Part shown: positions 1 to 64,000 of the stretch, one piece after another
Numbering within the stretch: position 1 is the first letter of the stretch
How the letters are laid out: every line of letters starts with the position of its first letter
NCBI GenBank assembly: GCA_003168375.1
Contig: PMSI01000001.1
Coordinates: 1,860,001 to 1,924,000, forward strand
From: Vulcanimicrobiota bacterium
GTDB lineage: Bacteria > Vulcanimicrobiota > Vulcanimicrobiia > Vulcanimicrobiales > Vulcanimicrobiaceae
DNA length: 64,000 nucleotides
Direction: 5' to 3'
Made by a program: the position numbers and the translations under genes
Notes under the pieces: generated by a model
The model's database searches: none
The model's input: the letters and a program-made list of their open reading frames with translations, nothing else
What the model was told of the DNA's origin: nothing

Positions 1-758
1 TCGCCGACGTGCGGCGCGTGCCGTTCGGCGACGCCGCCGCGCTGCGCGGCGCGGTCGACGGCGACGTCGCGGCGGTGATCGTCGAGCCGATCCAAGGCGA
101 GGGCGGCGTCAACATCCCGCCCGACGGCTATCTGCGCGAGGTGCGCGCGATCTGCGACACCGCCGGCGCGCTACTGATCGCCGACGAGGTGCAGACGGGG
201 CTCGGGCGCTGCGGCGCGCTCTTCGCGTGCGATCGTGAAGCCGTCGTCCCCGACGTGATGACGCTCGCGAAAGGGCTCTCAGGCGGCGTCATCCCGATTG
301 GAGCCTACGTCGCGCGGCCGGCGGTGTGGAACGCGGCGTACGGGAAGCAGCCGCTGCTGCACACTTCGACCTTCGGCGGGAACGAGCTCGCCTGCGCGGC
401 GGCGCTCGCCGCGCTCGACGTCCTGCTCGACGAAGATCTCGTCGCGAACGCCCGCGAACGCGGCGCGCAATTGCTCGCCGGTGCGCGGCTGACGATGCAG
501 CGCTTCCCGGCCGTGATCGCGGACGCGCGCGGCGCGGGGTTGCTGGTCGGCGTCGAGCTGCGCAGCGAAGGGTACGGCGGCACGATCATCCCGGAGCTGT
601 TGAAACGCGGCGTCACCGCCGCGTGGACGCTGAACCAGCAGCGCGTGATCCGTCTCGAACCGCCGCTGATCGTGACCGTCGAGGAGGTCGATACCGCGCT
701 GCGCGCGTTCGACGCTGCGGTGGCGACCGCGTTCGAGAAGCTCGGGACGCTCGCGTAA
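1..758 (+). CDS. class III PLP aminotransferase, C-terminal part
   Basis: The reading frame is already open at the left edge, so the N-terminus lies outside the window; about 250 residues are visible. They carry the class III (acetylornithine/ornithine/putrescine) aminotransferase pattern: VEPIQGEGG, then LIADEVQTGLGR with the PLP-contacting Asp, then LAKGLSGG with the Schiff-base Lys, and a downstream TFGGNELACAAAL stretch. The family moves an amino group from an omega-amine or amino acid to 2-oxoglutarate using PLP. Substrate cannot be set from this fragment; the C-terminal LNQQRVIRLEPPL resembles putrescine/acetylornithine-type enzymes. The stop overlaps the next start (TAATG), implying translational coupling. 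Confidence 0.9.
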   Translation, partial: ADVRRVPFGDAAALRGAVDGDVAAVIVEPIQGEGGVNIPPDGYLREVRAICDTAGALLIADEVQTGLGRCGALFACDREAVVPDVMTLAKGLSGGVIPIGAYVARPAVWNAAYGKQPLLHTSTFGGNELACAAALAALDVLLDEDLVANARERGAQLLAGARLTMQRFPAVIADARGAGLLVGVELRSEGYGGTIIPELLKRGVTAAWTLNQQRVIRLEPPLIVTVEEVDTALRAFDAAVATAFEKLGTLA

Positions 759-1225
759 TGCCGTACGTCGAGTGCTCGATCGACGTCGAGGCGCCCGCCG
801 CGACGGTCTACGAGCTCGCCAAGGAGCAGGAGCGTTTCCCGGAGTTCATGCCGGACGTCGAGACCGTCGTCGTGCTGGAGCGCCACTCCGATCACGTGAT
901 AACGCGCTGGAAGACGCTGGTCGAGGATGCGCCGATCGAGTGGACCGAGCGTGACGTCTTCGACGACGTCGCGCTGCGGATCGAGTATGCGCTGATCGAG
1001 GGCGATCTCGACACGTTCGAGGGCGCTTGGACGTTCGCGCAGGAGGGCACGACCACGCACGTCGTGCTCAGCGTCGAGTACGACTTCGGCGTGCCGACGC
1101 TCGCCGAGCTGATCGGCCCGACGCTGGAGAAAAAGGTGCGCGAGAACTCGGAGATGATGCTCGCCGCGCTCAAGGCCGAGGCGGAGTTACGGACGGCCCC
1201 GCAGTCGGTGCGCGGTACGCGCTGA
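758..1225 (+). CDS. SRPBCC (polyketide cyclase/START-like) protein
   Basis: A 155-residue protein whose ATG shares one base with the upstream stop. The N-terminus (CSIDVEAPAATVYELAKEQE, then RFPEFMPDVETVVVLE) is the usual opening of SRPBCC/aromatase-cyclase fold proteins: a beta strand, two short helices, then the grip sheet. The C-terminal helix is long and amphipathic, as in coenzyme Q-binding and lipid-binding members. Such proteins bind hydrophobic ligands; the ligand is not identifiable. Its last 56 bases overlap the end of the convergent gene on the minus strand. Confidence 0.85.
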   Translation: MPYVECSIDVEAPAATVYELAKEQERFPEFMPDVETVVVLERHSDHVITRWKTLVEDAPIEWTERDVFDDVALRIEYALIEGDLDTFEGAWTFAQEGTTTHVVLSVEYDFGVPTLAELIGPTLEKKVRENSEMMLAALKAEAELRTAPQSVRGTR

Positions 1226-2183
1226 AGCTGGTCGCGATCGAGACCGCGCGCTGCGGGATCGCGGCGTGCAGCAGTTCGATCGTTCGCAGTACCTCTTCGG
1301 CGTATTCGGCGTCTTCGAGACGCGCCGGATCGAACACCAGCGCGCCGACGCGGAACCCTGCCTTCTCGAGCCGGTCGAGTGCGCCGCCGGCGTTCTTCGC
1401 GCGGCCCGAGAGCGCCCGAATGCGCTGTAGCGCGTCCTCGAGCCGGACGACCTCGGTGCGGTAGTCCGCGTACTTCTTGATCTCGGCGGCGGCGCGGTCG
1501 CGAATCGCGGGCCAGGGTTCTTCGCGGAAGCGCGCGATCGCCTCGGCGCCGCGCTCGGAGAAGCGGCGCTTGCGCGCGGTGACGATCTTGCGCTCCTCCT
1601 CGTCGGCACTGCGCGCACCCTTCGCTCGCGCGCGCGCCAGCGCGGCGTGTTCCGCCGGCGTGTACTCGGTCTCGAGCGCGATGCGGTCGCTGAGCGCGCC
1701 CAGCTCCTCGCGCCAGATCTCCTCGAGTGCGGGCGGCTCGTTCAGAGCGCCGAGCTGCCTGCGCCGCGCCGCCAGCCGGTCGCGCCGTGCGGTGAGAAGC
1801 TCGCGCAGCCGGTCGACGCCCTCGCGCAGCGCGCCGATCCAGGCCGTATCGGTCGGCGTGGTGTGGTCGTCGAAGCGCAGGTCGACGCCGAGTCCCAGTG
1901 GTTGGACCTCCGCCAGGCGCCACTGATCGCGTTCGCCGGCGAGCACGCGGACGCGGCTCCCGATCGGCGGCCGGTCGCCGGTCGTGACGAACACGACGAA
2001 CGCCTCGCCGATGTCGACGCTGATGAACGAGCTGGCCCCGTCCAAGCCGCGCGCGAACGCGAGGATCCCCGAGTACGCCGCCTCCGGCGCCCAGACCGGC
2101 TCGTCGACGTCGTCGTAGCGCCGGTTCCACAGCACGGCCCACAGCGCATCGTGCGCCTCGGCGGCGGCGGCGCGATCCGGCAT
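1170..2183 (-). CDS. hypothetical protein, helical C-terminal half
   Basis: A 337-residue protein that I do not recognise. The N-terminal third contains a tryptophan-rich segment (HDALWAVLWNRRYDDVDEPV) and beta-like stretches; residues about 130-290 are long, charged, heptad-like helices rich in Arg, Glu and Ala, suggesting coiled coil. The C-terminal 50 residues look globular again. ATG at 2183 is chosen because the preceding residues in the longer frame are low complexity. The tail overlaps the SRPBCC gene. No signal peptide or transmembrane segment is seen. Confidence 0.65.
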   Translation of the reverse strand: MPDRAAAAEAHDALWAVLWNRRYDDVDEPVWAPEAAYSGILAFARGLDGASSFISVDIGEAFVVFVTTGDRPPIGSRVRVLAGERDQWRLAEVQPLGLGVDLRFDDHTTPTDTAWIGALREGVDRLRELLTARRDRLAARRRQLGALNEPPALEEIWREELGALSDRIALETEYTPAEHAALARARAKGARSADEEERKIVTARKRRFSERGAEAIARFREEPWPAIRDRAAAEIKKYADYRTEVVRLEDALQRIRALSGRAKNAGGALDRLEKAGFRVGALVFDPARLEDAEYAEEVLRTIELLHAAIPQRAVSIATSFSAYRAPTAGPSVTPPRP

Positions 2184-2251
2184 GATGGTCTCGAGGACCG
2201 CTCTGACGCTGGAGCGGCGGTACCGCGGCGTCACTGCTCGCTTGGTTCGTA

Positions 2252-2285
2252 CAGGATGCGGGTGGCCCCCCTCACCCGCGTCCTG
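2252..2285 (-). terminator. strong hairpin in the gap between two minus-strand genes
   Basis: A 14-bp stem (CAGGATGCGGGTGG pairing with TCACCCGCGTCCTG, two G-T pairs) closes a six-base C loop. It lies just after the stop of the beta-propeller-like gene at 2294 and before the start of the gene at 2183. No clear T tract follows, so it is a factor-dependent terminator or an RNA stabiliser rather than a textbook intrinsic terminator. Confidence 0.5.
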
Positions 2286-2293
2286 CGGCTCCT

Positions 2294-2962
2294 TCAGTCG
2301 GGCTTGGCGAAGGCGACGATCGTGTTCTCCTCGCGGCAATTCGTCCAGAACTTCGTCCCGTCGAAGCCCAGGCTGCGCGCGCCGAACGGGATCGCCGCCA
2401 GCTCGTGGACCTCGGGCTGCTCCTTGCGAGCGTCGAGGCACAGCAGCCGGTAGTCGTCGACGTCGCGGCTCTCCGTCGTCACCAGATAGAATCGTCCGGC
2501 GACGATCACCATCCCGGTGATCTGACGCGGAACGGGGATCGTCCTCAGCACCGTGCCGCGCTCGTCGAGCTCGAGGATCACCTTGTTGTCGCGCTGGCTG
2601 AGGTAGAGCCGGTCGCCGTCGTAGGCCAGGAACGAGCCGGCCCCCCCGGGACACGCGATCGCTTCCGACTTGAAGTCCTTGCCCATGATGTAGCGGCGTA
2701 TGAACCGGTCGTCGGCACCGCCCTCGTGGCTGTCGCCGAGCACGACGCGCAGCGCGTCGCCGGTGACGGTGATCCCGAATGGCCTGCCCGGTGCGACAGC
2801 CTCTTCAAAGACACGGCCTTGTTGTGCAACAAGGCCGTAGATTCGATTTGTCTCGAAGGAGCCGATCCACAGATCCGGCCCGTCACACGCGAGCCCCACC
2901 GGAGAGGGGCAAGGGGCGGGGATCCGGAGGAGCTCCTCGATGGTCGAGAGCGTCTGATTCAT
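2294..2962 (-). CDS. SMP-30/PQQ-type beta-propeller-like protein
   Basis: A 222-residue cytoplasmic protein made of repeated short beta units: LACDGPDLWIGSFETNRIY, FLAYDGDRLYLSQRDNKV, FDGTKFWTNCREENTIV. The recurrent 'DG..LW/Y.....N.I' pattern is that of beta-propeller blades in SMP-30/gluconolactonase/NHL-like proteins. At this length it can form only about four or five blades, so it is either a small propeller or an oligomer. No signal peptide. It is divergent from the AAR-like gene, with 68 bases between the starts. Catalytic metal ligands of SMP-30 are not evident. Confidence 0.7.
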   Translation of the reverse strand: MNQTLSTIEELLRIPAPCPSPVGLACDGPDLWIGSFETNRIYGLVAQQGRVFEEAVAPGRPFGITVTGDALRVVLGDSHEGGADDRFIRRYIMGKDFKSEAIACPGGAGSFLAYDGDRLYLSQRDNKVILELDERGTVLRTIPVPRQITGMVIVAGRFYLVTTESRDVDDYRLLCLDARKEQPEVHELAAIPFGARSLGFDGTKFWTNCREENTIVAFAKPD

Positions 2963-3030
2963 GCCCGCAAACCTTTCCCTGGCGAGGCCGCGGGCTCCCG
3001 GCGGCGGAGGGGCGAAAACGGCTCTTTGGG

Positions 3031-4140
3031 ATGACCAAGTTCTGCTTTGTGATCCACCCCCTGTCGTTCGAGGACGTCGTCCGCTACGAGCCCGGCGCGA
3101 AGGGTAAGGGGCGGCCGATCATCGCCAAGATCATGGAGTGGATGCCCTCCTGGGCGGTCGCGCACGTGACCGGGATCCGGACCCCGGACGGGCGGGAAAC
3201 CGAGGGCTGGTTCGTCGGCGCCGGGCTGCTCCCGCAGCAGATGCTCGAGCTGCCGCGCGACCGCGTCTACGAGCGCATCCTCAAGGCGATCGAGATCGGC
3301 GCGGACCTCGGCGCGCAGGTCGCAGGGCTCGGTGCCTTCACCGGCGTTGTCGGCGACGGCGGCGTCACCATCGCGCAGCGCTCGCCGATCCCGGTTACGA
3401 CCGGCAACTCTCTGACGATCGCCGCCGGCGTGCGCAGCTTGTTCCGAGGCGCCGACGAGATGGGCGTCGATGCGCAGCACGCCGTCGCGGTCGTCGTCGG
3501 CGCGACCGGTTCGATCGGTGCGGCATGCGTCGAACTGATCGCGCCGCGCGTCGAGCACGTGATCCTGGTCGCGCGCAACGAGACTCGGCTGCGCAAGTTC
3601 CACGAAAGCATCCGCGAACGGCTGCCGTGCGGATCGTCGTGCACGACCGATATCGCGGCTGCCGTACGGCGCGCCGATCTCGTGCTGACGGCGACGTCGT
3701 CGACGCAGGACGTGATCGAACCGGAGGACTTGCGCCCGGGCGCGGTCGTCTGCGAGCTCTCGCTTCCGCACGACGTCAGCCGGCGTGTCGCCGTCGAGCG
3801 GCCGGACGTGCTCGTGGTCGAAGGCGGGAACATGCGGGTTCCGGGCGCGATGCGCTGGACGCGAATGCGTGAGCCGGGCGGAACGTTCGACATGGGGCTG
3901 CCGCCGGGGACCGCGCTGGCATGCATGTCCGAGACGATGGTGCTCGCGCTCGAAGACCGGTGCGAACCGTTCACACTCGGCCGCGGGATCGAGCTCGAAA
4001 AGGTGCGCGAGATCGACGCGCTCGCGGCGCAGGACGGCTTCGAGCTCGCCGACATGCGCGCATTCGATCTGCCGATCTCGCGCGAAGCGATCGCGCGCAC
4101 GCGCGCCGCCGCCGATGAGCGCCGGGCGGCGAGCGCGTGA
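3031..4140 (+). CDS. long-chain acyl-ACP reductase-like (AAR family) dehydrogenase
   Basis: A 369-residue protein. The N-terminal half has features of cyanobacterial acyl-ACP reductase (a GLGAFTGVVGDGG-like segment followed by TTGNSLTIAAG). It is followed by a shikimate-dehydrogenase-like Rossmann fold with VVGATGSIGAACVELIA as the dinucleotide-binding loop. AAR reduces acyl-ACP or acyl-CoA to fatty aldehyde with NADPH. The ATG at 3031 follows GCTCTTTGGG and gives a natural N-terminus (FCFVIHPLSFEDV). No aldehyde deformylating oxygenase is adjacent, so an alkane role is not supported; wax ester, plasmalogen or signalling aldehyde roles are open. The GTG start of the next gene overlaps its stop. 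Confidence 0.75.
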   Translation: MTKFCFVIHPLSFEDVVRYEPGAKGKGRPIIAKIMEWMPSWAVAHVTGIRTPDGRETEGWFVGAGLLPQQMLELPRDRVYERILKAIEIGADLGAQVAGLGAFTGVVGDGGVTIAQRSPIPVTTGNSLTIAAGVRSLFRGADEMGVDAQHAVAVVVGATGSIGAACVELIAPRVEHVILVARNETRLRKFHESIRERLPCGSSCTTDIAAAVRRADLVLTATSSTQDVIEPEDLRPGAVVCELSLPHDVSRRVAVERPDVLVVEGGNMRVPGAMRWTRMREPGGTFDMGLPPGTALACMSETMVLALEDRCEPFTLGRGIELEKVREIDALAAQDGFELADMRAFDLPISREAIARTRAAADERRAASA

Positions 4141-4616
4141 ACGCCGGCCCGCACGTGTACGCGACGCGGCTGCGCTGGACCGGCGCGGCGCAGGGCGCGA
4201 CGACCTCGTACCGCGCCTATTCGCGCGACTACGCGATCGAGGCCGACGGCAAACCCGAGCTGCGCGGTTCGGCGGACGCGCATTTCCGCGGCGACGCGAC
4301 GCGGTACAATCCCGAGGACCTGTTGGTGGCGGCGCTCTCCGCGTGCCATCTGCTCTCGTACCTCGCCGAGTGCGCGCTCGCCGGCGTCGCCGTCGTCGCC
4401 TACGAAGACGACGCGCGCGGCGAGATGACGACGATCGACGGCGTGATGCGCTTCCGTGAAGTTGTGCTGCGCCCGAAGGTTGCGATCGCGGACGCGTCGC
4501 AGCTCGAGCAGGCCATCGCGCTGCATGAGAAGGCGCACGCAGGCTGTTTCATTGCCAACAGCGTCAATTTCCCTGTCCGCCATGAAGCGATCGTCACGCC
4601 GGCGGTGCCGGCATGA
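4137..4616 (+). CDS. OsmC/Ohr family protein
   Basis: A 159-residue OsmC-like protein. It has the two family cysteines in their normal settings: AALSACHLLSYL in the central helix and KAHAGCFIANSV near the C-terminus. These form the catalytic pair that reduces organic hydroperoxides. The YSRDYAIEADGKPELRGSAD N-terminal strands and YNPEDLLVAAL also fit. GTG at 4137 overlaps the preceding TGA, so the two genes are probably co-translated. Pairing a peroxide reductase with an aldehyde-forming reductase may reflect lipid oxidation chemistry, but this is inference. Confidence 0.88.
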   Translation: MNAGPHVYATRLRWTGAAQGATTSYRAYSRDYAIEADGKPELRGSADAHFRGDATRYNPEDLLVAALSACHLLSYLAECALAGVAVVAYEDDARGEMTTIDGVMRFREVVLRPKVAIADASQLEQAIALHEKAHAGCFIANSVNFPVRHEAIVTPAVPA

Positions 4617-4631
4617 GCACCGAAATGGCGA

Positions 4632-4662
4632 CGGCCACCGCCTTCGAAGAGGACGGTGGCCG
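4632..4662. terminator. bidirectional hairpin after osmC
   Basis: CGGCCACCG pairs with CGGTGGCCG, and the stem continues (CCT with AGG, one bulged A) around a TCGAAG loop. It stands 15 bases after the OsmC stop. On the minus strand it lies about 70 bases downstream of the tRNA-like element, so it could end both. There is no T run. Confidence 0.55.
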
Positions 4663-4731
4663 CGGCGGTGTGTCAACAGGTCCTGACATGATCAGTTTAC
4701 CACACCGGAATCCGGCGCGCCATCGCCGGGC

Positions 4732-4801
4732 TGGAACGAGCGGGAGTCGAACCCGCGCGACATGGCTGTCAGAACCTGTCGACGGACCGCCGAATCGCCC
4801 C
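4732..4801 (-). ncRNA. tRNA-like / tmRNA-like element, unassigned
   Basis: On the minus strand, 70 nt start GGGGCGA, which pairs with TCGTTCC (five Watson-Crick, two G-U) as a 7-bp acceptor stem, followed by a discriminator A. The T arm is canonical: GCGGG-TTCGACT-CCCGC. The rest is not a normal tRNA: the D arm would have a 5-base loop and no valid anticodon loop forms with U33. Instead CGACAGGT pairs with GCC-A-TGTCG (bulged A) as one long stem, the layout of the tmRNA tRNA-like domain, but without room for an mRNA-like domain. CCA is not encoded. A tRNA remnant, decoy or att-like relic are alternatives. Confidence 0.35.
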
Positions 4802-4848
4802 AGCAGTGTGTCCATCACACGGTTGACGCTGTCCGGAAAGGCCCCGTC

Positions 4849-5760
4849 GTGAAAAAGGTCGTCTCCGTTTCGCTGGGATCGTCGTCGCGGGATCATCGAG
4901 CGGAGGTCGACCTGTTGGGCGAGCAGTTCGATATTTCGCGCGTCGGGACCGACGGTTCGATCGACAAGGCGATCGCGAAGCTGCACGCGCTCGACGGGAC
5001 GGTCGACGCGATCGGACTAGGCGGGATCGACGTGTACCTATATGCCGGCACGGATCGGTACGCGCTGCGGGACGGACTGCGGCTGCTCGACGCGGTCAAG
5101 ATCACGCCGGTCGTCGACGGTAGCGGGCTGAAGAATACGCTCGAGCGCAGCGCGATCTCGTTCATGCAGAACAACCTCGGGATCGAGCTGCGCGGCAAAC
5201 GCGTGTTGATGGTGAGCGCGCTCGACCGCTTCGGGATGGCGCAGGCGCTGGTGCAGGCCGGCGCCGACGTCGTCTTCGGCGACTTCATCTTCGCGCTCGA
5301 CCTCGACCGGCCGGTGCGCGGGCTCGACGAGTTCGAGGAGATGGCGCGCAAGTATCTCCCTGATGCGTGCAAGCTGCCGTTCCAGTTCTTCTATCCGACC
5401 GGGAAGAAGCAAGACCGTCCGCCGCAGGCGAAGTACCCGGAATACTACGAGGACGCGGAGATCATCGCCGGCGACTACCACTTCATGCGGCAGTTCATGC
5501 CGGACCGGCTCGACGGGAAGACGATCCTCACCAACACCGTCACCGCCGGCGACGTCGATTTCCTGCGCGACCACGGGATCGCGCGGCTGGTGACGACCAC
5601 GCCGGATTTCGGCGGCCGCTCGTTCGGGACGAACGTCGTCGAAGCGGCGATGATCGCGCTGCTCGGCAAGAAGTGGGCCGACGTGACGGACGAGGACTAT
5701 CGCGTGCTGCTCGACCGGCTCCATCTCGAGCCGCGCGTGATCGAGTTCCAGGCCGCATAG
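4849..5760 (+). CDS. quinate 5-dehydrogenase-like protein
   Basis: A 303-residue protein starting at GTG 4849 (KKVVSVSLGSSSRDHRAEVD). It resembles proteins annotated as quinate 5-dehydrogenase in Deinococcus-type and candidate-phylum genomes. The N-terminal half has a small alpha/beta domain (AIGLGGIDVYLY, TPVVDGSGLKNTLER). The middle has a Rossmann-like LRGKRVLMVSALDRFGMAQAL, and the C-terminus an ILTNTVTAGDVDFLRDHGI segment. The true reaction is uncertain because a classical GXGXXG is absent. Upstream sequence in the same frame shows no protein-like character, and the tRNA-like element occupies it. Confidence 0.6.
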   Translation: MKKVVSVSLGSSSRDHRAEVDLLGEQFDISRVGTDGSIDKAIAKLHALDGTVDAIGLGGIDVYLYAGTDRYALRDGLRLLDAVKITPVVDGSGLKNTLERSAISFMQNNLGIELRGKRVLMVSALDRFGMAQALVQAGADVVFGDFIFALDLDRPVRGLDEFEEMARKYLPDACKLPFQFFYPTGKKQDRPPQAKYPEYYEDAEIIAGDYHFMRQFMPDRLDGKTILTNTVTAGDVDFLRDHGIARLVTTTPDFGGRSFGTNVVEAAMIALLGKKWADVTDEDYRVLLDRLHLEPRVIEFQAA

Positions 5761-5764
5761 CGCC

Positions 5765-7186
5765 TTGTCCCTGATCCGCAACCTGTTCGCGCGCCAACCG
5801 CACGATCGCGAACGGCTGCCCTCCGACGGCGTCCCGCTGCGCCGCGTGCTCGGCGTGAACGCGCTGATCGCAATCGGCCTCGGAACGATGCTGGGCGGGA
5901 TCTTCTCGACGGTCGGCGCCGGATCGAACGCCGCGGGGCCGGCGGTGATCGCGGCGTTCGGTCTCTCCGGGCTGACCTGCGTCTTCGTCGCGCTGTGCTA
6001 TGCCGAGCTGGCGTCGATGGTCCCGGTCGCCGGGAGCGCGTACACGTACGCGTACGCGGCGCTCGGCGAGTTCGTGGCGTGGGTGATCGGCTGGGACCTG
6101 ATCCTCGAGTACGGCTTCTCGGTGGCGCCGCTCGCCGCGACGCTCTCGGCGTCGTTGCAGCAGCTGCTCGGGAAGCTCGGTTTCCCGCTGCCCGCGTGGG
6201 CCCAGACCGCGCACGTGACCTTCGCGAACGGAGGCCTCGATCTCGCCCACTCGCAGGTCGACATCATCGCTGCGATCGCGATCGTGCTGCTCGCAATCCT
6301 GCTCGCGATCGGGATTCGCGAGTCCGCCGGGACCAACGTCGGGCTCGTCGTGATCCAGCTCGTCGCGCTCGGCGCGTTCGTCCTCGGCCTCGCGGGCGCG
6401 GTGCGTCCCGGCGCGTACCACCCGTTCGCGCCGCTCGGCCTCGGCGGGATCGTCACCAGCGCGGCGCTGGTCTTCTTCGCGTACATCGGTTTCGACACGG
6501 TGACGGTCGCGAGCGAGGAGGCGCGCGATCCGGTGCGCGACGTGCCGCGCGCGATCATCGGCTCGCTGATCGTCGGCGCGGTCCTGTTCACCGCCGTCGC
6601 CGCGGTCGCCGTCGGCGTCGTCGCGTGGGACAAGATGAACCCGGACGCGGGGATGCTCGACGCGGTGGAGCACGCCGGCTCGAACCCGCTGCTGTTCGGG
6701 CTGGTCCTCGCCGGTACGGTGACCGGGACGTTCGCGTCGATGCTGACCTCGCTGCTGGGTCAGATCCGCATCTTTTACGTGATGTCGCGCGACCGTCTGC
6801 TGCCTCGCGCATTCGGGTCGGTCAACGCGCGCACGCAGACGCCGATCGTGACGACGCTGATCACCGGACTGCTGGTTGCGGCGGTCGCGGCGGTCGTCCC
6901 GCTCACGAGCTTGCTGAAGCTGGTGAACATCGGGACGTTCTCGGCGTTCGTCATCGTGTGCATCGGCGTGATGGTGCTGCGTTACACGCATCCGGACGCG
7001 GCGCGGCCGTTCCGCGTGCCGTTCGGTCCCGTGTTCGTACCGTTCGCGGGGATCGCGCTGTGCGCGTGGCTCACGGTCGAGGGGCTCGACGGGCTGACCT
7101 GGCTGCGGTTCCTGATTTGGTTCGCGGCCGGCATCGTCGTCTATGCGCTCTACGGGTACCGGAACTCGCGCTTGCGCGCACCCTGA
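5765..7186 (+). CDS. APC-family amino acid/polyamine permease
   Basis: A 473-residue integral membrane protein with about 12-13 hydrophobic segments. It opens with LRRVLGVNALIAIGLGTMLGGIFSTVGAGS, the TM1 helix break of cationic amino acid transporters (APC/CAT), and includes YAELASMVPVAGSAYTYAYAALGEFVAWVIGW (TM2-3). It probably imports or exchanges amino acids across the inner membrane. TTG at 5765 is the likely start, four bases after the preceding stop. It overlaps by one base with a second permease, so the two may be functionally paired. Confidence 0.9.
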   Translation: MSLIRNLFARQPHDRERLPSDGVPLRRVLGVNALIAIGLGTMLGGIFSTVGAGSNAAGPAVIAAFGLSGLTCVFVALCYAELASMVPVAGSAYTYAYAALGEFVAWVIGWDLILEYGFSVAPLAATLSASLQQLLGKLGFPLPAWAQTAHVTFANGGLDLAHSQVDIIAAIAIVLLAILLAIGIRESAGTNVGLVVIQLVALGAFVLGLAGAVRPGAYHPFAPLGLGGIVTSAALVFFAYIGFDTVTVASEEARDPVRDVPRAIIGSLIVGAVLFTAVAAVAVGVVAWDKMNPDAGMLDAVEHAGSNPLLFGLVLAGTVTGTFASMLTSLLGQIRIFYVMSRDRLLPRAFGSVNARTQTPIVTTLITGLLVAAVAAVVPLTSLLKLVNIGTFSAFVIVCIGVMVLRYTHPDAARPFRVPFGPVFVPFAGIALCAWLTVEGLDGLTWLRFLIWFAAGIVVYALYGYRNSRLRAP

Positions 7187-8574
7187 TGGCGGCCGGGACG
7201 CTCCCCGTGAGCCCCGGCGGCGCGCCGCGCCTGCGGCGCGTCCTCGCGCTGCGCGACCTGATCGTCGTCGCCGCGGCCGCGATGGGGCCCGCGTTCTCGC
7301 TCGCTACGACGATGGCGGCGATGATCGCCGCGGCCGGACGCTTGACCTGGCTCGCGCTGGCACTGGTCGCGGTGCTCATGGCGATGATCGCCGCGGGCTA
7401 CAAACGCTTGGGCGAACGGATGCGCGACGCCGGCAGTTCGTACGCGTGGATCCGCGCCGCGTTCGGCGCAGAGGCCGGCGCGTACGGCGCGTGGGTGCTG
7501 CTGGTGGCGAATCTGTTCGCGGTGCTCGCGACCGCGCTGCCGGCCGGCTCGTACACGCTGGATCTGCTCGCACCGGCGCTGGCCGCGAACGCGTTCGCGG
7601 TCGCCGCCGTCGCTTGCGCCTGGATCGTCGCGACCGCGGCGCTCCTGTGGTACGGCTTGCGGCCGACCGCGCTGCTCGCCTTCGCCCTGCTGGCGGCGGA
7701 GGTCGTCGTGCTCGCGGCGGCCGCTCTCGTCGCCGCCGGCCATCCGCGGCCGGACGCCGTGGCGTTCGCTTCGGGGCCGATCGCCCTGAGTGGGCTCGCC
7801 GGCGCGATCGTGATCGGGATCTGGATGATCGACGGTTGGGAAGTCTCGGCGTCGACCGCTGAAGAGGCAGAGGGAACCGCCGCGGCGCCGGGCTTCGGCG
7901 GCCTCGCCGGGCTTGCGCTGACGAGCGTCGTCCTGCTCGGCGCGATCTGGGCGTTCGCGCGGATCGGCAGTCCGGCGGGCTTCGAGAAGCACGAGAGCGA
8001 CGCGCTGGCTTACGTCGGCGGCCTGCTCGGCGGCGTGTGGGGGAAACTGCTGAGCGTCACGGTCCTGGTCTCGCTGGCGGCATCGCTGCAGACCACGCTG
8101 GTCTATCTCAGCCGGAGCATCTTCGCGATGGGGCGTGACGGCTTGCTGCCCCGCTCGCTCGGCGAATTGGACCGACGCGCCGAGCCGGCGGCGTCGATCG
8201 TGTTGATAACGGCGCTGTCGGTCGTCTTCGCGCTCGCCGCCGGCCTCTCGCCGACGGTCAAGGAAGCGTTCGACACCGTGCTCAAGGGCACGTCGTTCTT
8301 CCTTGGCGTCCTGTTCGTCCTCACCGCCGCCGCGGCGGCCCGAATCTTCGCGGGGGAGCCGCGCGCGCGATGGACCGGGGTCGTACTGCCGGGCAGCGCG
8401 GCGGTCGTGCTCGGAGCGATCCTGCTGCTCTCACTTGAATCCGACGATCCCGGGACCAGGGGTTTCATCGCCGCCTCCGCAATCATCGGGCTTCCCCTGG
8501 CGCTGTGGCGCGGACGAGCCGTCCGCCGAGGCCTTGCGTCCAAGGACAGGTCGAATACCGGGAGTCGCTTTTGA
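7186..8574 (+). CDS. APC-family amino acid permease
   Basis: A 462-residue permease whose ATG overlaps the previous TGA (TGATG). It has about 12 transmembrane segments; LRDLIVVAAAAMGPAFSLATTMAAM is TM1, RMRDAGSSYAWIRAAFGAEAGAYGAW matches TM3, and YLSRSIFAMGRDGLLPRSLGEL is the conserved loop with the R..ymaRdG motif. It differs from its neighbour, so this is a pair of paralogous transporters rather than a recent duplication. The end overlaps the TTG start of greA by four bases. Confidence 0.88.
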   Translation: MAAGTLPVSPGGAPRLRRVLALRDLIVVAAAAMGPAFSLATTMAAMIAAAGRLTWLALALVAVLMAMIAAGYKRLGERMRDAGSSYAWIRAAFGAEAGAYGAWVLLVANLFAVLATALPAGSYTLDLLAPALAANAFAVAAVACAWIVATAALLWYGLRPTALLAFALLAAEVVVLAAAALVAAGHPRPDAVAFASGPIALSGLAGAIVIGIWMIDGWEVSASTAEEAEGTAAAPGFGGLAGLALTSVVLLGAIWAFARIGSPAGFEKHESDALAYVGGLLGGVWGKLLSVTVLVSLAASLQTTLVYLSRSIFAMGRDGLLPRSLGELDRRAEPAASIVLITALSVVFALAAGLSPTVKEAFDTVLKGTSFFLGVLFVLTAAAAARIFAGEPRARWTGVVLPGSAAVVLGAILLLSLESDDPGTRGFIAASAIIGLPLALWRGRAVRRGLASKDRSNTGSRF

Positions 8575-9074
8575 ACGACAAAGAAATCGTTTTGACCCGC
8601 GACGGGCTGACGAAGCTCGAGGACGAGCTCGACGACCTCAAGAGCGTCCATCGCCGCGAGGTCAACGAACGCATCCGTCAAGCCAAAGAGTTCGGCGACA
8701 TCTCCGAAAATGCGGAGTACGAGGACGCGAAGCAAGAACAGGCTTTCGTGGAGGGCCGCATCAACAAACTCGAGGCGATGATCCGCAACGCGAGGGTGAT
8801 CGACGCGTCCGACTACGTCGCGGACGAAGTGCACCTCGGCGCGTCGATCAAAGTCAAAGAGATGAGCTCGGGAACGTCGCACGACTTCACGATCGTCGGC
8901 TCCGCCGAAGCGGATCCGAAAAACGCGCGGCTTTCGAACGAGTCGCCGCTCGGGCGTGCCGTCATGGGCCGCAAGAAGGGCGAGACGGTCGACGTCACCA
9001 CGCCGCGGGGTCAGATGAAGTACAAGATCGAGTCGATCAACAAGGACCCCAAGAAAACCAAGAAGGCTTCCTAG
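8571..9074 (+). CDS. greA: transcript cleavage factor GreA
   Basis: A 167-residue protein. The N-terminal coiled coil carries the GreA signature (EFGDISENAEYEDAKQEQA, with the acidic residues at the tip that activate RNA polymerase cleavage). The C-terminal FKBP-like domain ends with SPLGRAVMGRKKGETVDV. It rescues backtracked RNA polymerase by stimulating cleavage of the 3' transcript end. TTG at 8571 fits the family length and overlaps the previous stop (TTGA); a longer start at 8505 would add non-conserved residues. Confidence 0.97.
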   Translation: MNDKEIVLTRDGLTKLEDELDDLKSVHRREVNERIRQAKEFGDISENAEYEDAKQEQAFVEGRINKLEAMIRNARVIDASDYVADEVHLGASIKVKEMSSGTSHDFTIVGSAEADPKNARLSNESPLGRAVMGRKKGETVDVTTPRGQMKYKIESINKDPKKTKKAS

Positions 9075-9083
9075 CGGCGCGCC

Positions 9084-10595
9084 GTGGCTGATCTCGTCGC
9101 CGCGCGCCGCGCCAGGCTGGCCGCGCTGCGCGAGCGCGGTGTCGATCCGTTCACCGCGACGCGGTTCGACGTCACCGCGCACGCGGCGGAGCTCGCGACG
9201 AAGTACGGCGAGCTGCCGGAGCAGGGTCGTGCCGAGTCCGAGACGTGGTCGATCGCCGGTCGCATCATGGCTGTCCGCGGCCAGGGCGGCGTGATCTTCT
9301 TCGACCTGCACGACCGGACGGGGCGCTTCCAGCTCTTCGTCCGCAAGAACGACGTCGGTGACGAAGCCTTCGCGGTCTCGAAGGAGCTGGAGCGCGGCGA
9401 CATCGTCGGCGCGGCGGGCTTCGTCTTCCGCACGAAAGCCGGCGACCTGTCGTTGTACGTGCGCAGCTTCGAGGTGCTCGGCAAGTCGCTGCAGCCGATG
9501 CCGGACAAGTGGCACGGCCTGCAGGACGTCGAGAAGCGGTACCGCAGGCGCTACGTCGACCTCATCGTCAACCCGCACGTGCGGGACGTGATGATCCTGC
9601 GCTCGCGGATCGTCGCCGAGATGCGGCGTTTCATCGACGCGCGGGGCTTCTTCGAGGTCGAGACGCCGACCCTGCTCACGATCGCCGGCGGCGCCTCGGC
9701 GCGCCCGTTCCGCACCCACTCCAACGCGCTGGACATCCCGCTGAACCTGCGCATCGCGACCGAGCTCAACCTCAAGCGGCTGATCGTCGGCGGGATGGAG
9801 CGCGTCTACGAGATCGGGCGCATCTTCCGCAACGAGGGGATCGACGCGACGCACAACCCCGAGTTCACCATGCTCGAGTTGTACGCTGCGTTCTGGGACG
9901 TCGCTGACATGATGCGGTTCAACGAGGACCTGATGGCGCATCTGGCGCGAACGGTCCACGGCAGCGAGACCGTGATGCACGGCGAGGACGCGATCTCGTT
10001 CGCGACGCCGTTCCGCCGCATCGGCTACCTCGAAGCGTTCAAGGAGTTCGGTGGGCTCGAGCGCGAGCAGCTGCTCGATGCCGACGCGTGCCTGCTGCTG
10101 TTGCGTGAGTTCGGGATCCCCGACTCGCCGACCCACGCGCACGCCCTCGACAAACTCTTCGAACGCATCGTCGAGCCGCATTTGCTCCAACCCACTCTCG
10201 TGTACGGTTACCCGGTCGTGCTCTCGCCGCTCGCCAAGCGGATCAAGGACGATCCCGAGCTCACCCAGCGCTACGAATTATTCGCCGCGCACATGGAGCT
10301 GGCGAACGCGTTCACCGAGCTGAACGATCCCGACGATCAGCGCCGCCGCTTCGAGCTGCAGATCCTCGAACGCGCGGCGGGTGACGAAGAGATCCCGCCG
10401 CCCGACTGGGACTTCGTCACCGCGCTCGAGTACGGCATGCCACCGACGGCCGGGATCGGGATCGGCGTCGACCGGCTGGTGATGATGCTGACCGACAACG
10501 CGTCGGTGCGCGACGTGCTGCTGTTTCCGCTGCAGCGCCCGCTCCCGAGCAATGCCCGCGACGACGACGCGGAGGACGTCCCGCCGGGATCGTGA
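9084..10595 (+). CDS. lysS: lysyl-tRNA synthetase, class II
   Basis: A 503-residue class IIb synthetase. The N-terminal OB fold (WSIAGRIMAVRGQGGVIFFDL) binds the anticodon. The catalytic domain has motif 1 around RSRIVAEMRRFIDARGFFEVETP, motif 2 as RIFRNEGIDATHNPEFTMLE and motif 3 as GIGIGVDRLVMML. It charges tRNA-Lys. The GTG start is nine bases after the greA stop. The greA-lysS order is seen in several phyla. The last codons overlap the GNAT start. Confidence 0.97.
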   Translation: MADLVAARRARLAALRERGVDPFTATRFDVTAHAAELATKYGELPEQGRAESETWSIAGRIMAVRGQGGVIFFDLHDRTGRFQLFVRKNDVGDEAFAVSKELERGDIVGAAGFVFRTKAGDLSLYVRSFEVLGKSLQPMPDKWHGLQDVEKRYRRRYVDLIVNPHVRDVMILRSRIVAEMRRFIDARGFFEVETPTLLTIAGGASARPFRTHSNALDIPLNLRIATELNLKRLIVGGMERVYEIGRIFRNEGIDATHNPEFTMLELYAAFWDVADMMRFNEDLMAHLARTVHGSETVMHGEDAISFATPFRRIGYLEAFKEFGGLEREQLLDADACLLLLREFGIPDSPTHAHALDKLFERIVEPHLLQPTLVYGYPVVLSPLAKRIKDDPELTQRYELFAAHMELANAFTELNDPDDQRRRFELQILERAAGDEEIPPPDWDFVTALEYGMPPTAGIGIGVDRLVMMLTDNASVRDVLLFPLQRPLPSNARDDDAEDVPPGS

Positions 10596-11161
10596 CGCAG
10601 CCGGGCGAGGTCTTTCTCGCGACGCCGCGGCTCGTGCTGCGCGACAAGCGCACGGACGATCTCGACTTCACCGTCGCGCTGTTCGCCGATCCGGAGGTGA
10701 TGCGCTGGATCGGTGACGGGTCGACGTATCCGCGCGAGGAGGTCGAAGCGCGCTTCGGGCGCGTGATGGCGATCGAGCGCGAGCCGGGACACGACCGCTG
10801 GGACGCGTTCAAGATGATCGAACGCAAGGCCGACGGCGCGTGCATCGGGCAGGCGGGGCTGCTGCGGTGCGAGATCGACGGATCGCCGGAGATCGAGATC
10901 GGCTGGTGGCTCGCCGCGTCGGCCTGGGGGTGCGGCTATGCCACCGAGGCCGCGCTCGCGCTGCGCGACTTCGCCTTCCGCGAGCTCCGGCTCACCCGGC
11001 TGAGCGTGGTCCTGTACGCCGAGAACGCGAGGTCGGTCGCGGTCGCGCTCCGCATCGGCGGCGTGTACCAAGGGGAGGCTCGCTATCATGATCGCCCGGT
11101 GACGCGGTACGTGGTGCAACCCCCCGCGTCGCCACCGGCTTCTCAACGAGCACAATGTTGA
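10592..11161 (+). CDS. GNAT acetyltransferase, RimJ/RimL type
   Basis: A 189-residue acetyltransferase. TPRLVLRDKRTDDLDFTVALFADPEV is the typical RimJ/RimL-like N-terminus. EIEIGWWLAASAWGCGYATEAALALRDFAF is the acetyl-CoA-binding motif A region, with G-x-G-Y-A-T-E. LYAENARSVAVALRIGGVYQGE is motif B. The family acetylates protein N-termini, antibiotics or small amines; the target is unknown. GTG 10592 overlaps the lysS stop. Confidence 0.9.
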   Translation: MTQPGEVFLATPRLVLRDKRTDDLDFTVALFADPEVMRWIGDGSTYPREEVEARFGRVMAIEREPGHDRWDAFKMIERKADGACIGQAGLLRCEIDGSPEIEIGWWLAASAWGCGYATEAALALRDFAFRELRLTRLSVVLYAENARSVAVALRIGGVYQGEARYHDRPVTRYVVQPPASPPASQRAQC

Positions 11162-11610
11162 AACGCGATTTGACCACGTCGTATCCCCGCTCGGTGCGTG
11201 ACGTCTCGCTGGGTGTCGTCCAGCTCGCCCGCGCCGTCGACAAAGGGATCGCCCTCGCCAACGGACTGCAGGGTGAGTACAACTTCGACTGCCCGATGGA
11301 CAAGGGAGTATTCGGGTTCCTCGGCGTCGACGGTGACGCGCTGCTCGACGTCATCAAGAAGGCGCAGAGCGAGTCCGAGATCGAGGCGTACCTGAAGCCG
11401 TTCGTCGACAAGAAGACGCCGCAAGAGATTCAGGGCTTCAATGCCGAGTTTCTGAAGCACGAACCGCAGAAAGGCAGCGACGCCGAGACGTATTTCCTCG
11501 ATCTGCGGAATCAGTTGGCGCCCGATCGCACCGACGTGACGATGTGGGCCGATCTGCTCGACCTCGACGAGAAGCGCGACGTCCCGCGCCGCTCCCCAGT
11601 CGCCGTCTGA
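11155..11610 (+). CDS. DUF5069 family protein
   Basis: A 151-residue soluble protein that looks like DUF5069: it begins KRDLTTSYPRSVRDVSLGVVQLARAVDKGIA, then LQGEYNFDCPMDKGVFGFLGVD and a helical C-terminal half with IEAYLKPFVDKKT. The function of the family is unknown. It starts inside the end of the acetyltransferase gene and is followed by an intrinsic terminator, so it ends the greA-lysS transcription unit. Confidence 0.85.
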   Translation: MLKRDLTTSYPRSVRDVSLGVVQLARAVDKGIALANGLQGEYNFDCPMDKGVFGFLGVDGDALLDVIKKAQSESEIEAYLKPFVDKKTPQEIQGFNAEFLKHEPQKGSDAETYFLDLRNQLAPDRTDVTMWADLLDLDEKRDVPRRSPVAV

Positions 11611-11637
11611 CGAAGCACACACCGAATCGACTGACCG

Positions 11638-11670
11638 ACGAGGCTGCCGCAAGGCGGCCTCGTTCGTTTT
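11638..11670 (+). terminator. intrinsic terminator after the DUF5069 gene
   Basis: ACGAGG-CTG-CCGC-AAG-GCGG-CCTCGT folds as a stem of 6 + 4 pairs with a three-base bulge, and is followed by TCGTTTTC. It is 28 bases after the stop codon. Confidence 0.7.
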
Positions 11671-11716
11671 CTGGGGACGCGCTGAGAACGAGCGAGCGGA
11701 CGGAACGAGACACATA

Positions 11717-12418
11717 GTGCGGTCGCCGCGTTGTCCGTACCGCGACCGCATACTGAGCTTGGACTCGGGACGTGGTCGACACCCCAAAGTGGAGCAGTAC
11801 ATGCTCGAAGACCACGGGGCTGTGCTGAGCGAGCTTTTCGCACACCCCTTTACTTTCTCGTTGCTCGGCGCCGTGTTGGCACACGACTATGAGACCCACC
11901 GGCATCTCCTCAACGTGGGGATACTCTGCGCACGCGTCGCCCGAACCGCCGGCCACTCGCGTGAGGAATCGGTCTTGCTGGGACAAGCCGGGCTCTTCCA
12001 CGACATCGGGAAACTGCACATCCGGTGTTCGCTGCTCAACGCGCTGCACGCGCTCAGCGAGGCGGAGTGGCGCATCATGCGGGCGCACGCGGTGCGCGGC
12101 GAGCAGATGCTGGCCGCGAACGGCGCGACCGGGCTCGCCGCGATCGTGCGCGGTCATCACGAACGGCTGGACGGCTCGGGGTATCCGGACGGTCTGCGCG
12201 GCTGGGCGATCCCGTGGGAGACGCGGCTGCTCTCGGTCGTCGACGCATACGACGCGATGCGGTCCGGCCGCCCGTACGCGGCCGCGGTCACGCACGACGA
12301 GGCGCTGGAGCGGCTCGTCGCATCAGACCATCTGTTCGATCCGGACGCGGTCGCCGTACTCGTCACGACGCTCGGCGTGAAATTCTCGCAACGAGAGGCG
12401 CTCGCGCCGATTTCGTGA
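11717..12418 (+). CDS. HD-GYP domain protein
   Basis: A 233-residue protein that is essentially one HD-GYP domain. GQAGLFHDIGKLHI contains the HD metal-binding pair, AIVRGHHERLDGSGYPDGL contains HHE and the GYP motif, and LLSVVDAYDAM completes the metal site. HD-GYP proteins hydrolyse cyclic di-GMP (some act on cGAMP). There is no receiver or sensor domain, so activity may be constitutive or partner-controlled. The start could be GTG 11717 or ATG 11801, the latter having a closer GGAG. The stop overlaps the truA start. Confidence 0.9.
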   Translation: MRSPRCPYRDRILSLDSGRGRHPKVEQYMLEDHGAVLSELFAHPFTFSLLGAVLAHDYETHRHLLNVGILCARVARTAGHSREESVLLGQAGLFHDIGKLHIRCSLLNALHALSEAEWRIMRAHAVRGEQMLAANGATGLAAIVRGHHERLDGSGYPDGLRGWAIPWETRLLSVVDAYDAMRSGRPYAAAVTHDEALERLVASDHLFDPDAVAVLVTTLGVKFSQREALAPIS

Positions 12419-13203
12419 ACCCGTGGCGCGTGCCGACGTACCGGCTCGTCGTCGAATACGACGGGAGCGCGTTCCACGGACTGCAATACCAACCGGCGCT
12501 GCGCACCGTCGCCGGCGCGCTCGAAACCGCGCTCGCGCGGCTGTTCCACCAGGTGGTGAAGATATCCGCGGCCGGCCGCACCGACGCCGGGGTCCATGCC
12601 ACGGGTCAGGTGATCTCGTTTTCGACCGAGCGCGCGTTCCCGATCGAGCGTCTTGCCCTCGCGCTCAACGCCAACACGCCGGCCGACCTGGTCGTGCGCG
12701 ACGCCGCGCTCGCCGCCGACGGCTTCTCCGCACGTTTCGACGCGCTGGAGCGTGTCTACGACTATCTTATCCTCAACCGCGCGTTCGTGTCGGCACTCTG
12801 GCGTGCGCGCGCGTGGCACGTGCCGCGCGCGATCGACGATGCGCGCTTCGTCGCAGCGGCCACGCCGCTGATCGGTGAGCACGACTTCGTCACGTTCTGC
12901 GGCGAGCTGCCGGAGCGCGGCGGGACCGTTCGCGAGGTCCGGTCGATCGAGCTGACGCGGCGCGACGACCTGCTGCGCGTCACCGTGCGCGGAAACGCGT
13001 TCCTGCACCGCATGGTGCGCGTGATGGTCGGCACCCTGGTCGGGTGCGCGACAGGGTACCGCGAGGTTGCGTTCGCGCAGAGCGCGCTCGAGGCACGCGA
13101 GCGCGGTGCGGCCGGTGCGACCGCGCCGGCGCACGGACTCTACCTGGCCGGCGTTCGCTACGACGGCTTCGACTCGTACCGGCCCGTCGAGATCGCGCCC
13201 TAG
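12415..13203 (+). CDS. truA: tRNA pseudouridine(38-40) synthase
   Basis: A 262-residue Tru[20 protein letters not shown] is the N-terminal signature, and [20 protein letters not shown] contains the catalytic Asp (GRTDAGVHA). The C-terminal half has [19 protein letters not shown]. It isomerises U38-U40 in the tRNA anticodon arm. GTG 12415 overlaps the HD-GYP stop (GTGA); a second GTG 15 bases on is possible. Its TAG shares the palindrome CTAG with the stop of the convergent chemoreceptor gene. Confidence 0.96.
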
Positions 13204-14594
13204 CGGCCGCCGGTCAAGCGCGCGACCTCGACTTCGACGCCGGCCCTGGTTTCGGTCCCGTCGGTGATCGCGCGAACGCGCTCGCGCAGCGTCTCCGCGA
13301 TGCCGTCGAGCCCCGCGCTGGCGTCGCGCGCGACGCGGCTGGCTGCGGAGAGCGACTTCGACGACTCGAGGAGGTGGTCGCAGGCGGTGCGCTGCCGGAC
13401 GATCGCGGTTTCGACGCCGCCCGCATGCCGCTGAATCGCGGCGATGATATCGACGATCTGCCGGTTCGACGAGTTCTGCTCCTCGAGGGAACGGGCGGCT
13501 TCGCGCATCAACGCGTTCATCTGCTCGACGGAGTTCACGATCGCCGAGGCCCCGGTGGCCTGTTCGCGTGCCGCCATCGAGATCTGCTCGATGAGACGGT
13601 TCGCTTCGCTCACGGCGGACGAGATGTCGCCGATCGCGCGGCCCGCGACGTCGGCCATCTGCAGCCCGCTCTCCGCCTTGGCGCCGGATTCACTCGTCGA
13701 CTTGACGACCTCGCCGGTCTTTGCCTGGATGTCCTTGACGAGGTTTCCGATCTCGCGCGTCGACTGCGCCGAGCTCTCGGCGAGCTTGCGCACTTCATCG
13801 GCGACGACGGCGAAGCCGCGGCCGTGCTCGCCGGCGCGCGCCGCCTCGATCGCCGCGTTGAGCGCGAGCAGGTTCGTCTGGTCGGCGATCGAGTCGATCA
13901 CCTCGACGATCGCGCCGATCCGCTCCGACGCGGCGCCCAGCTCCTGCATCTTCGCGACGACGGCGTCGATGCCGAGGGCGACCTCGCGCGTCGAGCGCAC
14001 GAGGCGCTCGACCGCGATCCCGCCGTCCTTCGCTTTGCGATCTGCTTCGAGCGAGAGGGTTGACGCTTCGCGCGCGCTGCCGGCGACCTGATTGACCGAG
14101 ACCGCCAGCTCGGCGATCGCGGAACTGACGTTCGAGACGTTGTCGGCGAGCCCGCTGATGTTTCCCGAGACGGTGCTGATCGAGGCGACGGTCTCTTCCA
14201 CCGCGGCGCCCGCCTGGCTCACTCCGGCCGTCAGGTCGCCGACGGCCGCGCTCGCGACGTCCTGCTCGCCGAGCGCGGTATGCAGTGCGTTCTGCGCCGA
14301 CGTGCCGACGGCGTCGCGCCGGCTGACCGCATCGATGAGGCGCTGATGACGTTCGGCGAGCTCGTCCACCGCCGGTGCAAGGTCGGCGACCGCCTGGACG
14401 CGCCGGCGGCTCTCGACGAGCGCCGCGATGACGTCCTCGATCGCCTCGGCGCCGGCGACGTCGAGCGCTCCGCGGAGCATCGCGTTCTGGGCGTGCGCCG
14501 CCGCGGAGACGCGGCGGTAGGCGATCAGGCCGGCCGCTCCCAGGGCGACGCCGAGCAGCGCGGCGACGACAAAGACGATATCGAGAGCACTCAT
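13200..14594 (-). CDS. methyl-accepting chemotaxis protein without a periplasmic sensor
   Basis: A 464-residue chemoreceptor-like protein. One hydrophobic helix at residues about 5-27 ([20 protein letters not shown]) is followed directly by long heptad coiled coil; no second membrane helix, HAMP or ligand domain is evident. The hairpin tip is classical: [19 protein letters not shown] and [16 protein letters not shown] at about residues 230-275, so CheA/CheW binding is expected. ATG 14594 has GAGGGG four bases upstream. It probably senses a cytoplasmic or membrane signal. No che genes lie in this window. Confidence 0.93.
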
Positions 14595-14748
14595 GAGACC
14601 CCTCACTGGCGTCGAGGGGCGTCCGGCCCCTACTCATCGTCGTATCGGTTGACCGGTATCCTGATTTGACGCCGGACGGGTCGCGGCTGCCGGCACCAAT
14701 AAGCAGGCGCTCGCTGGTTCATCGAGCTTCGGGGGGAGCCGTTCGCGG

Positions 14749-14778
14749 TTGACTTCCGGCGACCGGGACCCGTATACT
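14749..14778 (+). promoter_or_regulatory. sigma70-like promoter of rplM-rpsI
   Basis: TTGACT (14749-14754), an 18-base spacer, then TATACT (14773-14778), close to the sigma70 consensus. It lies 111 bases before the rplM start, leaving a leader of about 100 nt that contains two REP-like repeats. Confidence 0.65.
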
Positions 14779-14808
14779 GCGTAGGTTGCCGTGCAGTCAT
14801 CCTTGTCA

Positions 14809-14876
14809 CCCTGAGCTTGTCGAAGGGCTGTCGAAGGGCTCCACGGCGTCCTTTTCTCCTGAGCCCTGTCGAAGGG
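14809..14876 (+). repeat. REP-like motif, two copies in the rplM leader
   Basis: CCCTGAGCTTGTCGAAGGG at 14809-14827 and CCTGAGCCCTGTCGAAGGG at 14858-14876, with an extra CTGTCGAAGGG between. Related copies are at 15911, 42025 and 44914. The motif lies within the transcribed leader of the ribosomal protein operon. Confidence 0.8.
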
Positions 14877-14888
14877 CCGACGGACCCC

Positions 14889-15314
14889 ATGCGCACATAT
14901 CAGCAGAAGACGGCCGAAACTCAGCACGATTGGTTCATCGTCGATGCGACCGGGCACCGGCTCGGCACGCTCGCCGTGCGGATCGCCCGCGCCCTGTCCG
15001 GCCGCACCAAGCCGACCTGGACCCCGCACATCGACGACGGCGACCACGTCGTCGTGATCAACGCGGAAAAGGTCGAGCTGGCGCCGCGCAAGTGGACCCA
15101 GAAGGTCTACCACCGCCACTCGGGCTACCCGGGTGGTCTCCGCACCGAGACGGCCGCGCAAGTGCGCGACAAGTATCCCGAGCGCCTCATCGAGCGCGCC
15201 GTGCGCGGGATGCTGGCGACGAACCGGATGCGCGACGTGCTCCTCAACCGCCTCAGCGTGTACGCCGGTCCGGATCATCCGCACGCGGCCCAGAAGCCGG
15301 AGCCTCTCACCTAA
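14889..15314 (+). CDS. rplM: 50S ribosomal protein L13
   Basis: A 141-residue L13. [24 protein letters not shown] is the signature N-terminal region; [16 protein letters not shown] and the [12 protein letters not shown] segment are highly conserved, as is [22 protein letters not shown]. It is an early assembly protein of the 50S subunit. ATG 14889 gives the usual length. The next gene starts on the last base of its stop (TAATG). Confidence 0.98.
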
Positions 15315-15718
15315 TGCAGCAGACCCAGGGCCAGGACTACTTTCATGGGACCGGCCGCCGCAAGCGCGGCATCGCGCGCGTCCGTCTGACGCTCGGTCAG
15401 GGCGTCATCACGATCAACAAGCGCGCGATCGACGAATATTTCCCGCGCCCGACGCTGCAGATGATCGTTCGTCAGCCGCTCGACGTCACGCAGTCACTGT
15501 CGCGGTTCAACGTCGACGTGAAGTGCGAAGGCGGCGGCGTCTCGGGTCAGGCCGGCGCGGTCCGTCACGGCATCGCGCGCGCCCTGCTGGAGATGGACGA
15601 GTCGCTGCGCGAGGTGCTGCGTCGCAACGGGCTGCTGACGCGCGATCCGCGCGAAAAAGAATCGAAGAAGTACGGGCGCAAGAAGGCCCGCAAGCGCTTC
15701 CAGTTCTCGAAGCGCTAA
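15314..15718 (+). CDS. rpsI: 30S ribosomal protein S9
   Basis: A 134-residue S9. It has [19 protein letters not shown], the [20 protein letters not shown] loop and the basic C-terminal tail ending [12 protein letters not shown], the final Arg being the residue that reaches the P-site tRNA. It is translationally coupled to rplM, as in most bacteria. A perfect GC hairpin 48 bases after the stop probably ends the operon. Confidence 0.98.
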
Positions 15719-15730
15719 GACCCTAGGTGC

Positions 15731-15876
15731 GGTGTCGCGGGGCGCGACATCACCCTGACGGAGACGCAAGGCCCGGGCTTCCTGCCCGGGCCTTGCTGCG
15801 TCGCGGCTCGTTCCCGCGCGTCCTGCGCTTCACTCGCCGCGAAGCCTCCGTCATGGTGACGTCGCGCCCCGCGCCA
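15731..15876. repeat. inverted-repeat element with internal hairpin
   Basis: The left arm (15731-15763) and the reverse complement of the right arm (15846-15876) match nearly base for base: GTGTCGCGGGGCGCGACATC against GTGGCGCGGGGCGCGACGTC, both continuing into ACC-TGACGGAG. The 83 bases between contain the rpsI terminator hairpin. It has no coding potential. It may be a MITE-like or large REP element. Confidence 0.6.
15766..15796. terminator. perfect 13-bp hairpin after rpsI
   Basis: GCAAGGCCCGGGC, loop TTCCT, GCCCGGGCCTTGC. The stem is perfect and strongly GC rich, with no T tract (CTGCGTCG follows). It is placed as the rplM-rpsI terminator and sits inside the inverted-repeat element. Confidence 0.65.
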
Positions 15877-15910
15877 CAGGCACGATGGGTCCCGACGCCC
15901 ATCCCCTGAT

Positions 15911-15933
15911 GTCACCCTGAGCTTGTCGAAGGG
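15911..15933 (+). repeat. REP-like motif copy
   Basis: GTCACCCTGAGCTTGTCGAAGGG, identical in its core to the first copy before rplM. It is intergenic, 44 bases from the end of the small membrane protein gene. Confidence 0.8.
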
Positions 15934-15976
15934 TGGCGGGTCGCGCCCGTTGAGGGTGGGGTCGGCAGGGTCGTGG

Positions 15977-16132
15977 CTACGGGCAGCCGCCGTGGGCGGC
16001 GCACCACATCGGGATGGTGGCGGGGCTGGTGACGGTGACGGCGATCGTGATCAGCGCGAGGACGATACCGGTTCCGAGGGCGGCGACGGCGGCGGTGCCG
16101 TGCGGGCGGGTGGTGTCGGCGGCGTTCATCAT
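15977..16132 (-). CDS. small single-pass membrane protein
   Basis: A 51-residue frame starting ATGATG at 16132. It has a hydrophilic N-terminus (NAADTTRPHG), one strongly hydrophobic helix (AAVAALGTGIVLALITIAVT) and a short C-terminal tail with two cysteines (WCAAHGGCP). The organisation is protein-like although no family is recognised. It may be expressed from the long intergenic region to its right, which carries two operator-like sequences. Confidence 0.5.
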   Translation of the reverse strand: MMNAADTTRPHGTAAVAALGTGIVLALITIAVTVTSPATIPMWCAAHGGCP

Positions 16133-16162
16133 GCGCTTACGGTAGCGCCGACGTGCCGCGCG

Positions 16163-16342
16163 GGCCGTCCGTAGTTTTACTGAAGTTCCGCCGGAAAAGC
16201 GGCGGGTACCGCGTCGTGCATTTCACGACGAAGGCTGCCGATGGCAAGGGCGATTCGAGTCATGCGCCGGTGATCAAGGTGGCGGCGTATTGGGCGAGCG
16301 GGAACAGGGCGAACGACGCGGCGGCCGTCCGTAGTACTACGG
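16163..16342. promoter_or_regulatory. two operator-like sites sharing GGCCGTCCGTAGT
   Basis: GGCCGTCCGTAGT occurs at 16163-16175 and 16323-16335. In the second copy it is part of a perfect 14-base palindrome, CCGTAGTACTACGG (16329-16342); the first copy continues as a degenerate palindrome. The 213-base stretch between the small membrane protein gene and the cyclase gene is otherwise without a convincing gene. The arrangement looks like a pair of transcription-factor sites. Confidence 0.4.
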
Positions 16343-16346
16343 AGGT

Positions 16347-18128
16347 TTAGCTGAGTGCGAAGATCGTGACCGGCTCAGTGCGACCGCGAATCTTCGCGAT
16401 CATCTTTTCGGCGGGCGGCGGTTCGTAGACGCGCGTGTAGGTGCGCTCGTCGACGTAGGTGCGACCGGGCGGCGCTGCGCCTTGCAACCGGCTGGCGAGG
16501 TTCGCCGCGTCGCCGATGACGGTGTAGTCCATGCGCTTGGGGCTGCCGATGTGGCCGGCGACGACGTCGCCGGTCGCGACGCCGATCGCGAGCTGAAGCG
16601 GTTTGCCGTCGGCCAGGATCGTGGCGGCGGCGTGGTGCAGCGCCGCGGCGACGGCCAGCGCGCGCGTCGCATCGTCGTCGCGCACGCGCGGCGGTCCGAA
16701 GACGACCATCAGCCCGTCGCCGTAGAACTTGTCGAGCAGCCCGTCGTGCTCGAACACGATCTGCACCGCCGCGCTGAAGAAATGGTTGAGGATGTCGACG
16801 ACCTCTTCGGCGTCGAGACGCTCAGCCAGCTCGGTGAAGGCGACGATGTCGGCGAACAGGACCGTCGCGGTCGCGCGTTCGCCGCCGAGCGCAACGCCGC
16901 CAGGCGCCCGCATCAGCTGTTCGACGACGTGCGGTGCGAGGTAACGCGCGAACGCATCTCCGATCGCCCGGCGCTGTTCGACGTCCGCGGCATGCAGGCG
17001 TTCCAGCTTGCGGCGTTCGGTGAGATCGGTCACCGCGATCGCCCAGCCGTGTTGCCCAGCGTCATCGGGGAGGTCCAGCGGTGCGGTGCGCACCTCCAAC
17101 TGCAGCGTGCCGCGCGTCGGATGGTGCGCCTCGAGTTCCGCCGGCTTGGACGGCATCAAGTTGTCCCCGAGGATGATCGTGATCCCCGGGATCAGCGCTT
17201 CGAGCGCGCGCACCGGCCGGCCGAGCATCGTGGCGCCGCTGACCCCGAACGTTTCGGCGGCAGCGTCGTTGAAGCTCGCGATCGCGCCGCTCCCGTCGAC
17301 GGTGACGACGCCGCTCGTGATCGAGCCCAGCACGCGCGCCTGCAGCCGCTCCAACCGGCTGATCTCGGCGACTTGGACGCGTAGAGCATCGAACAGGCGC
17401 GCGTTCTCGATCGCCAGCGCGGCTTGGTTCGCGAACGCCGTGAGCAAGTCGGGATCGTGCGGTGAGAAGAGGCCGGGCGCGACGCGCGAGTCGAGGTAGA
17501 CGACGCCGATCGTGCGCGCCTTGATCGCGAGCGGAACGCAGATGATCGAGCGCAGGCGGAGCGCGCGCACCGACAGGTTGATGTTGAAGCGCGGATCCTG
17601 CTGCGCGTCGGTCGTCACGATCGGCTCGCCGGTCTCGAAGACGCGCCGCACTGTCGTCTGCGAAGGGCGCATGTCGTCGCCCTCAACCGTCGCACGGTCG
17701 ATCCCGTACGTCGTGGTGAGCTCGAGTTTTCCGCCGGCGTCGGCGATCATCACGAACCCGCGTTCGGCCTTCATCACTTCGACCGCGGTGTCGAGGACGT
17801 GCCGAAGGACGACGTCCAGCTCCAGCGAGGAGTTGACGGTTTCGGCGACGCGACCGAGCGTCCGGAGCTTGGTCAGCTCGCGCTCCAGGTTCGTCGACGA
17901 CGCCGCGAGACGGCTCTGCAAAGAGGCTCGTTCGAGGGCCAGCGTCTCGTAGGCGCGCTCGGCACCGGCGACCGCGGCGATCAGGCCGGCGTCGCCGGTC
18001 GCCGCCGCACGCCCCCGCAGTGCAGCGAGCGGATCGCCCCCGGAGGAGGCGTTCAGCGCGTCGGACACAGGGCGGAGGACGCCGGCACCCCGGGCTGGTT
18101 CCTCATTTCTCGGCAACGTTCCGCTCAT
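16347..18128 (-). CDS. GAF-PAS-class III nucleotidyl cyclase
   Basis: A 593-residue protein. After a coiled segment, a GAF domain spans about residues 90-245 (LELDVVLRHVLDTAVEVMKAE onward). A PAS-like domain covers about 265-370 (LGSITSGVVTVDGSGAIASFN), ending in the AVTDLTERRKLERLH PAC region. A class III cyclase domain covers about 415-593, with both metal-binding Asp residues in FADIVAFTELAE and GDGLMVVFG, and the DYTVIGDAANLASRL motif. It should make cAMP (or cGMP) in response to a small ligand or oxidation state. The start lies only 11 bases from the divergent flagellar cluster. Confidence 0.9.
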   Translation of the reverse strand: MSGTLPRNEEPARGAGVLRPVSDALNASSGGDPLAALRGRAAATGDAGLIAAVAGAERAYETLALERASLQSRLAASSTNLERELTKLRTLGRVAETVNSSLELDVVLRHVLDTAVEVMKAERGFVMIADAGGKLELTTTYGIDRATVEGDDMRPSQTTVRRVFETGEPIVTTDAQQDPRFNINLSVRALRLRSIICVPLAIKARTIGVVYLDSRVAPGLFSPHDPDLLTAFANQAALAIENARLFDALRVQVAEISRLERLQARVLGSITSGVVTVDGSGAIASFNDAAAETFGVSGATMLGRPVRALEALIPGITIILGDNLMPSKPAELEAHHPTRGTLQLEVRTAPLDLPDDAGQHGWAIAVTDLTERRKLERLHAADVEQRRAIGDAFARYLAPHVVEQLMRAPGGVALGGERATATVLFADIVAFTELAERLDAEEVVDILNHFFSAAVQIVFEHDGLLDKFYGDGLMVVFGPPRVRDDDATRALAVAAALHHAAATILADGKPLQLAIGVATGDVVAGHIGSPKRMDYTVIGDAANLASRLQGAAPPGRTYVDERTYTRVYEPPPAEKMIAKIRGRTEPVTIFALS

Positions 18129-18139
18129 ATCGATCCGCG

Positions 18140-18343
18140 ATGCTACAAGCCATGACGAACGACCCGATCTTTCCGTCCGCCGGCGCGGCGCTCGCCGCGC
18201 GCGAGCACGTCGAACGGCTCGCGCCGGATGCCGCTCGTGACGAACGCGCGTCGGGGCGCCTGGCGAAGGCGGCCCTGTTCGAGGAAGCCTTGCTCGGCGC
18301 GCTGCGCGCCCACGTCGCGGCGCTCCGGATGGTGGCGAAATGA
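18140..18343 (+). CDS. very short FlgB-like rod protein
   Basis: A 67-residue protein (or 63 from the second ATG at 18152) heading the flagellar cluster. Its C-terminus (LFEEALLGALRAHVAALRMVAK) resembles the C-terminal helix of FlgB, the proximal rod protein. The normal N-terminal helix and central beta region of FlgB (usually about 130 residues) are missing. The assignment rests on position immediately before a FlgC-like gene, with which it overlaps by four bases (ATGA). It may be a reduced rod subunit or an unrelated small protein. Confidence 0.5.
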   Translation: MLQAMTNDPIFPSAGAALAAREHVERLAPDAARDERASGRLAKAALFEEALLGALRAHVAALRMVAK

Positions 18344-18708
18344 GCGAGTTCAACCTCTTGTCGATCGCCGCCGACGGGATGGGCGTGCAGCGCACGCTGC
18401 TCGACGTGGCGGCGCGGAACGTCGCCGCGGCGCAGGCGTCGACGCTGCAGCATCCATATCCGCGGCTCGTCGCGCGTTTCGCGACCCGCGATCCCGAGGA
18501 TGCCTTCATCGCGCTCCCCGGCGACGACGAGGACGGCGACGCTTCCGGGACGAGCTTCACCGGGACCGTGGCGTCGGGCGAGACCGCCGACGCGCTGACC
18601 GAGATGATCGCCGTGCTCGATGCGCAGCGCGCGTACGAAGCGAATGCGAGCGTGTTCGACGTCGGCAAGAAGCTCGCCGATCGCACGCTCGACGTGGGGC
18701 GGCTCTGA
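18340..18708 (+). CDS. flgC: FlgC-like flagellar proximal rod protein
   Basis: A 122-residue protein. The N-terminus (FNLLSIAADGMGVQRTLLDV followed by AARNVAAAQAS) corresponds to the FlgC opening helix and the 'NNIANANT' motif in altered form. The C-terminus (TEMIAVLDAQRAYEANASVF) is the conserved rod/hook C-terminal helix. The central part is shorter than usual. FlgC subunits polymerise into the proximal rod between the MS ring and the distal rod. Next-gene overlap is one base (TGATG). Confidence 0.82.
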   Translation: MSEFNLLSIAADGMGVQRTLLDVAARNVAAAQASTLQHPYPRLVARFATRDPEDAFIALPGDDEDGDASGTSFTGTVASGETADALTEMIAVLDAQRAYEANASVFDVGKKLADRTLDVGRL

Positions 18709-18980
18709 TGCGCGTCGACCTTCTCGTCCCGGACGGTCCGCCGGCCCCGCTCGGACCGCAGCCGGAGCCGGCGCCGAACGCCTTCCAGCGTCTCGTCGAC
18801 GCGGCCGGCGCGATCCTCGAGGGCGCCGACCGGGCCGAAGCGGCGTTCGCCTCACGGCGCGGCGGCCTCCAGGAGATGGTCGTCGAGCGCGCCCGCGCCG
18901 ACATCGCCCTGCAGATCGCGGCGAGCGCAGCGCAGCGTACCGCGCAGTCGATCTCGACCTTGCTCGCGACGCAGATCTGA
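18708..18980 (+). CDS. fliE: FliE, MS ring-rod junction protein
   Basis: A 90-residue protein. It has the FliE layout: a variable proline-rich N-terminus, NAFQRLVDAAGAILEGADRAEAAFASRRGGLQEMVVERARADIALQIAAS with the spaced acidic and hydrophobic pattern, and a C-terminal helix ending STLLATQI. FliE adapts the ring to the rod and is the first substrate of the export apparatus. Position flgC-fliE-fliF is the standard order. Confidence 0.82.
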   Translation: MRVDLLVPDGPPAPLGPQPEPAPNAFQRLVDAAGAILEGADRAEAAFASRRGGLQEMVVERARADIALQIAASAAQRTAQSISTLLATQI

Positions 18981-18983
18981 GCG

Positions 18984-20444
18984 ATGACGCCGGCGGCCGT
19001 TCTCACGCGCGTTCGCGCTTCGTCGCCACGCGCGCGCCTGCTCGGCGCTGGCGCGTTCCTGATCGCAGTCGCGGTCGCGGTGCTCGGGTTCGCCGCCTCG
19101 CGCGATACGCGCGTCGCGCTGTTCGCGACGCCGTTGCGCGGCGACCAACTCGCCGAGGTCGAGCAGCGGCTCGCCGCCTGGAACGTCCCGCACGCGAGTT
19201 CGGCCGACAACGTGCGCGTCGCGCACGGGAAGCGCGGCGAACTGCTGCTGCGGCTCGCGCTGGCCGGCGTCCCGCACGCGCACCTGGCGGGCAGCGCCGA
19301 AGCGCTCGCCCACGTCGGAGCGCTCACCCCGCAAAGCGTCCTCGAGGCGCAGACGCGCGACGCGCTCGCCGCCGACCTTGCGCTGGGGCTGCGCGGCGTC
19401 GACGGCGTCGCCGACGCGCGCATCGTGATCGCACCGTCAAGCGGCGGCGTGTACGCCGACGAACCGCATCGTGATGCGAGCGCGAGCGTGCGCGTGACGC
19501 TCGCGCCCGGAGCACGGCTGGCGGCACGGACCGTCGCGGGGATCAAGGCGTTCGTCGCCGGCGGTGTTCCGGGACTCGATGCCGAGCGCGTCACGGTGCT
19601 CGACGACCGCGGCCCGGCGCTCGACGGCGACGGCGGTGACGATGCGGACGTGCAGGGAGCGTTGCAGAGCGCGCTCGACGCGGCGTTCGGAGCCGGCGCG
19701 ACGATCGTACGCGCCCATCGTGAGCCGCTCGGCGAGCAACGCGAGGTGCGCGACGTGCGCCGCGCTGCGCAGGGCGGGCCGCTCACTCGGAGCACGAGCG
19801 ACGAGCGCTACGCGTCCAGCGCGAAAAAATACTCCAAGAACAGCGCGACCGAGGACCGCGGCAGCGAGACGCGCGAGGAACGGCGCGTCGCATCCGCCGC
19901 GGCGACCCTACGCCTGACCGTTGCGGTCTTCGTCGACGCCGCGCGCGGCCTCGACCTGGCGAAGATCCGCGCGCTGGCCGCCGCGACGGCCGGGATCCGG
20001 GGGGATCGGGGCGACGCGCTCAGCGTCGAGGCCGTCGCGTTCGGCGACGGCTCGCTGGATGCTCCGCACGCCGCACGAGCGCCGGCGTGGGCGCTGCCGT
20101 TCGCGAGCCTGCTGCCGCAACTGCTGACCGGCGCGACCCTGGTACTCGCGGTGGCGTTCGGTGCGCGGCCGCTCGCGGGAGTCGCAGTGCGCGCGATCGA
20201 CCGCGCGGCTGCACGCGGCGCGGCGCGCGGCGTCGCCGGCATACCGCCTGCGCGCGTGTACGCCGCGCTCGACGGGGAACCGCCGCACGTTGCGGCGGCG
20301 ATCATCTCGTCGCTGCCGACGGTCATCGCCGCCGCGGTGCTCGAGCTCTATCCGCCGGAGGCGCGCGCCGCGATCGTGCGCCGCCTCGCGCGCGCCAACT
20401 CCGCACTGGTCCCCGCACCCGAGGAGCTGATTCGTGAGCGCTGA
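18984..20444 (+). CDS. fliF: FliF MS-ring protein with FliG-middle-like C-terminus
   Basis: A 486-residue protein. TM1 is at about residues 18-40 (RLLGAGAFLIAVAVAVLGF). The YscJ/FliF ring-building domain follows (VALFATPLRGDQLAEVEQRL, LLRLALAGVPHAHLAGSAEAL, ADARIVIAPSSGG). TM2 is at about 370-392. Instead of the usual short FliG-binding tail there are about 90 cytoplasmic residues. Within these, LDGEPPHVAAAIISSLPTVI and LELYPPEARAAIVRRLARAN (about 424-470) closely follow the FliG middle domain pattern (EHPQT-IALIL-HL, then LP-EL-AEVVRRIA). The FliG N- and C-terminal (torque) domains are absent. This looks like a partial FliF-FliG fusion. Confidence 0.88.
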   Translation: MTPAAVLTRVRASSPRARLLGAGAFLIAVAVAVLGFAASRDTRVALFATPLRGDQLAEVEQRLAAWNVPHASSADNVRVAHGKRGELLLRLALAGVPHAHLAGSAEALAHVGALTPQSVLEAQTRDALAADLALGLRGVDGVADARIVIAPSSGGVYADEPHRDASASVRVTLAPGARLAARTVAGIKAFVAGGVPGLDAERVTVLDDRGPALDGDGGDDADVQGALQSALDAAFGAGATIVRAHREPLGEQREVRDVRRAAQGGPLTRSTSDERYASSAKKYSKNSATEDRGSETREERRVASAAATLRLTVAVFVDAARGLDLAKIRALAAATAGIRGDRGDALSVEAVAFGDGSLDAPHAARAPAWALPFASLLPQLLTGATLVLAVAFGARPLAGVAVRAIDRAAARGAARGVAGIPPARVYAALDGEPPHVAAAIISSLPTVIAAAVLELYPPEARAAIVRRLARANSALVPAPEELIRER

Positions 20445-20925
20445 GTTCATCGCGCTCGCCGACCTGCTGCGCGGTGTGCCGCTGCCCGCGGAGCCGGTGA
20501 CGCCCGTCGTTCCCATCGTCGAAGAGGCCGCGGTTCGTACCGACGACGTCGCGGCGGACGCCGGCGGCTCGGCTGCGGACGAGGTCGCCGCAGCGTTGCG
20601 CGAAGCGCGCCTGTTTCGCGCGCGGCTGGCGGATGCGTTCGACGACGCGGCGGAACGGCTCGTTCGCGAGCTGGCCGCCGACGTTCTCGCGCGCGAACTG
20701 CGGCTCGCCCCGTGCGACCTGGCGAGCATCGTGCAGCGCGTTGCCGCGCGCGCACCGGCCGTTCGCGTCCGCGTCGCGCCGGCCGACGTCGCGCGCGTTA
20801 CCGGGATCGCCGTGCTCGCGGATCCCGCGCTGTGCGCCGGTGATGCGATCGTCGAAGTCGCCGGCGGCGCGCTCGACGCGCGCCTCGGCGTGCGCCTCGC
20901 GACCGTCCTCGAGGCGTTCGCGTGA
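20434..20925 (+). CDS. fliH: FliH-like export ATPase regulator
   Basis: A 163-residue protein between fliF and fliI. After a short acidic N-terminus, residues about 45-90 form a helix (VAAALREARLFRARLADAFD), followed by the FliH/YscL-like domain (ERLVRELAADVLARELRLAP). The C-terminal part (RVAPADVARVTGIAVLADPAL, IVEVAGGALDARLG) matches the conserved end of FliH. It should bind FliI and link it to the switch proteins. Shorter than typical FliH (about 220-240). Overlaps both neighbours. Confidence 0.8.
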   Translation: MSAEFIALADLLRGVPLPAEPVTPVVPIVEEAAVRTDDVAADAGGSAADEVAAALREARLFRARLADAFDDAAERLVRELAADVLARELRLAPCDLASIVQRVAARAPAVRVRVAPADVARVTGIAVLADPALCAGDAIVEVAGGALDARLGVRLATVLEAFA

Positions 20926-22163
20926 TTGCGCGCCCGACCGGCAGCGTCGTCGCGACGCGCGGTCAGCTGGTCGAGGCCGAGCTTCCCTTCGCGCGCGTCG
21001 GCGACGGCGTCCGCATCTGCGCGCGCGACGTGCGCGTCAACGCGCGGATCGCCGCGCTGCGCGGTGCCCGTGCGGTTCTGGCGCCGTTCGGCGCGCTCGA
21101 CGGCGTCGCGGGCGGCGACCGCGTCGAAGCCGAGCCCGCGGTCCTCGCGCTCCCGCTCGGCACGACGTTGCTCGGACGCGCCGTCGACGCCGTAGGCGCG
21201 CCGCTCGACGGCCGTCCGCGGCCGCTCGGACGGCAGTTCACGACCGATGCCGCGCCGCTCGCGGTCGGTGCGCGGCGTCCGTGCAGCGCGGTCTGCTGGA
21301 CCGGCGTGCGCGCGATCGACGGGCCGCTGGCGATCGGCCGGGGTTCCCGCATCGGTCTGTTCGGCGCACCCGGCGCGGGAAAATCGACGCTGCTCGACCT
21401 GATCGTGCGCGGCGCGCGCGCCGACGCCGTCGTGGTCGGCCTCATCGGCGAGCGCGGGCGGGAGGCGGAGCGCCGGCTCGCAAGCCTCGACGCGCGTTCG
21501 ACCCTGGTCTGCGCGACCGGCGACCGCGCGCCGGCCGAACGGGTTCGTGCCGCCGAGGTCGCCTTCGCGCAGGCTGCGGCGCTGCGCGCGCGAGGGCTGG
21601 ACGTGCTGCTGGTCCTCGACTCGCTGGCGCGGGTGGCGATCGCAGCGCGCGAGCTCGCCCTCGCGGCCGGCGAACCGCCGGGCCGCGGCGGTTACCCGCC
21701 CAGCGTCTTCGGCTTCCTGGCGCGGCTGCTCGAGCGCGCCGGCGCCACTGGCAGCGGCAGCGTTACGCTGATCGCGACCGTGCTCTCCGACGGTCCGGAC
21801 GAGCGCGATCCGGTCTCGGAGGCGGCCCGGGCGGCGCTCGACGGACATTTCGTTCTGGCCGAGCGGCTCGCGCGCGCCGGCCGGTTCCCCGCGATCGACG
21901 TCGCCGCCAGCGCGAGCCGTACGCTCGCAGAGGTCGCCGCCCCCGCGCACCTCGCCGCGGCGCGCGTTCTGCGGTCGGCGATCGCCGCGCTCGACGAGTC
22001 GCGCGATGCGCGGGCGTTGGGCCTGGCCACCGCCGACCCGTTCCTGCTCCGCTGCGTCGCGCTGGAGCCGTCGATCGAGGCGTTCTTGCGGCAAGGCTCC
22101 GAGCCGTCGGAACCCGCCACGACCCTCACGGAACTCACCCGGCTCGCCGATATCCTCACATGA
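20922..22163 (+). CDS. fliI: flagellar-type export ATPase FliI
   Basis: A 413-residue F1-beta-like ATPase. Walker A is GAPGAGKST at about residue 147. LIGERGREAERRL is the family signature, Walker B is LDVLLVLDSLAR, and RGGYPPSVFGFLARLLERAG is the specific T3SS ATPase segment. It hydrolyses ATP to unfold or dislodge export substrates at the cytoplasmic face of the secretion gate. The second family Arg and the DERDPVSEAARAALDGHF region are intact, so it looks functional. GTG overlaps the fliH stop. Confidence 0.95.
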   Translation: MIARPTGSVVATRGQLVEAELPFARVGDGVRICARDVRVNARIAALRGARAVLAPFGALDGVAGGDRVEAEPAVLALPLGTTLLGRAVDAVGAPLDGRPRPLGRQFTTDAAPLAVGARRPCSAVCWTGVRAIDGPLAIGRGSRIGLFGAPGAGKSTLLDLIVRGARADAVVVGLIGERGREAERRLASLDARSTLVCATGDRAPAERVRAAEVAFAQAAALRARGLDVLLVLDSLARVAIAARELALAAGEPPGRGGYPPSVFGFLARLLERAGATGSGSVTLIATVLSDGPDERDPVSEAARAALDGHFVLAERLARAGRFPAIDVAASASRTLAEVAAPAHLAAARVLRSAIAALDESRDARALGLATADPFLLRCVALEPSIEAFLRQGSEPSEPATTLTELTRLADILT

Positions 22164-22780
22164 TGGACGTCTTCGCCGAGATCGCCGCGGTCCAGAACCG
22201 GATCGCGGAGATCACCGGGGCTCCCGCTCCGGGGAGCGCGCCGCCCGAGCTTGCGGCAGGCGCGCCCCGCTTCGCGACCGCGCTGGCCGCCGCGCTGCGG
22301 CCGGGAAATTCAGCCCTCGGGCTGCAGGCGGGCGGCGCGGACGCGCCCGGGAGCGGCGTCCCGGCGACGGTCTCGGCGCCCGTGCCGCCGGCGCAGATCG
22401 ACGCGCTGGTCGAGCAGAACGCCGCGACCTGGCAGGTCGATCCGGCGCTCATCAAGGCCGTGATCGCGAACGAATCGGGATTCAACGCGAACGCCACCTC
22501 GAAGGTCGGTGCGCAGGGGCTCATGCAGCTGATGCCCGAAACCGCGGCGTCGCTCGGCGTGCGCGATGCGTACGATCCGGCGCAGAACGTCGCCGGTGGC
22601 GCCCGCTATCTGCGCGGCTTGCTCGACCGGTTCGGCGGCGACAAGCGGCTGGCGATCGCGGCATACAATGCGGGTCCGGGTGCGGTGGAGAAGTACCGTG
22701 ACGTACCCCCGTATGCGGAGACCCGCAACTACGTTCAAAACGTCCTGGCTTCGTTCGACAAGTACAGCAGCGCTCGCTAG
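22160..22780 (+). CDS. SLT-family lytic transglycosylase
   Basis: A 206-residue protein with a goose-type SLT domain at about residues 78-200. The catalytic Glu is in VIANESGFNANATSKVGAQ, followed by GLMQLMPETAASLGV, AGGARYLRGLLDRFGGD and AAYNAGPGAVEKY. There is no classical signal peptide, so it may be secreted by the flagellar apparatus itself, as FlgJ is. In this operon it would open the peptidoglycan for rod passage. ATGATG overlaps the fliI stop. Confidence 0.92.
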   Translation: MMDVFAEIAAVQNRIAEITGAPAPGSAPPELAAGAPRFATALAAALRPGNSALGLQAGGADAPGSGVPATVSAPVPPAQIDALVEQNAATWQVDPALIKAVIANESGFNANATSKVGAQGLMQLMPETAASLGVRDAYDPAQNVAGGARYLRGLLDRFGGDKRLAIAAYNAGPGAVEKYRDVPPYAETRNYVQNVLASFDKYSSAR

Positions 22781-24317
22781 CGCGCTGCTGTTTTCGCTCG
22801 TCTCGCCCGCCGCAGCGAAGCCTGCGGCGGCCGGACCCGACGTGCCCGTCACGACGATTCTCGCCGCCTACGACCGGGCGACGCACGCCGACGAGGTCAC
22901 GACGCTCCACGCCGAGGGGACGCTGGCCGGCGAGGGGCTCACGGGTACGTTTCGCATCGTACGCGACGGAAAGAACGAACGCGAGGACGACGTGCTCGGC
23001 CCGCGCAGCGAGACCTCGCTGAAGGTCGGTGACCGCTTCTACGTGCGCAATGCGAACGGCAACGTGCGCGAGCTGCGGGGGTACCTGCGGCGGCGCGCGC
23101 GCACCGAAGAGCTGATCGACTCGGGCGAGTTCGTCCGGCATCCCGAACTCACGCGGTTCGCGGGCTGGGGCCAGGCCGGCGGCACGAACGCGTGGCGGCT
23201 CGAGGTGAACGCCGTGGGCGGCGAGCCGGAGACGATGTGGATCGATCCCGCTACCGGTCTGCCGCTCCGGCTCGAGTATCTCGACGGCGACGGTCCCTCG
23301 TTCGTCGACTACTCCGACTGGCGCGACGTCAACGGCCGCAAGATCGCGTTTCGCAACGTGATAAGCGACGGCGACCACCGTTTCGACACCGTGCAGCAGA
23401 TCGCGGCGGTGCAGCTCGACCAGCCGGTCGACGCCGCGAACTTCGCGCCGCTCACTCCGCGCACGCTCAGCGGCGAGGGCGTTCACGTCGTTCCGCTGAT
23501 CGAGCGCGACGGCCACGTCGGCGTGACGGTCCGCATCGCGGACAAGGATTGGTTTTTTCTGCTCGACACGGGCGCGCAGTCGATCCTGGTCGACGGTGCG
23601 GTGCTCAAAGCCGCGGGCGTCGCCGGTCAGGGGGAGATGGAGGTGCGGGGCGCCGCGCGCAGCGGCGGGCTGAGCGCCGCGGTGCTGCCTCGCCTCGAGA
23701 TCGACGGTGCGGCGATGAACGACGTCGTCGTCTCGTCGCTCGACATCGCGCGCAGCCTCGGTGGCGGCCTTCGCATCGACGGGATCCTCGGCTATCCGTT
23801 CTTCGCCTCGGCGGTCGTCGAGATGGATTTCGCGCACCACCTGCTTCGGTTCGGACCGCCCGGTTCGTTCGCGCCGCAGGGAACCCACGTCGATCTCGAC
23901 GTCGACCGCGAGCTCGCCGAAGCGACGCTGCGCATCAACAACCGCCTCGACGCACCGTTCATCGTCGACACCGGTAACAGCGGCGAAATGCTGATCTACC
24001 GGCCGTTCCTCGAGGCCCATCCCGGGGTCGTCCCGTTCTCGGCCGCCTCGTCGTGGAACTACGGGATCGGCGGCGCGAACGCGACGTACCGCACCTCGCT
24101 CGACACGCTGAAGCTCGGCGAGTACGAACTCTACCGCCGCAGCGTCGACGTCGTGTTGGCCAAGGAGGGTGCGTTCGCGGATCGGGTCGACGCGGGCAAC
24201 GTCGGGCTCGGCGTGCTCCGCAACTTCGTCGCGACGTTCGATCTCGCCAACGCGGCGATGTACGTGGCGCGCGGCGAGCAGTTCGACGACGGCAGCTCGC
24301 GCACCGCGCGCCGCTAG
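22713..24317 (+). CDS. secreted protein with two retropepsin-like aspartyl protease domains
   Basis: A 534-residue protein. It has a signal peptide (basic n-region, core AALASALLFSLVSPAAA). Residues about 35-240 resemble an outer-membrane-lipoprotein-sorting-like beta domain (VTTLHAEGTLAGEGLTGTF onward). Two clan AA aspartyl protease-like units follow, each with its own DTG: FLLDTGAQSILVD (about 284) and FIVDTGNSGEMLIY (about 418). Retropepsin folds need two DTG lobes, so this single chain could form one active site. Substrate unknown. The start overlaps the lytic transglycosylase gene by 68 bases; a later start is possible. Its place inside a flagellar operon is unusual. Confidence 0.8.
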   Translation: MRRPATTFKTSWLRSTSTAALASALLFSLVSPAAAKPAAAGPDVPVTTILAAYDRATHADEVTTLHAEGTLAGEGLTGTFRIVRDGKNEREDDVLGPRSETSLKVGDRFYVRNANGNVRELRGYLRRRARTEELIDSGEFVRHPELTRFAGWGQAGGTNAWRLEVNAVGGEPETMWIDPATGLPLRLEYLDGDGPSFVDYSDWRDVNGRKIAFRNVISDGDHRFDTVQQIAAVQLDQPVDAANFAPLTPRTLSGEGVHVVPLIERDGHVGVTVRIADKDWFFLLDTGAQSILVDGAVLKAAGVAGQGEMEVRGAARSGGLSAAVLPRLEIDGAAMNDVVVSSLDIARSLGGGLRIDGILGYPFFASAVVEMDFAHHLLRFGPPGSFAPQGTHVDLDVDRELAEATLRINNRLDAPFIVDTGNSGEMLIYRPFLEAHPGVVPFSAASSWNYGIGGANATYRTSLDTLKLGEYELYRRSVDVVLAKEGAFADRVDAGNVGLGVLRNFVATFDLANAAMYVARGEQFDDGSSRTARR

Positions 24318-24400
24318 CAGCGCGCGCCGCGCGGCAACAACCGCGTCACACGCGCGGTGCCGCGCGTGCCGTATGGTCGGCTCGGAGGAACCGACCAACT

Positions 24401-24928
24401 ATGCAGCAGACCACCGGCGTCGCGGTCCTCGCGACGCAGCTCGCCCAGACCGACCGCCGCGCGCTTTCACAGGCGTGGTACAGCGCGCTCCATTTCGCCG
24501 ACCGCTCCGTCGCCGCTACGCCGGCGGCCGGCGCAGCCGTGTCGCAGCGCTCGCAGCAGCGCGGGCTGTCGCTTGCGACTCCCGCGCCGCATCCCGCCGC
24601 CGAGTCGGTGCGGAGCGGTGGCCGCCCTTCGTCACGCGCCGCCGCTCCGCGCGCGACGAGCGCCGAAGCGCCCGAACGACGGATCGCGCGCAGCGACCTC
24701 GCGCGCCGCATCGAGCGCGGCCTGGCGCACCGCACGCCGCGTAACGGGGCCGCATCGTTCGCGATTCGCGCCGGCGGTGGGCGGATCCATCTGGTCGTTC
24801 GCTCCGATGGAGCGCGCACCCGCGTCGTCGCCGTCTGCGCGCCGCCGCTGCGCGAGCGCGTCGAACGTGCGCTCGCGCAGGCGCGCTTCGTGCTGGCCGG
24901 ACGCGGCGTCCGAACGGAGGTCGCGTGA
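24401..24928 (+). CDS. unassigned flagellar-cluster protein, possibly FliK-like
   Basis: A 175-residue protein with GGAGG about 12 bases before ATG 24401. The first 35 residues are helical; about 36-95 are Ala/Ser/Arg/Pro rich and probably disordered. The last 70 residues are globular (SFAIRAGGGRIHLVVRSDGA, then RERVERALAQARFVLAGRGV), with a beta-beta-helix pattern vaguely like the C-terminal domain of FliK or HrpP-type substrate-switch proteins. I cannot assign it confidently. It lies between the protease and the rod-like gene and is coupled to the latter. Confidence 0.6.
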   Translation: MQQTTGVAVLATQLAQTDRRALSQAWYSALHFADRSVAATPAAGAAVSQRSQQRGLSLATPAPHPAAESVRSGGRPSSRAAAPRATSAEAPERRIARSDLARRIERGLAHRTPRNGAASFAIRAGGGRIHLVVRSDGARTRVVAVCAPPLRERVERALAQARFVLAGRGVRTEVA

Positions 24929-25653
24929 TGAACGGCGCATCGCCGCTCGACGCCTACGAACGCGTCCTCTCGCGAGCGCAGGATCTGCGTGACGCGTTCC
25001 GAGCCGGGAGCGTGCCGCTCAACGCCGACGTGCTCACCGCGCCGCAGATCGTCCCCTCGAACGATCCGCTCAGCATCGTCCCGCCGCCCGGAGCATGGCT
25101 GATCACGCGCGGTGCCGATGGCGTACGCGCCTACGCGCGCGACGGCGCGCTCTCGCTCGACGACGGCGTGCTGCGTACGCGCGACGGCGCGGAGGTGTTG
25201 GGCTATCCCGGCGGCGACGCACGCGGTGCGGTGCCGGTGCCGCTGCGCGTCCCGGAGACCGATCGCGCGCTCGGACGCGCCGCCGCCGCGCGCGTCGAGG
25301 ACGACGGAACCGTTGCCTACCAGCGCGGCGCGATCGACCCGCGCACGGGGACGCGCAGTACCGAGCGTGTCGTGCTCGGCCGCCTCGCGCTCGCGCGGTT
25401 CCCGGCCGGGACGCAGCCGCAGCGGCTCGACACGGCGCGGGTCGCGGTTCCACCCGGTGTCGTCCCGCATCTCGGCACGCCGGCCGACGGAACGTTTCCC
25501 GCCGTCGCGACCTCGAGCCGCGACGCCGGTGCGGTCGACATCGCGGCCGGCGTCGCGCGGCTCGACGAAGCGTACCGCGCGTTCGAAGCGCTCGGCGCGG
25601 CGGTGAAGTCGCGTTCGAGCGTGCAGAAGACCGCCGTGGACCTGGTGAAGTGA
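24928..25653 (+). CDS. FlgF/FlgG-like distal rod (or short hook) protein
   Basis: A 241-residue protein. The middle carries the rod/hook pattern: AYARDGALSLDDGVLRTRDG followed by EVLGYPGGD (compare ytRdG-sf-ld--G-lvt-dG-pvlg), and VLGRLALARFPAGTQPQRLD. The C-terminus (AAGVARLDEAYRAFEALGAA and [11 protein letters not shown]) matches the axial-protein C-terminal helix. The canonical N-terminal NNIAN motif is lacking. ATG 24928, seven bases after CGGAGG, is preferred to the overlapping GTG 24925. It should extend the rod or act as a minimal hook. Confidence 0.75.
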   Translation: MNGASPLDAYERVLSRAQDLRDAFRAGSVPLNADVLTAPQIVPSNDPLSIVPPPGAWLITRGADGVRAYARDGALSLDDGVLRTRDGAEVLGYPGGDARGAVPVPLRVPETDRALGRAAAARVEDDGTVAYQRGAIDPRTGTRSTERVVLGRLALARFPAGTQPQRLDTARVAVPPGVVPHLGTPADGTFPAVATSSRDAGAVDIAAGVARLDEAYRAFEALGAAVKSRSSVQKTAVDLVK

Positions 25654-26441
25654 TTGCCGACGCGACCTTCGCTCCGGCGGACGGCGGAGTGCGGGCGCTG
25701 CGATTCATACCGCGTGCGTCGGTGCCGCTCGAAACGGCGTGCGTCGTCGCGAACGGGATCCGCGAGACGCTGCGGGAGCTGCTCGGCGAGTGCGACCTGG
25801 TGCTCGGGGAACCCTCGGCGCTCGGTCCACCCGCGTGGGCGCTGCTCGCGCACGAGTCGCTGCTGTTCCTCACCCGCGGGCGGCTGACCGACGTCGTGAT
25901 CGTCCTGCCGAAGCGCGACGCCCGGCGGTTGGTGCTGCGGGCGTTCGGAGAGGGCGACGAGCTCCCGGACGGCGCGTGCTCCGCGCTCGAGATGCACGCG
26001 CTGGAACGCATCGCGGCGCGCTGCGCCGCAGCGTTCGAGCCGCTCTGCCGCGGACGGGGCGAGGGCTCGCGGGCGGTTCGGGGACACGAGGTACCCGCGT
26101 GCACCGCCTACTTCGACCTGCGCGTTCGCTCGCCGCTGCCGCTGACGCTCGGTATCGGGATCGTCCGCGATCTGCCGGATCCGGGCCCCACCGCCACGCT
26201 CGCGCCGCGGACACTCGAAGCCGTCACCGTGGACCTGCGCGCCGTTTTTGCCGAAGGAATACTCGACGCGGCGGGCTTCGTTGAGCTCCGGCCGGGGTCG
26301 GTCGTCAAGCTGGAGACCAAGGTCGGCGCTCCGGCATCCTTGAATCTCGGAGCCGGGCGCCTCGCCACTGGGGTTGCCGGCGTCGTAGCTTCGCACACGG
26401 CCTTCCTGGTGCACGACGTCGCGACGGGAGTCCACGCATGA
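25650..26441 (+). CDS. FliM/SctQ-like SpoA-domain protein
   Basis: A 263-residue protein upstream of fliN. The last 70 residues ([20 protein letters not shown] onward) form a SpoA domain, as in FliM, FliN and SctQ. The N-terminal 180 residues are divergent, with a helical middle ([18 protein letters not shown]) and beta regions; the FliM GGXG FliG-binding motif is not visible. With FliN it should build the cytoplasmic ring or pods. Loss of FliG-type contacts fits the absence of a full FliG. GTG overlaps the previous stop. Confidence 0.72.
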
Positions 26442-26695
26442 TCATGACCGAGCAAGGCAAGAACCTCGACCTCCTGATGAACGTGCCGCTGAAGGTGACG
26501 GCGGAGCTCGGCACGTGCAAGATGCTGGTCCGGGACATCCTCAAGCTCGGCACGGGCTCGATCGTCGAACTCGACCGCTTGGCCGGCGGCCCGGTCGACC
26601 TGCTCGTCAACGATCGACTGGTGGCGCGCGGCGAGGTCGTCGCGATCGACGAGAACTTCGGCGTCCGCATCACCGAGCTCATCGAAAAACCCTAG
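26438..26695 (+). CDS. fliN: FliN switch/C-ring protein
   Basis: An 85-residue SpoA-domain protein: [60 protein letters not shown] and FGVRITELI cover the whole FliN core. The N-terminal extension found in longer FliN proteins is absent. It assembles with FliM-type proteins at the base of the export apparatus and docks FliH-FliI. Its ATG overlaps the preceding TGA. Confidence 0.95.
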
Positions 26696-26711
26696 CGCTC
26701 CGCAGAGCGCT
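26694..26711 (+). terminator. short hairpin after fliN
   Basis: AGCGCTC-CGCA-GAGCGCT, a 7-bp stem with a four-base loop, begins on the fliN stop. There is no T tract, so it is a weak terminator or attenuator candidate between fliN and the lipoprotein gene. Confidence 0.3.
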
Positions 26712-26738
26712 TGCGTAATCTCCCGACGGAGGGTGTGT

Positions 26739-27062
26739 TTGCGAAGCCTGAAATTCGTCGTCCTCGGTATCGTACCGATCGCCATGCTCAGCGCGTGCGG
26801 GCATGCCGGCGGTCCCGGCGTCACGCGCGAAGTGCGCGACGCCGCGCGGCGCGGTGATCTCGCCGCGTTCACGATCGTGACGAACGCGATCCGGGCGAAC
26901 GCGCTGCCGTCCGGAACGCGCCTGTACCGCATCGACACGCCGGGCGCGTGCGGGGCGAGCAACGCCGTCGTTCGCTCGTGCTACTCGATCGTGCCGGTTC
27001 TCCCGGGCAAGACGCCGCCGGTCGACGTCAGTCGCGCAACCGCGACCTACGCGGTGCCGTAA
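26739..27062 (+). CDS. small lipoprotein
   Basis: A 107-residue lipoprotein starting at TTG 26739, five bases after GGAGGG; GTG 26733 would overlap that site. The signal peptide is RSLKFVVLGIVPIAMLSAC with the lipobox LSAC (Cys20). The mature part is a small soluble domain with two further cysteines (GACGASN, RSCYSIV) that may form a disulphide. Family not recognised. Located between fliN and fliP, it could be a periplasmic or outer-membrane part of the secretion system, but position is the only argument. Confidence 0.72.
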   Translation: MRSLKFVVLGIVPIAMLSACGHAGGPGVTREVRDAARRGDLAAFTIVTNAIRANALPSGTRLYRIDTPGACGASNAVVRSCYSIVPVLPGKTPPVDVSRATATYAVP

Positions 27063-27108
27063 CAACGCGGCTACGGCTCCGATCGCGAGTGGGCGCAGGA
27101 TCGGCCGT

Positions 27109-27768
27109 ATGGACGACCTTTTCCGCATCGCCCAGCACCCGCACTCGGCGCTGCCGCTCGACGTTCTCGCGGGTCTGACGCTGCTTTCGGTCGCGCCGTT
27201 CGTGCTGGTGCTCTCGACCTCGTTCGTGCGGATCGTCGTCGTCCTATCGCTGGTCCGCTCGGCGATCGGCGCCGCGATGCTTCCGCCGAACGCGGTGCTG
27301 ACCGGTCTGGCGCTCGTCCTGACGTTCGTCGTGATGACGCCCACCTTCGAAGCGGTGCAGCGCGATGCGATTCGGCCGTACGCCGCGGGCAGGCTCACGC
27401 AGTCGGCGTTTCTCGATCGCGCGAGCCGCCCGCTGCGAGCGTTCATGCTGCGGCAGACCAAGGCGCGCGATCTCAACGTCTTCGCGCGCGTCGCGCATCG
27501 GCCCGAGGCTGAGCCGGCGACGGACGCGCCAATGACCGTCGTGATCCCGGCCTTCGTCGTCGGCGAGCTGCGGTCGGCGTTCGCGATCGGCGTCGCGCTC
27601 TATCTGCCGTTCGTCGCGATCGACCTCGCCGTCGCTGCGATCCTGATGGGGCTCGGAATGGTCATGTTGAGCCCGCCGGTGATCTCGCTGCCGTGCAAGC
27701 TGCTGCTGTTCGTCATGGTCGACGGCTGGGCGCTGGTCTGCAACGGCGTCGTCCAAAGCTTTCGTTAG
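27109..27768 (+). CDS. fliP: FliP export gate protein
   Basis: A 219-residue inner-membrane protein. TM1 region LTLLSVAPFVLVLSTSFVRI, TM2 LVLTFVVMTPTFEAV, the charged DRASRPLRAFMLRQTKARDL segment and the C-terminal signature LPFVAIDLAVAAILMGLGMV-MLSPPVISLPCKLL are all typical of FliP/SctR. Five copies form the helical export gate with FliQ and FliR. No cleaved signal peptide of the long enterobacterial type is seen. fliQ follows only 3.2 kb later, after unrelated genes. Confidence 0.96.
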   Translation: MDDLFRIAQHPHSALPLDVLAGLTLLSVAPFVLVLSTSFVRIVVVLSLVRSAIGAAMLPPNAVLTGLALVLTFVVMTPTFEAVQRDAIRPYAAGRLTQSAFLDRASRPLRAFMLRQTKARDLNVFARVAHRPEAEPATDAPMTVVIPAFVVGELRSAFAIGVALYLPFVAIDLAVAAILMGLGMVMLSPPVISLPCKLLLFVMVDGWALVCNGVVQSFR

Positions 27769-27777
27769 AAGCGTCGG

Positions 27778-28338
27778 CTATGCGAGCAGCGCCTTTGCGC
27801 CGGCGTTCGTCGTGACGAACAGTGCGCGCGCGACGGCCTCCGGCGTGCATCCATCGTTTCCGCCGAGCGACATCGTTATGAGACACAGTTGCGCTTCGGC
27901 GAGATATGCCGCGATGAGCCGAGGCGGGAGGAGCGGCGTCGCACTGCGCCGCCTCACGCAGAGCTCCGCGATCCGCGCTTCGAACAACTCGGCCAAGAAG
28001 CGTTGCACGACGCGGCGAGACGGTCCGAGCAGGATCATCCCGGTCATCGCCCGGCTCTCCCACATGTGGCGGACCACGAACTCGAGATCGGCCGACGGAC
28101 GGTTCGCGGTGATCGTATCCGCCAGCGGCGCCAAGAGGAACGCGAGCGTCTCGCGCAAGACGTCTTCTTTGTTCTGAAAGTGCTCGTAGAACGTCGAACG
28201 GCCGACGTTCGCGCGCTCGATGATGCCGCGGACCGACAGCCGAGCGTACCCGCGCTCGAACAGGAGCGCTCGAAACGCGGCAATGACGTCTTGCCGCGTC
28301 CGTTCCACGCGGCGGCCGGGCTTCGTCGAGCTGCTCAC
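27778..28338 (-). CDS. TetR-family transcriptional regulator
   Basis: About 186 residues from GTG 28338 (a longer start at GTG 28389 would run through the operator). The N-terminal helix-turn-helix is classical: RTRQDVIAAFRALLFERGYA, SVRGIIERANVGRSTFYEHF and FQNKEDVLRETLAFLL. The C-terminal ligand domain is TetR-C-like and unassigned. It is divergent from the adjacent membrane protein gene, with a palindrome between them, so it most likely represses that gene and itself. Confidence 0.92.
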   Translation of the reverse strand: MSSSTKPGRRVERTRQDVIAAFRALLFERGYARLSVRGIIERANVGRSTFYEHFQNKEDVLRETLAFLLAPLADTITANRPSADLEFVVRHMWESRAMTGMILLGPSRRVVQRFLAELFEARIAELCVRRRSATPLLPPRLIAAYLAEAQLCLITMSLGGNDGCTPEAVARALFVTTNAGAKALLA

Positions 28339-28372
28339 GGCGTATCTCCCGATGCGGACACTTGGGGGCCGA

Positions 28373-28388
28373 TGTCCGGAATCGGACA
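28373..28388. promoter_or_regulatory. TetR operator candidate
   Basis: TGTCCG-GAAT-CGGACA, a perfect 6-bp inverted repeat with a four-base spacer, between tetR and the divergent membrane protein gene. A further CGGACA half site lies 20 bases to the left (28354-28360 region). Confidence 0.6.
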
Positions 28389-28466
28389 CCGCACCACGAT
28401 GCGCCGGTCGATCTGCACGGCCATCTGATAGGCTCAGGACATCTTCAACCCAGGAGGTGCTTCTGC

Positions 28467-29150
28467 ATGCAGCAGCTCGATACGCGCAGCCCAGCCGCGC
28501 TCGTTCCGGGCGGGCGCGTCGCGGGAGTCGTGATCCTCGCGTCCGCCGTGCTCGCGCTGGGGGCGATCGCGCGTCACCCGACGGTCGGTACGGCGCGAGG
28601 TTCGGCCGACGTTCTCGGTCAGCTCGCCGCGCTCAGCACTGTCGACGAAGTCGTCCATGGCGCCCTCATCGTGCTGATTGGCGGGCTGCTCTTCGGCTTC
28701 ACGGTGTTTTCGCAGCGATGTGGTCTGCACCGCGGGTTCGTTGTCTTCGGTCTGATCGGCTTTGCCGTCGCATCCGCCGGCATGATCGGTGCAGCATTGA
28801 TCGACGGATTCCTGATCCCAGCGCTTGCGTCTCGCTATGCCGGTGCGTCGCCCCAGAGCATCGACACCGCGCTGCACGTGATCGCCGCGGCCGCCGCCGC
28901 GATCCAGATCCTCTCGAAGTTCGCGATCGCGGTCACCGCCGTCGCCGTCGCGTCGTGGTCGGTCGGGCTCGTGCGCTCGACCGGTACGCTGCGGACGGCC
29001 GGCTTCGTCGGGCTCGCATCGGCGGTCGTGTCGGTGGTCATCCTGATCTCGACCCCCCACCTCAACCCGCACAGCCTCGGCATCATCGTCGGCCTCCAGT
29101 CGATCTGGTACGCGACGATCGGAATCTTGCTGATGCGGGGTGATCTCTGA
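28467..29150 (+). CDS. six-helix membrane protein, DUF4386-like
   Basis: A 227-residue membrane protein with AGGAGG eight or nine bases before ATG 28467. About six hydrophobic helices are visible (VAGVVILASAVLALGAIA, ALIVLIGGLLFGFTVF, GFVVFGLIGFAVASAGMIGA, ALHVIAAAAAAIQILSKFAI, AGFVGLASAVVSVVILIS, SIWYATIGILLM). The layout resembles DUF4386-type proteins, function unknown. Regulation by the divergent TetR protein is likely. It may be a small efflux or stress-response membrane protein, but no transport signature is seen. Confidence 0.75.
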   Translation: MQQLDTRSPAALVPGGRVAGVVILASAVLALGAIARHPTVGTARGSADVLGQLAALSTVDEVVHGALIVLIGGLLFGFTVFSQRCGLHRGFVVFGLIGFAVASAGMIGAALIDGFLIPALASRYAGASPQSIDTALHVIAAAAAAIQILSKFAIAVTAVAVASWSVGLVRSTGTLRTAGFVGLASAVVSVVILISTPHLNPHSLGIIVGLQSIWYATIGILLMRGDL

Positions 29151-29245
29151 ATCGCGTCTGACCCGCTTTGTCCAAAGCGCTCCATGGCGGGCGCGATGGA
29201 CACGGCGGCAGTGGGCTTTCACGGAGCGCCGGGGAATGAGCCGGG

Positions 29246-30124
29246 GTGAAGATCGCTGAGAAGCTGGGGACCCGGCGGCCGTTCTTTTCGTTCGAGTTTT
29301 TTCCGCCCAAGAGCGACGAGGCGGAGAAGAACCTGTTTCGGACGATCGAGAGCCTCAAGCCGCTGGACCCCGGGTTCGTCTCGATTACCTACGGCGCGGG
29401 CGGCTCGACGCGCACCCGCACCGTCGACATCGCGAAGCGACTGCGGACCGAGGCCGGCTTCGACGTCATGGCGCACGTGACGTGTGCCGGCGCGACCGCC
29501 GGCGAGCTGCGCGAGCTGCTCGGCGACCTGCGCCGGGGCGGGATCGAGAACATCATGGCGCTGCGCGGCGATCCGCCGCGCGGCAGCGAGACTTTCGTCG
29601 CTGCCGAAGGCGGCTTCCGCTATGCCAGCGACCTGATCGCGCTACTCAAGGCCGAGTTCTCGTTCTGCGTCGGCGGCGCGTGCTACCCCGAGACGCATCC
29701 GGAAGCCCCGAGCCAAGGCGCCGACCTCGCCGCGCTCTCCACCAAGGTGCGCACCGGCGCGGAGTTCCTGGTCACACAGCTATTCTTCGACAACGCGCGC
29801 TACGTCGAGTTCGTCGATCGCGCGCGCAGCTGGGGGATCAGCGTGCCGATCCTTCCCGGCATCATGCCGATCACCAACTACGAGCAGATCGACCGCTTCA
29901 CGCGCCAGTGCGGCGCCACGATCCCGCCGAGTCTGCGCGCCGAGCTCGAGCTGCGCAAGGACGATCCCGACGCGATCGTCGACCTCGGCGTCGCGTACAT
30001 GACGCTGCAGGTCGCCGATCTGCTCGCGCGCGGCGCGCCCGGCGTCCACTTCTACACGCTGAACCGCTCGCCCGCAACCCGCGCCGTCGTCTCGGCATTG
30101 ATGGCCGCCCGCCGCGCGTGGTGA
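29246..30124 (+). CDS. metF: methylenetetrahydrofolate reductase
   Basis: A 292-residue TIM-barrel flavoprotein. FFSFEFFPPKSDEAEKNLF is the N-terminal signature with the catalytic Glu. FVSITYGAGGSTRTRTVDIA, VMAHVTCAGATAGELRELL, ENIMALRGDPPRG and LVTQLFFDNARYVEFVDRAR cover the FAD and folate site. It reduces 5,10-methylene-THF to 5-methyl-THF for methionine synthesis. GTG start. It interrupts the flagellar cluster without functional connection. No riboswitch is recognisable in the 95-base leader. Confidence 0.96.
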   Translation: MKIAEKLGTRRPFFSFEFFPPKSDEAEKNLFRTIESLKPLDPGFVSITYGAGGSTRTRTVDIAKRLRTEAGFDVMAHVTCAGATAGELRELLGDLRRGGIENIMALRGDPPRGSETFVAAEGGFRYASDLIALLKAEFSFCVGGACYPETHPEAPSQGADLAALSTKVRTGAEFLVTQLFFDNARYVEFVDRARSWGISVPILPGIMPITNYEQIDRFTRQCGATIPPSLRAELELRKDDPDAIVDLGVAYMTLQVADLLARGAPGVHFYTLNRSPATRAVVSALMAARRAW

Positions 30125-30161
30125 TCACCACGGCGTAACGGTCGCGTCATATTGGCGTGCA

Positions 30162-30764
30162 ATGATTGAAGGCGTGTCAGTTCGGTTCTGGATGGCCGCC
30201 GTAGTCGTGGCGGCCGTGTCGATGGCGCATCGCCCGGCTACATGTCCACGACGAGCGCCGGATCGTAACGACCCATCGGCGATCCACCCACGGGACGGCC
30301 AAGTGGATATGGCTTTCGTCTATGACTCGGCAACACGCTTCAATGAATGCATCATCGGCAATCTAGACGCGATCGATGCTGCTTTGACGGGGATATTGGC
30401 GGGTGCCGTAGCGATCGCCGTATTTACTATCGAAAAGATCATACATGTCGCGACACTTGCGGAGCGCGCTGCAATTGTGCTGCTCGCGGCTTCCATCGCC
30501 TGTTGCGCGGTCGGCTATCTCGTGGGTTTCACAAGTCGGGTCAGCAATCGGGACGGCGTGCGTCCTCGAGCATTTTTCGGCGACTTGACGATGCGACCGC
30601 GAGAGGCGATGCTCGGAGCCGTGCAGGCCCTCATTGCTGCATCAGAAACGAACCTTAGCGTTCGGCTATGCAAACGCATCCTGGCAGGTTGCGCCGTAAC
30701 TTTCTTGGTCGCAGCCGTAGTGATCGTTGCTGTCGTTCAATCAGAAGGCGGTATGGTACACTAA
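30162..30764 (+). CDS. Pycsar-effector/SLATT-like membrane protein
   Basis: A 200-residue membrane protein with visibly lower GC than its neighbours; ATG 30309 is an alternative start giving 151 residues and a cleaner fold. From there: a soluble helix (ATRFNECIIGNLDAIDAA), a TM hairpin (LTGILAGAVAIAVFTIEKII and AAIVLLAASIACCAVGYLVG), a cytoplasmic segment (RAFFGDLTMRPREAMLGAVQ, ASETNLSVRLCKR) and a final TM helix. This order resembles the DUF5706/Pycsar effector TM and SLATT families. It is coupled (TAATG) to a 67-residue protein. Function in defence is inference only. Confidence 0.6.
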   Translation: MIEGVSVRFWMAAVVVAAVSMAHRPATCPRRAPDRNDPSAIHPRDGQVDMAFVYDSATRFNECIIGNLDAIDAALTGILAGAVAIAVFTIEKIIHVATLAERAAIVLLAASIACCAVGYLVGFTSRVSNRDGVRPRAFFGDLTMRPREAMLGAVQALIAASETNLSVRLCKRILAGCAVTFLVAAVVIVAVVQSEGGMVH

Positions 30765-30967
30765 TGTCCATGGAAAGAGACGACACCGACAAGGAATTCA
30801 CGTTCGACGAGGGTTTCAAAGAACTTGGCGAGCGCATCCGAAAAGCGGATGGCATCGTTCCGCTCAAGGCGGGTGAGATCCGGCCGCCGGACTTCTATCT
30901 CGTCAATCACTACTTGGGACGCGGCCGTAAGCCGCTGCCGCCGCCGAAGAATCAGGCGAAGAGCTAA
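30764..30967 (+). CDS. small soluble protein paired with the membrane protein
   Basis: A 67-residue acidic-then-basic protein (MERDDTDKEFTFDEGFKELG, ending GRGRKPLPPPKNQAKS). Its start overlaps the upstream stop, so the two are a unit. No family is recognised. It could be a regulator or partner of the membrane protein. Codon use and GC match its partner rather than the flagellar genes. Confidence 0.6.
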   Translation: MSMERDDTDKEFTFDEGFKELGERIRKADGIVPLKAGEIRPPDFYLVNHYLGRGRKPLPPPKNQAKS

Positions 30968-31013
30968 CAGGCCAGCAACGCTCCGGTAACACACGCCCGG
31001 ATATGCTGGGCGT

Positions 31014-31280
31014 GTGGATGGATTCGACGGTCTCCTGCGCGATGCGCTGCTCGTCACGGCGCTGCTGACGCTGCCGGTGCTCATCGTCGCGACGGTCGTC
31101 GGGGCGAGCGTTGCGATCGTGCAAGCGGCGACGCAGGTGCAGGAACAGACGCTGACGATGCTGCCGAAGATCCTGGCCGTCGGCGCGGTGATCGTCCTGT
31201 TCGGACAGTTCGGGATGCAGCTCTGCGCGCAGCTGCTCCACGAGGTCGTCGCGCGGATGCCGCTGCTGGCGAGGGGCTGA
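31014..31280 (+). CDS. fliQ: FliQ export gate protein
   Basis: An 88-residue protein with two transmembrane helices: LLVTALLTLPVLIVATVVGA and MLPKILAVGAVIVLFGQFGM, joined by the conserved VAIVQAATQVQEQTLT loop characteristic of FliQ/SctS. It forms the outer part of the FliPQR gate. GTG start. It begins the second flagellar block, 46 bases after the lower-GC cassette. Confidence 0.95.
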   Translation: MDGFDGLLRDALLVTALLTLPVLIVATVVGASVAIVQAATQVQEQTLTMLPKILAVGAVIVLFGQFGMQLCAQLLHEVVARMPLLARG

Positions 31281-31282
31281 TC

Positions 31283-32011
31283 GTGGCGCCGTTCGACGCG
31301 ACGGCGTGGCTGGTGTTCGCACGCTCCGCCGGACTGGTCGCGCGCGCGCCGGGTTTCTCGCATCCGTCGGTGCCGCCGCCGGTACGCGCCGGGTTCGCGC
31401 TGGCGCTCGCGTTCGCGGTCGCGCCGACGGTCCGGTCCGGTCGTGAGCTTGGTTTAGGGGCGTTCACCGTCGCGTTGGCCGGTGATTTCGCGATCGGCGC
31501 GGCGATCGGGTTCGGTGCGTCGCTACTGTACGACGGAGCGTACTTCGCGGGCCGCACCATCGACGACTACCTCGGCGTGCGCGGCAGCGTGCCGGGTGCG
31601 AACGTGGCGAGCGCGCAGGCGTTCGGGCGGCTGTGGTCGTCCGTGTTCCTGGCTGCGTTCGTGCTGCTCGACGGCTGGGTGCCGGTCGTGCGCGCGTTCG
31701 CGGACTCGTTCGCGCACGTCGCGCCGGGTGGTGTCATCGCCGGCGAGGGCTGGATGGCGTTCGCGCTCGCGCTTCCCGCGACGGTTCTGCGGGCGGTGTT
31801 CGCGGTCGCCGCTCCGGCGATCGCAGTCGCGGCGGCGCTCCAGCTCGCGCTCGCCGCGGTTGCGCGAGTGGTGCCGCGCTTCTCGAGCTTCACGCTCGCG
31901 TTTCCGGCCGTGTTCGCGGCCGCGCTGATCGTGACGCTGTCGACCGTCTCGGTTCTGGCGCCGCTCGGTGCGCGTCCGTGGCTGGTGTTGCCGTGGAGTG
32001 CAGCGCGGTGA
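31283..32011 (+). CDS. fliR: FliR export gate protein
   Basis: A 242-residue membrane protein with about six helices. VFARSAGLVARAPGFSHPSV followed by PPPVRAGFALALAFAVAP matches the FliR/SctT N-terminus. GDFAIGAAIGFGASLLYDGA and YFAGRTIDDYLGVRGS correspond to the conserved central helices, although the usual GxxxD..MGF motif is altered. One copy completes the FliP5Q4R1 gate. GTG start two bases after fliQ; stop overlaps flhB. Confidence 0.9.
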   Translation: MAPFDATAWLVFARSAGLVARAPGFSHPSVPPPVRAGFALALAFAVAPTVRSGRELGLGAFTVALAGDFAIGAAIGFGASLLYDGAYFAGRTIDDYLGVRGSVPGANVASAQAFGRLWSSVFLAAFVLLDGWVPVVRAFADSFAHVAPGGVIAGEGWMAFALALPATVLRAVFAVAAPAIAVAAALQLALAAVARVVPRFSSFTLAFPAVFAAALIVTLSTVSVLAPLGARPWLVLPWSAAR

Positions 32012-33030
32012 GCGATTCAGAAGAGAAACGGTTCGAACCGACGCCGTCGCGGCTGCGGCGCGCGCAGCGCGAGGGCAACGTCACGCGCTCCGGCGAGGTC
32101 AGCAGCGTCGCCGCGTTCGCCGCCGCGACGCTCGCGTCGACGGCGGCGGTCCCGCTCGCGGCTGCGGGTGCCGCTGCGGCGGTGCGCGACGCCGCCCGCG
32201 GTACGTTCGGACCGGACGGCGGGCTCGGCGGCCTCGGCGCGGTCGCGCTCGCCGCGTTGATGCCGGCGGCAGCCGCCGCGGCGGCGGGGACGTTGGCCGG
32301 CCTGGCGCAGGGCGGCGGCCTCCATGTCGTCGCCGTGCGCGCCGATCTCAAGCGGCTCGATCCGTTCGCGGGTCTGAAGCGCATGGCCGGGGGCGAGGCG
32401 CTGGTCGCGCTCGCGCGTGCGGCGCTCGCGTTCGTCGCCGCGCTCGCGGCGATGATCCCGCTCGCGCGCGAGATCGTCGCCGGCGGCGCAACGCTCGGTT
32501 CGCCACGGCCGGCCGCGACGCTGGTCGCCTCGGCCGCACTTCGGGCGTGCGGTGCTGCGCTTGCGGTCGGTGCGGTGTTTGCGGTCGCCGACTACGCGCT
32601 CGCCCGCCGCCGCCGGCTGCGTGGCTTGCGGATGTCGTTCGACGAGCTGCGGCGCGACGCCAAGGAGAACGACGGCGATCCGCAGGCGCGCTCGCGCCGG
32701 AAGAACGCTCACCGTGCGGTCGTCCGCGGCTCCGTCGGGCGTACGCGCGAGGCGTCGTTCGTGGTCGTCAACCCGACGCACGTCGCGGTCGCGCTCCGGT
32801 ACGCTCCACCGGCCGTTCCCGTCCCCGAGATCCTGGTTCGCGCGCTCGACGATGCCGCGCTCCGCGTGCGCGCGATCGCGCGCGAACATCGCATCCCCGT
32901 CGTCGAGGACGTCGCGCTCGCGCGGCTGCTGTACGCACGCGGCGAAGGCGGTCGCCCGATCCCGGCCGATGCGTACGTCGCGGTCGCGCAGATCGTCGCC
33001 GCCCTCGCCCGCGAGGGACTGCTCGCGTGA
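32008..33030 (+). CDS. flhB: FlhB export switch protein
   Basis: A 340-residue protein. The N-terminus is KRFEPTPSRLRRAQREGNVT, characteristic of FlhB/SctU. Four transmembrane helices follow, then the cytoplasmic domain with the auto-cleavage motif NPTH in SFVVVNPTHVAVALRY at about residue 253. IPVVEDVALARLLYARGEGG and IPADAYVAVAQI are conserved. Cleavage between Asn and Pro changes export specificity from rod/hook-type to late substrates. The intact motif suggests a functional switch. GTG start overlaps fliR. Confidence 0.95.
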   Translation: MSDSEEKRFEPTPSRLRRAQREGNVTRSGEVSSVAAFAAATLASTAAVPLAAAGAAAAVRDAARGTFGPDGGLGGLGAVALAALMPAAAAAAAGTLAGLAQGGGLHVVAVRADLKRLDPFAGLKRMAGGEALVALARAALAFVAALAAMIPLAREIVAGGATLGSPRPAATLVASAALRACGAALAVGAVFAVADYALARRRRLRGLRMSFDELRRDAKENDGDPQARSRRKNAHRAVVRGSVGRTREASFVVVNPTHVAVALRYAPPAVPVPEILVRALDDAALRVRAIAREHRIPVVEDVALARLLYARGEGGRPIPADAYVAVAQIVAALAREGLLA

Positions 33031-35093
33031 AGGGTGGGCTGACGACCGCGTTCGCGGTCGCCGTGCTCGGCGTCGTCGCGATCCTGATCGTGCCGCTTCC
33101 GCCGCCGCTGCTCGACACGCTGCTGGCGCTCAACGTGTTCGGCTCGGCGCTCGTGCTGCTGATCAGCCTGCGCGTCGAGGAGCCGCTGGAGTTCTCGGCC
33201 TTCGCGCCCTCGCTGCTGCTGGCGACACTGTTTCGCCTCGCGCTCGACGTCAGCGCGACCCGGCTGATCCTGACCGACGGCCACGATCCGACCGCGGTCG
33301 GTGCGCTGATCCCGGCGTTCGGCGCGTTCGTCGTGCGCGGCAACGTCGTCGTCGGCCTGATCGTGTTCGCGATCCTGATCACGATCCAATTCGTCGTCAT
33401 CGCCAGCGGCGCGCAGCGCGTCGCGGAAGTCTGCGCGCGCTTCACGCTCGACGCGATGCCCGGAAAGCAGATGGCGATCGACGCCGACCTCCACGCGGGG
33501 ATGCTCGATCCCGAGCTCGCGCGGCGCAAGCGCGCACGGGTGCAGCGCGAGGCCGACTTCTACGCGGCGATGGACGGCGCGGGAAAATTTGTGAAGGGCG
33601 ACGCGATCGCAGCGCTGGTCATCGTCGTGCTCAACCTGCTCGGCGGCGTTCTCGTCGGCGCGCTGTACCACGGGATGGCGCCGCTCGAGGCGGTCGAGAC
33701 GTTCGCGATCCTCTCGATCGGCAACGCGCTGCTCACCACGCTGCCGGCGTTCCTGATCTCGACGGCGATGGGGCTGATGGTGACGCGCGTCGCCGGCGAC
33801 GGCGCGCTCGGCGTCGACCTCGCGGCGCAATTGCTGGCGCGACCCGACGTGCTGCGGGTCGCCGCCGCGCTGGTCTTCGCGCTGGCGTTCGTCCCGTCGT
33901 TTCCGGGGCCGTTGTTCGGATCGATCGGGATCGTCGCGTTCGGCGGCGCGCTCCTGGCCGAGCGGCAGAAGCGCCGCCTCGACGCCGCGGCGCGTGCCGC
34001 CTACGAGCAGCGCCGGCGCGAAGCGGTACGGCGGCCCGAGACGGCGCTCGGGCTGGTCGGCGTCGACGCGCTCGCGATCGACGTCGGCGCCGACCTCTAT
34101 CCTCTGCTCGTGCCGCCGAACTGCGAGGCGCTGCTCGACCGCGTCGCGGACGTTCGGCGCGCGCTCGCCGCCGAGACGGGGATCGTAATCCCCGGCGTGC
34201 GGCTGCGCGACGATCCGCTGCGCGATCCGCGAACGTACGCGCTGCGCGTGCGCGACCGCACCGTCGCCGAAGGCGTGCTGCGGCTCGACCGGCTGATCGC
34301 GGTCGCCGCGCCCGAGTTCCTCGACCGCGTCGGCGGTGAAGCGACGGTGGAGCCGGTCTACGGCCTGGCCGCGCGCTGGATCGTACCCGAGGAACGCGAG
34401 CGCGCGCAGTCCGCCGGTGCGCTGACGTTCGATGCGATTTCGATCGTCGGCTCGCACCTCGCCGAAATCGCGCGCGCGCACGCGGCGGAGCTCTTCGGAC
34501 GCCAGCAGCTCCAAACGCTCGTCGAGCATCTGCGCGCGTCGGTTCCATCGGTCGTGAAAGACGTCGGAACCGAAGTTCTGCCCGTCGCGGCGGCACATCG
34601 CGCGTTCGTGCACCTGCTCCGCGAGCGCGCCTGGCCGCGCGATCCGAATGCCGTATTCGAAGTGCTGGTAGACGCCGCCGCCACCACCCGCGATCCGCGC
34701 GAGCTCGCGGAAGCGGCGCGCCGCGTCATCGTCCCGCAGCAGTTGCGCCGCGACGCCACGCAGCGGCTACGTCCGCTGATCGTCGCGCCGCAGCTCGAGA
34801 GCGAGCTCGCCCGGATGTGGTCGTCCGAGGGCGGTCTCGCGCCCGATCCGCAGACCGCGCTCCACGTTCGCGAGACGATCGCGCGCTACGCCGCCGATGC
34901 GTCGTACGCGCCGCACGCGATCGTCGTCACCGCGCCGCTGCGGCCGCTGCTCGCCGACTTCCTCGAACGGACGCTCGCCGGCGTCGCGGTCTACGCCTAC
35001 GCCGAGCTGCCGCCCGAGATCGCGCTGGACCCAGCCGGGATCGTCGATCTCCGGGACCCGCAGCGTAGCGTCACCGCAAGACCGGTCGCATAG
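33027..35093 (+). CDS. flhA: FlhA export gate protein
   Basis: A 688-residue FlhA/SctV. The N-terminal half has about seven or eight transmembrane helices, including LLATLFRLALDVSATRLILT (the family signature) and the FHIPEP-type cytoplasmic loop (DAMPGKQMAIDADLHAGMLD, FYAAMDGAGKFVKGDAIAAL). The C-terminal 350 residues form the nonameric cytoplasmic ring that binds substrates. Length and motifs are normal. It is the proton-driven component of the export engine. GTG overlaps the flhB stop. It is the last recognisable flagellar gene. Confidence 0.97.
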   Translation: MKGGLTTAFAVAVLGVVAILIVPLPPPLLDTLLALNVFGSALVLLISLRVEEPLEFSAFAPSLLLATLFRLALDVSATRLILTDGHDPTAVGALIPAFGAFVVRGNVVVGLIVFAILITIQFVVIASGAQRVAEVCARFTLDAMPGKQMAIDADLHAGMLDPELARRKRARVQREADFYAAMDGAGKFVKGDAIAALVIVVLNLLGGVLVGALYHGMAPLEAVETFAILSIGNALLTTLPAFLISTAMGLMVTRVAGDGALGVDLAAQLLARPDVLRVAAALVFALAFVPSFPGPLFGSIGIVAFGGALLAERQKRRLDAAARAAYEQRRREAVRRPETALGLVGVDALAIDVGADLYPLLVPPNCEALLDRVADVRRALAAETGIVIPGVRLRDDPLRDPRTYALRVRDRTVAEGVLRLDRLIAVAAPEFLDRVGGEATVEPVYGLAARWIVPEERERAQSAGALTFDAISIVGSHLAEIARAHAAELFGRQQLQTLVEHLRASVPSVVKDVGTEVLPVAAAHRAFVHLLRERAWPRDPNAVFEVLVDAAATTRDPRELAEAARRVIVPQQLRRDATQRLRPLIVAPQLESELARMWSSEGGLAPDPQTALHVRETIARYAADASYAPHAIVVTAPLRPLLADFLERTLAGVAVYAYAELPPEIALDPAGIVDLRDPQRSVTARPVA

Positions 35094-35168
35094 AAGGCCA
35101 TGGGCCCCGCTCGCAGGGAAATGTTGACGCCGCCTCCGCGAGGCATTCGGGAGATAGAGGTTTCGCCG

Positions 35169-36620
35169 ATGGCCGTCTGGCTACGCCGTCTTGTTGTTCT
35201 GGTCGCGATCGCCATAGGCGTCTCGGCGCCGCCGGCCGGTGGCTCGACTCCGGCCACGATCAATCAACGATCACAAACGTCGATTACGGGCCATATCGCG
35301 GACGCAAGCGGCATAGCAGTTGAAGGCGCATTGATTCAGCTCTTCCCGTCCGTCGACGTACGCGGCGATAACGAGTATTTCCTCGAGACCCGTGGCACCG
35401 GGACGCTCGGTCAGTTCGCGCTACCGGGAATAAATATAGGACCGCTGAGCTCGCGGCGCCGTGTTTCCGGCCTGGAGCGATCGCCGGAGCGTGTCACTAC
35501 GAGCGATATCAACGGAAACTTTGCAATTCCGTCGGTCCTCCCTGGATACTATCTCTTGACGGCGCAGGCGCTTTCGGGCGACGGAACCACGCTGACCGCC
35601 GGCGCGCGGGTGCTGGACTTCAATGCGCGCTCCTTACGTCCCGGAGAGACTTCCTGGAAACTCAACAAGGTCGAGAAGAGTGCAGCGCCCGCGCCTTTAT
35701 CGTCGCCCACCGCGATCGTGTATTATATGACGGATCGCAATCCGAACGCGACGTCGACCCAAGAGCATCCTCGGTACTCAAACGATGTTTCGGACGGTTC
35801 TCAGCCACGTTACGGTTCCTGCGTCGTAGAGGTCGCTGGACAGCTGAAGACCCAGTGCCAAGAATTGTCCGCACGTGTCGCAATATCGAAAGCGGTTGCA
35901 GACCAAAGAAAAGCATCGCATTCTCAGCTGATCGTGTTTTCTCACGGGTTCAATGTGGACTTTACCGAGGCAATACGAGTTGCCGGAGCACTGTCAAACG
36001 GCACGCATCGCCCCGTTTTCGTATACGATTGGGCCTCAGCAAAGACGCTACTCTACACGCCCGACGAGGATCGCGTGCGCGGAGCCCTCATAAATGATGG
36101 GCGGCAGTTCATCGAAGATCTCGCGGACGCAGTTGGCGTTCGCAACCTCGTGCTGATCGGCCACAGCATGGGCGCGAGAGCGGCTTTTCAGTTCGCGAAT
36201 ACCGTCACCGATAAGCACGTCGGACATGGCGACCGACTTGCTGGGCTCATATTTTTTGCAGGTGACGAATTTGAAACTACGGTGCGAGGTGGCTTGCATA
36301 ATCTGGACCCGTCACCCAATACGGTGCTGAACTACACCTCGAGTCGCGACATTGCGTTGTTGCTTTCGCTGGCGTTTCACTTCGGAAATCAGCGTATCGG
36401 GGCCGACGTCCCAAGGATCGTGGTCGTTGATGGAATGCAGACGGTCGAGTCATCGCGAGCGCAGACCGACTGGCTTGGACACGGCTACTTTACCGATCTG
36501 GGGCTGCTCGATGACCTAAACGCCGCCTTGGATGGGACGCCGCCAGACCAACGTACGAGGACGCTGGCACCCCACACCGGTCAGAACTACTTCGACTTTT
36601 TGTCACGGCTCACACATTGA
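35169..36620 (+). CDS. secreted alpha/beta hydrolase, DUF900 type
   Basis: A 483-residue protein from ATG 35169. Signal peptide: VWLRRLVVLVAIAIGVSAPP. Residues about 35-160 look like a carboxypeptidase-regulatory or SdrD B-like beta-sandwich (HIADASGIAVEGALIQLFPS, FAIPSVLPGYYLLTAQA). Residues about 185-440 are an alpha/beta hydrolase of the DUF900 kind (LIVFSHGFNVDFTEAIRVAG, the nucleophile elbow LIGHSMGARAAF, then YTSSRDIALLL). GC is lower than in the adjacent flagellar genes, suggesting separate origin. It overlaps the convergent radical SAM gene by about ten bases. A lipase/esterase role on a secreted or surface substrate is likely but unproven. Confidence 0.82.
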   Translation: MAVWLRRLVVLVAIAIGVSAPPAGGSTPATINQRSQTSITGHIADASGIAVEGALIQLFPSVDVRGDNEYFLETRGTGTLGQFALPGINIGPLSSRRRVSGLERSPERVTTSDINGNFAIPSVLPGYYLLTAQALSGDGTTLTAGARVLDFNARSLRPGETSWKLNKVEKSAAPAPLSSPTAIVYYMTDRNPNATSTQEHPRYSNDVSDGSQPRYGSCVVEVAGQLKTQCQELSARVAISKAVADQRKASHSQLIVFSHGFNVDFTEAIRVAGALSNGTHRPVFVYDWASAKTLLYTPDEDRVRGALINDGRQFIEDLADAVGVRNLVLIGHSMGARAAFQFANTVTDKHVGHGDRLAGLIFFAGDEFETTVRGGLHNLDPSPNTVLNYTSSRDIALLLSLAFHFGNQRIGADVPRIVVVDGMQTVESSRAQTDWLGHGYFTDLGLLDDLNAALDGTPPDQRTRTLAPHTGQNYFDFLSRLTH

Positions 36621-38052
36621 CGGCGATGAACCTTCGAGCCGCTGCGAGCTTGGTCAGCAGCACTGCCGCCGCTTCGCGCGTTTCGCGCAGCGTGGTCTGG
36701 TAGCGCTCCCGCGCGTCGCCGATGTCGGCCGTGCAGAACGGGCACGTGCCGGTGCCGGCGAAGACGTGCCGGAAGCAGCCGTAGCACACGACGAGCTTCG
36801 CATCGCCGGCGTCCGCGTTGCGCGGCGTGCGATCGACGGCGAGCGCGTCCGTCGCGCGGCCGTCGAGCGTCTCGACGACGATCTCGTACTTGCCGTGATC
36901 GAACGGCTTCCCGGGCGCCGCTTCGACCTGTCGGATGCTCTCGCGCAGGCCCTGCCGCTGTAGCTCTTGCGTGCGGTGGTGGCAGAACGGGTTGTTCCCC
37001 GGTTTTCCGAGCAGGCTGTGCGCCATCCAGGTGCAGCCGCCGCGGCAGACGTCCTTGTAGTAGCAGGTCCCGCAGAATCCCCACTGCGGATCGCGGCGCT
37101 CCCGCGAGAACGACAGCTCCGGCGTGTCGAGCCAGATCGTCGTCAGGTCGAGCTCGCGCACGTTGCCGCCGGCGTACGCGTCGGTCGGGAGCGACGGGCA
37201 GCCCTTCACGGTGCCGTCGGCCTCGATCCCGATCGTGTTCTGCCCGCCCAGGCACCCCTCGTAGTGGATCGTCTCCCAACCGTTGCCGCGCAGCTCGCCT
37301 TCGTACGGCCCGAAATACCCGATGTTGTTGCCGATCTGCAGCAGCACGCCGCTGCGCGCCGCGCGGTGGAAGAGCGCCGAGAGCTTGGGCATCAGCTCGA
37401 GCATGCGGTGGGGCTGCAGGATCATCTCCGGATGATCGCCGGCGCGCCCCATCGGCACGGTCAGTTGCAGCTGCCAGTTCTTCGCGCCGGCCGCGATCAC
37501 GACGTCGAGCACGTCGTCGAGCTGGTCGAGCACCGTCGCGCTGATCTGCGTGTTGACGCTGGTCACCACGCCGTGCTCGCGCAAGCGCTCCAGCGACGCG
37601 ACGGCGGCGTCGAACGATCCGCGCACGCCGCGCAGCTCGTCGTGCAGCTCACGCGTGCCGTCGATCGAGATCCCCGCGGCCCGCAGTCCGGCCTCGACCG
37701 CCAGGCGGATGCGTTGAGCGTTCAGGTTGCGCCCACCGCTCTGCATCGTGCACTGCATCCCGGCAGCGGTGACCGCCGCGATGATCTGCGCGAAGTCGCG
37801 GCGCAGGTACGCCTCGCCGCCAATGAGCGTCACCTCGCGCGTGCCGAGCGCGGCCAGCTCGGCGACGATCCCGAGGCACTCCTCGGTCGTCAGCTCGCTC
37901 GGGCGCGCTTTGCCCGCGCGCGACCCGCAGTGTCCGCACTTGAGGTCGCACGCGAGCGTGATCTCCCAGACGGCGTGTACGGGACGCGACGCCGAGCGGT
38001 CGAGCCGCGTGAGAAAGCGGTTCGGTGTGGTCCCGTCCGCCGCGACGGTCAC
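36610..38052 (-). CDS. radical SAM/SPASM peptide maturase (GDL-motif type)
   Basis: A 480-residue enzyme. The radical SAM cluster motif CxxxCxxC is C35-C39-C42 (ACDLKCGHC), followed by the SAM-binding TLIGGEAYLR. The SPASM region has multiple Cys (YEGCLGGQNTIGIEADGTVK, GCPSLPT, FCGTCYYKDVCRGGCTW, NPFCHHR) for auxiliary 4Fe-4S clusters. A C-terminal extension holds CYGCFRHVFAGTGTCPFC, a likely zinc ribbon. GTG overlaps the stop of the small peptide gene by four bases. Radical SAM/SPASM proteins next to GDL-motif peptides are predicted RiPP maturases, installing thioether or carbon-carbon links. Product unknown. Confidence 0.88.
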   Translation of the reverse strand: MTVAADGTTPNRFLTRLDRSASRPVHAVWEITLACDLKCGHCGSRAGKARPSELTTEECLGIVAELAALGTREVTLIGGEAYLRRDFAQIIAAVTAAGMQCTMQSGGRNLNAQRIRLAVEAGLRAAGISIDGTRELHDELRGVRGSFDAAVASLERLREHGVVTSVNTQISATVLDQLDDVLDVVIAAGAKNWQLQLTVPMGRAGDHPEMILQPHRMLELMPKLSALFHRAARSGVLLQIGNNIGYFGPYEGELRGNGWETIHYEGCLGGQNTIGIEADGTVKGCPSLPTDAYAGGNVRELDLTTIWLDTPELSFSRERRDPQWGFCGTCYYKDVCRGGCTWMAHSLLGKPGNNPFCHHRTQELQRQGLRESIRQVEAAPGKPFDHGKYEIVVETLDGRATDALAVDRTPRNADAGDAKLVVCYGCFRHVFAGTGTCPFCTADIGDARERYQTTLRETREAAAVLLTKLAAARRFIAVNV

Positions 38053-38354
38053 CCCGGCGGCGGCTGATCCTTCTTCGCGTGCGCGGCGCGCAGCTCGGCG
38101 ATCTTCTGCTCGAGCGCGCTCAGCGCGTTGCGGACTTCGTGCACTTCGTGACCCGCGACGTCCGAAAAGTGCGCCTTCGCGCCCTCGGCCGCGGCCGCCA
38201 CCTCGACGCCCTCTTGCTTCGCCCCGCGGGCGATCGCCGTGCGCGCTGCGTCGGCGATGTGCTCCATCTCGTGGAGGTCACCCCGTTTGACCGCATCCCA
38301 GATCGCCGGACCGTACGGCGGCACCGGACCGCGGGATTCTTCGTTCTCAGCCAT
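38049..38354 (-). CDS. GDL-motif/DUF1843-like peptide, putative RiPP precursor
   Basis: A 101-residue peptide. Residues 13-35 (PYGPAIWDAVKRGDLHEMEH) have the DUF1843 pattern YGP-I-DA---GDL, with GDL at 25-27. The C-terminal half is helical, Ala/Glu/His rich, with no cysteine or obvious core. It is coupled to the radical SAM/SPASM gene (GTGA), the usual precursor-maturase organisation. In such peptides the modified site is often within the conserved domain itself. ATG 38354 is chosen because sequence upstream is low complexity. Confidence 0.75.
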   Translation of the reverse strand: MAENEESRGPVPPYGPAIWDAVKRGDLHEMEHIADAARTAIARGAKQEGVEVAAAAEGAKAHFSDVAGHEVHEVRNALSALEQKIAELRAAHAKKDQPPPG

Positions 38355-38464
38355 GGCCGGATCGTAGCAAGAGAAGCCAGGCGGGGCAAGCGGCACGCCG
38401 AAACGGGCCGGCGTAGTCTGGGCGGGCGGTGCAACATCGAGGCGGTGGTCCGGTAGGAGGCGGC

Positions 38465-39238
38465 GTGAACGCGCTGCCGGCAGAGGCGGAGACGCTCGTT
38501 TCGCGGATCGAGTCGATGCTGGCACAGGCCGAGCAGCTCTTGGCCTCCGGTGGTAGCGACGAGGCGGCCTACGCGCTGCGGGAGACCGAGCGCCGGTATC
38601 TGCCCGACACGCTCAAGGCGTACGAGGACATCCCGCCGGCGCGCCGCGACGTGACCGCCGCCGAGATGCTGGTCGAGCAACTTCGCCTGCTCGAACGCGC
38701 GACCGCGCAGCGGCTCGCGCTGCTGGCCGAGACCGCCGAGACGGCGCTGGCCGCCAACGGCGCCTTTCTCACCGAGCGGTTCGGCACGCTCGACACGCTG
38801 CCCGAAACGGCACCGGTCGTGATCGATCCGGCGAACGCGCCGCCGGCGACGCTCGTACGTCGCGTCCTGGAGCGACTCGAGGGGGAGCCCGGCACCGATC
38901 CGATCGTCATCCTCGAACGCGCGGCGGTCCGGCTCGCCGCTGCCTTCCCGAACATCGTCACGGTGCGGCGCGCCGGCTTGCTGGGGCGCGGCCCGGTCGA
39001 ACAGGTCGCGCTCGACGTTCCGCGCCCCGACGATCTCCTGCGCTACGCGCTGGAGCGCACGCGGCAGGGTCACGTCCAGGCGACGGTAACGCGCTTCTTG
39101 CGCGGGATCAAGAACAAGACGATCGCGGTCGACGTCGGCGAATGGACGCAGGGCCTGATCGCCGATCTCGGCGCCTACGTCGAACGCGAACGCGGCGCGC
39201 GCGAACTCCTCACCCGGCTTTTCAGGGAGACACGATGA
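38465..39238 (+). CDS. XpaC-like protein of the TelA operon
   Basis: A 257-residue, mainly helical protein; AGGAGG lies just before GTG 38465. The N-terminal half (EAAYALRETERRYLPDTLKA, followed by a long helix LLERATAQRLALLAETAETA) resembles XpaC-like proteins often encoded beside telA. The C-terminal half (LVRRVLERLEGEPGTDPIVI to the end) is not recognised. No transmembrane segment. It is three bases short of overlapping the next gene. First of a four-gene operon; role unknown. Confidence 0.65.
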   Translation: MNALPAEAETLVSRIESMLAQAEQLLASGGSDEAAYALRETERRYLPDTLKAYEDIPPARRDVTAAEMLVEQLRLLERATAQRLALLAETAETALAANGAFLTERFGTLDTLPETAPVVIDPANAPPATLVRRVLERLEGEPGTDPIVILERAAVRLAAAFPNIVTVRRAGLLGRGPVEQVALDVPRPDDLLRYALERTRQGHVQATVTRFLRGIKNKTIAVDVGEWTQGLIADLGAYVERERGARELLTRLFRETR

Positions 39239-40089
39239 GCTTCTTCGGTATCGGACAGAAGAATCAGCAGCAGTCGGATGTGCGGACGACGACGGGCGGC
39301 GTCCCGCTCGACGCGGTTTCGCGCCTGCGGCGGATGCGCGGCGAAGGCGGCACACCGCTCTTCACCAGCGACCTCTCCGTGTCGGAGTTCGTGCTGCTCG
39401 AGCAGATGGGATGGCGGCCGCTGGGGCTCGTCCTGGGCAGCTCGATCTACCACGTCGGAATCCAGTACGGTAACTTCTACCAGAACCAGGAGCTGCCGTA
39501 TCTCACCGCCGCGATGTACGAGGCGCGCGACCTCGCGATGAGCCGGATGGAAGAAGAAGCCGACGTGCTCGGCGCCGACGGGATCGTCGGCGTTGCGCTC
39601 GAGGTCGGCGGCTACGCGTGGGCCGAGAACGCGCTCGAGTTCACCGCGATCGGTACGGCGGTAAAGGCGCCGGGCGAAGAGTCGTGGCGCACCCGCGACG
39701 GTAAGCCGTTCACCTCGGACTTCTCGGTGCAGGACTTCTACAAGCTGGTCACCTCGACGGGGTACGTGCCGCGCGAGCTCGTCCTGGGCAACTGCGTTTA
39801 CCACATCGCGCACCAGGGCTTCGCGCAGGCGATGCGCACGCTCGGAACGAACGTCGAGCTGCAGAACTACACCGAAGCGATCTACGACGCGCGCGAGCTC
39901 GCGATGAGTCGGATGCAGGCCGAAGCCGAGACGCACGGGGCGGACGGCATCATTGGGATGCAGATCGTCGAGAAGACGCACATCTGGAATCCGCACGTGA
40001 TCGAGTTCATGGCGATCGGCACGTCGGTCGAGAAGCGCGGCGAACCGAAGACCGTGCCGCTGACGTTCCAAGTCGGGTTGAACGACTGA
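39235..40089 (+). CDS. tandem YbjQ/UPF0145-like protein
   Basis: A 284-residue protein with two similar halves: residues about 40-145 and 160-270. Each contains a 'LxSD(L/F)SVxEF(V/Y)...G..P..LVLG..IYH' opening (SDLSVSEFVLLEQMGWRPLG and SDFSVQDFYKLVTSTGYVPR), YEARDLAMSRMEEEADVLGA or YDARELAMSRMQAEAETHGA, and GADGIVGV or GADGIIGM. The YbjQ/UPF0145 fold forms pentamers of unknown function. No signal peptide. Overlaps the upstream stop (ATGA). Confidence 0.82.
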   Translation: MSFFGIGQKNQQQSDVRTTTGGVPLDAVSRLRRMRGEGGTPLFTSDLSVSEFVLLEQMGWRPLGLVLGSSIYHVGIQYGNFYQNQELPYLTAAMYEARDLAMSRMEEEADVLGADGIVGVALEVGGYAWAENALEFTAIGTAVKAPGEESWRTRDGKPFTSDFSVQDFYKLVTSTGYVPRELVLGNCVYHIAHQGFAQAMRTLGTNVELQNYTEAIYDARELAMSRMQAEAETHGADGIIGMQIVEKTHIWNPHVIEFMAIGTSVEKRGEPKTVPLTFQVGLND

Positions 40090-40093
40090 CGCG

Positions 40094-40291
40094 GTGGAAG
40101 GCTCAGGAGATCTCTTCGGCGGGATCGGCGAGTTCTTCGGCGGGCTGTCCGAGGCCGCCAAAGGCGGCGCGAAAGTTGCCGCCGCCGCCGCAGCAGCAGC
40201 ATCCGCACGCGGCGCCGAGGGCGGCGAGCCGCCGGTCCACGACCGGTACCTCGCCGGCGGCCGGCGCGCGCTGAACATCAACGACATCTAA
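40094..40291 (+). CDS. small Ala/Gly-rich protein in the TelA operon
   Basis: A 65-residue frame from GTG 40094: FGGIGEFFGGLSEAAKGGAK, an alanine run, then VHDRYLAGGRRALNINDI. It occupies the gap between the YbjQ-like and telA genes in the same direction with four-base and 14-base spacings. It has a protein-like C-terminus but low complexity. It could be a membrane-peripheral amphipathic peptide; support is positional. Confidence 0.5.
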   Translation: MEGSGDLFGGIGEFFGGLSEAAKGGAKVAAAAAAAASARGAEGGEPPVHDRYLAGGRRALNINDI

Positions 40292-40305
40292 AGCAGAGAA
40301 GAACG

Positions 40306-41475
40306 ATGCCCGACGACACGCTGCAACCGCCGATGCTCACCCCGCCCCAAGCCGTCGCGCCGGTCGCGGTCGCGGATGCGATCGGGAAGGTTCCCGTCCC
40401 CATCGACGAGCGGGCGAAGCTCGACGAACAGGCCGCGCAGATCGCGAAAGAACTCGCGACGCTGCCGCTGGAGAGCGATGCGTATAAAGAGCGCGTTCGC
40501 GCGCTCGAAGCGCTCGCGAACACGGAGATCGAGCGGTCGGCGAGCGTCTCGAACCGCATGCTCGACCGGCCGACGCGCGCGATGGCGACGCTCGGCGAAG
40601 GCGCACCGGTCGCGAAGACGCTGCTCGAGCTGCGCGGGACGATCGAAAAGCTCGACCCCTCGCATCAAGGCGACTTGTTCTCGCCGAAAAAACTGCTCGG
40701 CGTGCTGCCGTTCGGCAACAAGCTGCGCGACTATTTCCGAGGGTACGAGTCCTCGCAGTCGCACCTGAACGCGGTCATCGAAGCGCTGCGCCGCGGCAAG
40801 GACGAGTTGCTGCGCGATAACGCCGCGATCGAGCAGGAAAAGGCGACGATGTGGAGCTTGATGGGAGTGCTCGAGAAGCACGGGTATCTCGCTCGCGCGC
40901 TCGGCGACGCCGTCGAGCGCGAGGTCGATGCGCTGCAGCCGTCCGATCCCGACCGCGCGCGCGCGTTGCAGGAAGAAGTCCTGTTCGCGGCCCGGCAGAA
41001 GCAGCAGGACATCGCGACGCAGCTCGCGGTCAACGTTCAGGGCTACATGGCGCTCGACTTGATCAAGCGCAACAACGCCGAGCTCGTCAAGGGCGTCGAC
41101 CGCGCGACGACGACGACCGTCGCGGCGCTGAGGGTCGCGATCACCGTGGCCCAAGCGGTCGCGAACCAGAAGCTGGTGCTCGATCAGATCGACGCGATGA
41201 AGTCGACGACGTCGAATCTCATCCTGTCCACCTCGCAGGTGCTGCGCCAGAACGCGACGCGCATCCAGGAGGGGGCGACGAGTCCGGCGATCGACGTCGA
41301 CAAGCTCAAGGAAGCGTTCGCAAACGTTCGCGCGACGATCGACGGGATGGCCGACTACCGCATCAAGGCGCTCGCGTCGATGGAGCAGACCACCGACGCG
41401 CTCAGCGAAGAGGTCGGCAAGGCGAAGGCGTATCTGACCGCGCGCCGCGACGTCGCGGCGCTACCCGGCGATTAG
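40306..41475 (+). CDS. telA: toxic anion resistance protein TelA
   Basis: A 389-residue TelA/KlaA/YaaN protein. The family core is clear: FGNKLRDYFRGYESSQSHLN, IIEALRRGKDELLRDNAAIE-type segment, KATMWSLMGVLEKHGYLARA, LEEEVLFAARQKQQDIATQL-like helix, AVNVQGYMALDLIKRNNAEL, and GVDRATTTTVAALRVAITVA. Members are linked to tellurite and cell-envelope stress resistance, acting at the membrane by an unknown route. Last gene of the four-gene operon; the stop overlaps the convergent Fur-type gene. Confidence 0.92.
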   Translation: MPDDTLQPPMLTPPQAVAPVAVADAIGKVPVPIDERAKLDEQAAQIAKELATLPLESDAYKERVRALEALANTEIERSASVSNRMLDRPTRAMATLGEGAPVAKTLLELRGTIEKLDPSHQGDLFSPKKLLGVLPFGNKLRDYFRGYESSQSHLNAVIEALRRGKDELLRDNAAIEQEKATMWSLMGVLEKHGYLARALGDAVEREVDALQPSDPDRARALQEEVLFAARQKQQDIATQLAVNVQGYMALDLIKRNNAELVKGVDRATTTTVAALRVAITVAQAVANQKLVLDQIDAMKSTTSNLILSTSQVLRQNATRIQEGATSPAIDVDKLKEAFANVRATIDGMADYRIKALASMEQTTDALSEEVGKAKAYLTARRDVAALPGD

Positions 41476-41915
41476 CTCAGGCCGATGCCGTTGCGCGCCA
41501 GGCCCGCGCAGCGCGCGCACCGGCCGGTGATCACCATCGCTGCGTCGACGCCGCTGTAGCGGTGGTCTTGCGCGACCGCGAGTGCGATCGAGACCACTTG
41601 CGGCGCCGGGACGTTCACGATCTCACCGCACGCGAGACAGACCAGATGGTGGTGCTTGTCGAGCGCGGCCTCGTAGCGCGCCGCGCCCCCGTGCGCGAAG
41701 ACTTGAACGAGTCCGATCGCGCGCAAGATGTCGAGCGTCCGGTAGATCGTTCCTAGGCTGACGGCCGGTAGCTCGGCCCGGACGCGTTCGTGGATCGCCT
41801 CGGCGGTCAGATGTGCGCCGTCTTCGAGCGCACGCAGGATCGCGGCACGCTGCTTCGTCAAGCGATAGCGCGTTTGAAGGAGTCCTGCATCGACCCCCTT
41901 GCCGTCGGTCACCAT
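41472..41915 (-). CDS. Fur/PerR-family metalloregulator
   Basis: A 147-residue Fur family repressor. The winged helix is RLTKQRAAILRALEDGAHLT, VSLGTIYRTLDILRAIGLVQ. The metal-binding dimer domain has YEAALDKHHHLVCLACGEIV, and the C-terminal CARC supplies the second half of a structural zinc site (CLAC..CARC). Which metal or peroxide it senses cannot be set. It is convergent with the TelA operon. Confidence 0.93.
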   Translation of the reverse strand: MVTDGKGVDAGLLQTRYRLTKQRAAILRALEDGAHLTAEAIHERVRAELPAVSLGTIYRTLDILRAIGLVQVFAHGGAARYEAALDKHHHLVCLACGEIVNVPAPQVVSIALAVAQDHRYSGVDAAMVITGRCARCAGLARNGIGLS

Positions 41916-42024
41916 GCACCCTCCGCGCGTCCGGTCCGTCGCTCCTGATGAGGCCCGACGACCTCAACGCCGTTTGACGCTGTCCGGCCCCCATGCTACG
42001 ATCCGGGGGTTCTCCCCTTCCCCG

Positions 42025-42050
42025 CCCTTCGACCCTTCGACAGGCTCAGG
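42025..42050 (-). repeat. REP-like motif copy upstream of secD
   Basis: CCCTTCGACCCTTCGACAGGCTCAGG, the complement of the rplM-leader motif with its own CCCTTCGA duplication, in the 201-base gap between the divergent Fur-type and secD genes. The rest of the gap shows no gene. Confidence 0.8.
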
Positions 42051-42116
42051 ACGAGCTCAGGTAAGGCCTCTCAAGAATGACACCTCCCGTCGACGTCGGG
42101 GCTAGTAGTACGGTAC

Positions 42117-43445
42117 ATGTGGAATAAGCTCAAGAGGCCGGTTCAGTCGGTCCTCCTGTTGGCCTTGGTCGGCCTCTGCGTATGGGCGATCGTGCCTATC
42201 CAGAAGAAGATCCACCTCGGCCTCGACCTCCAGGGCGGCGCTCGCGTCCTGCTTCAGCTCAACACGACCAAGGACGTGCCGAAAATCACGCCCGAGGTCC
42301 AGAATCAAGTCGAGCTGGTCATCGACAGGCGCGTCAACAGCATGGGCGTCTCCGAGCCCGTCATCTCGAAGGCCGGCTCCGACCGGCTGCTGATCGAGGT
42401 GCCGGCCGTCAAGAACGCCGACCAGCTGGAGAAGCTCCTCAAAGAGGTCGCGGTGCTGGAGTTCAAGATCCTGCCGCAAAAGGTCAGCCAGCGCGCGCGC
42501 AGCGATCCGAAGTACGCCGGCACCGTCGGCCTCAAGCCGGGGCAGGCGAGCCAAGCCTACCTGGACGGCGGCCCCGTCGTCTACAGCGGCGCGGAGCTCA
42601 AGAGCGCGTCACCGGGTTTTGGTACGACCGGCGAGCCGCAGGTCAACTTCGTCACCAAGGACTCGGTGAAGTTCGCCAAGATGACCCATGAAAACACCGG
42701 GAACATCATGGGGATCTTTCTCGACAAGAAGTGGGTCAGCGACGCGACGATCGAGTCCACGATCTCCGACAGCGGCTTGATCCACGGTTCGTTCACCGAA
42801 GAGCAGGTCACGACGCTCGCCAACGAGCTGAACGCCGGCGCGCTGCCCGTCCCGGTGACGATCATCGAGAAGGACGACGTCGGTCCGATTCTCGGCCAAG
42901 AGGACTTGCAGAAGTCGCTCCTCGCGTCGATCGTCGGCTTGGGGTTGGTGCTGATCTTCATGGCGGCCGTGTACCGCCTCCCCGGCGTGCTCGCCGACCT
43001 CGCGCTGGTCGTGTACGTGCTCGCGCTGCTGGCGCTGCTCTCGGTCGCGCACGCGGTCCTGACGCTCCCCGGCATCGCCGGCTTCGTGCTCTCGATCGGT
43101 ATGGCGGTCGACGCGAACGTCCTGATCTTCGAGCGCATCAAAGAAGAGTTGTGGGCCGGGAAGTCGCTGCGCGTAGCGGTGCGCATCGGGTTCAAGCGCG
43201 CGTTCACCTCGGTCTTTGACTCGCACTTCACGACGATCGTCGGTGCCGGCGTCCTCTACATGCTCGGCACCGGTACGGTGAAGGGTTTCGCCTACACGCT
43301 CTTCTGGGGTACCGCGTTCTCGCTGTTCACGGCTGTTGTCGTGACGCGGTTCTTCGTGGACGTCGTCGTCGAGAACAACCTCGCGACGTCCAAGAGCGCG
43401 TACGGCGCCGGCGGCAACGTCGCGCCGGCGGAGGTTCGCATCTAA
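42117..43445 (+). CDS. secD: protein translocase subunit SecD
   Basis: A 442-residue protein. TM1 is near residues 8-25. The periplasmic P1 domain contains HLGLDLQGGARVLLQL (the SecD D1 motif) and VIDRRVNSMGVSEPVI. The membrane domain has PVTIIEKDDVGPILGQEDLQ, LSIGMAVDANVLIFERIKEE (D4-D5) and GFKRAFTSVFDSHFTTIVGA (D6). With SecF it uses the proton gradient to pull proteins out of SecYEG. The P1 insertions of proteobacterial SecD are absent, giving the shorter form. Confidence 0.97.
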   Translation: MWNKLKRPVQSVLLLALVGLCVWAIVPIQKKIHLGLDLQGGARVLLQLNTTKDVPKITPEVQNQVELVIDRRVNSMGVSEPVISKAGSDRLLIEVPAVKNADQLEKLLKEVAVLEFKILPQKVSQRARSDPKYAGTVGLKPGQASQAYLDGGPVVYSGAELKSASPGFGTTGEPQVNFVTKDSVKFAKMTHENTGNIMGIFLDKKWVSDATIESTISDSGLIHGSFTEEQVTTLANELNAGALPVPVTIIEKDDVGPILGQEDLQKSLLASIVGLGLVLIFMAAVYRLPGVLADLALVVYVLALLALLSVAHAVLTLPGIAGFVLSIGMAVDANVLIFERIKEELWAGKSLRVAVRIGFKRAFTSVFDSHFTTIVGAGVLYMLGTGTVKGFAYTLFWGTAFSLFTAVVVTRFFVDVVVENNLATSKSAYGAGGNVAPAEVRI

Positions 43446-44795
43446 ATGTTCTTCCGTCGCCTCAACTGGAACGTCGTCGGGTGGTTCCGCACCGTCTCGG
43501 CGATCTCGTACGCAATCATCTTCGCCGGCCTGCTCTTCATGGGCTACCACTGGGTGAAGGACGGCTCGCCGCTGCGGCTCGGCCTCTCTTTCACCGGCGG
43601 CACCGACCTGACGATCAAATACAGCAAGCCCGTCACGAAGGATGCGCTCGCGGCCGCGCTCGCTAAAATCGGCGTCACCGACGCGCGCATCAATACGCTC
43701 TCGAAGCCCGGCGAACCGCTCGGCGAACGTTGGACGATCGAGACGCAGCATGACTTCGGCAACAATTCAGCGCCGCTCAACGCCGCGCTCGATTCGGTTG
43801 GTCCTCGCACGGACAAGGACAGGGAGGCCTCGGCGATCTCCACTGTCGGGCCGTCGCTCTCGCAAGAGTATCTGCTCAACGCGATCAAGGCGCTGGTCAT
43901 CGCGATCGCGATCCAGTTCCTCTACGTCGCGTTCCGCTTCGGCTGGAACCTGATCTTCGGCTGGGTCTGCGTCGTCGCGCTCGTGCGCGACTCCCTGATG
44001 ATGATCGGCATCTACGCGATCGCCGGCCGGCGTGTCGACGATGCATTCCTGGCGGCGGTGCTGACCGTGATCGGGTACTCGATCATGGACACCATCGTGA
44101 TCCTCGACCGGATCCGCGAGAACGTCAAATTGATGGACGGCAAGCCGTTCGACACGATCGTCAACACGTCGATCCTGCAGACGATGACGCGTTCGGTGAA
44201 CACGCTCGCGACCGTCGTCATCACGCTGGTGGCACTGCTGGCGTTCGGCGGCGCCTCGCTGCAGAACTTCGCCTTCGCGCTGCTGGTCGGGATCTGCTCC
44301 GGCGGCTACCACTCGATCTTTTTCTCGGCGCCGCTCGTCGCGGTGCTGCAGAAGCGCACGAAGCGCAGCTCGATCTTCCGGCGCTCGTCGCTGGCGGGCC
44401 AGCCGAAGAGCGTCGCCGCGGCCCGGGGCGGCGCGGCCGGCGCAGCGGCGGCGCAGCGCGACCGCGAAGCCGTCGCTGCGGCACGCCGCGCTCGGCGCGA
44501 CCTCGAGCGCCAGGGCGCATCGCGCAAGACGGTGCCGCCGCCGCGCTACAAGCGCTCGCAAAAGGACATCGACTTCGAACAGCTGGAGAACCGCAACTTC
44601 GGCGCCGAGCTCCCGCGCAAACCGGCGCCGGAAGCGGAACACCACGCCGCGGAAAGCGAGATCGACCCGCTCGACGCGCAGACGATGGGCCTGCACGACG
44701 AAGCGGCGGAGCTCGGTCACGAAGAGATCACGCTGAACCTGGGCGACGACCCGTTGGCCCCCGAACCCGAACCCGAACCCAAGACGATCCCGTAA
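43446..44795 (+). CDS. secF: protein translocase subunit SecF with long C-terminal tail
   Basis: A 449-residue SecF starting immediately after the secD stop. LGLSFTGGTDLTIKYSKPVT is the SecF P1 motif; six membrane helices follow, with IMDTIVILDRIRENVKLMDG and QTMTRSVNTLATVVITLVAL conserved. The core ends near residue 310. A further 135-140 residues are charged and probably disordered (RGGAAGAAAAQRDREAVAAA, repeated Pro-Glu near the end). SecF proteins are normally 290-320 residues, so this cytoplasmic extension is unusual; it may bind nucleic acid, ribosome or membrane. Confidence 0.95.
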   Translation: MFFRRLNWNVVGWFRTVSAISYAIIFAGLLFMGYHWVKDGSPLRLGLSFTGGTDLTIKYSKPVTKDALAAALAKIGVTDARINTLSKPGEPLGERWTIETQHDFGNNSAPLNAALDSVGPRTDKDREASAISTVGPSLSQEYLLNAIKALVIAIAIQFLYVAFRFGWNLIFGWVCVVALVRDSLMMIGIYAIAGRRVDDAFLAAVLTVIGYSIMDTIVILDRIRENVKLMDGKPFDTIVNTSILQTMTRSVNTLATVVITLVALLAFGGASLQNFAFALLVGICSGGYHSIFFSAPLVAVLQKRTKRSSIFRRSSLAGQPKSVAAARGGAAGAAAAQRDREAVAAARRARRDLERQGASRKTVPPPRYKRSQKDIDFEQLENRNFGAELPRKPAPEAEHHAAESEIDPLDAQTMGLHDEAAELGHEEITLNLGDDPLAPEPEPEPKTIP

Positions 44796-44801
44796 TCGGC
44801 C

Positions 44802-46802
44802 GTGCGGGAGAAAAAACTTCCGCCGCCGACCCCGTCAGAAGCCGCCTTCGAGCGGCTTCTGGCGGAGGATTCGCATGTGTCCACCCACGTGTCCACCCCT
44901 GATGTCACCCTGACCCTTCGACAGGCTCAGGGTGACAAGTCGAAGGGTGAACCGACGGGGGCAGACGCGTTTCTCGATGGGTTGTATGCGCGTTCCCGTG
45001 AGTACCTCGACCGAGATCCGTACGCGACGATCGGCGAGGCGTCGGGCTTCAACACGAAGGTCGTCGGCGTCACGTTCGAAGGCCGCCAGGACGTCGTCGG
45101 CGGCGTGCGCGAGGGCGCTGCGCTCGAGTTGCGCCGCGATCCCGGCAACGTGTATGACCCGAATGCGATCGGCGTGTGGTTCGGCGCGCTGCAACTCGGC
45201 TTTCTCCGGCGGGAGATCGCGCTGCGCGTCGCGCCGAACATCGACGGCGGTGAGCGCTACACCGCCGAGGTCACCGCGGTCACCGGCGGCGGCACGCGCA
45301 GCGTCGGGATCAACGTGTACGTGACGCGCGAGCGCGATGCCGTGCGCAGGCCGGCTGCCGACCGCGGCGCGGTGCGCCGGGAGGACGTGTTGCACGCGCT
45401 GATCGGCGAACGCCCGCTGCGCGAGGCGCAGCGCGCCGTGCTGGAACGGCTCGACGCAGGGCGCAACACGCTCGCCGTACTCGGAACGGGTCGCGGAAAG
45501 TCGCTGTGCTTTCAGTATCCGGCGGCGGTTCGCGCGCTCGAGAGCGGCCAGAAGACCGTCGTGCTGTATCCGCTTCGCGCGTTGGCGAACGACCAGTACG
45601 AGGCGCTGATCCGGCGCCTCGAACCGCTCGGCATCCGCATCCACCGGGCCAACGGCGCGATCGAAGCCGGCGAACGCGCCGCGCTCAACGACGCGCTCGA
45701 AAGCGGCGACTGGGACGTGATCTGCGCGACCCCGGAGTTCGTGCAGTACCACCTCGACCGCTTCCGCGGCGATGCGTCACGGCCGTCGCTGATCGTCGTC
45801 GACGAGGCGCACCACCTCTCCGAGTCGACGCATCGCCCGGCGTACCAGCGCGTCGGCGAATCGATCGCCGCGCTTGGAAATCCGCAGGTGCTGGCGCTGA
45901 CGGCGACCGCCGGCGAGGAGGCGTTCGCGAGGATTCGCGCGGCGCTGCGGATCGACGCCTGGGTGATCGATCCGACCGTCCGCGACAATCTCCACGTCGT
46001 CGACGCGCGCGGGACGACCAACAAGCTGGCGTATATCGAACGCGTCGTTCGCGACGGCGCGAAGGCGATCGTCTACTGCAACTCGCGCCTCGAGGCGACG
46101 CGAACCGCGGAGAAGCTCCACGGCTTGGCCGGCGCGGGGATCGCGTTCTACCACGCCGGCGTGGCGAGCGCGGAGCGCGCGCAGGTCGAGCGGTATTTTC
46201 GGGAGGGCGCGATCCGCGTCGTCGTCGCGACGTCGGCGTTCGGCGAAGGGATCGATCTCCCGGACGTGCGGCACGTCTTCCTGTACCACCTCAACTTCGA
46301 CTTCACCGAGTTCAACCAGCAGGCCGGCCGCGCCGGCCGCGACGGCGCCGACGCGTCGATCCACCTGCTCTTCGGGGAGAAGGACCGGCACATCAACGAC
46401 TTCATCATCGAACGCGCCGCGCCGACGCTGGAGACGCTGCGCCGGCTGTACGCGGCGATGAAGCGGCTCACGTCCGACGGCACGCTACGCATGACGTACG
46501 CCGACATCGCGTCGACGCTCGATTTCGACCGCGTCGACGGCAGCACGGTCTCGGGTGCCGCGCGGATCTTCGCCGATGCCGGACTCGTCGCGCTCGGCGA
46601 CGACGACGACGGCCGGTTCGTGCGCTTCCTCCCGGTCAGCGGCAAGGTCGATCTGACGGCGACGGAGCGGTACGCCGAAGGCGAGGCCGAGCGCGACGCG
46701 TTCGCGCGCTTCTGCGACGTTGCGCTCACCGCGCGCCCCGAAGTGCTCGAATCGCTGGTGGATCGGCCTATCTACCCGAGCGGGGTCGACCTGCTGCGCT
46801 GA
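44802..46802 (+). CDS. HIRAN domain-RecQ-like DNA helicase
   Basis: A 666-residue SF2 helicase. Residues about 80-170 form a HIRAN domain (TKVVGVTFEGRQDVVGG, LELRRDPGNVYDPNAIGVWF, LGFLRREIALRVAPNIDGG). RecQ-like motors follow: motif I LAVLGTGRGKSLCFQYPA, motif II VVDEAHHLSE, motif III LALTATAG, motif VI FNQQAGRAGRDGADASI. A winged-helix-like region ends the protein. HIRAN domains recognise 3' single-stranded ends, as at stalled forks. About residues 33-50 are encoded by a REP-like repeat, so the true start may be later than GTG 44802. Confidence 0.88.
   Translation: MREKKLPPPTPSEAAFERLLAEDSHVSTHVSTPDVTLTLRQAQGDKSKGEPTGADAFLDGLYARSREYLDRDPYATIGEASGFNTKVVGVTFEGRQDVVGGVREGAALELRRDPGNVYDPNAIGVWFGALQLGFLRREIALRVAPNIDGGERYTAEVTAVTGGGTRSVGINVYVTRERDAVRRPAADRGAVRREDVLHALIGERPLREAQRAVLERLDAGRNTLAVLGTGRGKSLCFQYPAAVRALESGQKTVVLYPLRALANDQYEALIRRLEPLGIRIHRANGAIEAGERAALNDALESGDWDVICATPEFVQYHLDRFRGDASRPSLIVVDEAHHLSESTHRPAYQRVGESIAALGNPQVLALTATAGEEAFARIRAALRIDAWVIDPTVRDNLHVVDARGTTNKLAYIERVVRDGAKAIVYCNSRLEATRTAEKLHGLAGAGIAFYHAGVASAERAQVERYFREGAIRVVVATSAFGEGIDLPDVRHVFLYHLNFDFTEFNQQAGRAGRDGADASIHLLFGEKDRHINDFIIERAAPTLETLRRLYAAMKRLTSDGTLRMTYADIASTLDFDRVDGSTVSGAARIFADAGLVALGDDDDGRFVRFLPVSGKVDLTATERYAEGEAERDAFARFCDVALTARPEVLESLVDRPIYPSGVDLLR
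44901..44950. repeat. REP-like palindrome inside the helicase coding sequence
   Basis: GTCACCCTGACCCTTCGACA followed by GGCTCAGGGTGAC has terminal inverted repeats GTCACCCTGA/TCAGGGTGAC and is followed by AAGTCGAAGGGTGA. It keeps the helicase frame open and adds the low-complexity residues [15 protein letters not shown]. Confidence 0.8.
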
Positions 46803-46831
46803 CGAACCCCGGCGGCAGACGGGAGGATCGC

Positions 46832-48634
46832 TTGCGAGTCTTTGCGGTCGTGCTGAGCGTGCTCTACGCGCTCGCGTACGGAGTGCCGACGGTCTTGTCG
46901 CTAACCGGTCACTACGGTTCGACCGGGATCGTCAAGGCCGGCGCGATCGGCACGTTGTCGCCGAATACCGACGTCAACACGGTCGGCAGCGTCAAACCCG
47001 GATCGCCCGCGGCCGCCGCGGGGATCGTACCGGGCGATGTCGTCGTCCGGCAGCAGACCGAAGGCGCGCCGGCGTTCGAGCAGCTCTTCGACCGCGCCGT
47101 CGCAGGCCGGCCGCAACCGTACGCGGTCGTCCGCGACGGCCGGCACAGCGTGGTGATGCTGACGCCCCGCGCCCTGCGGCCTTCCGACGCCGAGTTCGCG
47201 CTGATCGTCGCGCAGCTGGTGCGCGGCTTCGCGATCGTGCTGGTCGGCGCGCTGCTGGTGCTGCTCCGGCCCAGCATCATGACGGCCGCGTTCTACGTGC
47301 TCTGCCTCCAGTTCGGCGAGCTGGCGCACCCGGGGGGCAACCTCGAGCTGGTCAACGCGCTGCCGCCGTTCTGGAAGCCGCTCTTCCTCGTGCTGACGTG
47401 TTTCGTCACCGGAGCCGGGCCGGCGGTCGCGGCGATCTTCTGCATACGGTTCCCGTCGGGTGAACCGCTGCCCTCATGGCGCCCGATCGAGAAGGCCATG
47501 GTCGCCGTCGCGGCCTTCACGATCGTGGACTACTTCGCCGCGCTTGCCGCCGGCTCTACGTTTACGCAGCTCGGGAGCCGGCTGTACGGTATCTTCAGCG
47601 TCGCCTCGTGGCTCAGCTATGCGGTCGCGACCGCTGCGTTCTTGGTTCGCTACCTGCACGCGTCGGGCGAGGATCGCGACCGGCTGCGCTGGGTGGCGAT
47701 CGGTCTCGGGAGCTTCCTGCTCAGCTACGCGTTGTTCTGGATCTCACAGAATGTTGCGAGCGCGCCCGTCCAGCTCTCTACCTGGGCGCAGTTCGTCAAC
47801 GTCCTGCCGCTGACCGTGTTGTACGCGGTCGTTCGGCACCGCGTGATCGACGTGCGGCTCGTCGGCGGACGCGCGCTGGCGTACGCGGCCCTGTCAAGCG
47901 TTCCGGTCCTGGCGTTCAAGCTGATCGACGCATTGATCAGCCGACAACTGCAGCAGACGAAGCTCGCGCTCGTCGCGGAGGTCGTGGTCGCACTCGGCTT
48001 CGGTTTCTGGCTGAACGCTTCGAAGCGCAAGATCGACGACCTGATCGAGTGGATGTTCTTTCATGCCCGACGGATCGCCGAGGAGCGGCTGCGCCGCGTC
48101 GCCCGGCGGGTCGCGCACGCAACCGAGCGCGATGTCGTCGACGACATGCTCGTCCGCGAGCCGTTCGAAGCGCTGCAGCTGAGCGCGATCGCACTCTACC
48201 GGCGCGTCGACGGGGCGTACGTGCAGGCTGCGCACTGCGGGTGGCCGGACGGCGCGTTGGCGCAGGTCGATGGCAACGACACGCTCGCGCTCGAACTCGT
48301 CGCGACGCGCGAGCCGGTACCGATCGACGCGATTGCCTGGCAAGCCGCCCGAACGCTTTCCGCCGTGCGGCCGAGCCTGGCATTCCCGGTTATCGTACGC
48401 TACGAGGTCGCCGGGATGCTGCTGCTGGCTGAAAAGCGTGACGGCGAGCGGATCGACGGGCTGGAGGTTGCCGCCGTGCAATCCCTGGTGGTCGCCGCCG
48501 GGATGGCGTACGACCATCTCGACGCCGTCGATCAGGAACAGGTCGCCGACGGACTGCGCCGCGCGCTCGATGCAGCCCGCGCAGAGAACGAAACCCTGCG
48601 CGAACTGCTCGGGCGCGAGGCGTCGGGCGTCTAG
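46832..48634 (+). CDS. PDZ-multispan membrane-GAF sensor-like protein
   Basis: A 600-residue protein from TTG 46832, five bases after GGGAGG. It opens with a membrane helix (VFAVVLSVLYALAYGVPTVL), then an extracytoplasmic PDZ domain (VGSVKPGSPAAAAGIVPGDV). About seven transmembrane helices follow at residues 125-395. A helical linker (SKRKIDDLIEWMFFHARRIA) leads to a GAF domain at about 430-570 and a short coiled tail. The linker and GAF are what normally precede a histidine kinase or SpoIIE phosphatase, but neither is present. It probably signals through a partner. Function unknown. Confidence 0.78.
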   Translation: MRVFAVVLSVLYALAYGVPTVLSLTGHYGSTGIVKAGAIGTLSPNTDVNTVGSVKPGSPAAAAGIVPGDVVVRQQTEGAPAFEQLFDRAVAGRPQPYAVVRDGRHSVVMLTPRALRPSDAEFALIVAQLVRGFAIVLVGALLVLLRPSIMTAAFYVLCLQFGELAHPGGNLELVNALPPFWKPLFLVLTCFVTGAGPAVAAIFCIRFPSGEPLPSWRPIEKAMVAVAAFTIVDYFAALAAGSTFTQLGSRLYGIFSVASWLSYAVATAAFLVRYLHASGEDRDRLRWVAIGLGSFLLSYALFWISQNVASAPVQLSTWAQFVNVLPLTVLYAVVRHRVIDVRLVGGRALAYAALSSVPVLAFKLIDALISRQLQQTKLALVAEVVVALGFGFWLNASKRKIDDLIEWMFFHARRIAEERLRRVARRVAHATERDVVDDMLVREPFEALQLSAIALYRRVDGAYVQAAHCGWPDGALAQVDGNDTLALELVATREPVPIDAIAWQAARTLSAVRPSLAFPVIVRYEVAGMLLLAEKRDGERIDGLEVAAVQSLVVAAGMAYDHLDAVDQEQVADGLRRALDAARAENETLRELLGREASGV

Positions 48635-48762
48635 CCCTCTTCCTCCTCTGCGGCTTCGGCTTCGTCGGATTCGCCTTCGGGGGCCGGCGCATCTCCCTCG
48701 AAGGTGTTCGGCGGAGGCTTTCCTGCCCCGCGGATGATCTCGGGATCGAGCAAAGTCGTCAT
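48631..48762 (-). CDS. 43-residue acidic peptide
   Basis: MTTLLDPEIIRGAGKPPPNT followed by an acidic tail ending in a Glu run (FEGDAPAPEGESDEAEAAEE). AAGGGA lies eight bases before the ATG, so translation is plausible. It is too short for a known fold; the proline-glycine linker and the acidic tail resemble peptide tags or leader-type peptides. The stop shares CTAG with the convergent gene. Upstream is a lipoprotein gene on the same strand. Confidence 0.5.
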   Translation of the reverse strand: MTTLLDPEIIRGAGKPPPNTFEGDAPAPEGESDEAEAAEEEEG

Positions 48763-48817
48763 GCTGGCGTCCCTTCGCAACCGATGCGCCGGCGTCCCGG
48801 TCGCCGCCCGCGTGTCG

Positions 48818-49309
48818 TTAGCCGCGGCAGGGAAAGCGCGGGAACTTCGCGCCGTCGACGGCGACCCAGCCGTTGTCGGCGCCGCGGTGCGTCGCGCAGT
48901 GGACATCGTGAAGCCCGGCGACGAACGGACGCTGGCGCGGGCTGGTGAGAAAGTACTGTCCGTAGGCGAACACCGCCGCACCTCGCGGCGCGGTCACGCG
49001 GCCGTCGAGATCGTCGTTCGTCACGACCTCGACCAGCGCCGTCCGACCGTCGGCGAGCGGGATGCGTAAGGGCAGGATCTGATGCCCGCCGTGCGGTCCG
49101 GCTCGCTGCGGCCGTGACGGGCCGATCGTCGTGCCGCACACGACGACGTTGTCGACGGGCCCGTCGTGCTGTTCGGCGATCAGCGCCGCGAGCTGCGCGT
49201 TGACGCCGGCCGTGCAGGCGGACGGCACCGGAACGTCCTTCGCCGTGGCGGAACAGGCGCCGAGCGCGACCAGCGAGAGCGCGACCGCGGCGGCAAGGGT
49301 CGTACGCAT
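48818..49309 (-). CDS. DUF3465-like lipoprotein
   Basis: A 163-residue lipoprotein: signal RTTLAAAVALSLVALGAC with Cys19 in the lipobox. The mature domain has GPHGGHQILPLRIPLADGRT, APRGAAVFAYGQYFLTSP and VHCATHRGADNGWVAVDG, a pattern like DUF3465 (H-ri-l, G-Y, H-gWi---G). One disulphide (VVCGTT and FPCRG or VHCAT) is possible. Function unknown; periplasmic or outer-membrane location is expected. Divergent from the next lipoprotein gene. Confidence 0.72.
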   Translation of the reverse strand: MRTTLAAAVALSLVALGACSATAKDVPVPSACTAGVNAQLAALIAEQHDGPVDNVVVCGTTIGPSRPQRAGPHGGHQILPLRIPLADGRTALVEVVTNDDLDGRVTAPRGAAVFAYGQYFLTSPRQRPFVAGLHDVHCATHRGADNGWVAVDGAKFPRFPCRG

Positions 49310-49374
49310 GCGGGGCGGGTTCGCTCGCCGTGCGGCAAGGGCCCTCGCGCCGGTCGAGACAATGCAGCGCAGAG

Positions 49375-49842
49375 ATGCGCGGGGAACGTCTCCTTCAAAT
49401 CGCGGGGCTGGCGGTCGCGGCGGTCGTGCTGGGTGGCTGCGGCGGGGCGCGTCACACCCACGCTGCCGGCCCGCGCGCGACGGTCGTCGCGGCGTCGCCG
49501 CAGCGGGCCCCGCAGGACCCCGATCTGGCCGCCGTGATGGAGCGCTTCTACCAGCAGGTCGAGGGCCAGCACTGGGCGTTCGCCGACTACATGATCTCGC
49601 CGGCCTACCGGCTGGTGCTCGGGCCCGACGGCGTACGCGAGCGCTACAAAGGCCTCGCCGACCTCGACGTGACGCTGCAGCAGACGGCGGCATCGACCAT
49701 CGTCGCGACGCTGAGCGCGAAGGACAGCGCGAACCCTGCGCGCCGGCTCAGGTTCGTTGAAACGTCGCGACTGCTTTGGGACGGCGAGTATTGGACGATC
49801 GACTCGATCGCGCGCCGCGACCTCAGCCCCGGTACGCGTTGA
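49375..49842 (+). CDS. NTF2-like lipoprotein
   Basis: A 155-residue lipoprotein from ATG 49375. The signal is RGERLLQIAGLAVAAVVLGGC with Cys22. After a short linker, residues 50-150 form a SnoaL/NTF2-like cone: AAVMERFYQQVEGQHWAFAD, LVLGPDGVRERYKGLADLDV, then strands with RRLRFVETSRLLWDGEYWTI. Such domains bind small hydrophobic ligands or act as structural units. It converges on a glycosyltransferase gene with a 20-base overlap. Confidence 0.72.
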   Translation: MRGERLLQIAGLAVAAVVLGGCGGARHTHAAGPRATVVAASPQRAPQDPDLAAVMERFYQQVEGQHWAFADYMISPAYRLVLGPDGVRERYKGLADLDVTLQQTAASTIVATLSAKDSANPARRLRFVETSRLLWDGEYWTIDSIARRDLSPGTR

Positions 49843-50986
49843 GCAGGGCTTCGGTGACCGGCGCGACGCGGAAACGCTCGGCGTCGGCACGCGCGCGTTG
49901 CGCCAGCTTCGTGCGGCGCGCGTCGTCGTGCAGCAGCGCGTCGAGTGCGTCGGCGAGCGCACCTTCGTCGCCCGGGCGTACCGCGACGCCGTTCGCGCCG
50001 TCCTCGAGCCACGCGCGCACGCCGCCCACGTCGAACGCGACGACGGGCCGTCCGCGCGCGAACGCTTCGATACCGACGTAGCCGAACGGTTCCGCCCACA
50101 GCGACGGAAGCGCGACGAGCGCCGCGCCGTCGATCGCGCGCCGAATCTGCTCGGGCGGCGCCGCACCAGGCGCGTCGAGCGAGACCCCCAACCGCGTCGC
50201 ATCGTCGCGAACTTGGTCCAGCATTGGTCCGTCGCCGAAGGCGCGGACGACGGGCCGCCGTTTCGGCGCGATGCGCGCCACGGCGCGGACCAGCGCGCCG
50301 AGCCCCTTCTGCGGCACGACCCGGCCGGCGAAGACGACGGCGCGCGGCGGCGGCGTGCTGACGCGATCGACGTAGGCGTCGTCGGGGAGAGGGAGCGGGA
50401 TCACCCTCACGCGCCGCCCCGGGATCTCGTTGTGCGACGCCCGTTCCGCGAGGTACCGTGACGCGACGATCGTGGCATCGGCCGACGCGATCGCGTCGCG
50501 CAGGCGTTCGCGCCGGCGGATCAAGGTCAGCGTGCGGCGGCGCGGGCCGTACGCGCAGCCGTCGGTGAGCGAATGGACGGCGCAGGGCCGGCCGAGCTGC
50601 AGCGTGCAGATGCGGCCGCTGCGCGGGAACACGCGGTCGCCGTTGGGGCAGAACGCCCGGTGGTCGTGCACGTGGTACGCGAGCCGCGGCGCGGCGCGGA
50701 GCGCCTCGACGATCCCCGCGTCCATCACGTTATGCGCGACCGCGACGTCGGGAGCGAACCCGGCCAGCGCCCGCAGCGCCTCCGCGCGCGCCGCCGTCCC
50801 GGGCGCGTCGTGCTCGTCGGCCCAACCGATCTGCTCGCCGGTGACGCCGCGCGGCAGCGCGCCGAGTTCGCGCGCCAGGACATGGACGTGAGCGCCGCGG
50901 GCGACCAGCGCCGGCAGGACGATCTCCAGGTAGCGCTCCATCCCGCCCGCGGGATCGAGGCGCTCGACCGCGACGAGGATCCGCAT
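49823..50986 (-). CDS. GT4-family glycosyltransferase
   Basis: A 387-residue GT-B enzyme. The N-terminal Rossmann starts RILVAVERLDPAGGMERYLE. AVAHNVMDAGIVEALRAAPR and YHVHDHRAFCPNGDRVFPRS are acceptor-side features, the latter typical of GT4 enzymes with a small Cys cluster. The donor side has VVFAGRVVPQKGLGALVRAV and the E-x7-E motif SLWAEPFGYVGIEAFARGRP. It transfers a sugar from a nucleotide donor, probably in surface polysaccharide assembly. Last of a four-gene leftward operon, with one-base overlap (TGATG). Confidence 0.92.
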   Translation of the reverse strand: MRILVAVERLDPAGGMERYLEIVLPALVARGAHVHVLARELGALPRGVTGEQIGWADEHDAPGTAARAEALRALAGFAPDVAVAHNVMDAGIVEALRAAPRLAYHVHDHRAFCPNGDRVFPRSGRICTLQLGRPCAVHSLTDGCAYGPRRRTLTLIRRRERLRDAIASADATIVASRYLAERASHNEIPGRRVRVIPLPLPDDAYVDRVSTPPPRAVVFAGRVVPQKGLGALVRAVARIAPKRRPVVRAFGDGPMLDQVRDDATRLGVSLDAPGAAPPEQIRRAIDGAALVALPSLWAEPFGYVGIEAFARGRPVVAFDVGGVRAWLEDGANGVAVRPGDEGALADALDALLHDDARRTKLAQRARADAERFRVAPVTEALLNAYRG

Positions 50987-52071
50987 CAGCGCTCCGCGGC
51001 CATCGCCCGCGCGTACGCCTCGAGCGTCGCTTCGCCGGTGCGCCGCCAGGTGTACGTGCCGAGCCGGCGTTCGAGCCCGTCGCCGCGGTCGCGCGGCCCG
51101 CGCTCGAGCGCGTGCAGCACCGCGGCGCGAATCGTCGCGGGATCGGCAGGATCGGCGTAGTCGACGTCGGGACCGAAGTATTCGCGCTCGCAGCCACGCT
51201 CGCCGACGACGACACGCGCGCCGGTCGCGGCTGCTTCGAGCGACGCGAGCCCAGGACTCTCCAGCCACGACGGATGCGCGTGCACTGCCGCACCGCCCAT
51301 CATGCGCACGACCTCGTCGTGCGTGACATGGTCGACGAATCGCGTGCGCGCGCTCGCCCAGCGCCGGCAGAGCGCGAGATAGCGCGGATCGTAGGCGTTT
51401 CCGACGATCGTCACGTCGACGTCGACGTCGCGAAGCGCGTACAGCAGCGCGGCTTGATTCTTCTTCGGTTCGACGCGCCCGGCGCAGAGCACGCCGGCGC
51501 GCGTGCGGTGCCGCTCGAACGCGAAGGCGTCGTCGTCGACGCCGAGCGGCGCGACCACGAACGGGACGCGCGCGGCGCGCAGGCGCTCGCCGTAAAGGTA
51601 CGCTTCGACCTCACTCGCCGGCAGCACGACGTCGGCGGCGAGCACGAGCGCGCGCTGGGCTTCGAGGCGACGGTCGGCGTTGCGCGCGACGCTTCCTCGC
51701 CACGGAAGTTGCGCCTCGACGCGGTGCAGCGCCGCCAGCCTGCGCTCCGTCTCGGCGACGCTGGGAGACGCGAGCGCGCGCTCGACATGCGGGGCGGTTG
51801 CGAAGAAGGCGCGGAGATCGAGCCAGATCGGCGAGAGCACGAGCGGCGCGCGGTGCGCGCGGATCGCATTGATCTGGCGCTGCGCCGTGGAGGGCTCGAA
51901 GATGCCGAAAACGTGCGCCACGTCGTAGCCGCGCGGATCCGGCGCATCGGTCGCGACGAGCTCGGCGTCCGCCCCGAGCGCGCGCAGCGCGGTAGCCGTG
52001 CGCTCCGCGTGGACGAGGTCGCCGCCGGGTTTCGCCGGTGCGTCGGGCCGCACGACGAGCAACGCCCTCAC
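50986..52071 (-). CDS. GT4-family glycosyltransferase
   Basis: A 361-residue GT-B enzyme from GTG 52071. RALLVVRPDAPAKPGGDLVH is the N-terminal nucleotide fold. GVLCAGRVEPKKNQAALLYA is the donor-domain start, and HPSWLESPGLASLEAAATGA the Glu-containing donor site. It differs from its neighbours, so the operon probably builds a heteropolymer one sugar at a time. The start overlaps the upstream gene's stop (GTGA). Confidence 0.9.
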   Translation of the reverse strand: MRALLVVRPDAPAKPGGDLVHAERTATALRALGADAELVATDAPDPRGYDVAHVFGIFEPSTAQRQINAIRAHRAPLVLSPIWLDLRAFFATAPHVERALASPSVAETERRLAALHRVEAQLPWRGSVARNADRRLEAQRALVLAADVVLPASEVEAYLYGERLRAARVPFVVAPLGVDDDAFAFERHRTRAGVLCAGRVEPKKNQAALLYALRDVDVDVTIVGNAYDPRYLALCRRWASARTRFVDHVTHDEVVRMMGGAAVHAHPSWLESPGLASLEAAATGARVVVGERGCEREYFGPDVDYADPADPATIRAAVLHALERGPRDRGDGLERRLGTYTWRRTGEATLEAYARAMAAER

Positions 52072-53093
52072 GGCAGGGCCGCGACCTCGCTCAGCACGGC
52101 CAGCGTCTGCGCGGTACAGCGTTCCCACGAGAACGCGGTCGCGCGCGCCGGGCCGCCCGCTGCCAGCGCGGCGCGCGCGCCATCGTCGGCGAACAGCGCG
52201 CGCAGCGCGGTCGCCCATGCGCCGGCGTCGTAGGCGTCATCGAGCCAAGCCGCGGCGTCGCCGCCGACCTCGGGGAGCGCGCCGGCGCGCGCGGCCAGCG
52301 CCGGCGCGCCGCACGCCATCGCCTCGAGCAGCGGAAAGCCGAAGCCTTCGTAGGTCGACGGCACCGCCACGAGCGCGGCGCCCCGGTACAGCGCGACCAG
52401 CGTCGCGTCGTCGCGCGCGTCGACGACGACCCCGCCGCGCGGAAGCGAGGGCGGCTTGCGCGTGAACGCCAGCGCGACGTCGCCGTCCGGGAACGCCCGC
52501 CCGAACGCCTCGATCAGCGTCCTCGTGTTCTTGCGCTCGTCGTGTGCGCCGACGTGCAGGACGTAGCGCTTCCCGTCGAGCCCCGGCGGTAGACCGGCGG
52601 GCGGACCCGGCGTGAAGACGGGGTCGGCGGCGAGCGGCGTGACGGTGATCCGCCCGGCGTCGACGCCAAGCCAGCGCTCGACCTCGCCGGCCGTGAACCG
52701 CGACTGCACGAGGATTCGGCGCGCGGTGTTCGCGGTTGCGAGAAACGGGTTCTGTTCCCTCGCGCGCCGCCGCGGGTCGCCGTTCGGGAACGCGAAGGGC
52801 GCCGCGTCGTGCACCGTCGCGACGGCGGGCACGTCGGTGCGCAGAAACGTACCGTTCCACGGAAACCACACCACGCCGGCGTCGCGTGGGATACGGCGCG
52901 CGACGGTGACCGCGTCGGCACCGACCGCGCGGGCGACGGCGCCGCGCTTCGGCCACAGATCGCGAACCACGAACGTCCAGCGGAAACGCGGGTCGTGCAG
53001 CGCGCGCGAAAGCACCGCGCGCGCATAGCGTCCGATTCCGCGGTCGTCGCGCGCGAGGTTGTGCGCGTCGACCGCGACGTGCACCGCGCTCAC
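52068..53093 (-). CDS. GT4-family glycosyltransferase (WfgS/mannosyltransferase-like)
   Basis: A 341-residue GT4 enzyme from GTG 53093. VAVDAHNLARDDRGIGRYAR has the GIGRY element of GT4 mannosyltransferase-type enzymes. AVATVHDAAPFAFPNGDPRR, VLHVGAHDERKNTRTLIEAF and VPSTYEGFGFPLLEAMACGA (E-x7-E) complete the GT-B core. Sugar specificity is not predictable. GTGA overlap with the TonB-like gene upstream. Confidence 0.92.
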   Translation of the reverse strand: MSAVHVAVDAHNLARDDRGIGRYARAVLSRALHDPRFRWTFVVRDLWPKRGAVARAVGADAVTVARRIPRDAGVVWFPWNGTFLRTDVPAVATVHDAAPFAFPNGDPRRRAREQNPFLATANTARRILVQSRFTAGEVERWLGVDAGRITVTPLAADPVFTPGPPAGLPPGLDGKRYVLHVGAHDERKNTRTLIEAFGRAFPDGDVALAFTRKPPSLPRGGVVVDARDDATLVALYRGAALVAVPSTYEGFGFPLLEAMACGAPALAARAGALPEVGGDAAAWLDDAYDAGAWATALRALFADDGARAALAAGGPARATAFSWERCTAQTLAVLSEVAALP

Positions 53094-53908
53094 CCGCGGT
53101 TCTTCGGGCAGTCCGGAAGGTCGGTGTACCCGCTCGAATTCGAGTGCTTCAGGATGTACTGCACCAGCGGCGGATACCCGGAGACGTCGCTGCCGGGCGG
53201 CGGGTTCTGCAGGGTGATATCGAAGTTGCCCTTGCGCAAATTCGTGTCCGACCACGGATCGGTCTGCTCGCCGTTCGGATAGACCCACTTGTACGGAAAC
53301 TCGGCGACCTCGGTGTGCCCGTCGGGAAAGTACACCGTCGCGCGGACCGTCTCGGTCGCCGTTCCGTTCGAGTAGTGCGGCGGCCCGTGCGGCCGGAACT
53401 CGACGAAACCACATGGCGCGTTCGCATTCACGGCGCCGTTTCCGTTGCCGGTCTGCCCGGTCCCGTTGGCGCCGAGACCCTCGCCCACGCCCGGCCGGTC
53501 GCCGCTGCCCTGACGGGTCGAGGTGCCGGTCCCCGATCCCGCGGCGTTCGGGTTGGCGTGCGCTCCGCTCGGGGCTTTCGCGATCGCCTTGTGCGCGCCG
53601 CCCCCGCGCCGCCGCGCCGGGCGTCCCTTGGCACGGCCGGCGATCTGTTGCACCGGCGCCGGCGTGCTGCGCGGCGGCGGCGTGATGCGCGGCTCAGGCG
53701 TCGGCGGTGGGGTGGGGTGGGGCGTCGGGGTGGCGCGCGGCGTGGGGCGCGCCGTCTCGATCGCGATACGCGTCGTCACCGCTTCGCTCTCCGTGTTGCC
53801 GGGGCGCGCGGGGCCGTGCAGGAGGCCGAGGATGACCTCATGCAGCGCGATTGCGATCGCTATCGCGACGATGAGGCGGTCGCGGTAGCGCCGGACGTCG
53901 ATCACCAT
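53090..53908 (-). CDS. TonB-like proline-rich membrane-anchored protein
   Basis: A 272-residue protein. One N-terminal membrane helix (DRLIVAIAIAIALHEVILGL) follows a basic segment. A proline/threonine-rich stretch (about 50-85) and a Gly/Asn-rich linker come next. The C-terminal globular domain (FRPHGPPHYSNGTATETVRA onward, with three Cys) resembles TonB only in general layout; the classical YP motif is not evident. It may span the periplasm and energise or scaffold an envelope process. First gene of the operon with three glycosyltransferases. Confidence 0.65.
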   Translation of the reverse strand: MVIDVRRYRDRLIVAIAIAIALHEVILGLLHGPARPGNTESEAVTTRIAIETARPTPRATPTPHPTPPPTPEPRITPPPRSTPAPVQQIAGRAKGRPARRRGGGAHKAIAKAPSGAHANPNAAGSGTGTSTRQGSGDRPGVGEGLGANGTGQTGNGNGAVNANAPCGFVEFRPHGPPHYSNGTATETVRATVYFPDGHTEVAEFPYKWVYPNGEQTDPWSDTNLRKGNFDITLQNPPPGSDVSGYPPLVQYILKHSNSSGYTDLPDCPKNRG

Positions 53909-53926
53909 CAGCGTTGTTCGCCGGGA

Positions 53927-53954
53927 CGAAAAAGCCACCCGGGGCGGGGTGGCT
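53927..53954 (-). terminator. intrinsic terminator of the small secreted protein gene
   Basis: On the minus strand AGCCACCC, loop CGCCCC, GGGTGGCT, followed by TTTTTCGTC: an 8-bp stem and a five-base T run, 38 bases after the stop of the 94-residue protein. Confidence 0.85.
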
Positions 53955-53992
53955 CGAACGTCATTGTTCCCGTCAGCAGTCTCGTACGTCGC

Positions 53993-54277
53993 TCACCGGT
54001 TCGCGTTGTACCAGGCCTGGACTTGCCGGTCGCTCGGATAGTATCCGTGTTGGCGGTAGAAATACGAGCGATAGGACGCTTGCCGGCGCGCCGCCGAGCT
54101 CTGCTCTGCGCGCTTCTGGCGCACCTTGTGGTTGTAGTTCGTGACCAGCACCGCCGCCGCAGCGCCGCCGATGATGATGTTGCGCGTGCTGGCTGCACCG
54201 TCAGCCAACGCCGGCGCCAACGCCCCGAAAGTCATGGTCGCGGCGAGCACGCTCGCCGTAAAGATCTTACCGTTCAT
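53993..54277 (-). CDS. small secreted protein
   Basis: A 94-residue protein with CAGGAG upstream of the ATG. The signal peptide is GKIFTASVLAATMTFGALAP with ALADG cleavage. A glycine/alanine hydrophobic stretch (NIIIGGAAAAVLVTNYNHKV) follows, and a basic, aromatic C-terminus (SYRSYFYRQHGYYPSDRQVQ AWYNANR, split here at 20). It resembles YXWGXW or 'GIY' small periplasmic proteins of unknown role. It has its own terminator, so it is monocistronic. Confidence 0.75.
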   Translation of the reverse strand: MNGKIFTASVLAATMTFGALAPALADGAASTRNIIIGGAAAAVLVTNYNHKVRQKRAEQSSAARRQASYRSYFYRQHGYYPSDRQVQAWYNANR

Positions 54278-54406
54278 AGCGTCTCCTGTTTTCCCCGAAC
54301 GGGGAACGATTCCACAAAGGCAACGCGTCGCGGTCCGCTATGGGTTCCCAAGCAAGCGTGATCGGCGTCGCAGGCGATGTGCCGGAAAGGGCGAAGCGGG
54401 CGAGCC

Positions 54407-54925
54407 GTGACCGCGCCGATCGAACGTCTGATCCGGGCGATCCCGGACTTTCCGATTCCCGGGATCCTCTTCCGCGACATCACCCCGCTGCTCGCCGATC
54501 CCGAGGGCTTCAAGGCAACGATCGACCTCTTCGTCGAGCGCTATCGGGACGCCAAAGTGGAGGCGGTCGTGGGGATCGAGGCCCGCGGCTACATGCTGGG
54601 CGCCCCGGTCGCCTACGCGCTTGGCGCGGGGTTCGTTCCGGTCCGCAAGCCCGGCAAGCTCCCGGGCGAGAAGTTCAGCGAAGAGTACGCGCTGGAGTAC
54701 GGGACCAACACGCTCGAGATCCACGCCGACGCGGTCGGGCACGGCCACCGGGTGCTGGTGATCGACGACCTCTTGGCCACCGGCGGCACGATCGCCGCGA
54801 CCTTGCGCTTGCTGGAGAAGCTCGGCGCCAACGTGGTCGGGACCGCGGTCCTGATCGAACTCGAGTTCCTCAACGGCCGCGCGGCCCTCAACGGCACCGA
54901 GCTCACGTCGTTTATCAAGTACTAG
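54407..54925 (+). CDS. apt: adenine phosphoribosyltransferase
   Basis: A 172-residue Apt. The N-terminus is the family hood ([20 protein letters not shown]). [20 protein letters not shown] and [19 protein letters not shown] cover the adenine loop. [20 protein letters not shown] is the PRPP-binding motif. It salvages adenine to AMP. The GTG start gives the normal length. It precedes rel by 71 bases; apt-rel adjacency is common and links purine salvage to (p)ppGpp metabolism. Confidence 0.96.
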
Positions 54926-54951
54926 GCGGGGCAAGCTGCCGACTATAACCT

Positions 54952-54981
54952 TTGCGCGGGCGGGCGGGTCTCCATTAGGAT
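54952..54981 (+). promoter_or_regulatory. possible promoter of rel
   Basis: TTGCGC (54952-54957), 18-base spacer, TAGGAT (54976-54981), ending 15 bases before the rel start. The spacing is acceptable but the hexamers are imperfect; it would give an almost leaderless transcript. Confidence 0.35.
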
Positions 54982-54996
54982 AAGGCCTCCATCTTA

Positions 54997-57162
54997 ATGA
55001 CGATCGCCGACATCATCTCCAAGGTCCAGCAGTACGACCCGTCGCTGGACGGGGCGTGGCTGGAACGCGTCTACGAGGTCGCCGACCGAGCCCACGAGGG
55101 GCAGCACCGGGCCTCGGGCGAGTCCTACATCGCCCACCCGTTGGCGGTCGCCGACATCCTGGCCGACCTCGAGATGGACCGCGCAACGATCGCGGCGGCG
55201 CTCCTGCACGACGTCGTCGAGGACACGCTCCTCACCAACGAGCAGGTCGCCGGCGAGTTCGGCGCCGAGATCGCGGCGCTGGTCGACGGCGTTACCAAGC
55301 TGACCCGCATCCCGTACCAAACGAAAGAGGACGCGCAGGTAGAGAACCTGCGCAAGATGCTGCTCGCGATGGCAAAAGACATTCGCGTCATCATCATCAA
55401 ACTCGCCGACCGGCTGCACAACATGCGGACGCTCTCGGCGCTGCCGGCGGCGAAGCAACAGGCGATCGCGAGCGAGACGATCGAGATCTACGCCCCGATC
55501 GCCCACCGGCTCGGGATCTGGCGCGTGAAGTGGGATCTCGAGGACCTCTCGCTGCGGTACCTCGATCCCGACGCGTACCGCGACATCGCCGAGCGCGTCG
55601 CGAAGAAGCGCAACGAGCGCGAGGAAGCCGTTTCCCGCGTCATCAGCGAGCTGAAGACCGAGTTCGAGAACATGTCGCTCGCCGGCGACATCACCGGACG
55701 CCCGAAACACTTCTACTCGATCCACAAGAAGATGCTCAAGGGGCGCGACTTCTCGACGATCTACGATCTCACGGCGGTCCGCATCATCGTGGATTCGGTC
55801 AAGGACTGTTACGGCGCGCTCGGGCTCGTGCACGCGATGTGGAAACCGCTCCCCGGGCGGTTCAAGGACTACATCGCGATGCCCAAGCCGAACATGTACC
55901 AGTCGCTGCACACGACGGTGGTCGGTCCCGGCGGCGATCCGCTCGAGGTGCAGATTCGTACCTGGGAGATGCACCGCACGAGCGAGTACGGGATCGCGGC
56001 GCACTGGCGCTACAAAGAGGGCGGCAAGGACGCGCCGTACGAGCAGAAGCTGACCTGGCTGCGCTCGCTGCTCGAGTGGCAGAACGACATGCGTGACTCG
56101 AAGCTCTTCATGGAGAACTTGAAGATCGACCTGTTCGACAGCCAGGTCTTCATCTTCTCGCCCAAGGGCGACGTGTTCTCGATGCCGGCCGCGGCGACGC
56201 CGCTCGACTTCGCCTATCAGGTACACACCGACGTCGGCCACCACTGCGTCGGGGCGAAGGTCAACGGCAAGATCGTTCCGCTGGACTCGCACATCAAGAA
56301 CGGCGACATCGTCGAGATCCTGACGAACAAGTCGTCGCGGCCCTCGCTCGACTGGCTCTCGAGCGTCAAGACCAGCAGCGCGAAGCACAAGATCAAACAG
56401 TGGTTCCGCAAGGAGCAGAAGGAAGAGAACACGCTGCGCGGCCAGGAGGCCGTCGAGCAGGAGCTCGCGCGCGCCGGGCTGCGGACCGATCTCGCCCGCG
56501 GGGACGCGATCGACAAGGTCGCGCAGAAGCTGAACTACCGAACGCCGACCGACCTGTTCGCCGCTGTCGGCTTCGGCGACGTGACCGCGGGCAACGTCGT
56601 CGCTCGCCTGCGCGAGGATTCGAAGACCGACAACGTCGTCGAGATCGCCGCGCTGCCGCGGCCGGCCGCGAACCGCCGCGTCGCGCGCAACTCGAGCGGG
56701 ATCCGGATCGCCGGCGTCGACGACGTGCTCGTCCGTCTCTCAAAATGCTGCAGCCCGGTGCCGGGCGACCCGATCATGGGCTTCGTCACGATCGGCCGCG
56801 GCGTGAGCGTCCATCGCGCGGACTGTCCCAACACCGCCTACATGAACGAGGCGCCCGAGCGGATCCTCGAAGCGGAATGGCTCGACAAGTCGGCGCTCAC
56901 CCACTCGGTCGACATCGAGATCGAAGCCACCGACCGCAACGGCCTGTTGCAAGACGTGCTCGGAGTCGCCGCCGAGCTCAAGACGCAGATCAACTCGGTG
57001 AACGCGCGCGCCAAGCGCGACAAGAGCGCGCTGATCTCGCTCACCGCGCAGATCAGCGATCTCGACCACCTGCAGAAGCTGCTGCGCAAGCTCCAAGCGA
57101 TCAAGGACGTGCGCAACGTCTGGCGCGTGACCAAGCGCGAAGCCGCCAAAGCCAGCGGCTGA
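54997..57162 (+). CDS. rel: bifunctional (p)ppGpp synthetase/hydrolase
   Basis: A 721-residue long RSH protein. The hydrolase domain has HPLAVADILADLEMD and the intact HDVVEDT motif at about residue 71. The synthetase domain has GRDFSTIYDLTAVRIIVDSV, the RFKD substrate motif (R-x-K-D form seen in bifunctional enzymes) and YQSLHTTVVGPGGDPLEVQI. TGS follows at about 390-450 (VFIFSPKGDVFSMPAAATPL). A zinc-finger region (VRLSKCCSPVPGDPIMGF) and a C-terminal ACT domain end the protein. It should both make and degrade the alarmone. Confidence 0.97.
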   Translation: MTIADIISKVQQYDPSLDGAWLERVYEVADRAHEGQHRASGESYIAHPLAVADILADLEMDRATIAAALLHDVVEDTLLTNEQVAGEFGAEIAALVDGVTKLTRIPYQTKEDAQVENLRKMLLAMAKDIRVIIIKLADRLHNMRTLSALPAAKQQAIASETIEIYAPIAHRLGIWRVKWDLEDLSLRYLDPDAYRDIAERVAKKRNEREEAVSRVISELKTEFENMSLAGDITGRPKHFYSIHKKMLKGRDFSTIYDLTAVRIIVDSVKDCYGALGLVHAMWKPLPGRFKDYIAMPKPNMYQSLHTTVVGPGGDPLEVQIRTWEMHRTSEYGIAAHWRYKEGGKDAPYEQKLTWLRSLLEWQNDMRDSKLFMENLKIDLFDSQVFIFSPKGDVFSMPAAATPLDFAYQVHTDVGHHCVGAKVNGKIVPLDSHIKNGDIVEILTNKSSRPSLDWLSSVKTSSAKHKIKQWFRKEQKEENTLRGQEAVEQELARAGLRTDLARGDAIDKVAQKLNYRTPTDLFAAVGFGDVTAGNVVARLREDSKTDNVVEIAALPRPAANRRVARNSSGIRIAGVDDVLVRLSKCCSPVPGDPIMGFVTIGRGVSVHRADCPNTAYMNEAPERILEAEWLDKSALTHSVDIEIEATDRNGLLQDVLGVAAELKTQINSVNARAKRDKSALISLTAQISDLDHLQKLLRKLQAIKDVRNVWRVTKREAAKASG

Positions 57163-57199
57163 CCTGGCCGAATCGGACTTGACGGGAGGTGCCTCACGC

Positions 57200-57751
57200 G
57201 TGATACGCTTGCGTGAGATGTACGAATCCCGGCCTTTCATCGAACTCACGGAGTCGGAACTCATCGACGGCCGCCTGGTGCGGAAGATGAGCCCGAAGCG
57301 CCGGCATCAGTCGCTGGAGCTTCGGTGGACGCTTGCGCTCCAGGCGTGGGCCGGCGATCGCGGCGAGGCACTTCCGGAATGGCGGTACGAGTTCAAGGCG
57401 CCCGGATACAAATTCTCGACGCTGCTCCCCGACGTCGCCTACCTGTCGCGCGCGGTGCTCGACGAGCTCGGACCGGCCGGCGCGGAAAAGCCGAAGCGCG
57501 CGCCGGAGATCGTGGTCGAGATTCTCTCGGCGGGCGATGTGCAGCGCGACCTCAGCTGGAAGGTGACCGCGTACCTCGCGGCCGGAACGGCGGTGATCTT
57601 CGTCGTCGACCCGCCGAAGCGCACGGTGACAGTCCACTCCCGCGAAGAGGTCACCCGGTTCGGCCCCGGCGAGACCGTGACGCACGCGACAATGGCGGGG
57701 TTCGCGTACGCGATCGACGCGATGTTCGAGGGCCTCTACCTCGGGAAGTGA
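57200..57751 (+). CDS. Uma2 family (DUF820) endonuclease-like protein
   Basis: A 183-residue protein from GTG 57200; GGGAGG lies 12 bases upstream, and ATG 57218 is an alternative. ELIDGRLVRKMSPKRRHQSL is the Uma2 N-terminus. The PD-(D/E)XK-like core is present: LLPDVAYLSRAVLD, APEIVVEILS, and a Lys shortly after (SWKVTAYLAAGTAVIFVVDP). This fold is found in nuclease-like proteins abundant in Cyanobacteria and Deinococcus; in vivo role unknown. Convergent with the beta-barrel gene. Confidence 0.88.
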   Translation: MIRLREMYESRPFIELTESELIDGRLVRKMSPKRRHQSLELRWTLALQAWAGDRGEALPEWRYEFKAPGYKFSTLLPDVAYLSRAVLDELGPAGAEKPKRAPEIVVEILSAGDVQRDLSWKVTAYLAAGTAVIFVVDPPKRTVTVHSREEVTRFGPGETVTHATMAGFAYAIDAMFEGLYLGK

Positions 57752-57756
57752 CCGGG

Positions 57757-59673
57757 CTAGAGCTTGTAGCGCTGCTCGAAGACGAGCGAGGTCGCGGTGA
57801 AGTTCGGCGAGGGGCCCCCGAGCGCGCTCGGGATCCCGCCGAACGCCGTGCGCCGCAACGTGAGCAGCGCGATCGTGTGCGGGCTCTGGGCGAGCTGCAC
57901 GCCGGCGAACACGATCCGCTCGGCGAAGTCGACGTTCGTGTAGCCCTGGCCGAAGCTGCCGCGCATCCCGTACCGCGCGAGCCCGGCTGAGACGAGTGTG
58001 CGCTTCCCAAGGTGTCGCGAGAACGTGAGCGCGGCCTCCGGATTGTCGTACGACACCGTGTCCTCCGGATGCAGGAAGGCGGCGGGGCGGCGCATCGTGT
58101 CCTCCGCGTAGTCGAGCGTGAGGTCTCCGAACGGCGGATGCCATGCAGCGAAGAGCAGATACTGATGCTGCCGCCCGAGCGACGCGAACGCGTCGGGCTG
58201 CGGCAGGAAGAACCCGTCGATGAAGCCGGTGCGCAGCGCGTTCGAATACGTGATCGGCTCGATCTGGCCGAAGTTCGCGTAGGCCGCGCGCACGTCCAAC
58301 CGGCCCGCGGCGTCCTTGGTCGCGACCTTGATGCGGTAGCCTTGACGGTCGATGTTGACCGGAAAGTCGTTGATGAGCTGATAGTTCGACTTCAGCCACT
58401 GTCCGGGCCACGACCAGGCGACGCTCCACACGTTCTCCGGCGTGCCGTACGGCAGCAGCGCGTTCGCGTAGTACGCCTCGTTGCGATAGAGGTCCACCGT
58501 CGCGCTCGTGCGTCCGAGCGTCCGGGTAAGGCCGAGGTGAAGGTAGTTCCCCGCCTTGCCGGTGCCGGGCTCCGCGACCGCATCGGCGTCGTACGTCGAG
58601 TGGCCGAACTCGGCAACGGCGTCGAGCGCTTTCGCCGCGTGGAATGACGCGCTCGCCGCGTAGATGCGCTGGCGCTGCCCGCCGATCGTGCTGACCGGCA
58701 GTGGCCCCTGCGGTCCGAATTCGATCCGCGGGTTCGCGCCGTACAGCACCGTCGTCGAGACGAGATCGCCGCCGGTTCCGAGGTGCAGGTATTGCAGCGC
58801 ATACTTCGTTCCCTCGCCGTGGTCGATCACCAGCGAACCGGTGACGATCCGCGCCGGCGTCGCCGGCAGCGTCGGCAGCGACGCGTCGGTCAGCTCGAGC
58901 GTCGCGAGCCCGCGCTTCGCCGTGAGGTCGATCCCGTGCAGCGGCAGCACCGACGGCGACGGCTGCCACGCGTCGAGATTCGGCGGCCCGTCGCCGAGCG
59001 TTTCCGGCGTCGCGATCGCGAGCGCCGGATTCGCGTTCGTCGCGGCCGGCTGAACGAACGCGAACGGCACGGTCTGTGTCAGGTCGAACCAGCCCGCTTT
59101 GAGCACGAGGCTGCGATCCTTGGTGGCGATCGATCCGGAAAGCACCGACGCGACGAAGGCGCTCCCGTCGTCCTGCCCCGCGTGGTTCGGAAACGCGATC
59201 CGCAGCGGCAGCATCTGCGCGCCCAGGTGCGGGTTCAGCGGTGCGAACAACGGCTCACCCCAGTAGGCCGCGTTGGTCGTGCTCCCGCGTACGTAGCCTG
59301 CCCCCAGCACGAGGCTGAGGTCGAACGTCGTCCCGAAATACGCCGGCCGGAGATACAGCGCCGATTCGGATGCGTTCCCCGGAACGAGCGGCGCGCTCGA
59401 GAACACGTCGTACGGGGAGAGCGGCGAGAGCGGATCGCCGCCGGCGAAACCGGCTGCCTCCGGCGGAGCGATCCCCGGCCCGCTCGTCCCTTGCGATACG
59501 AACGTCGTGTGCGCGTCGAGCGCCCATCGAATCGTTCCCGGGCGCGGCGTCGGACTGGGCGCCGGAGACGGCGTCTGTGCGGCGGCCGCCGACGGCGCGA
59601 GCGCGAACGCCGCAAAGACCAGTGCGATCGCGGCTACGTTGGACCTGGTGGCGACGTGGTGCAGGCGAGGCAT
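57757..59673 (-). CDS. outer-membrane beta-barrel protein
   Basis: A 638-residue secreted protein. Signal peptide: a basic N-terminus then VAAIALVFAAFALAPSAAAA. Alternating hydrophobic/polar strands run through most of the chain (FDLSLVLGAGYVRGSTTNAA, DRSLVLKAGWFDLTQTVPF, YALQYLHLGTGGD, NVWSVAWSWPGQWLKSNYQL), and the final strand ends TATSLVFEQRYKL, an aromatic-rich C-terminus as in barrel proteins. The number of strands fits a large barrel. Substrate unknown. This supports a diderm envelope. Confidence 0.78.
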   Translation of the reverse strand: MPRLHHVATRSNVAAIALVFAAFALAPSAAAAQTPSPAPSPTPRPGTIRWALDAHTTFVSQGTSGPGIAPPEAAGFAGGDPLSPLSPYDVFSSAPLVPGNASESALYLRPAYFGTTFDLSLVLGAGYVRGSTTNAAYWGEPLFAPLNPHLGAQMLPLRIAFPNHAGQDDGSAFVASVLSGSIATKDRSLVLKAGWFDLTQTVPFAFVQPAATNANPALAIATPETLGDGPPNLDAWQPSPSVLPLHGIDLTAKRGLATLELTDASLPTLPATPARIVTGSLVIDHGEGTKYALQYLHLGTGGDLVSTTVLYGANPRIEFGPQGPLPVSTIGGQRQRIYAASASFHAAKALDAVAEFGHSTYDADAVAEPGTGKAGNYLHLGLTRTLGRTSATVDLYRNEAYYANALLPYGTPENVWSVAWSWPGQWLKSNYQLINDFPVNIDRQGYRIKVATKDAAGRLDVRAAYANFGQIEPITYSNALRTGFIDGFFLPQPDAFASLGRQHQYLLFAAWHPPFGDLTLDYAEDTMRRPAAFLHPEDTVSYDNPEAALTFSRHLGKRTLVSAGLARYGMRGSFGQGYTNVDFAERIVFAGVQLAQSPHTIALLTLRRTAFGGIPSALGGPSPNFTATSLVFEQRYKL

Positions 59674-59674
59674 G

Positions 59675-59829
59675 TTACGCTTCCGGGAGCATCGTCTGCT
59701 CCTCGTCGTCCGTCGGTACGACGTTCCAACTCACCGCGCTGACGCCGGGCTCGACTCCGAGTCGCGTAACGACGATGAGGCCGCCGCCGTCGCGTATGTT
59801 CCGAGGGCGCCGGTGATGTCGGCCGTCAT
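59675..59829 (-). pseudogene. possible small gene with a frameshift before the barrel gene
   Basis: ATG 59829 opens TADITGALGTYATAAA; the other frame, from about 59780 to TAA 59675, reads LIVVTRLGVEPGVSAVSWNV-VPTDDEEQTMLPEA, which is protein-like. The two frames join across a GGCGGCGGC run by a one-base shift. The stop is one base from the barrel start. It could be a pseudogene, a programmed shift or a base error. Confidence 0.35.
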
Positions 59830-59896
59830 AGTGCGAAGATGATCGCGCGGGCGCGGGGGAAGAATCATACGCCCGCGTGTCAAGCCCAAAAGTCCG

Positions 59897-60760
59897 CTAC
59901 GCCGCGTACTCCCGGTCGACGACTTCGACGCGCCGCGTCGTTGTGAAGCGCCCGCGGTACGGTGCGACGAAACGGCCCGACGTCGGCGCTACATCGGCGT
60001 AGTCACGGCCGGCGGCGACGAAGACGTAGTCCAGGTTCGTATGGCGCTCGTGCGTCGGGTCGTAGGCGGTGACCGCCGCGATCCCGGTGCCGGGCGCCGG
60101 CTCGATCACCTCGAGCCACGCATGCGTTCCGCCTTCGCCGAGCAGGTGGCCGGAGACGTAGCGTGCGGGGATTTCGCACAAGCGGCACAGCGCGATCATC
60201 ACGTGCGCGAAGTCTTGGCAGACGCCGTTCGCCTGGGCGAACGCCTCGGCCGCCGTCGTTTCGACCGTCGTCGTATCCGGCACGTACCGCATGTGCTGCG
60301 CGACGAACGCGTTGATGTGCGCGGCGAGCTTGCCGGCGCCGTCGTCCTCGGCCATCAGCCGCTCGGCCGTGGCGCGCAGTGCGAGGCTGGGCTGCGTCAG
60401 TGCCGAGGGCCGCCGGAAGCGTTCGTCGTCGAACCAGGTCGGCTCGAGGTGCGGCCACGGCCCGTCGCCGCGGCGGATCGTCGCCTGGTAGTCGAGCTGG
60501 ATCTCGCGCTCGACGCGTTCCGCTTCGATCGTCACGACGATGTTGCCGAAGGCGTCTTCTTCCCATTGGACCGGCAGGTCCGGGCTCACCCGCAGCTCGT
60601 GGCCGACGCGCCGCTGGTCACCGTAGACCGGCGGGGGCGCAACGATCAGGCGGTGCCGCAGGTGCTGGATCGGCCCCGGGTACTCGTACCGGAACTGCTG
60701 GTGCAGCACGTACGACGCGGCGACGAGGCGCTCGCTGCTCATCGATCGACCATCAATCAT
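59897..60760 (-). CDS. transglutaminase-like protein (third of the array)
   Basis: A 287-residue protein. The N-terminal half (ASYVLHQQFRYEYPGPIQHL, LRVSPDLPVQWEEDAFGNIV) is the bacterial transglutaminase N-domain. The core has the Cys in QANGVCQDFAHVMIALCR, the His in GGTHAWLEV and the Asp in AVTAYDPTHERHT, so the triad is complete. Such proteins are papain-like amidases or peptidases. ATG 60760 overlaps the upstream gene by eight bases; ATG 60742 is an alternative start. Confidence 0.88.
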   Translation of the reverse strand: MIDGRSMSSERLVAASYVLHQQFRYEYPGPIQHLRHRLIVAPPPVYGDQRRVGHELRVSPDLPVQWEEDAFGNIVVTIEAERVEREIQLDYQATIRRGDGPWPHLEPTWFDDERFRRPSALTQPSLALRATAERLMAEDDGAGKLAAHINAFVAQHMRYVPDTTTVETTAAEAFAQANGVCQDFAHVMIALCRLCEIPARYVSGHLLGEGGTHAWLEVIEPAPGTGIAAVTAYDPTHERHTNLDYVFVAAGRDYADVAPTSGRFVAPYRGRFTTTRRVEVVDREYAA

Positions 60761-61574
60761 TCCGATCGGCCCAAACCGTCATCGTCTCCAGCCGCACGTC
60801 GCCGTAGGTCGTCACCATCGCGACGTCGAGCGCGTCGCGGCCGCGCGCGATGGTCACGTGGCCGATACGACGCTGATTGTTGCGGGGGTCGAAGGTGTAC
60901 CAGCGGTCGCCCAGATAGGCCTCGAACCAGGCGCAGAAGTCCATCGGGGCATCGGTCAGCGGGATGCCGATATCCGGCAGGTACCCGAAGGCGTAGCGTG
61001 CCGGGATGTTGAGGGCGCGGCAGAAGCTGATCGCGACTTGCGCGAAGTCGCGGCAGACGCCGGTGCCGGCGTCGACGACGTCGGCGGAGGTCGTCTGCGG
61101 AAGGCTGGTCCCGTAGGCGAAGCGGATGTTCCCATAGACCCAGTCGCAGATCGCCTGAACTCGGCTCCAGCCGGGTTGCAGGTGGCCGAAGAGCTGCCAC
61201 GACTGGTCGGAGAGCCGGTCCGACAGACAGAGGCGGCTGGGCAGCGTGAACAGGAGGGTGTCGTCGGGCAGGTCCGCGACCGGGACCTCGCGCGCGAACC
61301 AGTCGGTGTCGGCCGGACCCGGCGGGACGTGGACGACGGCATCGTACCGCAGCGTCGTTTTCCCGGGGGCGAAGGTGAGCCGGCGGCACGAGTTGCCGTA
61401 GAGGTCACGATAGTCGTGATGCGGTGTCGGCGGATCGACCGACCAGTTCTCGGACATCACCTGGTGCTCGCGCTCTTCGGCCCGAACCAAGATGACCGCC
61501 GGGGTGGCGGTGCCGGCTTCGTGGACGAACTCGCAGCCGACCCGCAGTGCGAGGGGCGAAACGATCTGCATCAT
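60753..61574 (-). CDS. transglutaminase-like protein with altered triad (second of the array)
   Basis: A 273-residue protein. Cys is present in AGTGVCRDFAQVAISFCR, and Asp in WYTFDPRNNQRRIGHVTIAR. At the position of the catalytic His the sequence is MDFCAWFEAYL, a Cys where the two sister proteins have HAW. A different residue at this position may occur in the subfamily, so hydrolysis may be altered or lost. The N-domain (FVHEAGTATPAVILVRAEER) is divergent. It overlaps the previous gene through ATGATG. Confidence 0.88.
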   Translation of the reverse strand: MMQIVSPLALRVGCEFVHEAGTATPAVILVRAEEREHQVMSENWSVDPPTPHHDYRDLYGNSCRRLTFAPGKTTLRYDAVVHVPPGPADTDWFAREVPVADLPDDTLLFTLPSRLCLSDRLSDQSWQLFGHLQPGWSRVQAICDWVYGNIRFAYGTSLPQTTSADVVDAGTGVCRDFAQVAISFCRALNIPARYAFGYLPDIGIPLTDAPMDFCAWFEAYLGDRWYTFDPRNNQRRIGHVTIARGRDALDVAMVTTYGDVRLETMTVWADRND

Positions 61575-62476
61575 TGTTGCTGCTGCTCTTGCTGCTCGAG
61601 CATCTGCTGCTCCCGCTGCTGCTGCACCGGGGAGAGCGCTTCGACGAAGACGTCGACCGACATCGAGCTCGACGAGGCGCCGACGTAGACGCCGCGCACG
61701 GGGCTGACGTCGCGGTAGTCGCGCCCGGTCGCGATGCGCACGAAGTGGTCGCCGATCCAGGTGTCGTTGGTCGGATCGATCCCGACCCAGCCCCGCGGGC
61801 CCAGATACGCCTCGGCCCAGGCGTGCGACGCTTCGGCGCCGAGCGTCTCGCCGCCGCCGGCGGAATGGATATATCCGCTCACGTAGCGGGCCGGGATCCC
61901 GGCGTGCCGGCACAGCGCGATGAGGACGTGCGCGAAGTCCTGACATACGCCGCGCCGCAGCGCGAGCGATTCCTCGACCCCCGCGTGCACGTCCGTCTGG
62001 CCGGTCTCGTAGACGAACTCGCCGTTGATCGCCTTCGATGCGGCCCGGAACCACTCGACGACGTCGTCGTCCGGACCCGGGACGCCGAGCGGTGCGGCGA
62101 ACGCCTCGAAGCCCTCTCCGTATCGCACGTAGCGGCTCTCGTGCAAGAAGTCCCAGAGTTCGTCGCGCAGGGGATCGTCGTCGACCAGGCTGCGCCGCGT
62201 CGGCGCCGGCGCGCGCGCCGCCCCGCGTGCCGTGACGACCTGGGAGCGCGCGATGATCTCGAGCGTGTCGTGCTCGGGCAGTACCGCGAAGTGCTGGACG
62301 TCGTTGCCGAAGCGGTCGCCGTAGGAGAAGACGCGCGCGCGCGGCGCGACGGTCAGCTCGTACTTCGTGCAGTACTGCGAGGCGTCGCTGCGCGGCTGGA
62401 GGTGCGCGATGGTGTGGCTCTCGTGCACGGGGACCGGATAGCGGTAGCGCGTGCGGTGCGCGATGGTGAACCGCAT
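61571..62476 (-). CDS. transglutaminase-like protein (first of the array)
   Basis: A 301-residue protein. RFTIAHRTRYRYPVPVHESH is the N-domain start. The triad is intact: LRRGVCQDFAHVLIALCRHA, ASHAWAEAYLGPRGWVGIDP. The C-terminus is a glutamine-rich tail (EQQMLEQQEQQQQ preceded by SPVQQQREQ) not seen in the sisters; in a transglutaminase setting a Gln-rich tail is notable. It overlaps the alpha-E gene by one base. Confidence 0.88.
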   Translation of the reverse strand: MRFTIAHRTRYRYPVPVHESHTIAHLQPRSDASQYCTKYELTVAPRARVFSYGDRFGNDVQHFAVLPEHDTLEIIARSQVVTARGAARAPAPTRRSLVDDDPLRDELWDFLHESRYVRYGEGFEAFAAPLGVPGPDDDVVEWFRAASKAINGEFVYETGQTDVHAGVEESLALRRGVCQDFAHVLIALCRHAGIPARYVSGYIHSAGGGETLGAEASHAWAEAYLGPRGWVGIDPTNDTWIGDHFVRIATGRDYRDVSPVRGVYVGASSSSMSVDVFVEALSPVQQQREQQMLEQQEQQQQ

Positions 62477-63387
62477 CAGCCGACCGGAACGCGCGGGAAG
62501 TAGGCGGAGGTGATCGACGAACCGAGCTCGTCGAGCGCGGCGGTGATCCGCTCCGCGACGTTCGCCGTACCCTCGCGCGCGAGGTCGGCGGCGCCGGCGT
62601 AGTCGAGTGACGAGCAGATCCGTCCGGACGTTCGTTCGGCCGACGTCGCGAACGTCCCGACGGGGGCGCCGGAGAGCCGGTGCAGCGCGTGGTCGACTTC
62701 GTGCAGGCAGAAGCGCAGCGAGCGCGGGAAGGTGATGCTGAGCGCGAGGAATGCGAGCGCTTCGACCGGATCGAACGACTGCTGGCGCGCGCGGGCGTAC
62801 GGCTCGCTCGCGCAGCACGCTTCGAGAACCAGCTGCCACACGTGCGGTCCGGCGTCGGGCTCCATCGCGCGCAGGACGCGGGCCGTCATCGCCGCGCGCT
62901 CGAGATAGCGCCCGATGCGCAAGAACATCCAGGCGTCCTCGCGCGCCAGCGTCGCGTCGCAGATCCCGCCGAACGCCTGCGCGCTCTCGCGGATGGCGTG
63001 CAGGAACGACGACGCCCCGTCCGGTCCGATCGCGCGCGGCGAGTGCGCCTCGACGAAGAGGTACAGCCCGTTGATGCACTCCCAGATCTCGGTCGTCAGC
63101 TCGGCGCGTACGCCGATCGCGTTGCGCCGCGCGATCCGCACGCAGGAGGTGATCGAGAGCAGCGTCTCGCTGCCGAAGACGATCCGTTCGATCGCCGCGT
63201 TGCGTTCGATCTCGCCGTCCGGGGGCGCGATCCCGGCGACGGCGTACGCCGCGAGCCAGCGGCGCTCGGCGTCGACCGCGCGGTCGACCGAGCGCATCGC
63301 GGTGACGTCGATCAGGCGTGCGAGATCTTCCGCACGCTCGACGTTGCGCGCGGTCCAGTAGAGCGACTCGGCGACGCGGCTCAGCAT
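62476..63387 (-). CDS. alpha-E domain protein (DUF403)
   Basis: A 303-residue all-helical protein. The N-terminus [20 protein letters not shown] is the alpha-E signature, and RIGRYLERAAMTARVLRAME is its internal echo. The family is found next to circularly permuted ATP-grasp enzymes and transglutaminases and is thought to be part of a peptide ligation or modification system. No catalytic site is recognised. The start abuts the stop of the ATP-grasp gene. Confidence 0.93.
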   Translation of the reverse strand: MLSRVAESLYWTARNVERAEDLARLIDVTAMRSVDRAVDAERRWLAAYAVAGIAPPDGEIERNAAIERIVFGSETLLSITSCVRIARRNAIGVRAELTTEIWECINGLYLFVEAHSPRAIGPDGASSFLHAIRESAQAFGGICDATLAREDAWMFLRIGRYLERAAMTARVLRAMEPDAGPHVWQLVLEACCASEPYARARQQSFDPVEALAFLALSITFPRSLRFCLHEVDHALHRLSGAPVGTFATSAERTSGRICSSLDYAGAADLAREGTANVAERITAALDELGSSITSAYFPRVPVG

Positions 63388-64000
63388 TATTCCGCCAGCA
63401 CCCAGGTGTCTTTTGAGCCTCCGCCCTGCGAGGAGTTCACGACCAGCGAGCCTTCGACCAGCGCGACGCGCGTCAGCGCCGCAGGCGGGACGTCGACGCG
63501 GTTGCCGGCGAGCAGCGCGAACGGGCGCAGGTCGACATGCCGGGGCGCGAGCCCGTCTTCCACGACCGTCGGGTGCGAGGAGAGCATCACCACCGGCTGC
63601 GCGATGAAGTCGCGGGGATTCGCGCGGATCGCGTCGCCGAACTCCGCCCGCTCTGCGTGCGTGCTCGTCGGTCCGATCAGCATTCCATAGCCGCCCGACG
63701 CGGACGTGCGCTTCACCACCAGCGCCTCGAGCCGGCTCAGGACGTGCTGCCGCTCCGCGTCATCGGAGCAGTCGAAGGTCAGGACGTTGTCGAGCACCGG
63801 CTCTTCGCTCAGGTAGTAGCGGATCATAGCCGGGACGTACGGGTAGATCGCCTTGTCGTCGGCGACGCCGGTGCCGATCGCGTTGGCGAGCGTGACGTTG
63901 CCGGCGCGATAGGCGTCGAAGAGTCCGGCGATGCCGAGCGAGGAGTCGGGGCGGAAGTAGAGCGGATCGATGTAGTCGTCGTCGACGCGCCGGTAGAGAA
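63387..64000 (-). CDS. circularly permuted ATP-grasp protein, C-terminal part
   Basis: The last 204 codons of a gene that continues beyond the right edge. [46 protein letters not shown] (ATP-grasp Lys), [40 protein letters not shown] and [20 protein letters not shown] are diagnostic of CP-ATP-grasp type 2 (DUF404/DUF407). The ATP-grasp fold joins carboxylates to amines using ATP. First gene of the five-gene leftward operon with alpha-E and three transglutaminase-like proteins. Confidence 0.93.

Follow-up and report, generated by a model that had tools for sequence, protein, structure and literature searches.

In studied flagella, FliG connects membrane ring, switch and stator with one another. 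The window, by which we mean the whole stretch of 64,000 nucleotides analysed here, comes from a poorly known bacterial group from soil and carries a flagellar-type export cluster in which fliH overlaps the end of fliF at the place where fliG is expected, and no fliG lies between them. A sequence-only reading had pointed to this arrangement and had proposed that the C-terminus of FliF itself contains a segment resembling the middle domain of FliG (FliG_M). What has become of FliG in this system, and what kind of machine is left?

The C-terminal tail of FliF

The features of the cluster are collected in Table 1. FliP and FliN pass their NCBIfam equivalog cut-offs, and FliF (65 of 130 bits), FlhA (615 of 772), FlhB, FliI and FlgC remain below theirs; the type III secretion system (T3SS) of the window is diverged. 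With E. coli queries, no match to fliC, motA, motB, flgD or flgI was found in the window. The gap of ~3.2 kb between fliP and fliQ (27768–31014) holds genes with no apparent link to secretion; visual inspection suggests a TetR-like regulator and a metF-like gene among them.

Table 1 Features of the export gene cluster in the window
Feature	Position	Strand	Evidence and remarks
FlgB-like rod ORF, 63 aa (weak assignment)	18152–18343	+	No Pfam match; some relatives have a homologue at this site, and clusters outside the class have flgB here
FlgC-like rod protein	18340–18708	+	Flg_bbr_C 4e-6; TIGR01395 FlgC 1.7e-13, below its cut-off
FliE-like protein	18708–18980	+	No Pfam match; assigned by position and by weak phmmer matches to the ORFs of L074 and L101 that occupy the fliE site
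FliF (MS-ring protein) with FliG_M-like C-terminus, 486 aa	18984–20444	+	Pfam YscJ_FliF 4.5e-22, YscJ_FliF_C 2.4e-9, FliG_M 1.7e-7
FliG_M-like domain, FliF residues 423–472	20250–20399	+	Pfam, profile–profile comparison, predicted fold
FliH	20434–20925	+	Pfam FliH 4.3e-6
FliI-type export ATPase	20922–22163	+	ATP-synt_ab 2.5e-59, T3SS_ATPase_C 1.5e-5
Lytic transglycosylase (SLT)	22160–22780	+	Pfam SLT 1.7e-31; most clusters outside the class also have an SLT gene following fliI
Aspartyl-protease-like protein	22842–24317	+	Asp_protease_2 4.5e-17; inside the export operon, in the operons of only some relatives
ORF at fliK position	24401–24928	+	No Pfam match; kept at this site in many relatives; several clusters outside the class have a fliK-like ORF here
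FlgE/F/G-like rod or hook protein	24925–25653	+	LlgE_F_G_D1 2.3e-4, FlgEFG_subfam 9e-6, both below cut-off
FliM-like protein (CheC-like middle domain and SpoA), likely partner of the FliF tail	25650–26441	+	FliMN_C 1.2e-7; AF2 model matches FliM
FliN	26438–26695	+	FliMN_C 4.8e-26; TIGR02480 over its cut-off
FliP	27109–27768	+	Pfam FliP 1.5e-71
FliQ	31014–31280	+	Bac_export_3 5.9e-21
FliR	31283–32011	+	Bac_export_1 1.3e-30
FlhB	31993–33030	+	Bac_export_2 6.4e-70
FlhA	33027–35093	+	FHIPEP 4.6e-191; included in the FlhA tree

The residue strings quoted in the sequence-only reading are present in FliF where it had placed them, and the FliG_M similarity itself was confirmed. FliG_M scores 31.8 bits on the window FliF against a Pfam cut-off of 25 (hmmscan), and a search with the tail alone gives E = 1.3e-8. 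Neither FliG_N nor FliG_C was found in the FliF ORF by the same Pfam search. The segment follows a hydrophobic stretch that we judged by eye to be the second membrane helix of FliF, and it matches positions 2–51 of the 76 in the FliG_M profile, roughly the first 50. On this sequence evidence, the tail appears to be a truncated, FliG_M-like domain and not a complete FliG_M.

The similarity extends to the relatives of this FliF. In a set of 45 tails, which excludes rows L018 (assembly gap) and L049 (FliF from another class, full length), Pfam FliG_M matches 42 at E ≤ 1e-3 and all 45 at E ≤ 10, and MgtE_N matches 13 and 41 at the same thresholds. With an FliG_M HMM built from 12 ordinary FliGs, 41 of the 45 tails score above every one of 4500 shuffled tails. 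The type-2 HMMs place 38 tails above the best shuffle for FliG_M and 29 for FliG_N, and not one of the 45 exceeds it with the ordinary FliG_N, ordinary FliG_C or type-2 FliG_C HMMs. Chance or composition as the source of the FliG_M match is ruled out by the shuffle and reversal controls.

In profile–profile comparison (hhalign), the main tails align with type-2 FliG_M at 3e-7 and with ordinary FliG_M at 2e-6, and the tails of f3, one of the three families of the window class, align with FliG_M at 4e-8 and 1.5e-8. The other candidates reach at best 2e-4 for FliG_N (8e-4 with the main tails), 0.08 for FliG_C and 0.048 for the FliF C-terminus (FliF_C). The tail could nevertheless be a FliF C-terminus joined to FliG_N, in which the normally split FliF_C:FliG_N domain has been made whole. 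Work by Lynch in 2017 is said to have found that this split domain resembles the other FliG domains, and type-2 FliG_N does resemble the tails somewhat, as its hhalign values and the 29 tails above the shuffles indicate. However, joined FliF_C+FliG_N profiles align with the main tails only at 0.25 and 2e-3 and with the f3 tails at 0.08 and 5e-4, whereas FliG_M in the same test gives 6e-7 to 2e-6 and about 2e-8 to 4e-8, respectively. Furthermore, Pfam FliG_N matches a single tail of the 45, at E = 0.19, and the EHPQ-like motif of the tail aligns with FliG_M without gaps. Since the motif trimming cut some rows badly, L060 and L071 among them, the joined-domain test carries less weight than the comparison with unjoined FliG_N profiles. 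We regard a joined FliF_C:FliG_N domain as rather improbable.

The tail contains the most conserved 40-residue stretch of FliF (residues 429–468 in 45 FliF sequences). E432 is invariant in the 45 tails, and at least 90% of them also carry P433 and H435. The window residues E432-P433-P434-H435 (EPPH) align ungapped with the EHPQ site of FliG_M but do not reproduce EHPQ itself; compared with the FliM-contact motif EHPQ(R), the first E is the residue that never varies, and the P two residues on is present in the window. In the AF2 model of FliF 395–486, the block means of pLDDT are 94–97 for model residues 31–70 and 88 for 71–80. Foldseek with this model returns FliG, FliG–FliM or C-ring entries at all of ranks 1–15, none of them below E 0.001, and several top matches superpose at 0.7–0.9 Å over about 50 columns. 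FliG, FliG–FliM and C-ring entries also occupy ranks 1–9 of the VIA list (Z 8.1–9.3), with lower Z for YlxF (6.7), MgtE (at most 6.6) and one chain from the FliF_C:FliG_N complex (5.0), although a VIA Z under ~13 may reflect merely an arrangement common in helical folds. The ARM-like FliG_M fold that had been anticipated for the tail is thus what the AF2 model predicts.

The MgtE and YlxF chains, which come next after FliG in the VIA list, represent a further possible source. The tail may be a captured ARM domain of the MgtE_N/MotE/YlxF type, a paralogue of FliG_M, and no remnant of FliG. FliG_M and MgtE_N are related, as the 13 tails matched by MgtE_N indicate, and the MgtE_N-CBS proteins of these genomes match FliG_M in turn; an MgtE_N protein also lies near fliI in an ordinary flagellar locus on contig C6 of the source genome. 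Because the MgtE_N proteins score up to 32 bits with FliG_M, the odds of descent from FliG are slightly reduced. However, these proteins score 89–101 bits with MgtE_N, and all eight that were checked favour MgtE_N by ~60 bits or more, unlike the window tail, in which FliG_M is ahead of MgtE_N by 21 bits (35.4 versus 14.2). YlxF-like proteins of the phylum align with the tails only at 1.5e-3 and 3e-3 (hhalign). The gene absent at the fused site is fliG, and in the three loci examined of sister-type systems (related clusters outside the class, described below) the ORF that separates fliI from SLT resembles, on visual inspection, a coiled-coil FliJ and not MgtE_N. We consider capture of such a domain unlikely.

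The tail remains short and diverged. Its E-values with FliG_M improve on those of FliG_M with its paralogue FliG_N (9e-6, 1e-4) by no more than about one to four orders, and true FliG_M–FliG_M pairs are far stronger (6e-27 by hhalign); ordinary FliG_M aligns with the YlxF-like profile at 4e-6. Phmmer with the window FliF finds just three of the nine sister-type FliGs first read. The assignment to FliG_M rests on no single E-value; it rests on FliG_M being consistently the best among related candidates by about three orders, and on gene order. The profile–profile check that had been suggested for this segment prefers FliG_M over FliG_N, FliG_C, the FliF C-terminus, the joined FliF_C+FliG_N domain and YlxF/MotE-like proteins.

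FliG and motor genes in the source genome and the phylum

The source genome (G000) encodes a second, ordinary flagellum. On contig C6, a complete 360-aa FliG lies beside ordinary FliF, FliH, FliI, FlgD, FliM, FliN, MotA and MotB, and this FliF ends in the usual C-terminal tail. The MgtE_N protein of this locus is MotE/YlxF-like and located close to fliI (L059, 11110–12546, − strand). A complete fliG elsewhere that binds this FliF had been named as an observation that would refute the proposal. A complete fliG does exist in the genome of the window, but it belongs with the ordinary flagellum, whose FliF keeps the usual tail, and genomes without FliG_C still keep the fused FliF.

Of 149 genomes searched in the phylum Ca. 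Eremiobacterota, 136 contain FliF-like matches and 76 contain FliG_C; the counts for flagellin, MotB, FlgD and FlgI are 61, 59, 55 and 56, respectively. The class of the window (families f1–f3) is represented by 117 genomes, in which window-type FliF with the tail was found in 101 and FliG_C in 49. This class tally was counted by script from the genome lists, and its totals agree with the searches for five families. Window-type FliF was not found in 14 class genomes, and two others were not counted as tail-bearing: G086, with a partial FliF at a contig edge, and G052, in which the match ends at residue 427. The tail is present and FliG_C absent in 57 class genomes, 36 of which are at least 90% complete. 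None of these 36 yielded flagellin, MotB, FlgD or FlgI, and all of them have a match to the FliM-like alignment, which in f3 is weak and often covers only the C-terminal part. The stator-contacting part that had been predicted to be missing is thus absent as FliG_C from the 57 tail-keeping genomes, and MotB is absent from all 36 near-complete ones. Flagellar genes appear in three of the other 21, less complete genomes: flagellin and FlgI in G120, flagellin and FlgD in G069, and flagellin, MotB, FlgD and FlgI in G032.

That the fused FliF cooperates with the complete FliG of the ordinary flagellum, in a hybrid or second motor, is conceivable for G000, which encodes a complete FliG and MotB on C6. 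The 36 near-complete genomes, however, keep the fused FliF without FliG_C, flagellin, MotB, FlgD or FlgI, and the usual FliG-binding end of the C6 FliF is missing from the window FliF. No separate FliG stood out in the 17 FliG_C-less genomes that were searched for FliG_N and FliG_M; the FliF tail is the best FliG_M match in 16 of them, and in the exception, G027, it ranks below a 442-aa ORF that is an MgtE_N-CBS protein. We hold such cooperation to be very improbable. A complete separate FliG serving the window-type system was rejected on the FliG_M and FliG_N searches of these 17 genomes and on the absence of FliG_C from the 57.

Of the ORFs that compete with the tail for FliG_M, eight were checked (seven from FliG_C-less genomes, that of G027 among them, and one from G000), and all eight are MgtE_N-CBS proteins and not FliG. 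Soluble-looking PRC/MgtE_N/CBS proteins of ~440–515 aa recur in the class (L003 727–2220; L144–L150), and the MgtE channel domain is absent from their Pfam listing. In some genomes, window-type FliF is encoded at two or three loci (L047 and L048 in G035; G096).

A FliM-like candidate partner

The AF2 model of the protein encoded at 25650–26441 has the FliM of solved C-rings as its top matches (E 4.7e-11), and the protein is thus predicted to adopt the FliM fold. Its contact with the FliF tail is inferred, without binding data. All 12 FliM rows of ordinary or sister type, which represent 11 genes, have an intact GGXG motif. None of the 16 window-type rows does; 12 of these have FGE and the others FGG-D-I, FSE, FGD or FGV. 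The FliF tails that go with the altered rows carry EPPH or EP[AV]H. Two of the three f3 FliMs have GGPG or GGQG and the third DGPG, and the tails of the same genomes carry ESPH or ESPR. Coevolved contacts between FliM GGXG and FliG EHPQ are reported in a review (PMC7355467). The joint shift in the FliM loop and the FliF tail motif fits a contact that has been kept without proving it; the two changes could be independent. The N-terminal motif LSQxEID of FliM, which has a role in CheY binding, occurs in the E. coli and C6 proteins, and the FliM of L068 has ISQxEID. LSQxEID was not visible in the first 30 residues of the window-type and sister-type rows, of which the ORF starts are uncurated.

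Sister-type systems and a proposed static machine

In 13 genomes outside the class (L070–L078, L090, L091, L098, L101), the clusters examined contain fliG as a complete gene of its own. The fliG gene adjoins fliF in 11 of these loci and lies ~2 kb from it in G008; in G007, FliF was not found in the 4.6 kb upstream of fliG. Single-contig stretches of G145, G005, G006, G008 and G011 have the window order fliH, fliI, SLT, flgE/G-like, fliM, fliN, fliP, fliQ, fliR, flhB and flhA, with fliH not recognised in G145. The second half of the cluster was not found beside SLT in G003 and G001, and within the window class the f3 clusters are split in two. Two adjacent fliG-like genes occur in L091 (9207, 10734) and L101 (9831, 10870), the second L101 gene being weakly similar. 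Of the 27 outside-class genomes with FliG_C, 16 lack flagellin and 14 lack both flagellin and MotB.

The sister-type systems share gene order and FlhA clade with the window system, but they differ in having a separate FliG with FliG_N, FliG_M and FliG_C, and their FliF has a usual-looking C-terminal tail. At FliG position 281 (E. coli numbering), all 12 ordinary proteins, that of E. coli among them, have R, and all 14 sister-type copies have an acidic residue, E or D. None of the 14 has R at position 297, although three ordinary FliGs also have P there, and K264 is kept in all 26. These residues have a role in torque. The comparison excludes row L049, which duplicates the L073 gene, and the weaker of the two fliG-like ORFs of L101, which fell below threshold.

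In the FlhA tree, from which five rows of a first, long-branch version were dropped (L113, L116, L122, L127, L112), sister-type and window-class systems form one clade (100/100), within which the window class (100/100) and the sister type (98/96) are each supported. The ordinary flagella of Eremiobacterota come next with weak support (86/65). The window FlhA does not group with the SctV proteins, unlike injectisomes; only four SctV rows and no Myxococcales sequence were included. The simplest order, as far as these sequences indicate and without a formal test of the root, would be a copy of the flagellum, loss of the motor, and then FliG cut to a clamp and fused. That torque was lost first, and FliG_N and FliG_C later, is inferred. 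Two large genomes of other classes, G134 and G005, have 12–13 FHIPEP matches each, many of the C-terminal half only (e.g. L118, L120, L128), a pattern of expansion of FlhA C-domain-like proteins. FliF-like ORFs of 530–548 aa without a T3SS neighbour in the stretch fetched were also seen (L099 and L143 in G134:C58; L100 in G136:C125).

We think it probable that FliG has been reduced to its FliM-clamping domain and fused to FliF, as a static C-ring anchor in a motor-less, flagellum-derived T3SS. The proposal that FliG was reduced to one FliM-contacting domain on the ring remains the best-supported reading, with the FliM contact itself only inferred. The view of the system as the swimming motor of the cell had to be corrected to an ancient, class-wide secretion system. 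The system would be a second T3SS machine, derived from a flagellum that lost its motor. FliG would have shrunk to the first ~50 residues of its middle ARM domain, attached to the cytoplasmic C-terminus of FliF, with loss of the FliF_C:FliG_N joint and of the torque-generating FliG_C. The FliF oligomer would present one FliG_M clamp per subunit just under the membrane, and the FliM-like protein and FliN may bind these clamps to form a static C-ring or sorting platform that keeps FliH–FliI close to the FliPQR–FlhB–FlhA gate. Substrates would exit via a short FlgB/FlgC/FlgG-like rod, for which the SLT enzyme may open the wall. With no FliG_C and no stators, the machine would be unable to turn. 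Ring assembly and secretion activity of the window system are inferences.

A laboratory FliF–FliG fusion was reportedly described by Thomas in 2001. The laboratory fusions of Vibrio (FliFG ring, PMC11481574) and Salmonella (PMC6079021) likewise place FliF and FliG in one chain in the ring, but they are engineered or mutant, whereas the window fusion is natural and class-wide and contains just ~50 residues of FliG_M. The motor-less basal bodies of Buchnera have also lost flagellin, MotA and MotB and retained basal body and export genes, but Buchnera keeps a separate FliG (38 kDa), and its structure is the reduced flagellum of a symbiont and not a second system (PMC8109811). The early non-flagellar (NF) T3SS of the Myxococcales type is likewise flagellum-derived and without motility essentials; the source treats FliE, FlgB and FlgC as lacking an NF-T3SS homologue, whereas the window system has FlgC and FliE/FlgB-like genes (PMC3459982). 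Titles and abstract openings of the open-licence literature, among the matches listed, contain no description of a natural FliF–FliG_M fusion or of an Eremiobacterota T3SS.

A wider proposal, which in our view could go either way, is that the class-wide system in Eremiobacterota is a type III machine of a third kind, distinct from both the swimming flagellum and the injectisome. Rod proteins and a transglycosylase would be present, whereas a hook cap, a filament, a P-ring and a stator would be absent; its C-ring would be fixed to the membrane ring by FliF's own FliG_M, and the phylum would retain the steps from an ordinary FliG through a separate FliG with reversed torque charge to the fused clamp. 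If this holds, a natural clamp-only FliG on FliF would separate the export-structural role of FliG from its torque role, and the phylum would offer a stepwise record of how a flagellum became a secretion machine outside the injectisome lineage covered by our sampling. For Vulcanimicrobium alpinum WC8-2 (3.50 Mbp), it is reported that flagella were not seen, that the flagellin gene is absent and that type IV pili are present (PMC9758169). This cultured Vulcanimicrobium relative makes the proposal testable.

Follow-up and report, generated by a model that had tools for sequence, protein, structure and literature searches.

A DUF1843 protein with an invariant tyrosine is the probable substrate of a zinc-ribbon radical SAM/SPASM maturase, proposed to be of the splicease type, in a Vulcanimicrobiota bacterium

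What does a radical SAM enzyme do to a small, cysteine-free protein encoded directly ahead of it? The question is raised by a gene pair on contig PMSI01000001.1 of a Vulcanimicrobiota bacterium, of which a stretch of 64,000 nucleotides, hereafter the window, was analyzed. The first gene, on the minus strand at 38049..38354, runs from an ATG at 38354, a start that agrees with that of relative L009, to a TGA at 38049 and encodes a 101-residue protein (P0001). The second, on the same strand at 36610..38052, begins with a GTG at 38052 that overlaps the TGA of its neighbor as GTGA, stops at 36610, and encodes a TIGR03913-like radical SAM/SPASM maturase of 480 residues (P0002). The first-pass annotation had described a GDL-motif peptide coupled in this way to a radical SAM/SPASM enzyme, and both open reading frames and Pfam bear this out. 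Here, we propose that the enzyme is a maturase of the splicease type that acts on the DUF1843 protein, with excision of tyramine as its course, a reading that we regard as probable. The enzyme probably removes most of a tyrosine from within the chain and reconnects the two sides, yielding a reactive amino acid that is beyond the reach of ribosomes. Eight of the nine neighboring genes scanned have a Pfam match (alpha/beta hydrolase, two flagellar export genes, YbjQ, TelA, Fur, MTHFR, and TetR); the nearest is the convergent alpha/beta hydrolase (DUF900), with the flagellar export cluster farther away. In line with the annotation, there is no peptidase or ABC exporter among these nine, and a search of viral_contigs gave no match.

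The enzyme matches the Pfam models Radical_SAM (1.4e-21) and SPASM (2e-6). The CX3CX2C motif of the radical SAM cluster (C35, C39, and C42; 37927..37950, minus strand) and the seven cysteines of the SPASM region (C267, C285, C327, C330, C336, C340, and C357; 36982..37254, minus strand) are all kept in 34 of 34 aligned enzymes. The best NCBIfam model is TIGR03913, with 542.5 bits over residues 9-460, which is below the curated cut-off of 591.75; none of 149 genomes of the phylum has an enzyme that passes this cut-off. An adjacent DUF1843 (GDL) gene is a trait of TIGR03913, the GDL-associated maturase, and the window enzyme has such a neighbor. The second model is TIGR04103 (nif11-class peptide radical SAM maturase 3), which we take to be the family of the splicease PlpX and presumably the same as IPR026482. 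The enzyme scores 440 bits here against a cut-off of 725 and, thus, lies outside this family; the model ranked third, far behind both, reaches 163. The PlpXY splicease of Pleurocapsa and its spliceotides are reportedly the subject of Morinaka 2018 (Science) and Scott 2022 (Chem), the latter with a title said to cover both peptides and proteins.

In a tree of 42 rows, built with a quick method and with L015 as a long branch, 31 zinc-ribbon enzymes and nine TIGR04103-side enzymes form two sister groups (SH-aLRT 99 each). The window enzyme is 43-46% identical to TIGR04103-side enzymes. It shares with TIGR03913 the best model, the DUF1843 partner, and the zinc ribbon, and differs from it in falling under the curated cut-off and in belonging, with the rest of its family, to a five-row clade of its own. 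The predicted structure (pLDDT 90.6) resembles SkfB (Z 26.2, rmsd 2.8, 283 residues aligned), SuiB (Z 25.5, rmsd 3.7, 331 aligned), and PqqE (Z 24.0, rmsd 3.8, 290 aligned), comparisons that mostly concern residues 1-359. By sequence, its PDB relatives are general radical SAM enzymes only.

P0001 matches DUF1843 (PF08898) over model positions 1-32 of 52 with 27.3 bits (5.5e-6), above the gathering cut-off of 23.3. Two lines of evidence support the idea that its pairing with the enzyme exceeds chance. First, the pair recurs side by side in genomes of the same genus and the same family. Second, co-occurrence across the phylum is exact: among the 149 genomes, DUF1843 matches (E <= 0.001, all above the cut-off) occur in G000, G005, G008, and G024, and zinc-ribbon-type enzymes occur in these same four genomes and in no others; four further genomes carry TIGR04103-like enzymes only. 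The genome of the window has one enzyme of this type and one DUF1843, and a search of it for DUF1842 gave no match, but the controls gave none either; G008 has two tandem enzyme-peptide pairs.

For a wider sample, 84,980 species were scanned with one genome per species. Of the 577 relatives, the best 80 were kept, which span at least seven phyla, and eight further rows (the window, four kin, and three plasmid records) were added to them. Because L010 and L041 are apparently one contig (both 17,557), the 88 rows hold 87 distinct loci, and with about half of them coming from Pseudomonas, counts over these rows are not counts of independent events. The contig of L041 (CAJCIN010000034.1) is titled Rhodospirillales and apparently equals the G024 contig of the window's own family; its record name looks wrong. 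In 85 of the 88 rows (best 80 of 577 plus eight), the fetched DNA around the enzyme contains a DUF1843-like ORF. L054 and L105 have instead a related RP[ML]YG[IV]FIRD protein; neither was found in the fetched DNA of L113. The phyla with DUF1843 here are Acidobacteriota, Bacteroidota, Gemmatimonadota, Myxococcota, Actinomycetota, Cyanobacteriota, and Pseudomonadota.

Which part of the protein would the enzyme act on? The annotation had named the peptide after its GDL and had suggested aligning relatives to find invariant residues nearby. GDL is present (residues 25-27; 38274..38282, minus strand), yet it is only partly conserved; the invariant residue is a tyrosine 11 residues upstream of it, Tyr14 in the PPYG of residues 12-15 (38310..38321, minus strand), which we propose as the site of modification. 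This tyrosine occurs in 166 of the 166 segments with a letter at that position, out of 168 distinct aligned segments (best 80 of 577 plus eight rows), and its column is the only one of zero entropy. Because a profile that contains the tyrosine may prefer it, the profile was rebuilt without the columns of X, Tyr, and the next residue; with the column thus unseen, tyrosine was recovered in 170 of 170 distinct segments from the same rows, followed by Gly (93), Ala (75), or Met (2), so that 168 of the 170 carry Gly or Ala next. The site mostly reads P[PLM]Y[GA][VAP]xI. Among 175 distinct longer segments, the triplets are LYA (73), PYG (61), LYG (30), MYA (5), MYG (3), MYM (2), and FYG (1). The residues that flank the tyrosine are linked in the DUF1843 segments of 85 loci: Pro precedes YG only (61 of 61), and Leu precedes YA (73) or YG (30). 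Y-A is the sole type of scored motif, with no Y-G, at 7 of 85 loci (best 80 of 577 plus eight rows), three of which (L098, L103, and L107) have an additional N-terminal PPYG.

Two candidates were rejected. GDL as the modified element is ruled out by its variation (G in 144, D in 136, and L in 131 of 168 distinct segments), and thioether chemistry of the sactipeptide or ranthipeptide type, which the annotation had already held to be unlikely, is ruled out because none of the 101 residues is a Cys donor. In a weak model of the peptide (pLDDT 67), helices span residues 15-24 and 27-47, GDL lies at the turn between them, where a role in recognition or structure is likely, and Tyr14 stands immediately ahead of the first helix. 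P0001 has no PDB relatives by sequence.

The YG motif extends beyond DUF1843. The ORF that precedes the enzyme was checked for YG, with shuffles as the comparison, at 10 TIGR04103-side loci, and eight of these have it. L014, L018, and L019 have ten copies each of QP[LM]YGV, L017 has five of QPVYGAP, and VYG[AG]P occurs three times in L011, twice in L012, and once in L013. L038 of Nostoc, whose enzyme reaches 853 bits for TIGR04103, has a Nif11 precursor that ends in ALYGLPPELF, with one LYG. Counts exceed those of shuffles in L011, L012, L014, L017, L018, and L019; the single YG in L013 and in L038 is within the expectation from composition (shuffle p 0.31 and 0.21), and L015 and L037 show no convincing YG precursor site. 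A P-x-Y-G signature is common to DUF1843 proteins and TIGR04103-side precursors.

Some of these loci have features of their own. The ten-unit ORFs of L014, L018, and L019 (G142, G148, and G130, all of the window's phylum) encode proteins of ~300 residues, end at 1492, 1512, and 1515 on the strand of the enzyme, and lie directly before it; their units are joined by proline-rich linkers, and each may be a spliced protein with ten sites. Each is followed by an overlapping ORF of 104-108 residues, a cupin by Pfam in L018, the only one scanned. In L037, on a Tropicibacter plasmid, a related radical SAM enzyme has two peptidases as neighbors, one trypsin-like and one of the M23 type, along with two further radical SAM genes.

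The shared signature bears on whether the DUF1843 protein is a substrate at all. It could instead serve the enzyme as a partner, structural or regulatory, with the tyrosine as a docking residue. Consistent with this, the available text of PMC10994174 describes DUF1843 copies as often several per operon and proposes that they build assemblies, and one member, expressed in E. coli, was studied there and is a stable monomer. That DUF1842-DUF1843 protein was crystallized, its DUF1843 part was not visible, and the same portion of the article mentions no maturase with the expression. By contrast, precursors of the sister enzymes, both tandem-repeat and Nif11-type, carry the same YG signature without a DUF1843 fold, and the window enzyme retains every radical SAM and SPASM cysteine. 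We therefore find a mere partner role improbable and favor the DUF1843 protein as substrate.

What, then, would be the reaction? As described in the available text of PMC10533398, PlpX and its partner PlpY excise tyramine at X-Tyr-Gly, with MYG and LYG as sites and a loss of C8H9NO; PMC11002830 assigns PlpX, the splicease that has been tested, to IPR026482, along with Nif11/NHLP precursors. The PlpXY system and the window pair share a radical SAM/SPASM enzyme and an XYG site (Pro13-Tyr14-Gly15 in the window), and their families are sisters via TIGR04103. They differ in that the substrate in the window is a helical DUF1843 protein rather than a Nif11/NHLP precursor, in that the DUF1843 family often has Ala for Gly after the tyrosine, and in the zinc ribbon, fused or coupled, of the window's enzyme family. 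From the sisterhood with TIGR04103 and the shared YG signature, we infer tyramine excision of the splicease type at P-x-Y-G/A. We suggest that the helical body of the DUF1843 protein (helix-GDL-helix) would be recognized by the enzyme, possibly through the ribbon together with the helix at its C terminus, and that the exposed Pro13-Tyr14-Gly15 would be placed at the active site. A 5'-deoxyadenosyl radical would then attack Tyr14, and a tyramine equivalent (C8H9NO, about -135.07 Da) would be excised. The leftover carbonyl of the tyrosine would be joined to that of Pro13 to form an alpha-keto-beta-homoproline joined to Gly15. Because this product would present an electrophilic alpha-ketoamide in which Pro occupies P1, inhibition of serine or cysteine proteases would be its most likely use; the available portions of PMC10373908 and PMC11117315, citing Scott 2022, attribute protease inhibition to the ketoamide products of spliceases.

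Several points run counter to this reading. Ala follows the tyrosine in 75 of 170 segments, and 7 of 85 loci have Y-A alone among their scored motifs, whereas the published motif is XYG. The link to PlpX runs through TIGR04103, and no PlpY-like protein is seen beside the window enzyme. On the TIGR04103 side, the weak or absent YG sites of L013, L015, L037, and L038 also count against it. The invariant tyrosine could instead serve another reaction or the structure. Among radical reactions, a C-C or C-O crosslink of the cyclophane type or a mycofactocin-like oxidation would leave Gly or Ala a role only in providing room. Such a reaction would fit a tyrosine that is invariant before a residue that is broader than XYG allows, and aromatic residues are targets of other SPASM enzymes, as tyrosine is in mycofactocin chemistry (PMC8326336). 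For a crosslink, however, a partner at fixed spacing is expected to be invariant too, and the aligned motif has no second invariant column; moreover, in sequence the enzyme is closest to TIGR04103 and not to crosslinking families. Another radical reaction at Tyr14 is, accordingly, unlikely in our view, and tyramine excision is the reading that we retain.

The C terminus sets these enzymes apart from their sisters. The annotation had noted a CYGC...CPFC extension, which is indeed present at residues 423-440 (36733..36786, minus strand) as a zinc ribbon of the form CxxC-x10-CPxC (C423, C426, C437, and C440; pLDDT 94-97). Its four cysteines are invariant in the first eight enzymes aligned, and the predicted structure has two short strands here, followed by a long C-terminal helix of 36 residues (444-479; 36616..36723, minus strand). 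The description of this ribbon as an extra does not hold: a C-terminal CxxC...CxxC is fused in 85 of 88 enzymes (best 80 of 577 plus eight), and the other three have it as a separate gene of 72-74 residues, a natural split form of the C terminus of the window enzyme (L054:6263-6484, L105:6218-6433, and L112:4518-4736). By their coordinates, these genes overlap the stop codon of the enzyme by four bases (GTGA, GTGA, and ATGA, respectively). The ribbon is, thus, a near-universal module of these enzymes that can be split off. It occurs in none of the 10 TIGR04103-side enzymes and marks the TIGR03913-type family, which is a result of the present analysis and not a definition taken from the literature.

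No PlpY, a truncated RRE, was seen beside the window enzyme, as judged without a PlpY sequence. At the position of the split ribbons, the TIGR04103 locus of Nostoc (L038) has a 71-residue protein of other sequence, likewise with a four-base overlap. Gene position suggests that the ribbon may act as a partner module in place of PlpY. The ribbon might also be a dimerization or folding element, or an electron-transfer site like that of rubredoxin, unrelated to substrate recognition; this concerns one step of the proposed course, and we lean only slightly against it. In favor of such a role, two of the three separately encoded ribbons pass the model of a rubredoxin-like zinc ribbon (PF12172); the presence of the ribbon with DUF1843-type enzymes but in none of the 10 TIGR04103-side ones, and its split form, coupled to the enzyme like the 71-residue Nostoc protein, argue for a partner module, in both cases as arguments from position and not as proof.

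Is the product a peptide or a protein? The annotation's putative RiPP pathway stands as a conserved substrate-maturase pair. Because many relatives of the substrate are DUF1842-DUF1843 proteins of ~200 residues, a modified protein is as likely as a cut, exported peptide. A survey near the relatives covered 93 neighboring ORFs out of 120 that were picked at 21 loci; 27 loci had been chosen, but the ORF picker gave no enzyme at six, and many of the ORFs are likely spurious at high G+C. It showed no recurrent protease or exporter among the 25 commonest Pfam families, which include Methyltransf_25 (6), DUF1842 (4), and DUF1843 (4). In Aureibacter (L036:6402-6965), an ORF directly downstream of the enzyme is annotated as a class I methyltransferase, perhaps for a second modification, and L082, L091, and L097 also have an ORF just after the enzyme.

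The DUF1842/DUF1843 operons of Burkholderia, Pseudomonas, and Chromobacterium have the same peptide domain and enzyme as the window and, unlike it, several substrates each and DUF1842 domains. Such genes reportedly rank with the most strongly induced ones of B. thailandensis in stationary phase (PMC12322963) and of Chromobacterium under quorum sensing (PMC12114271); the latter paper guesses at another system. Our literature search found no paper tying DUF1843 or TIGR03913 to tyramine splicing; Scott 2022 or Morinaka 2018 may contain such a link. In our view, what is most likely new is the occurrence of Ala at the sites and of a zinc ribbon that can be detached. As a bolder and more doubtful extension, all DUF1843/DUF1842 proteins might be ribosomal beta-amino-acid proteins made by a zinc-ribbon-dependent subfamily of spliceases that takes both X-Tyr-Gly and X-Tyr-Ala; the function of PlpY would fall to the ribbon, whether fused or encoded by a coupled gene of 70 residues, and the identity of X (Leu, Pro, or Met) would determine which protease is trapped by the ketoamide.

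For the uncharacterized DUF1843 family, these findings provide a concrete and cheap test, a loss of 135 Da at one tyrosine. If the proposal is correct, proteins reported to be strongly induced in the stationary phase of Burkholderia and under quorum sensing in Chromobacterium would carry an electrophilic backbone that is hidden from the gene sequence. The split zinc ribbons would then offer a two-part splicease for protein tagging, and the X-Tyr-Ala sites would widen its range.
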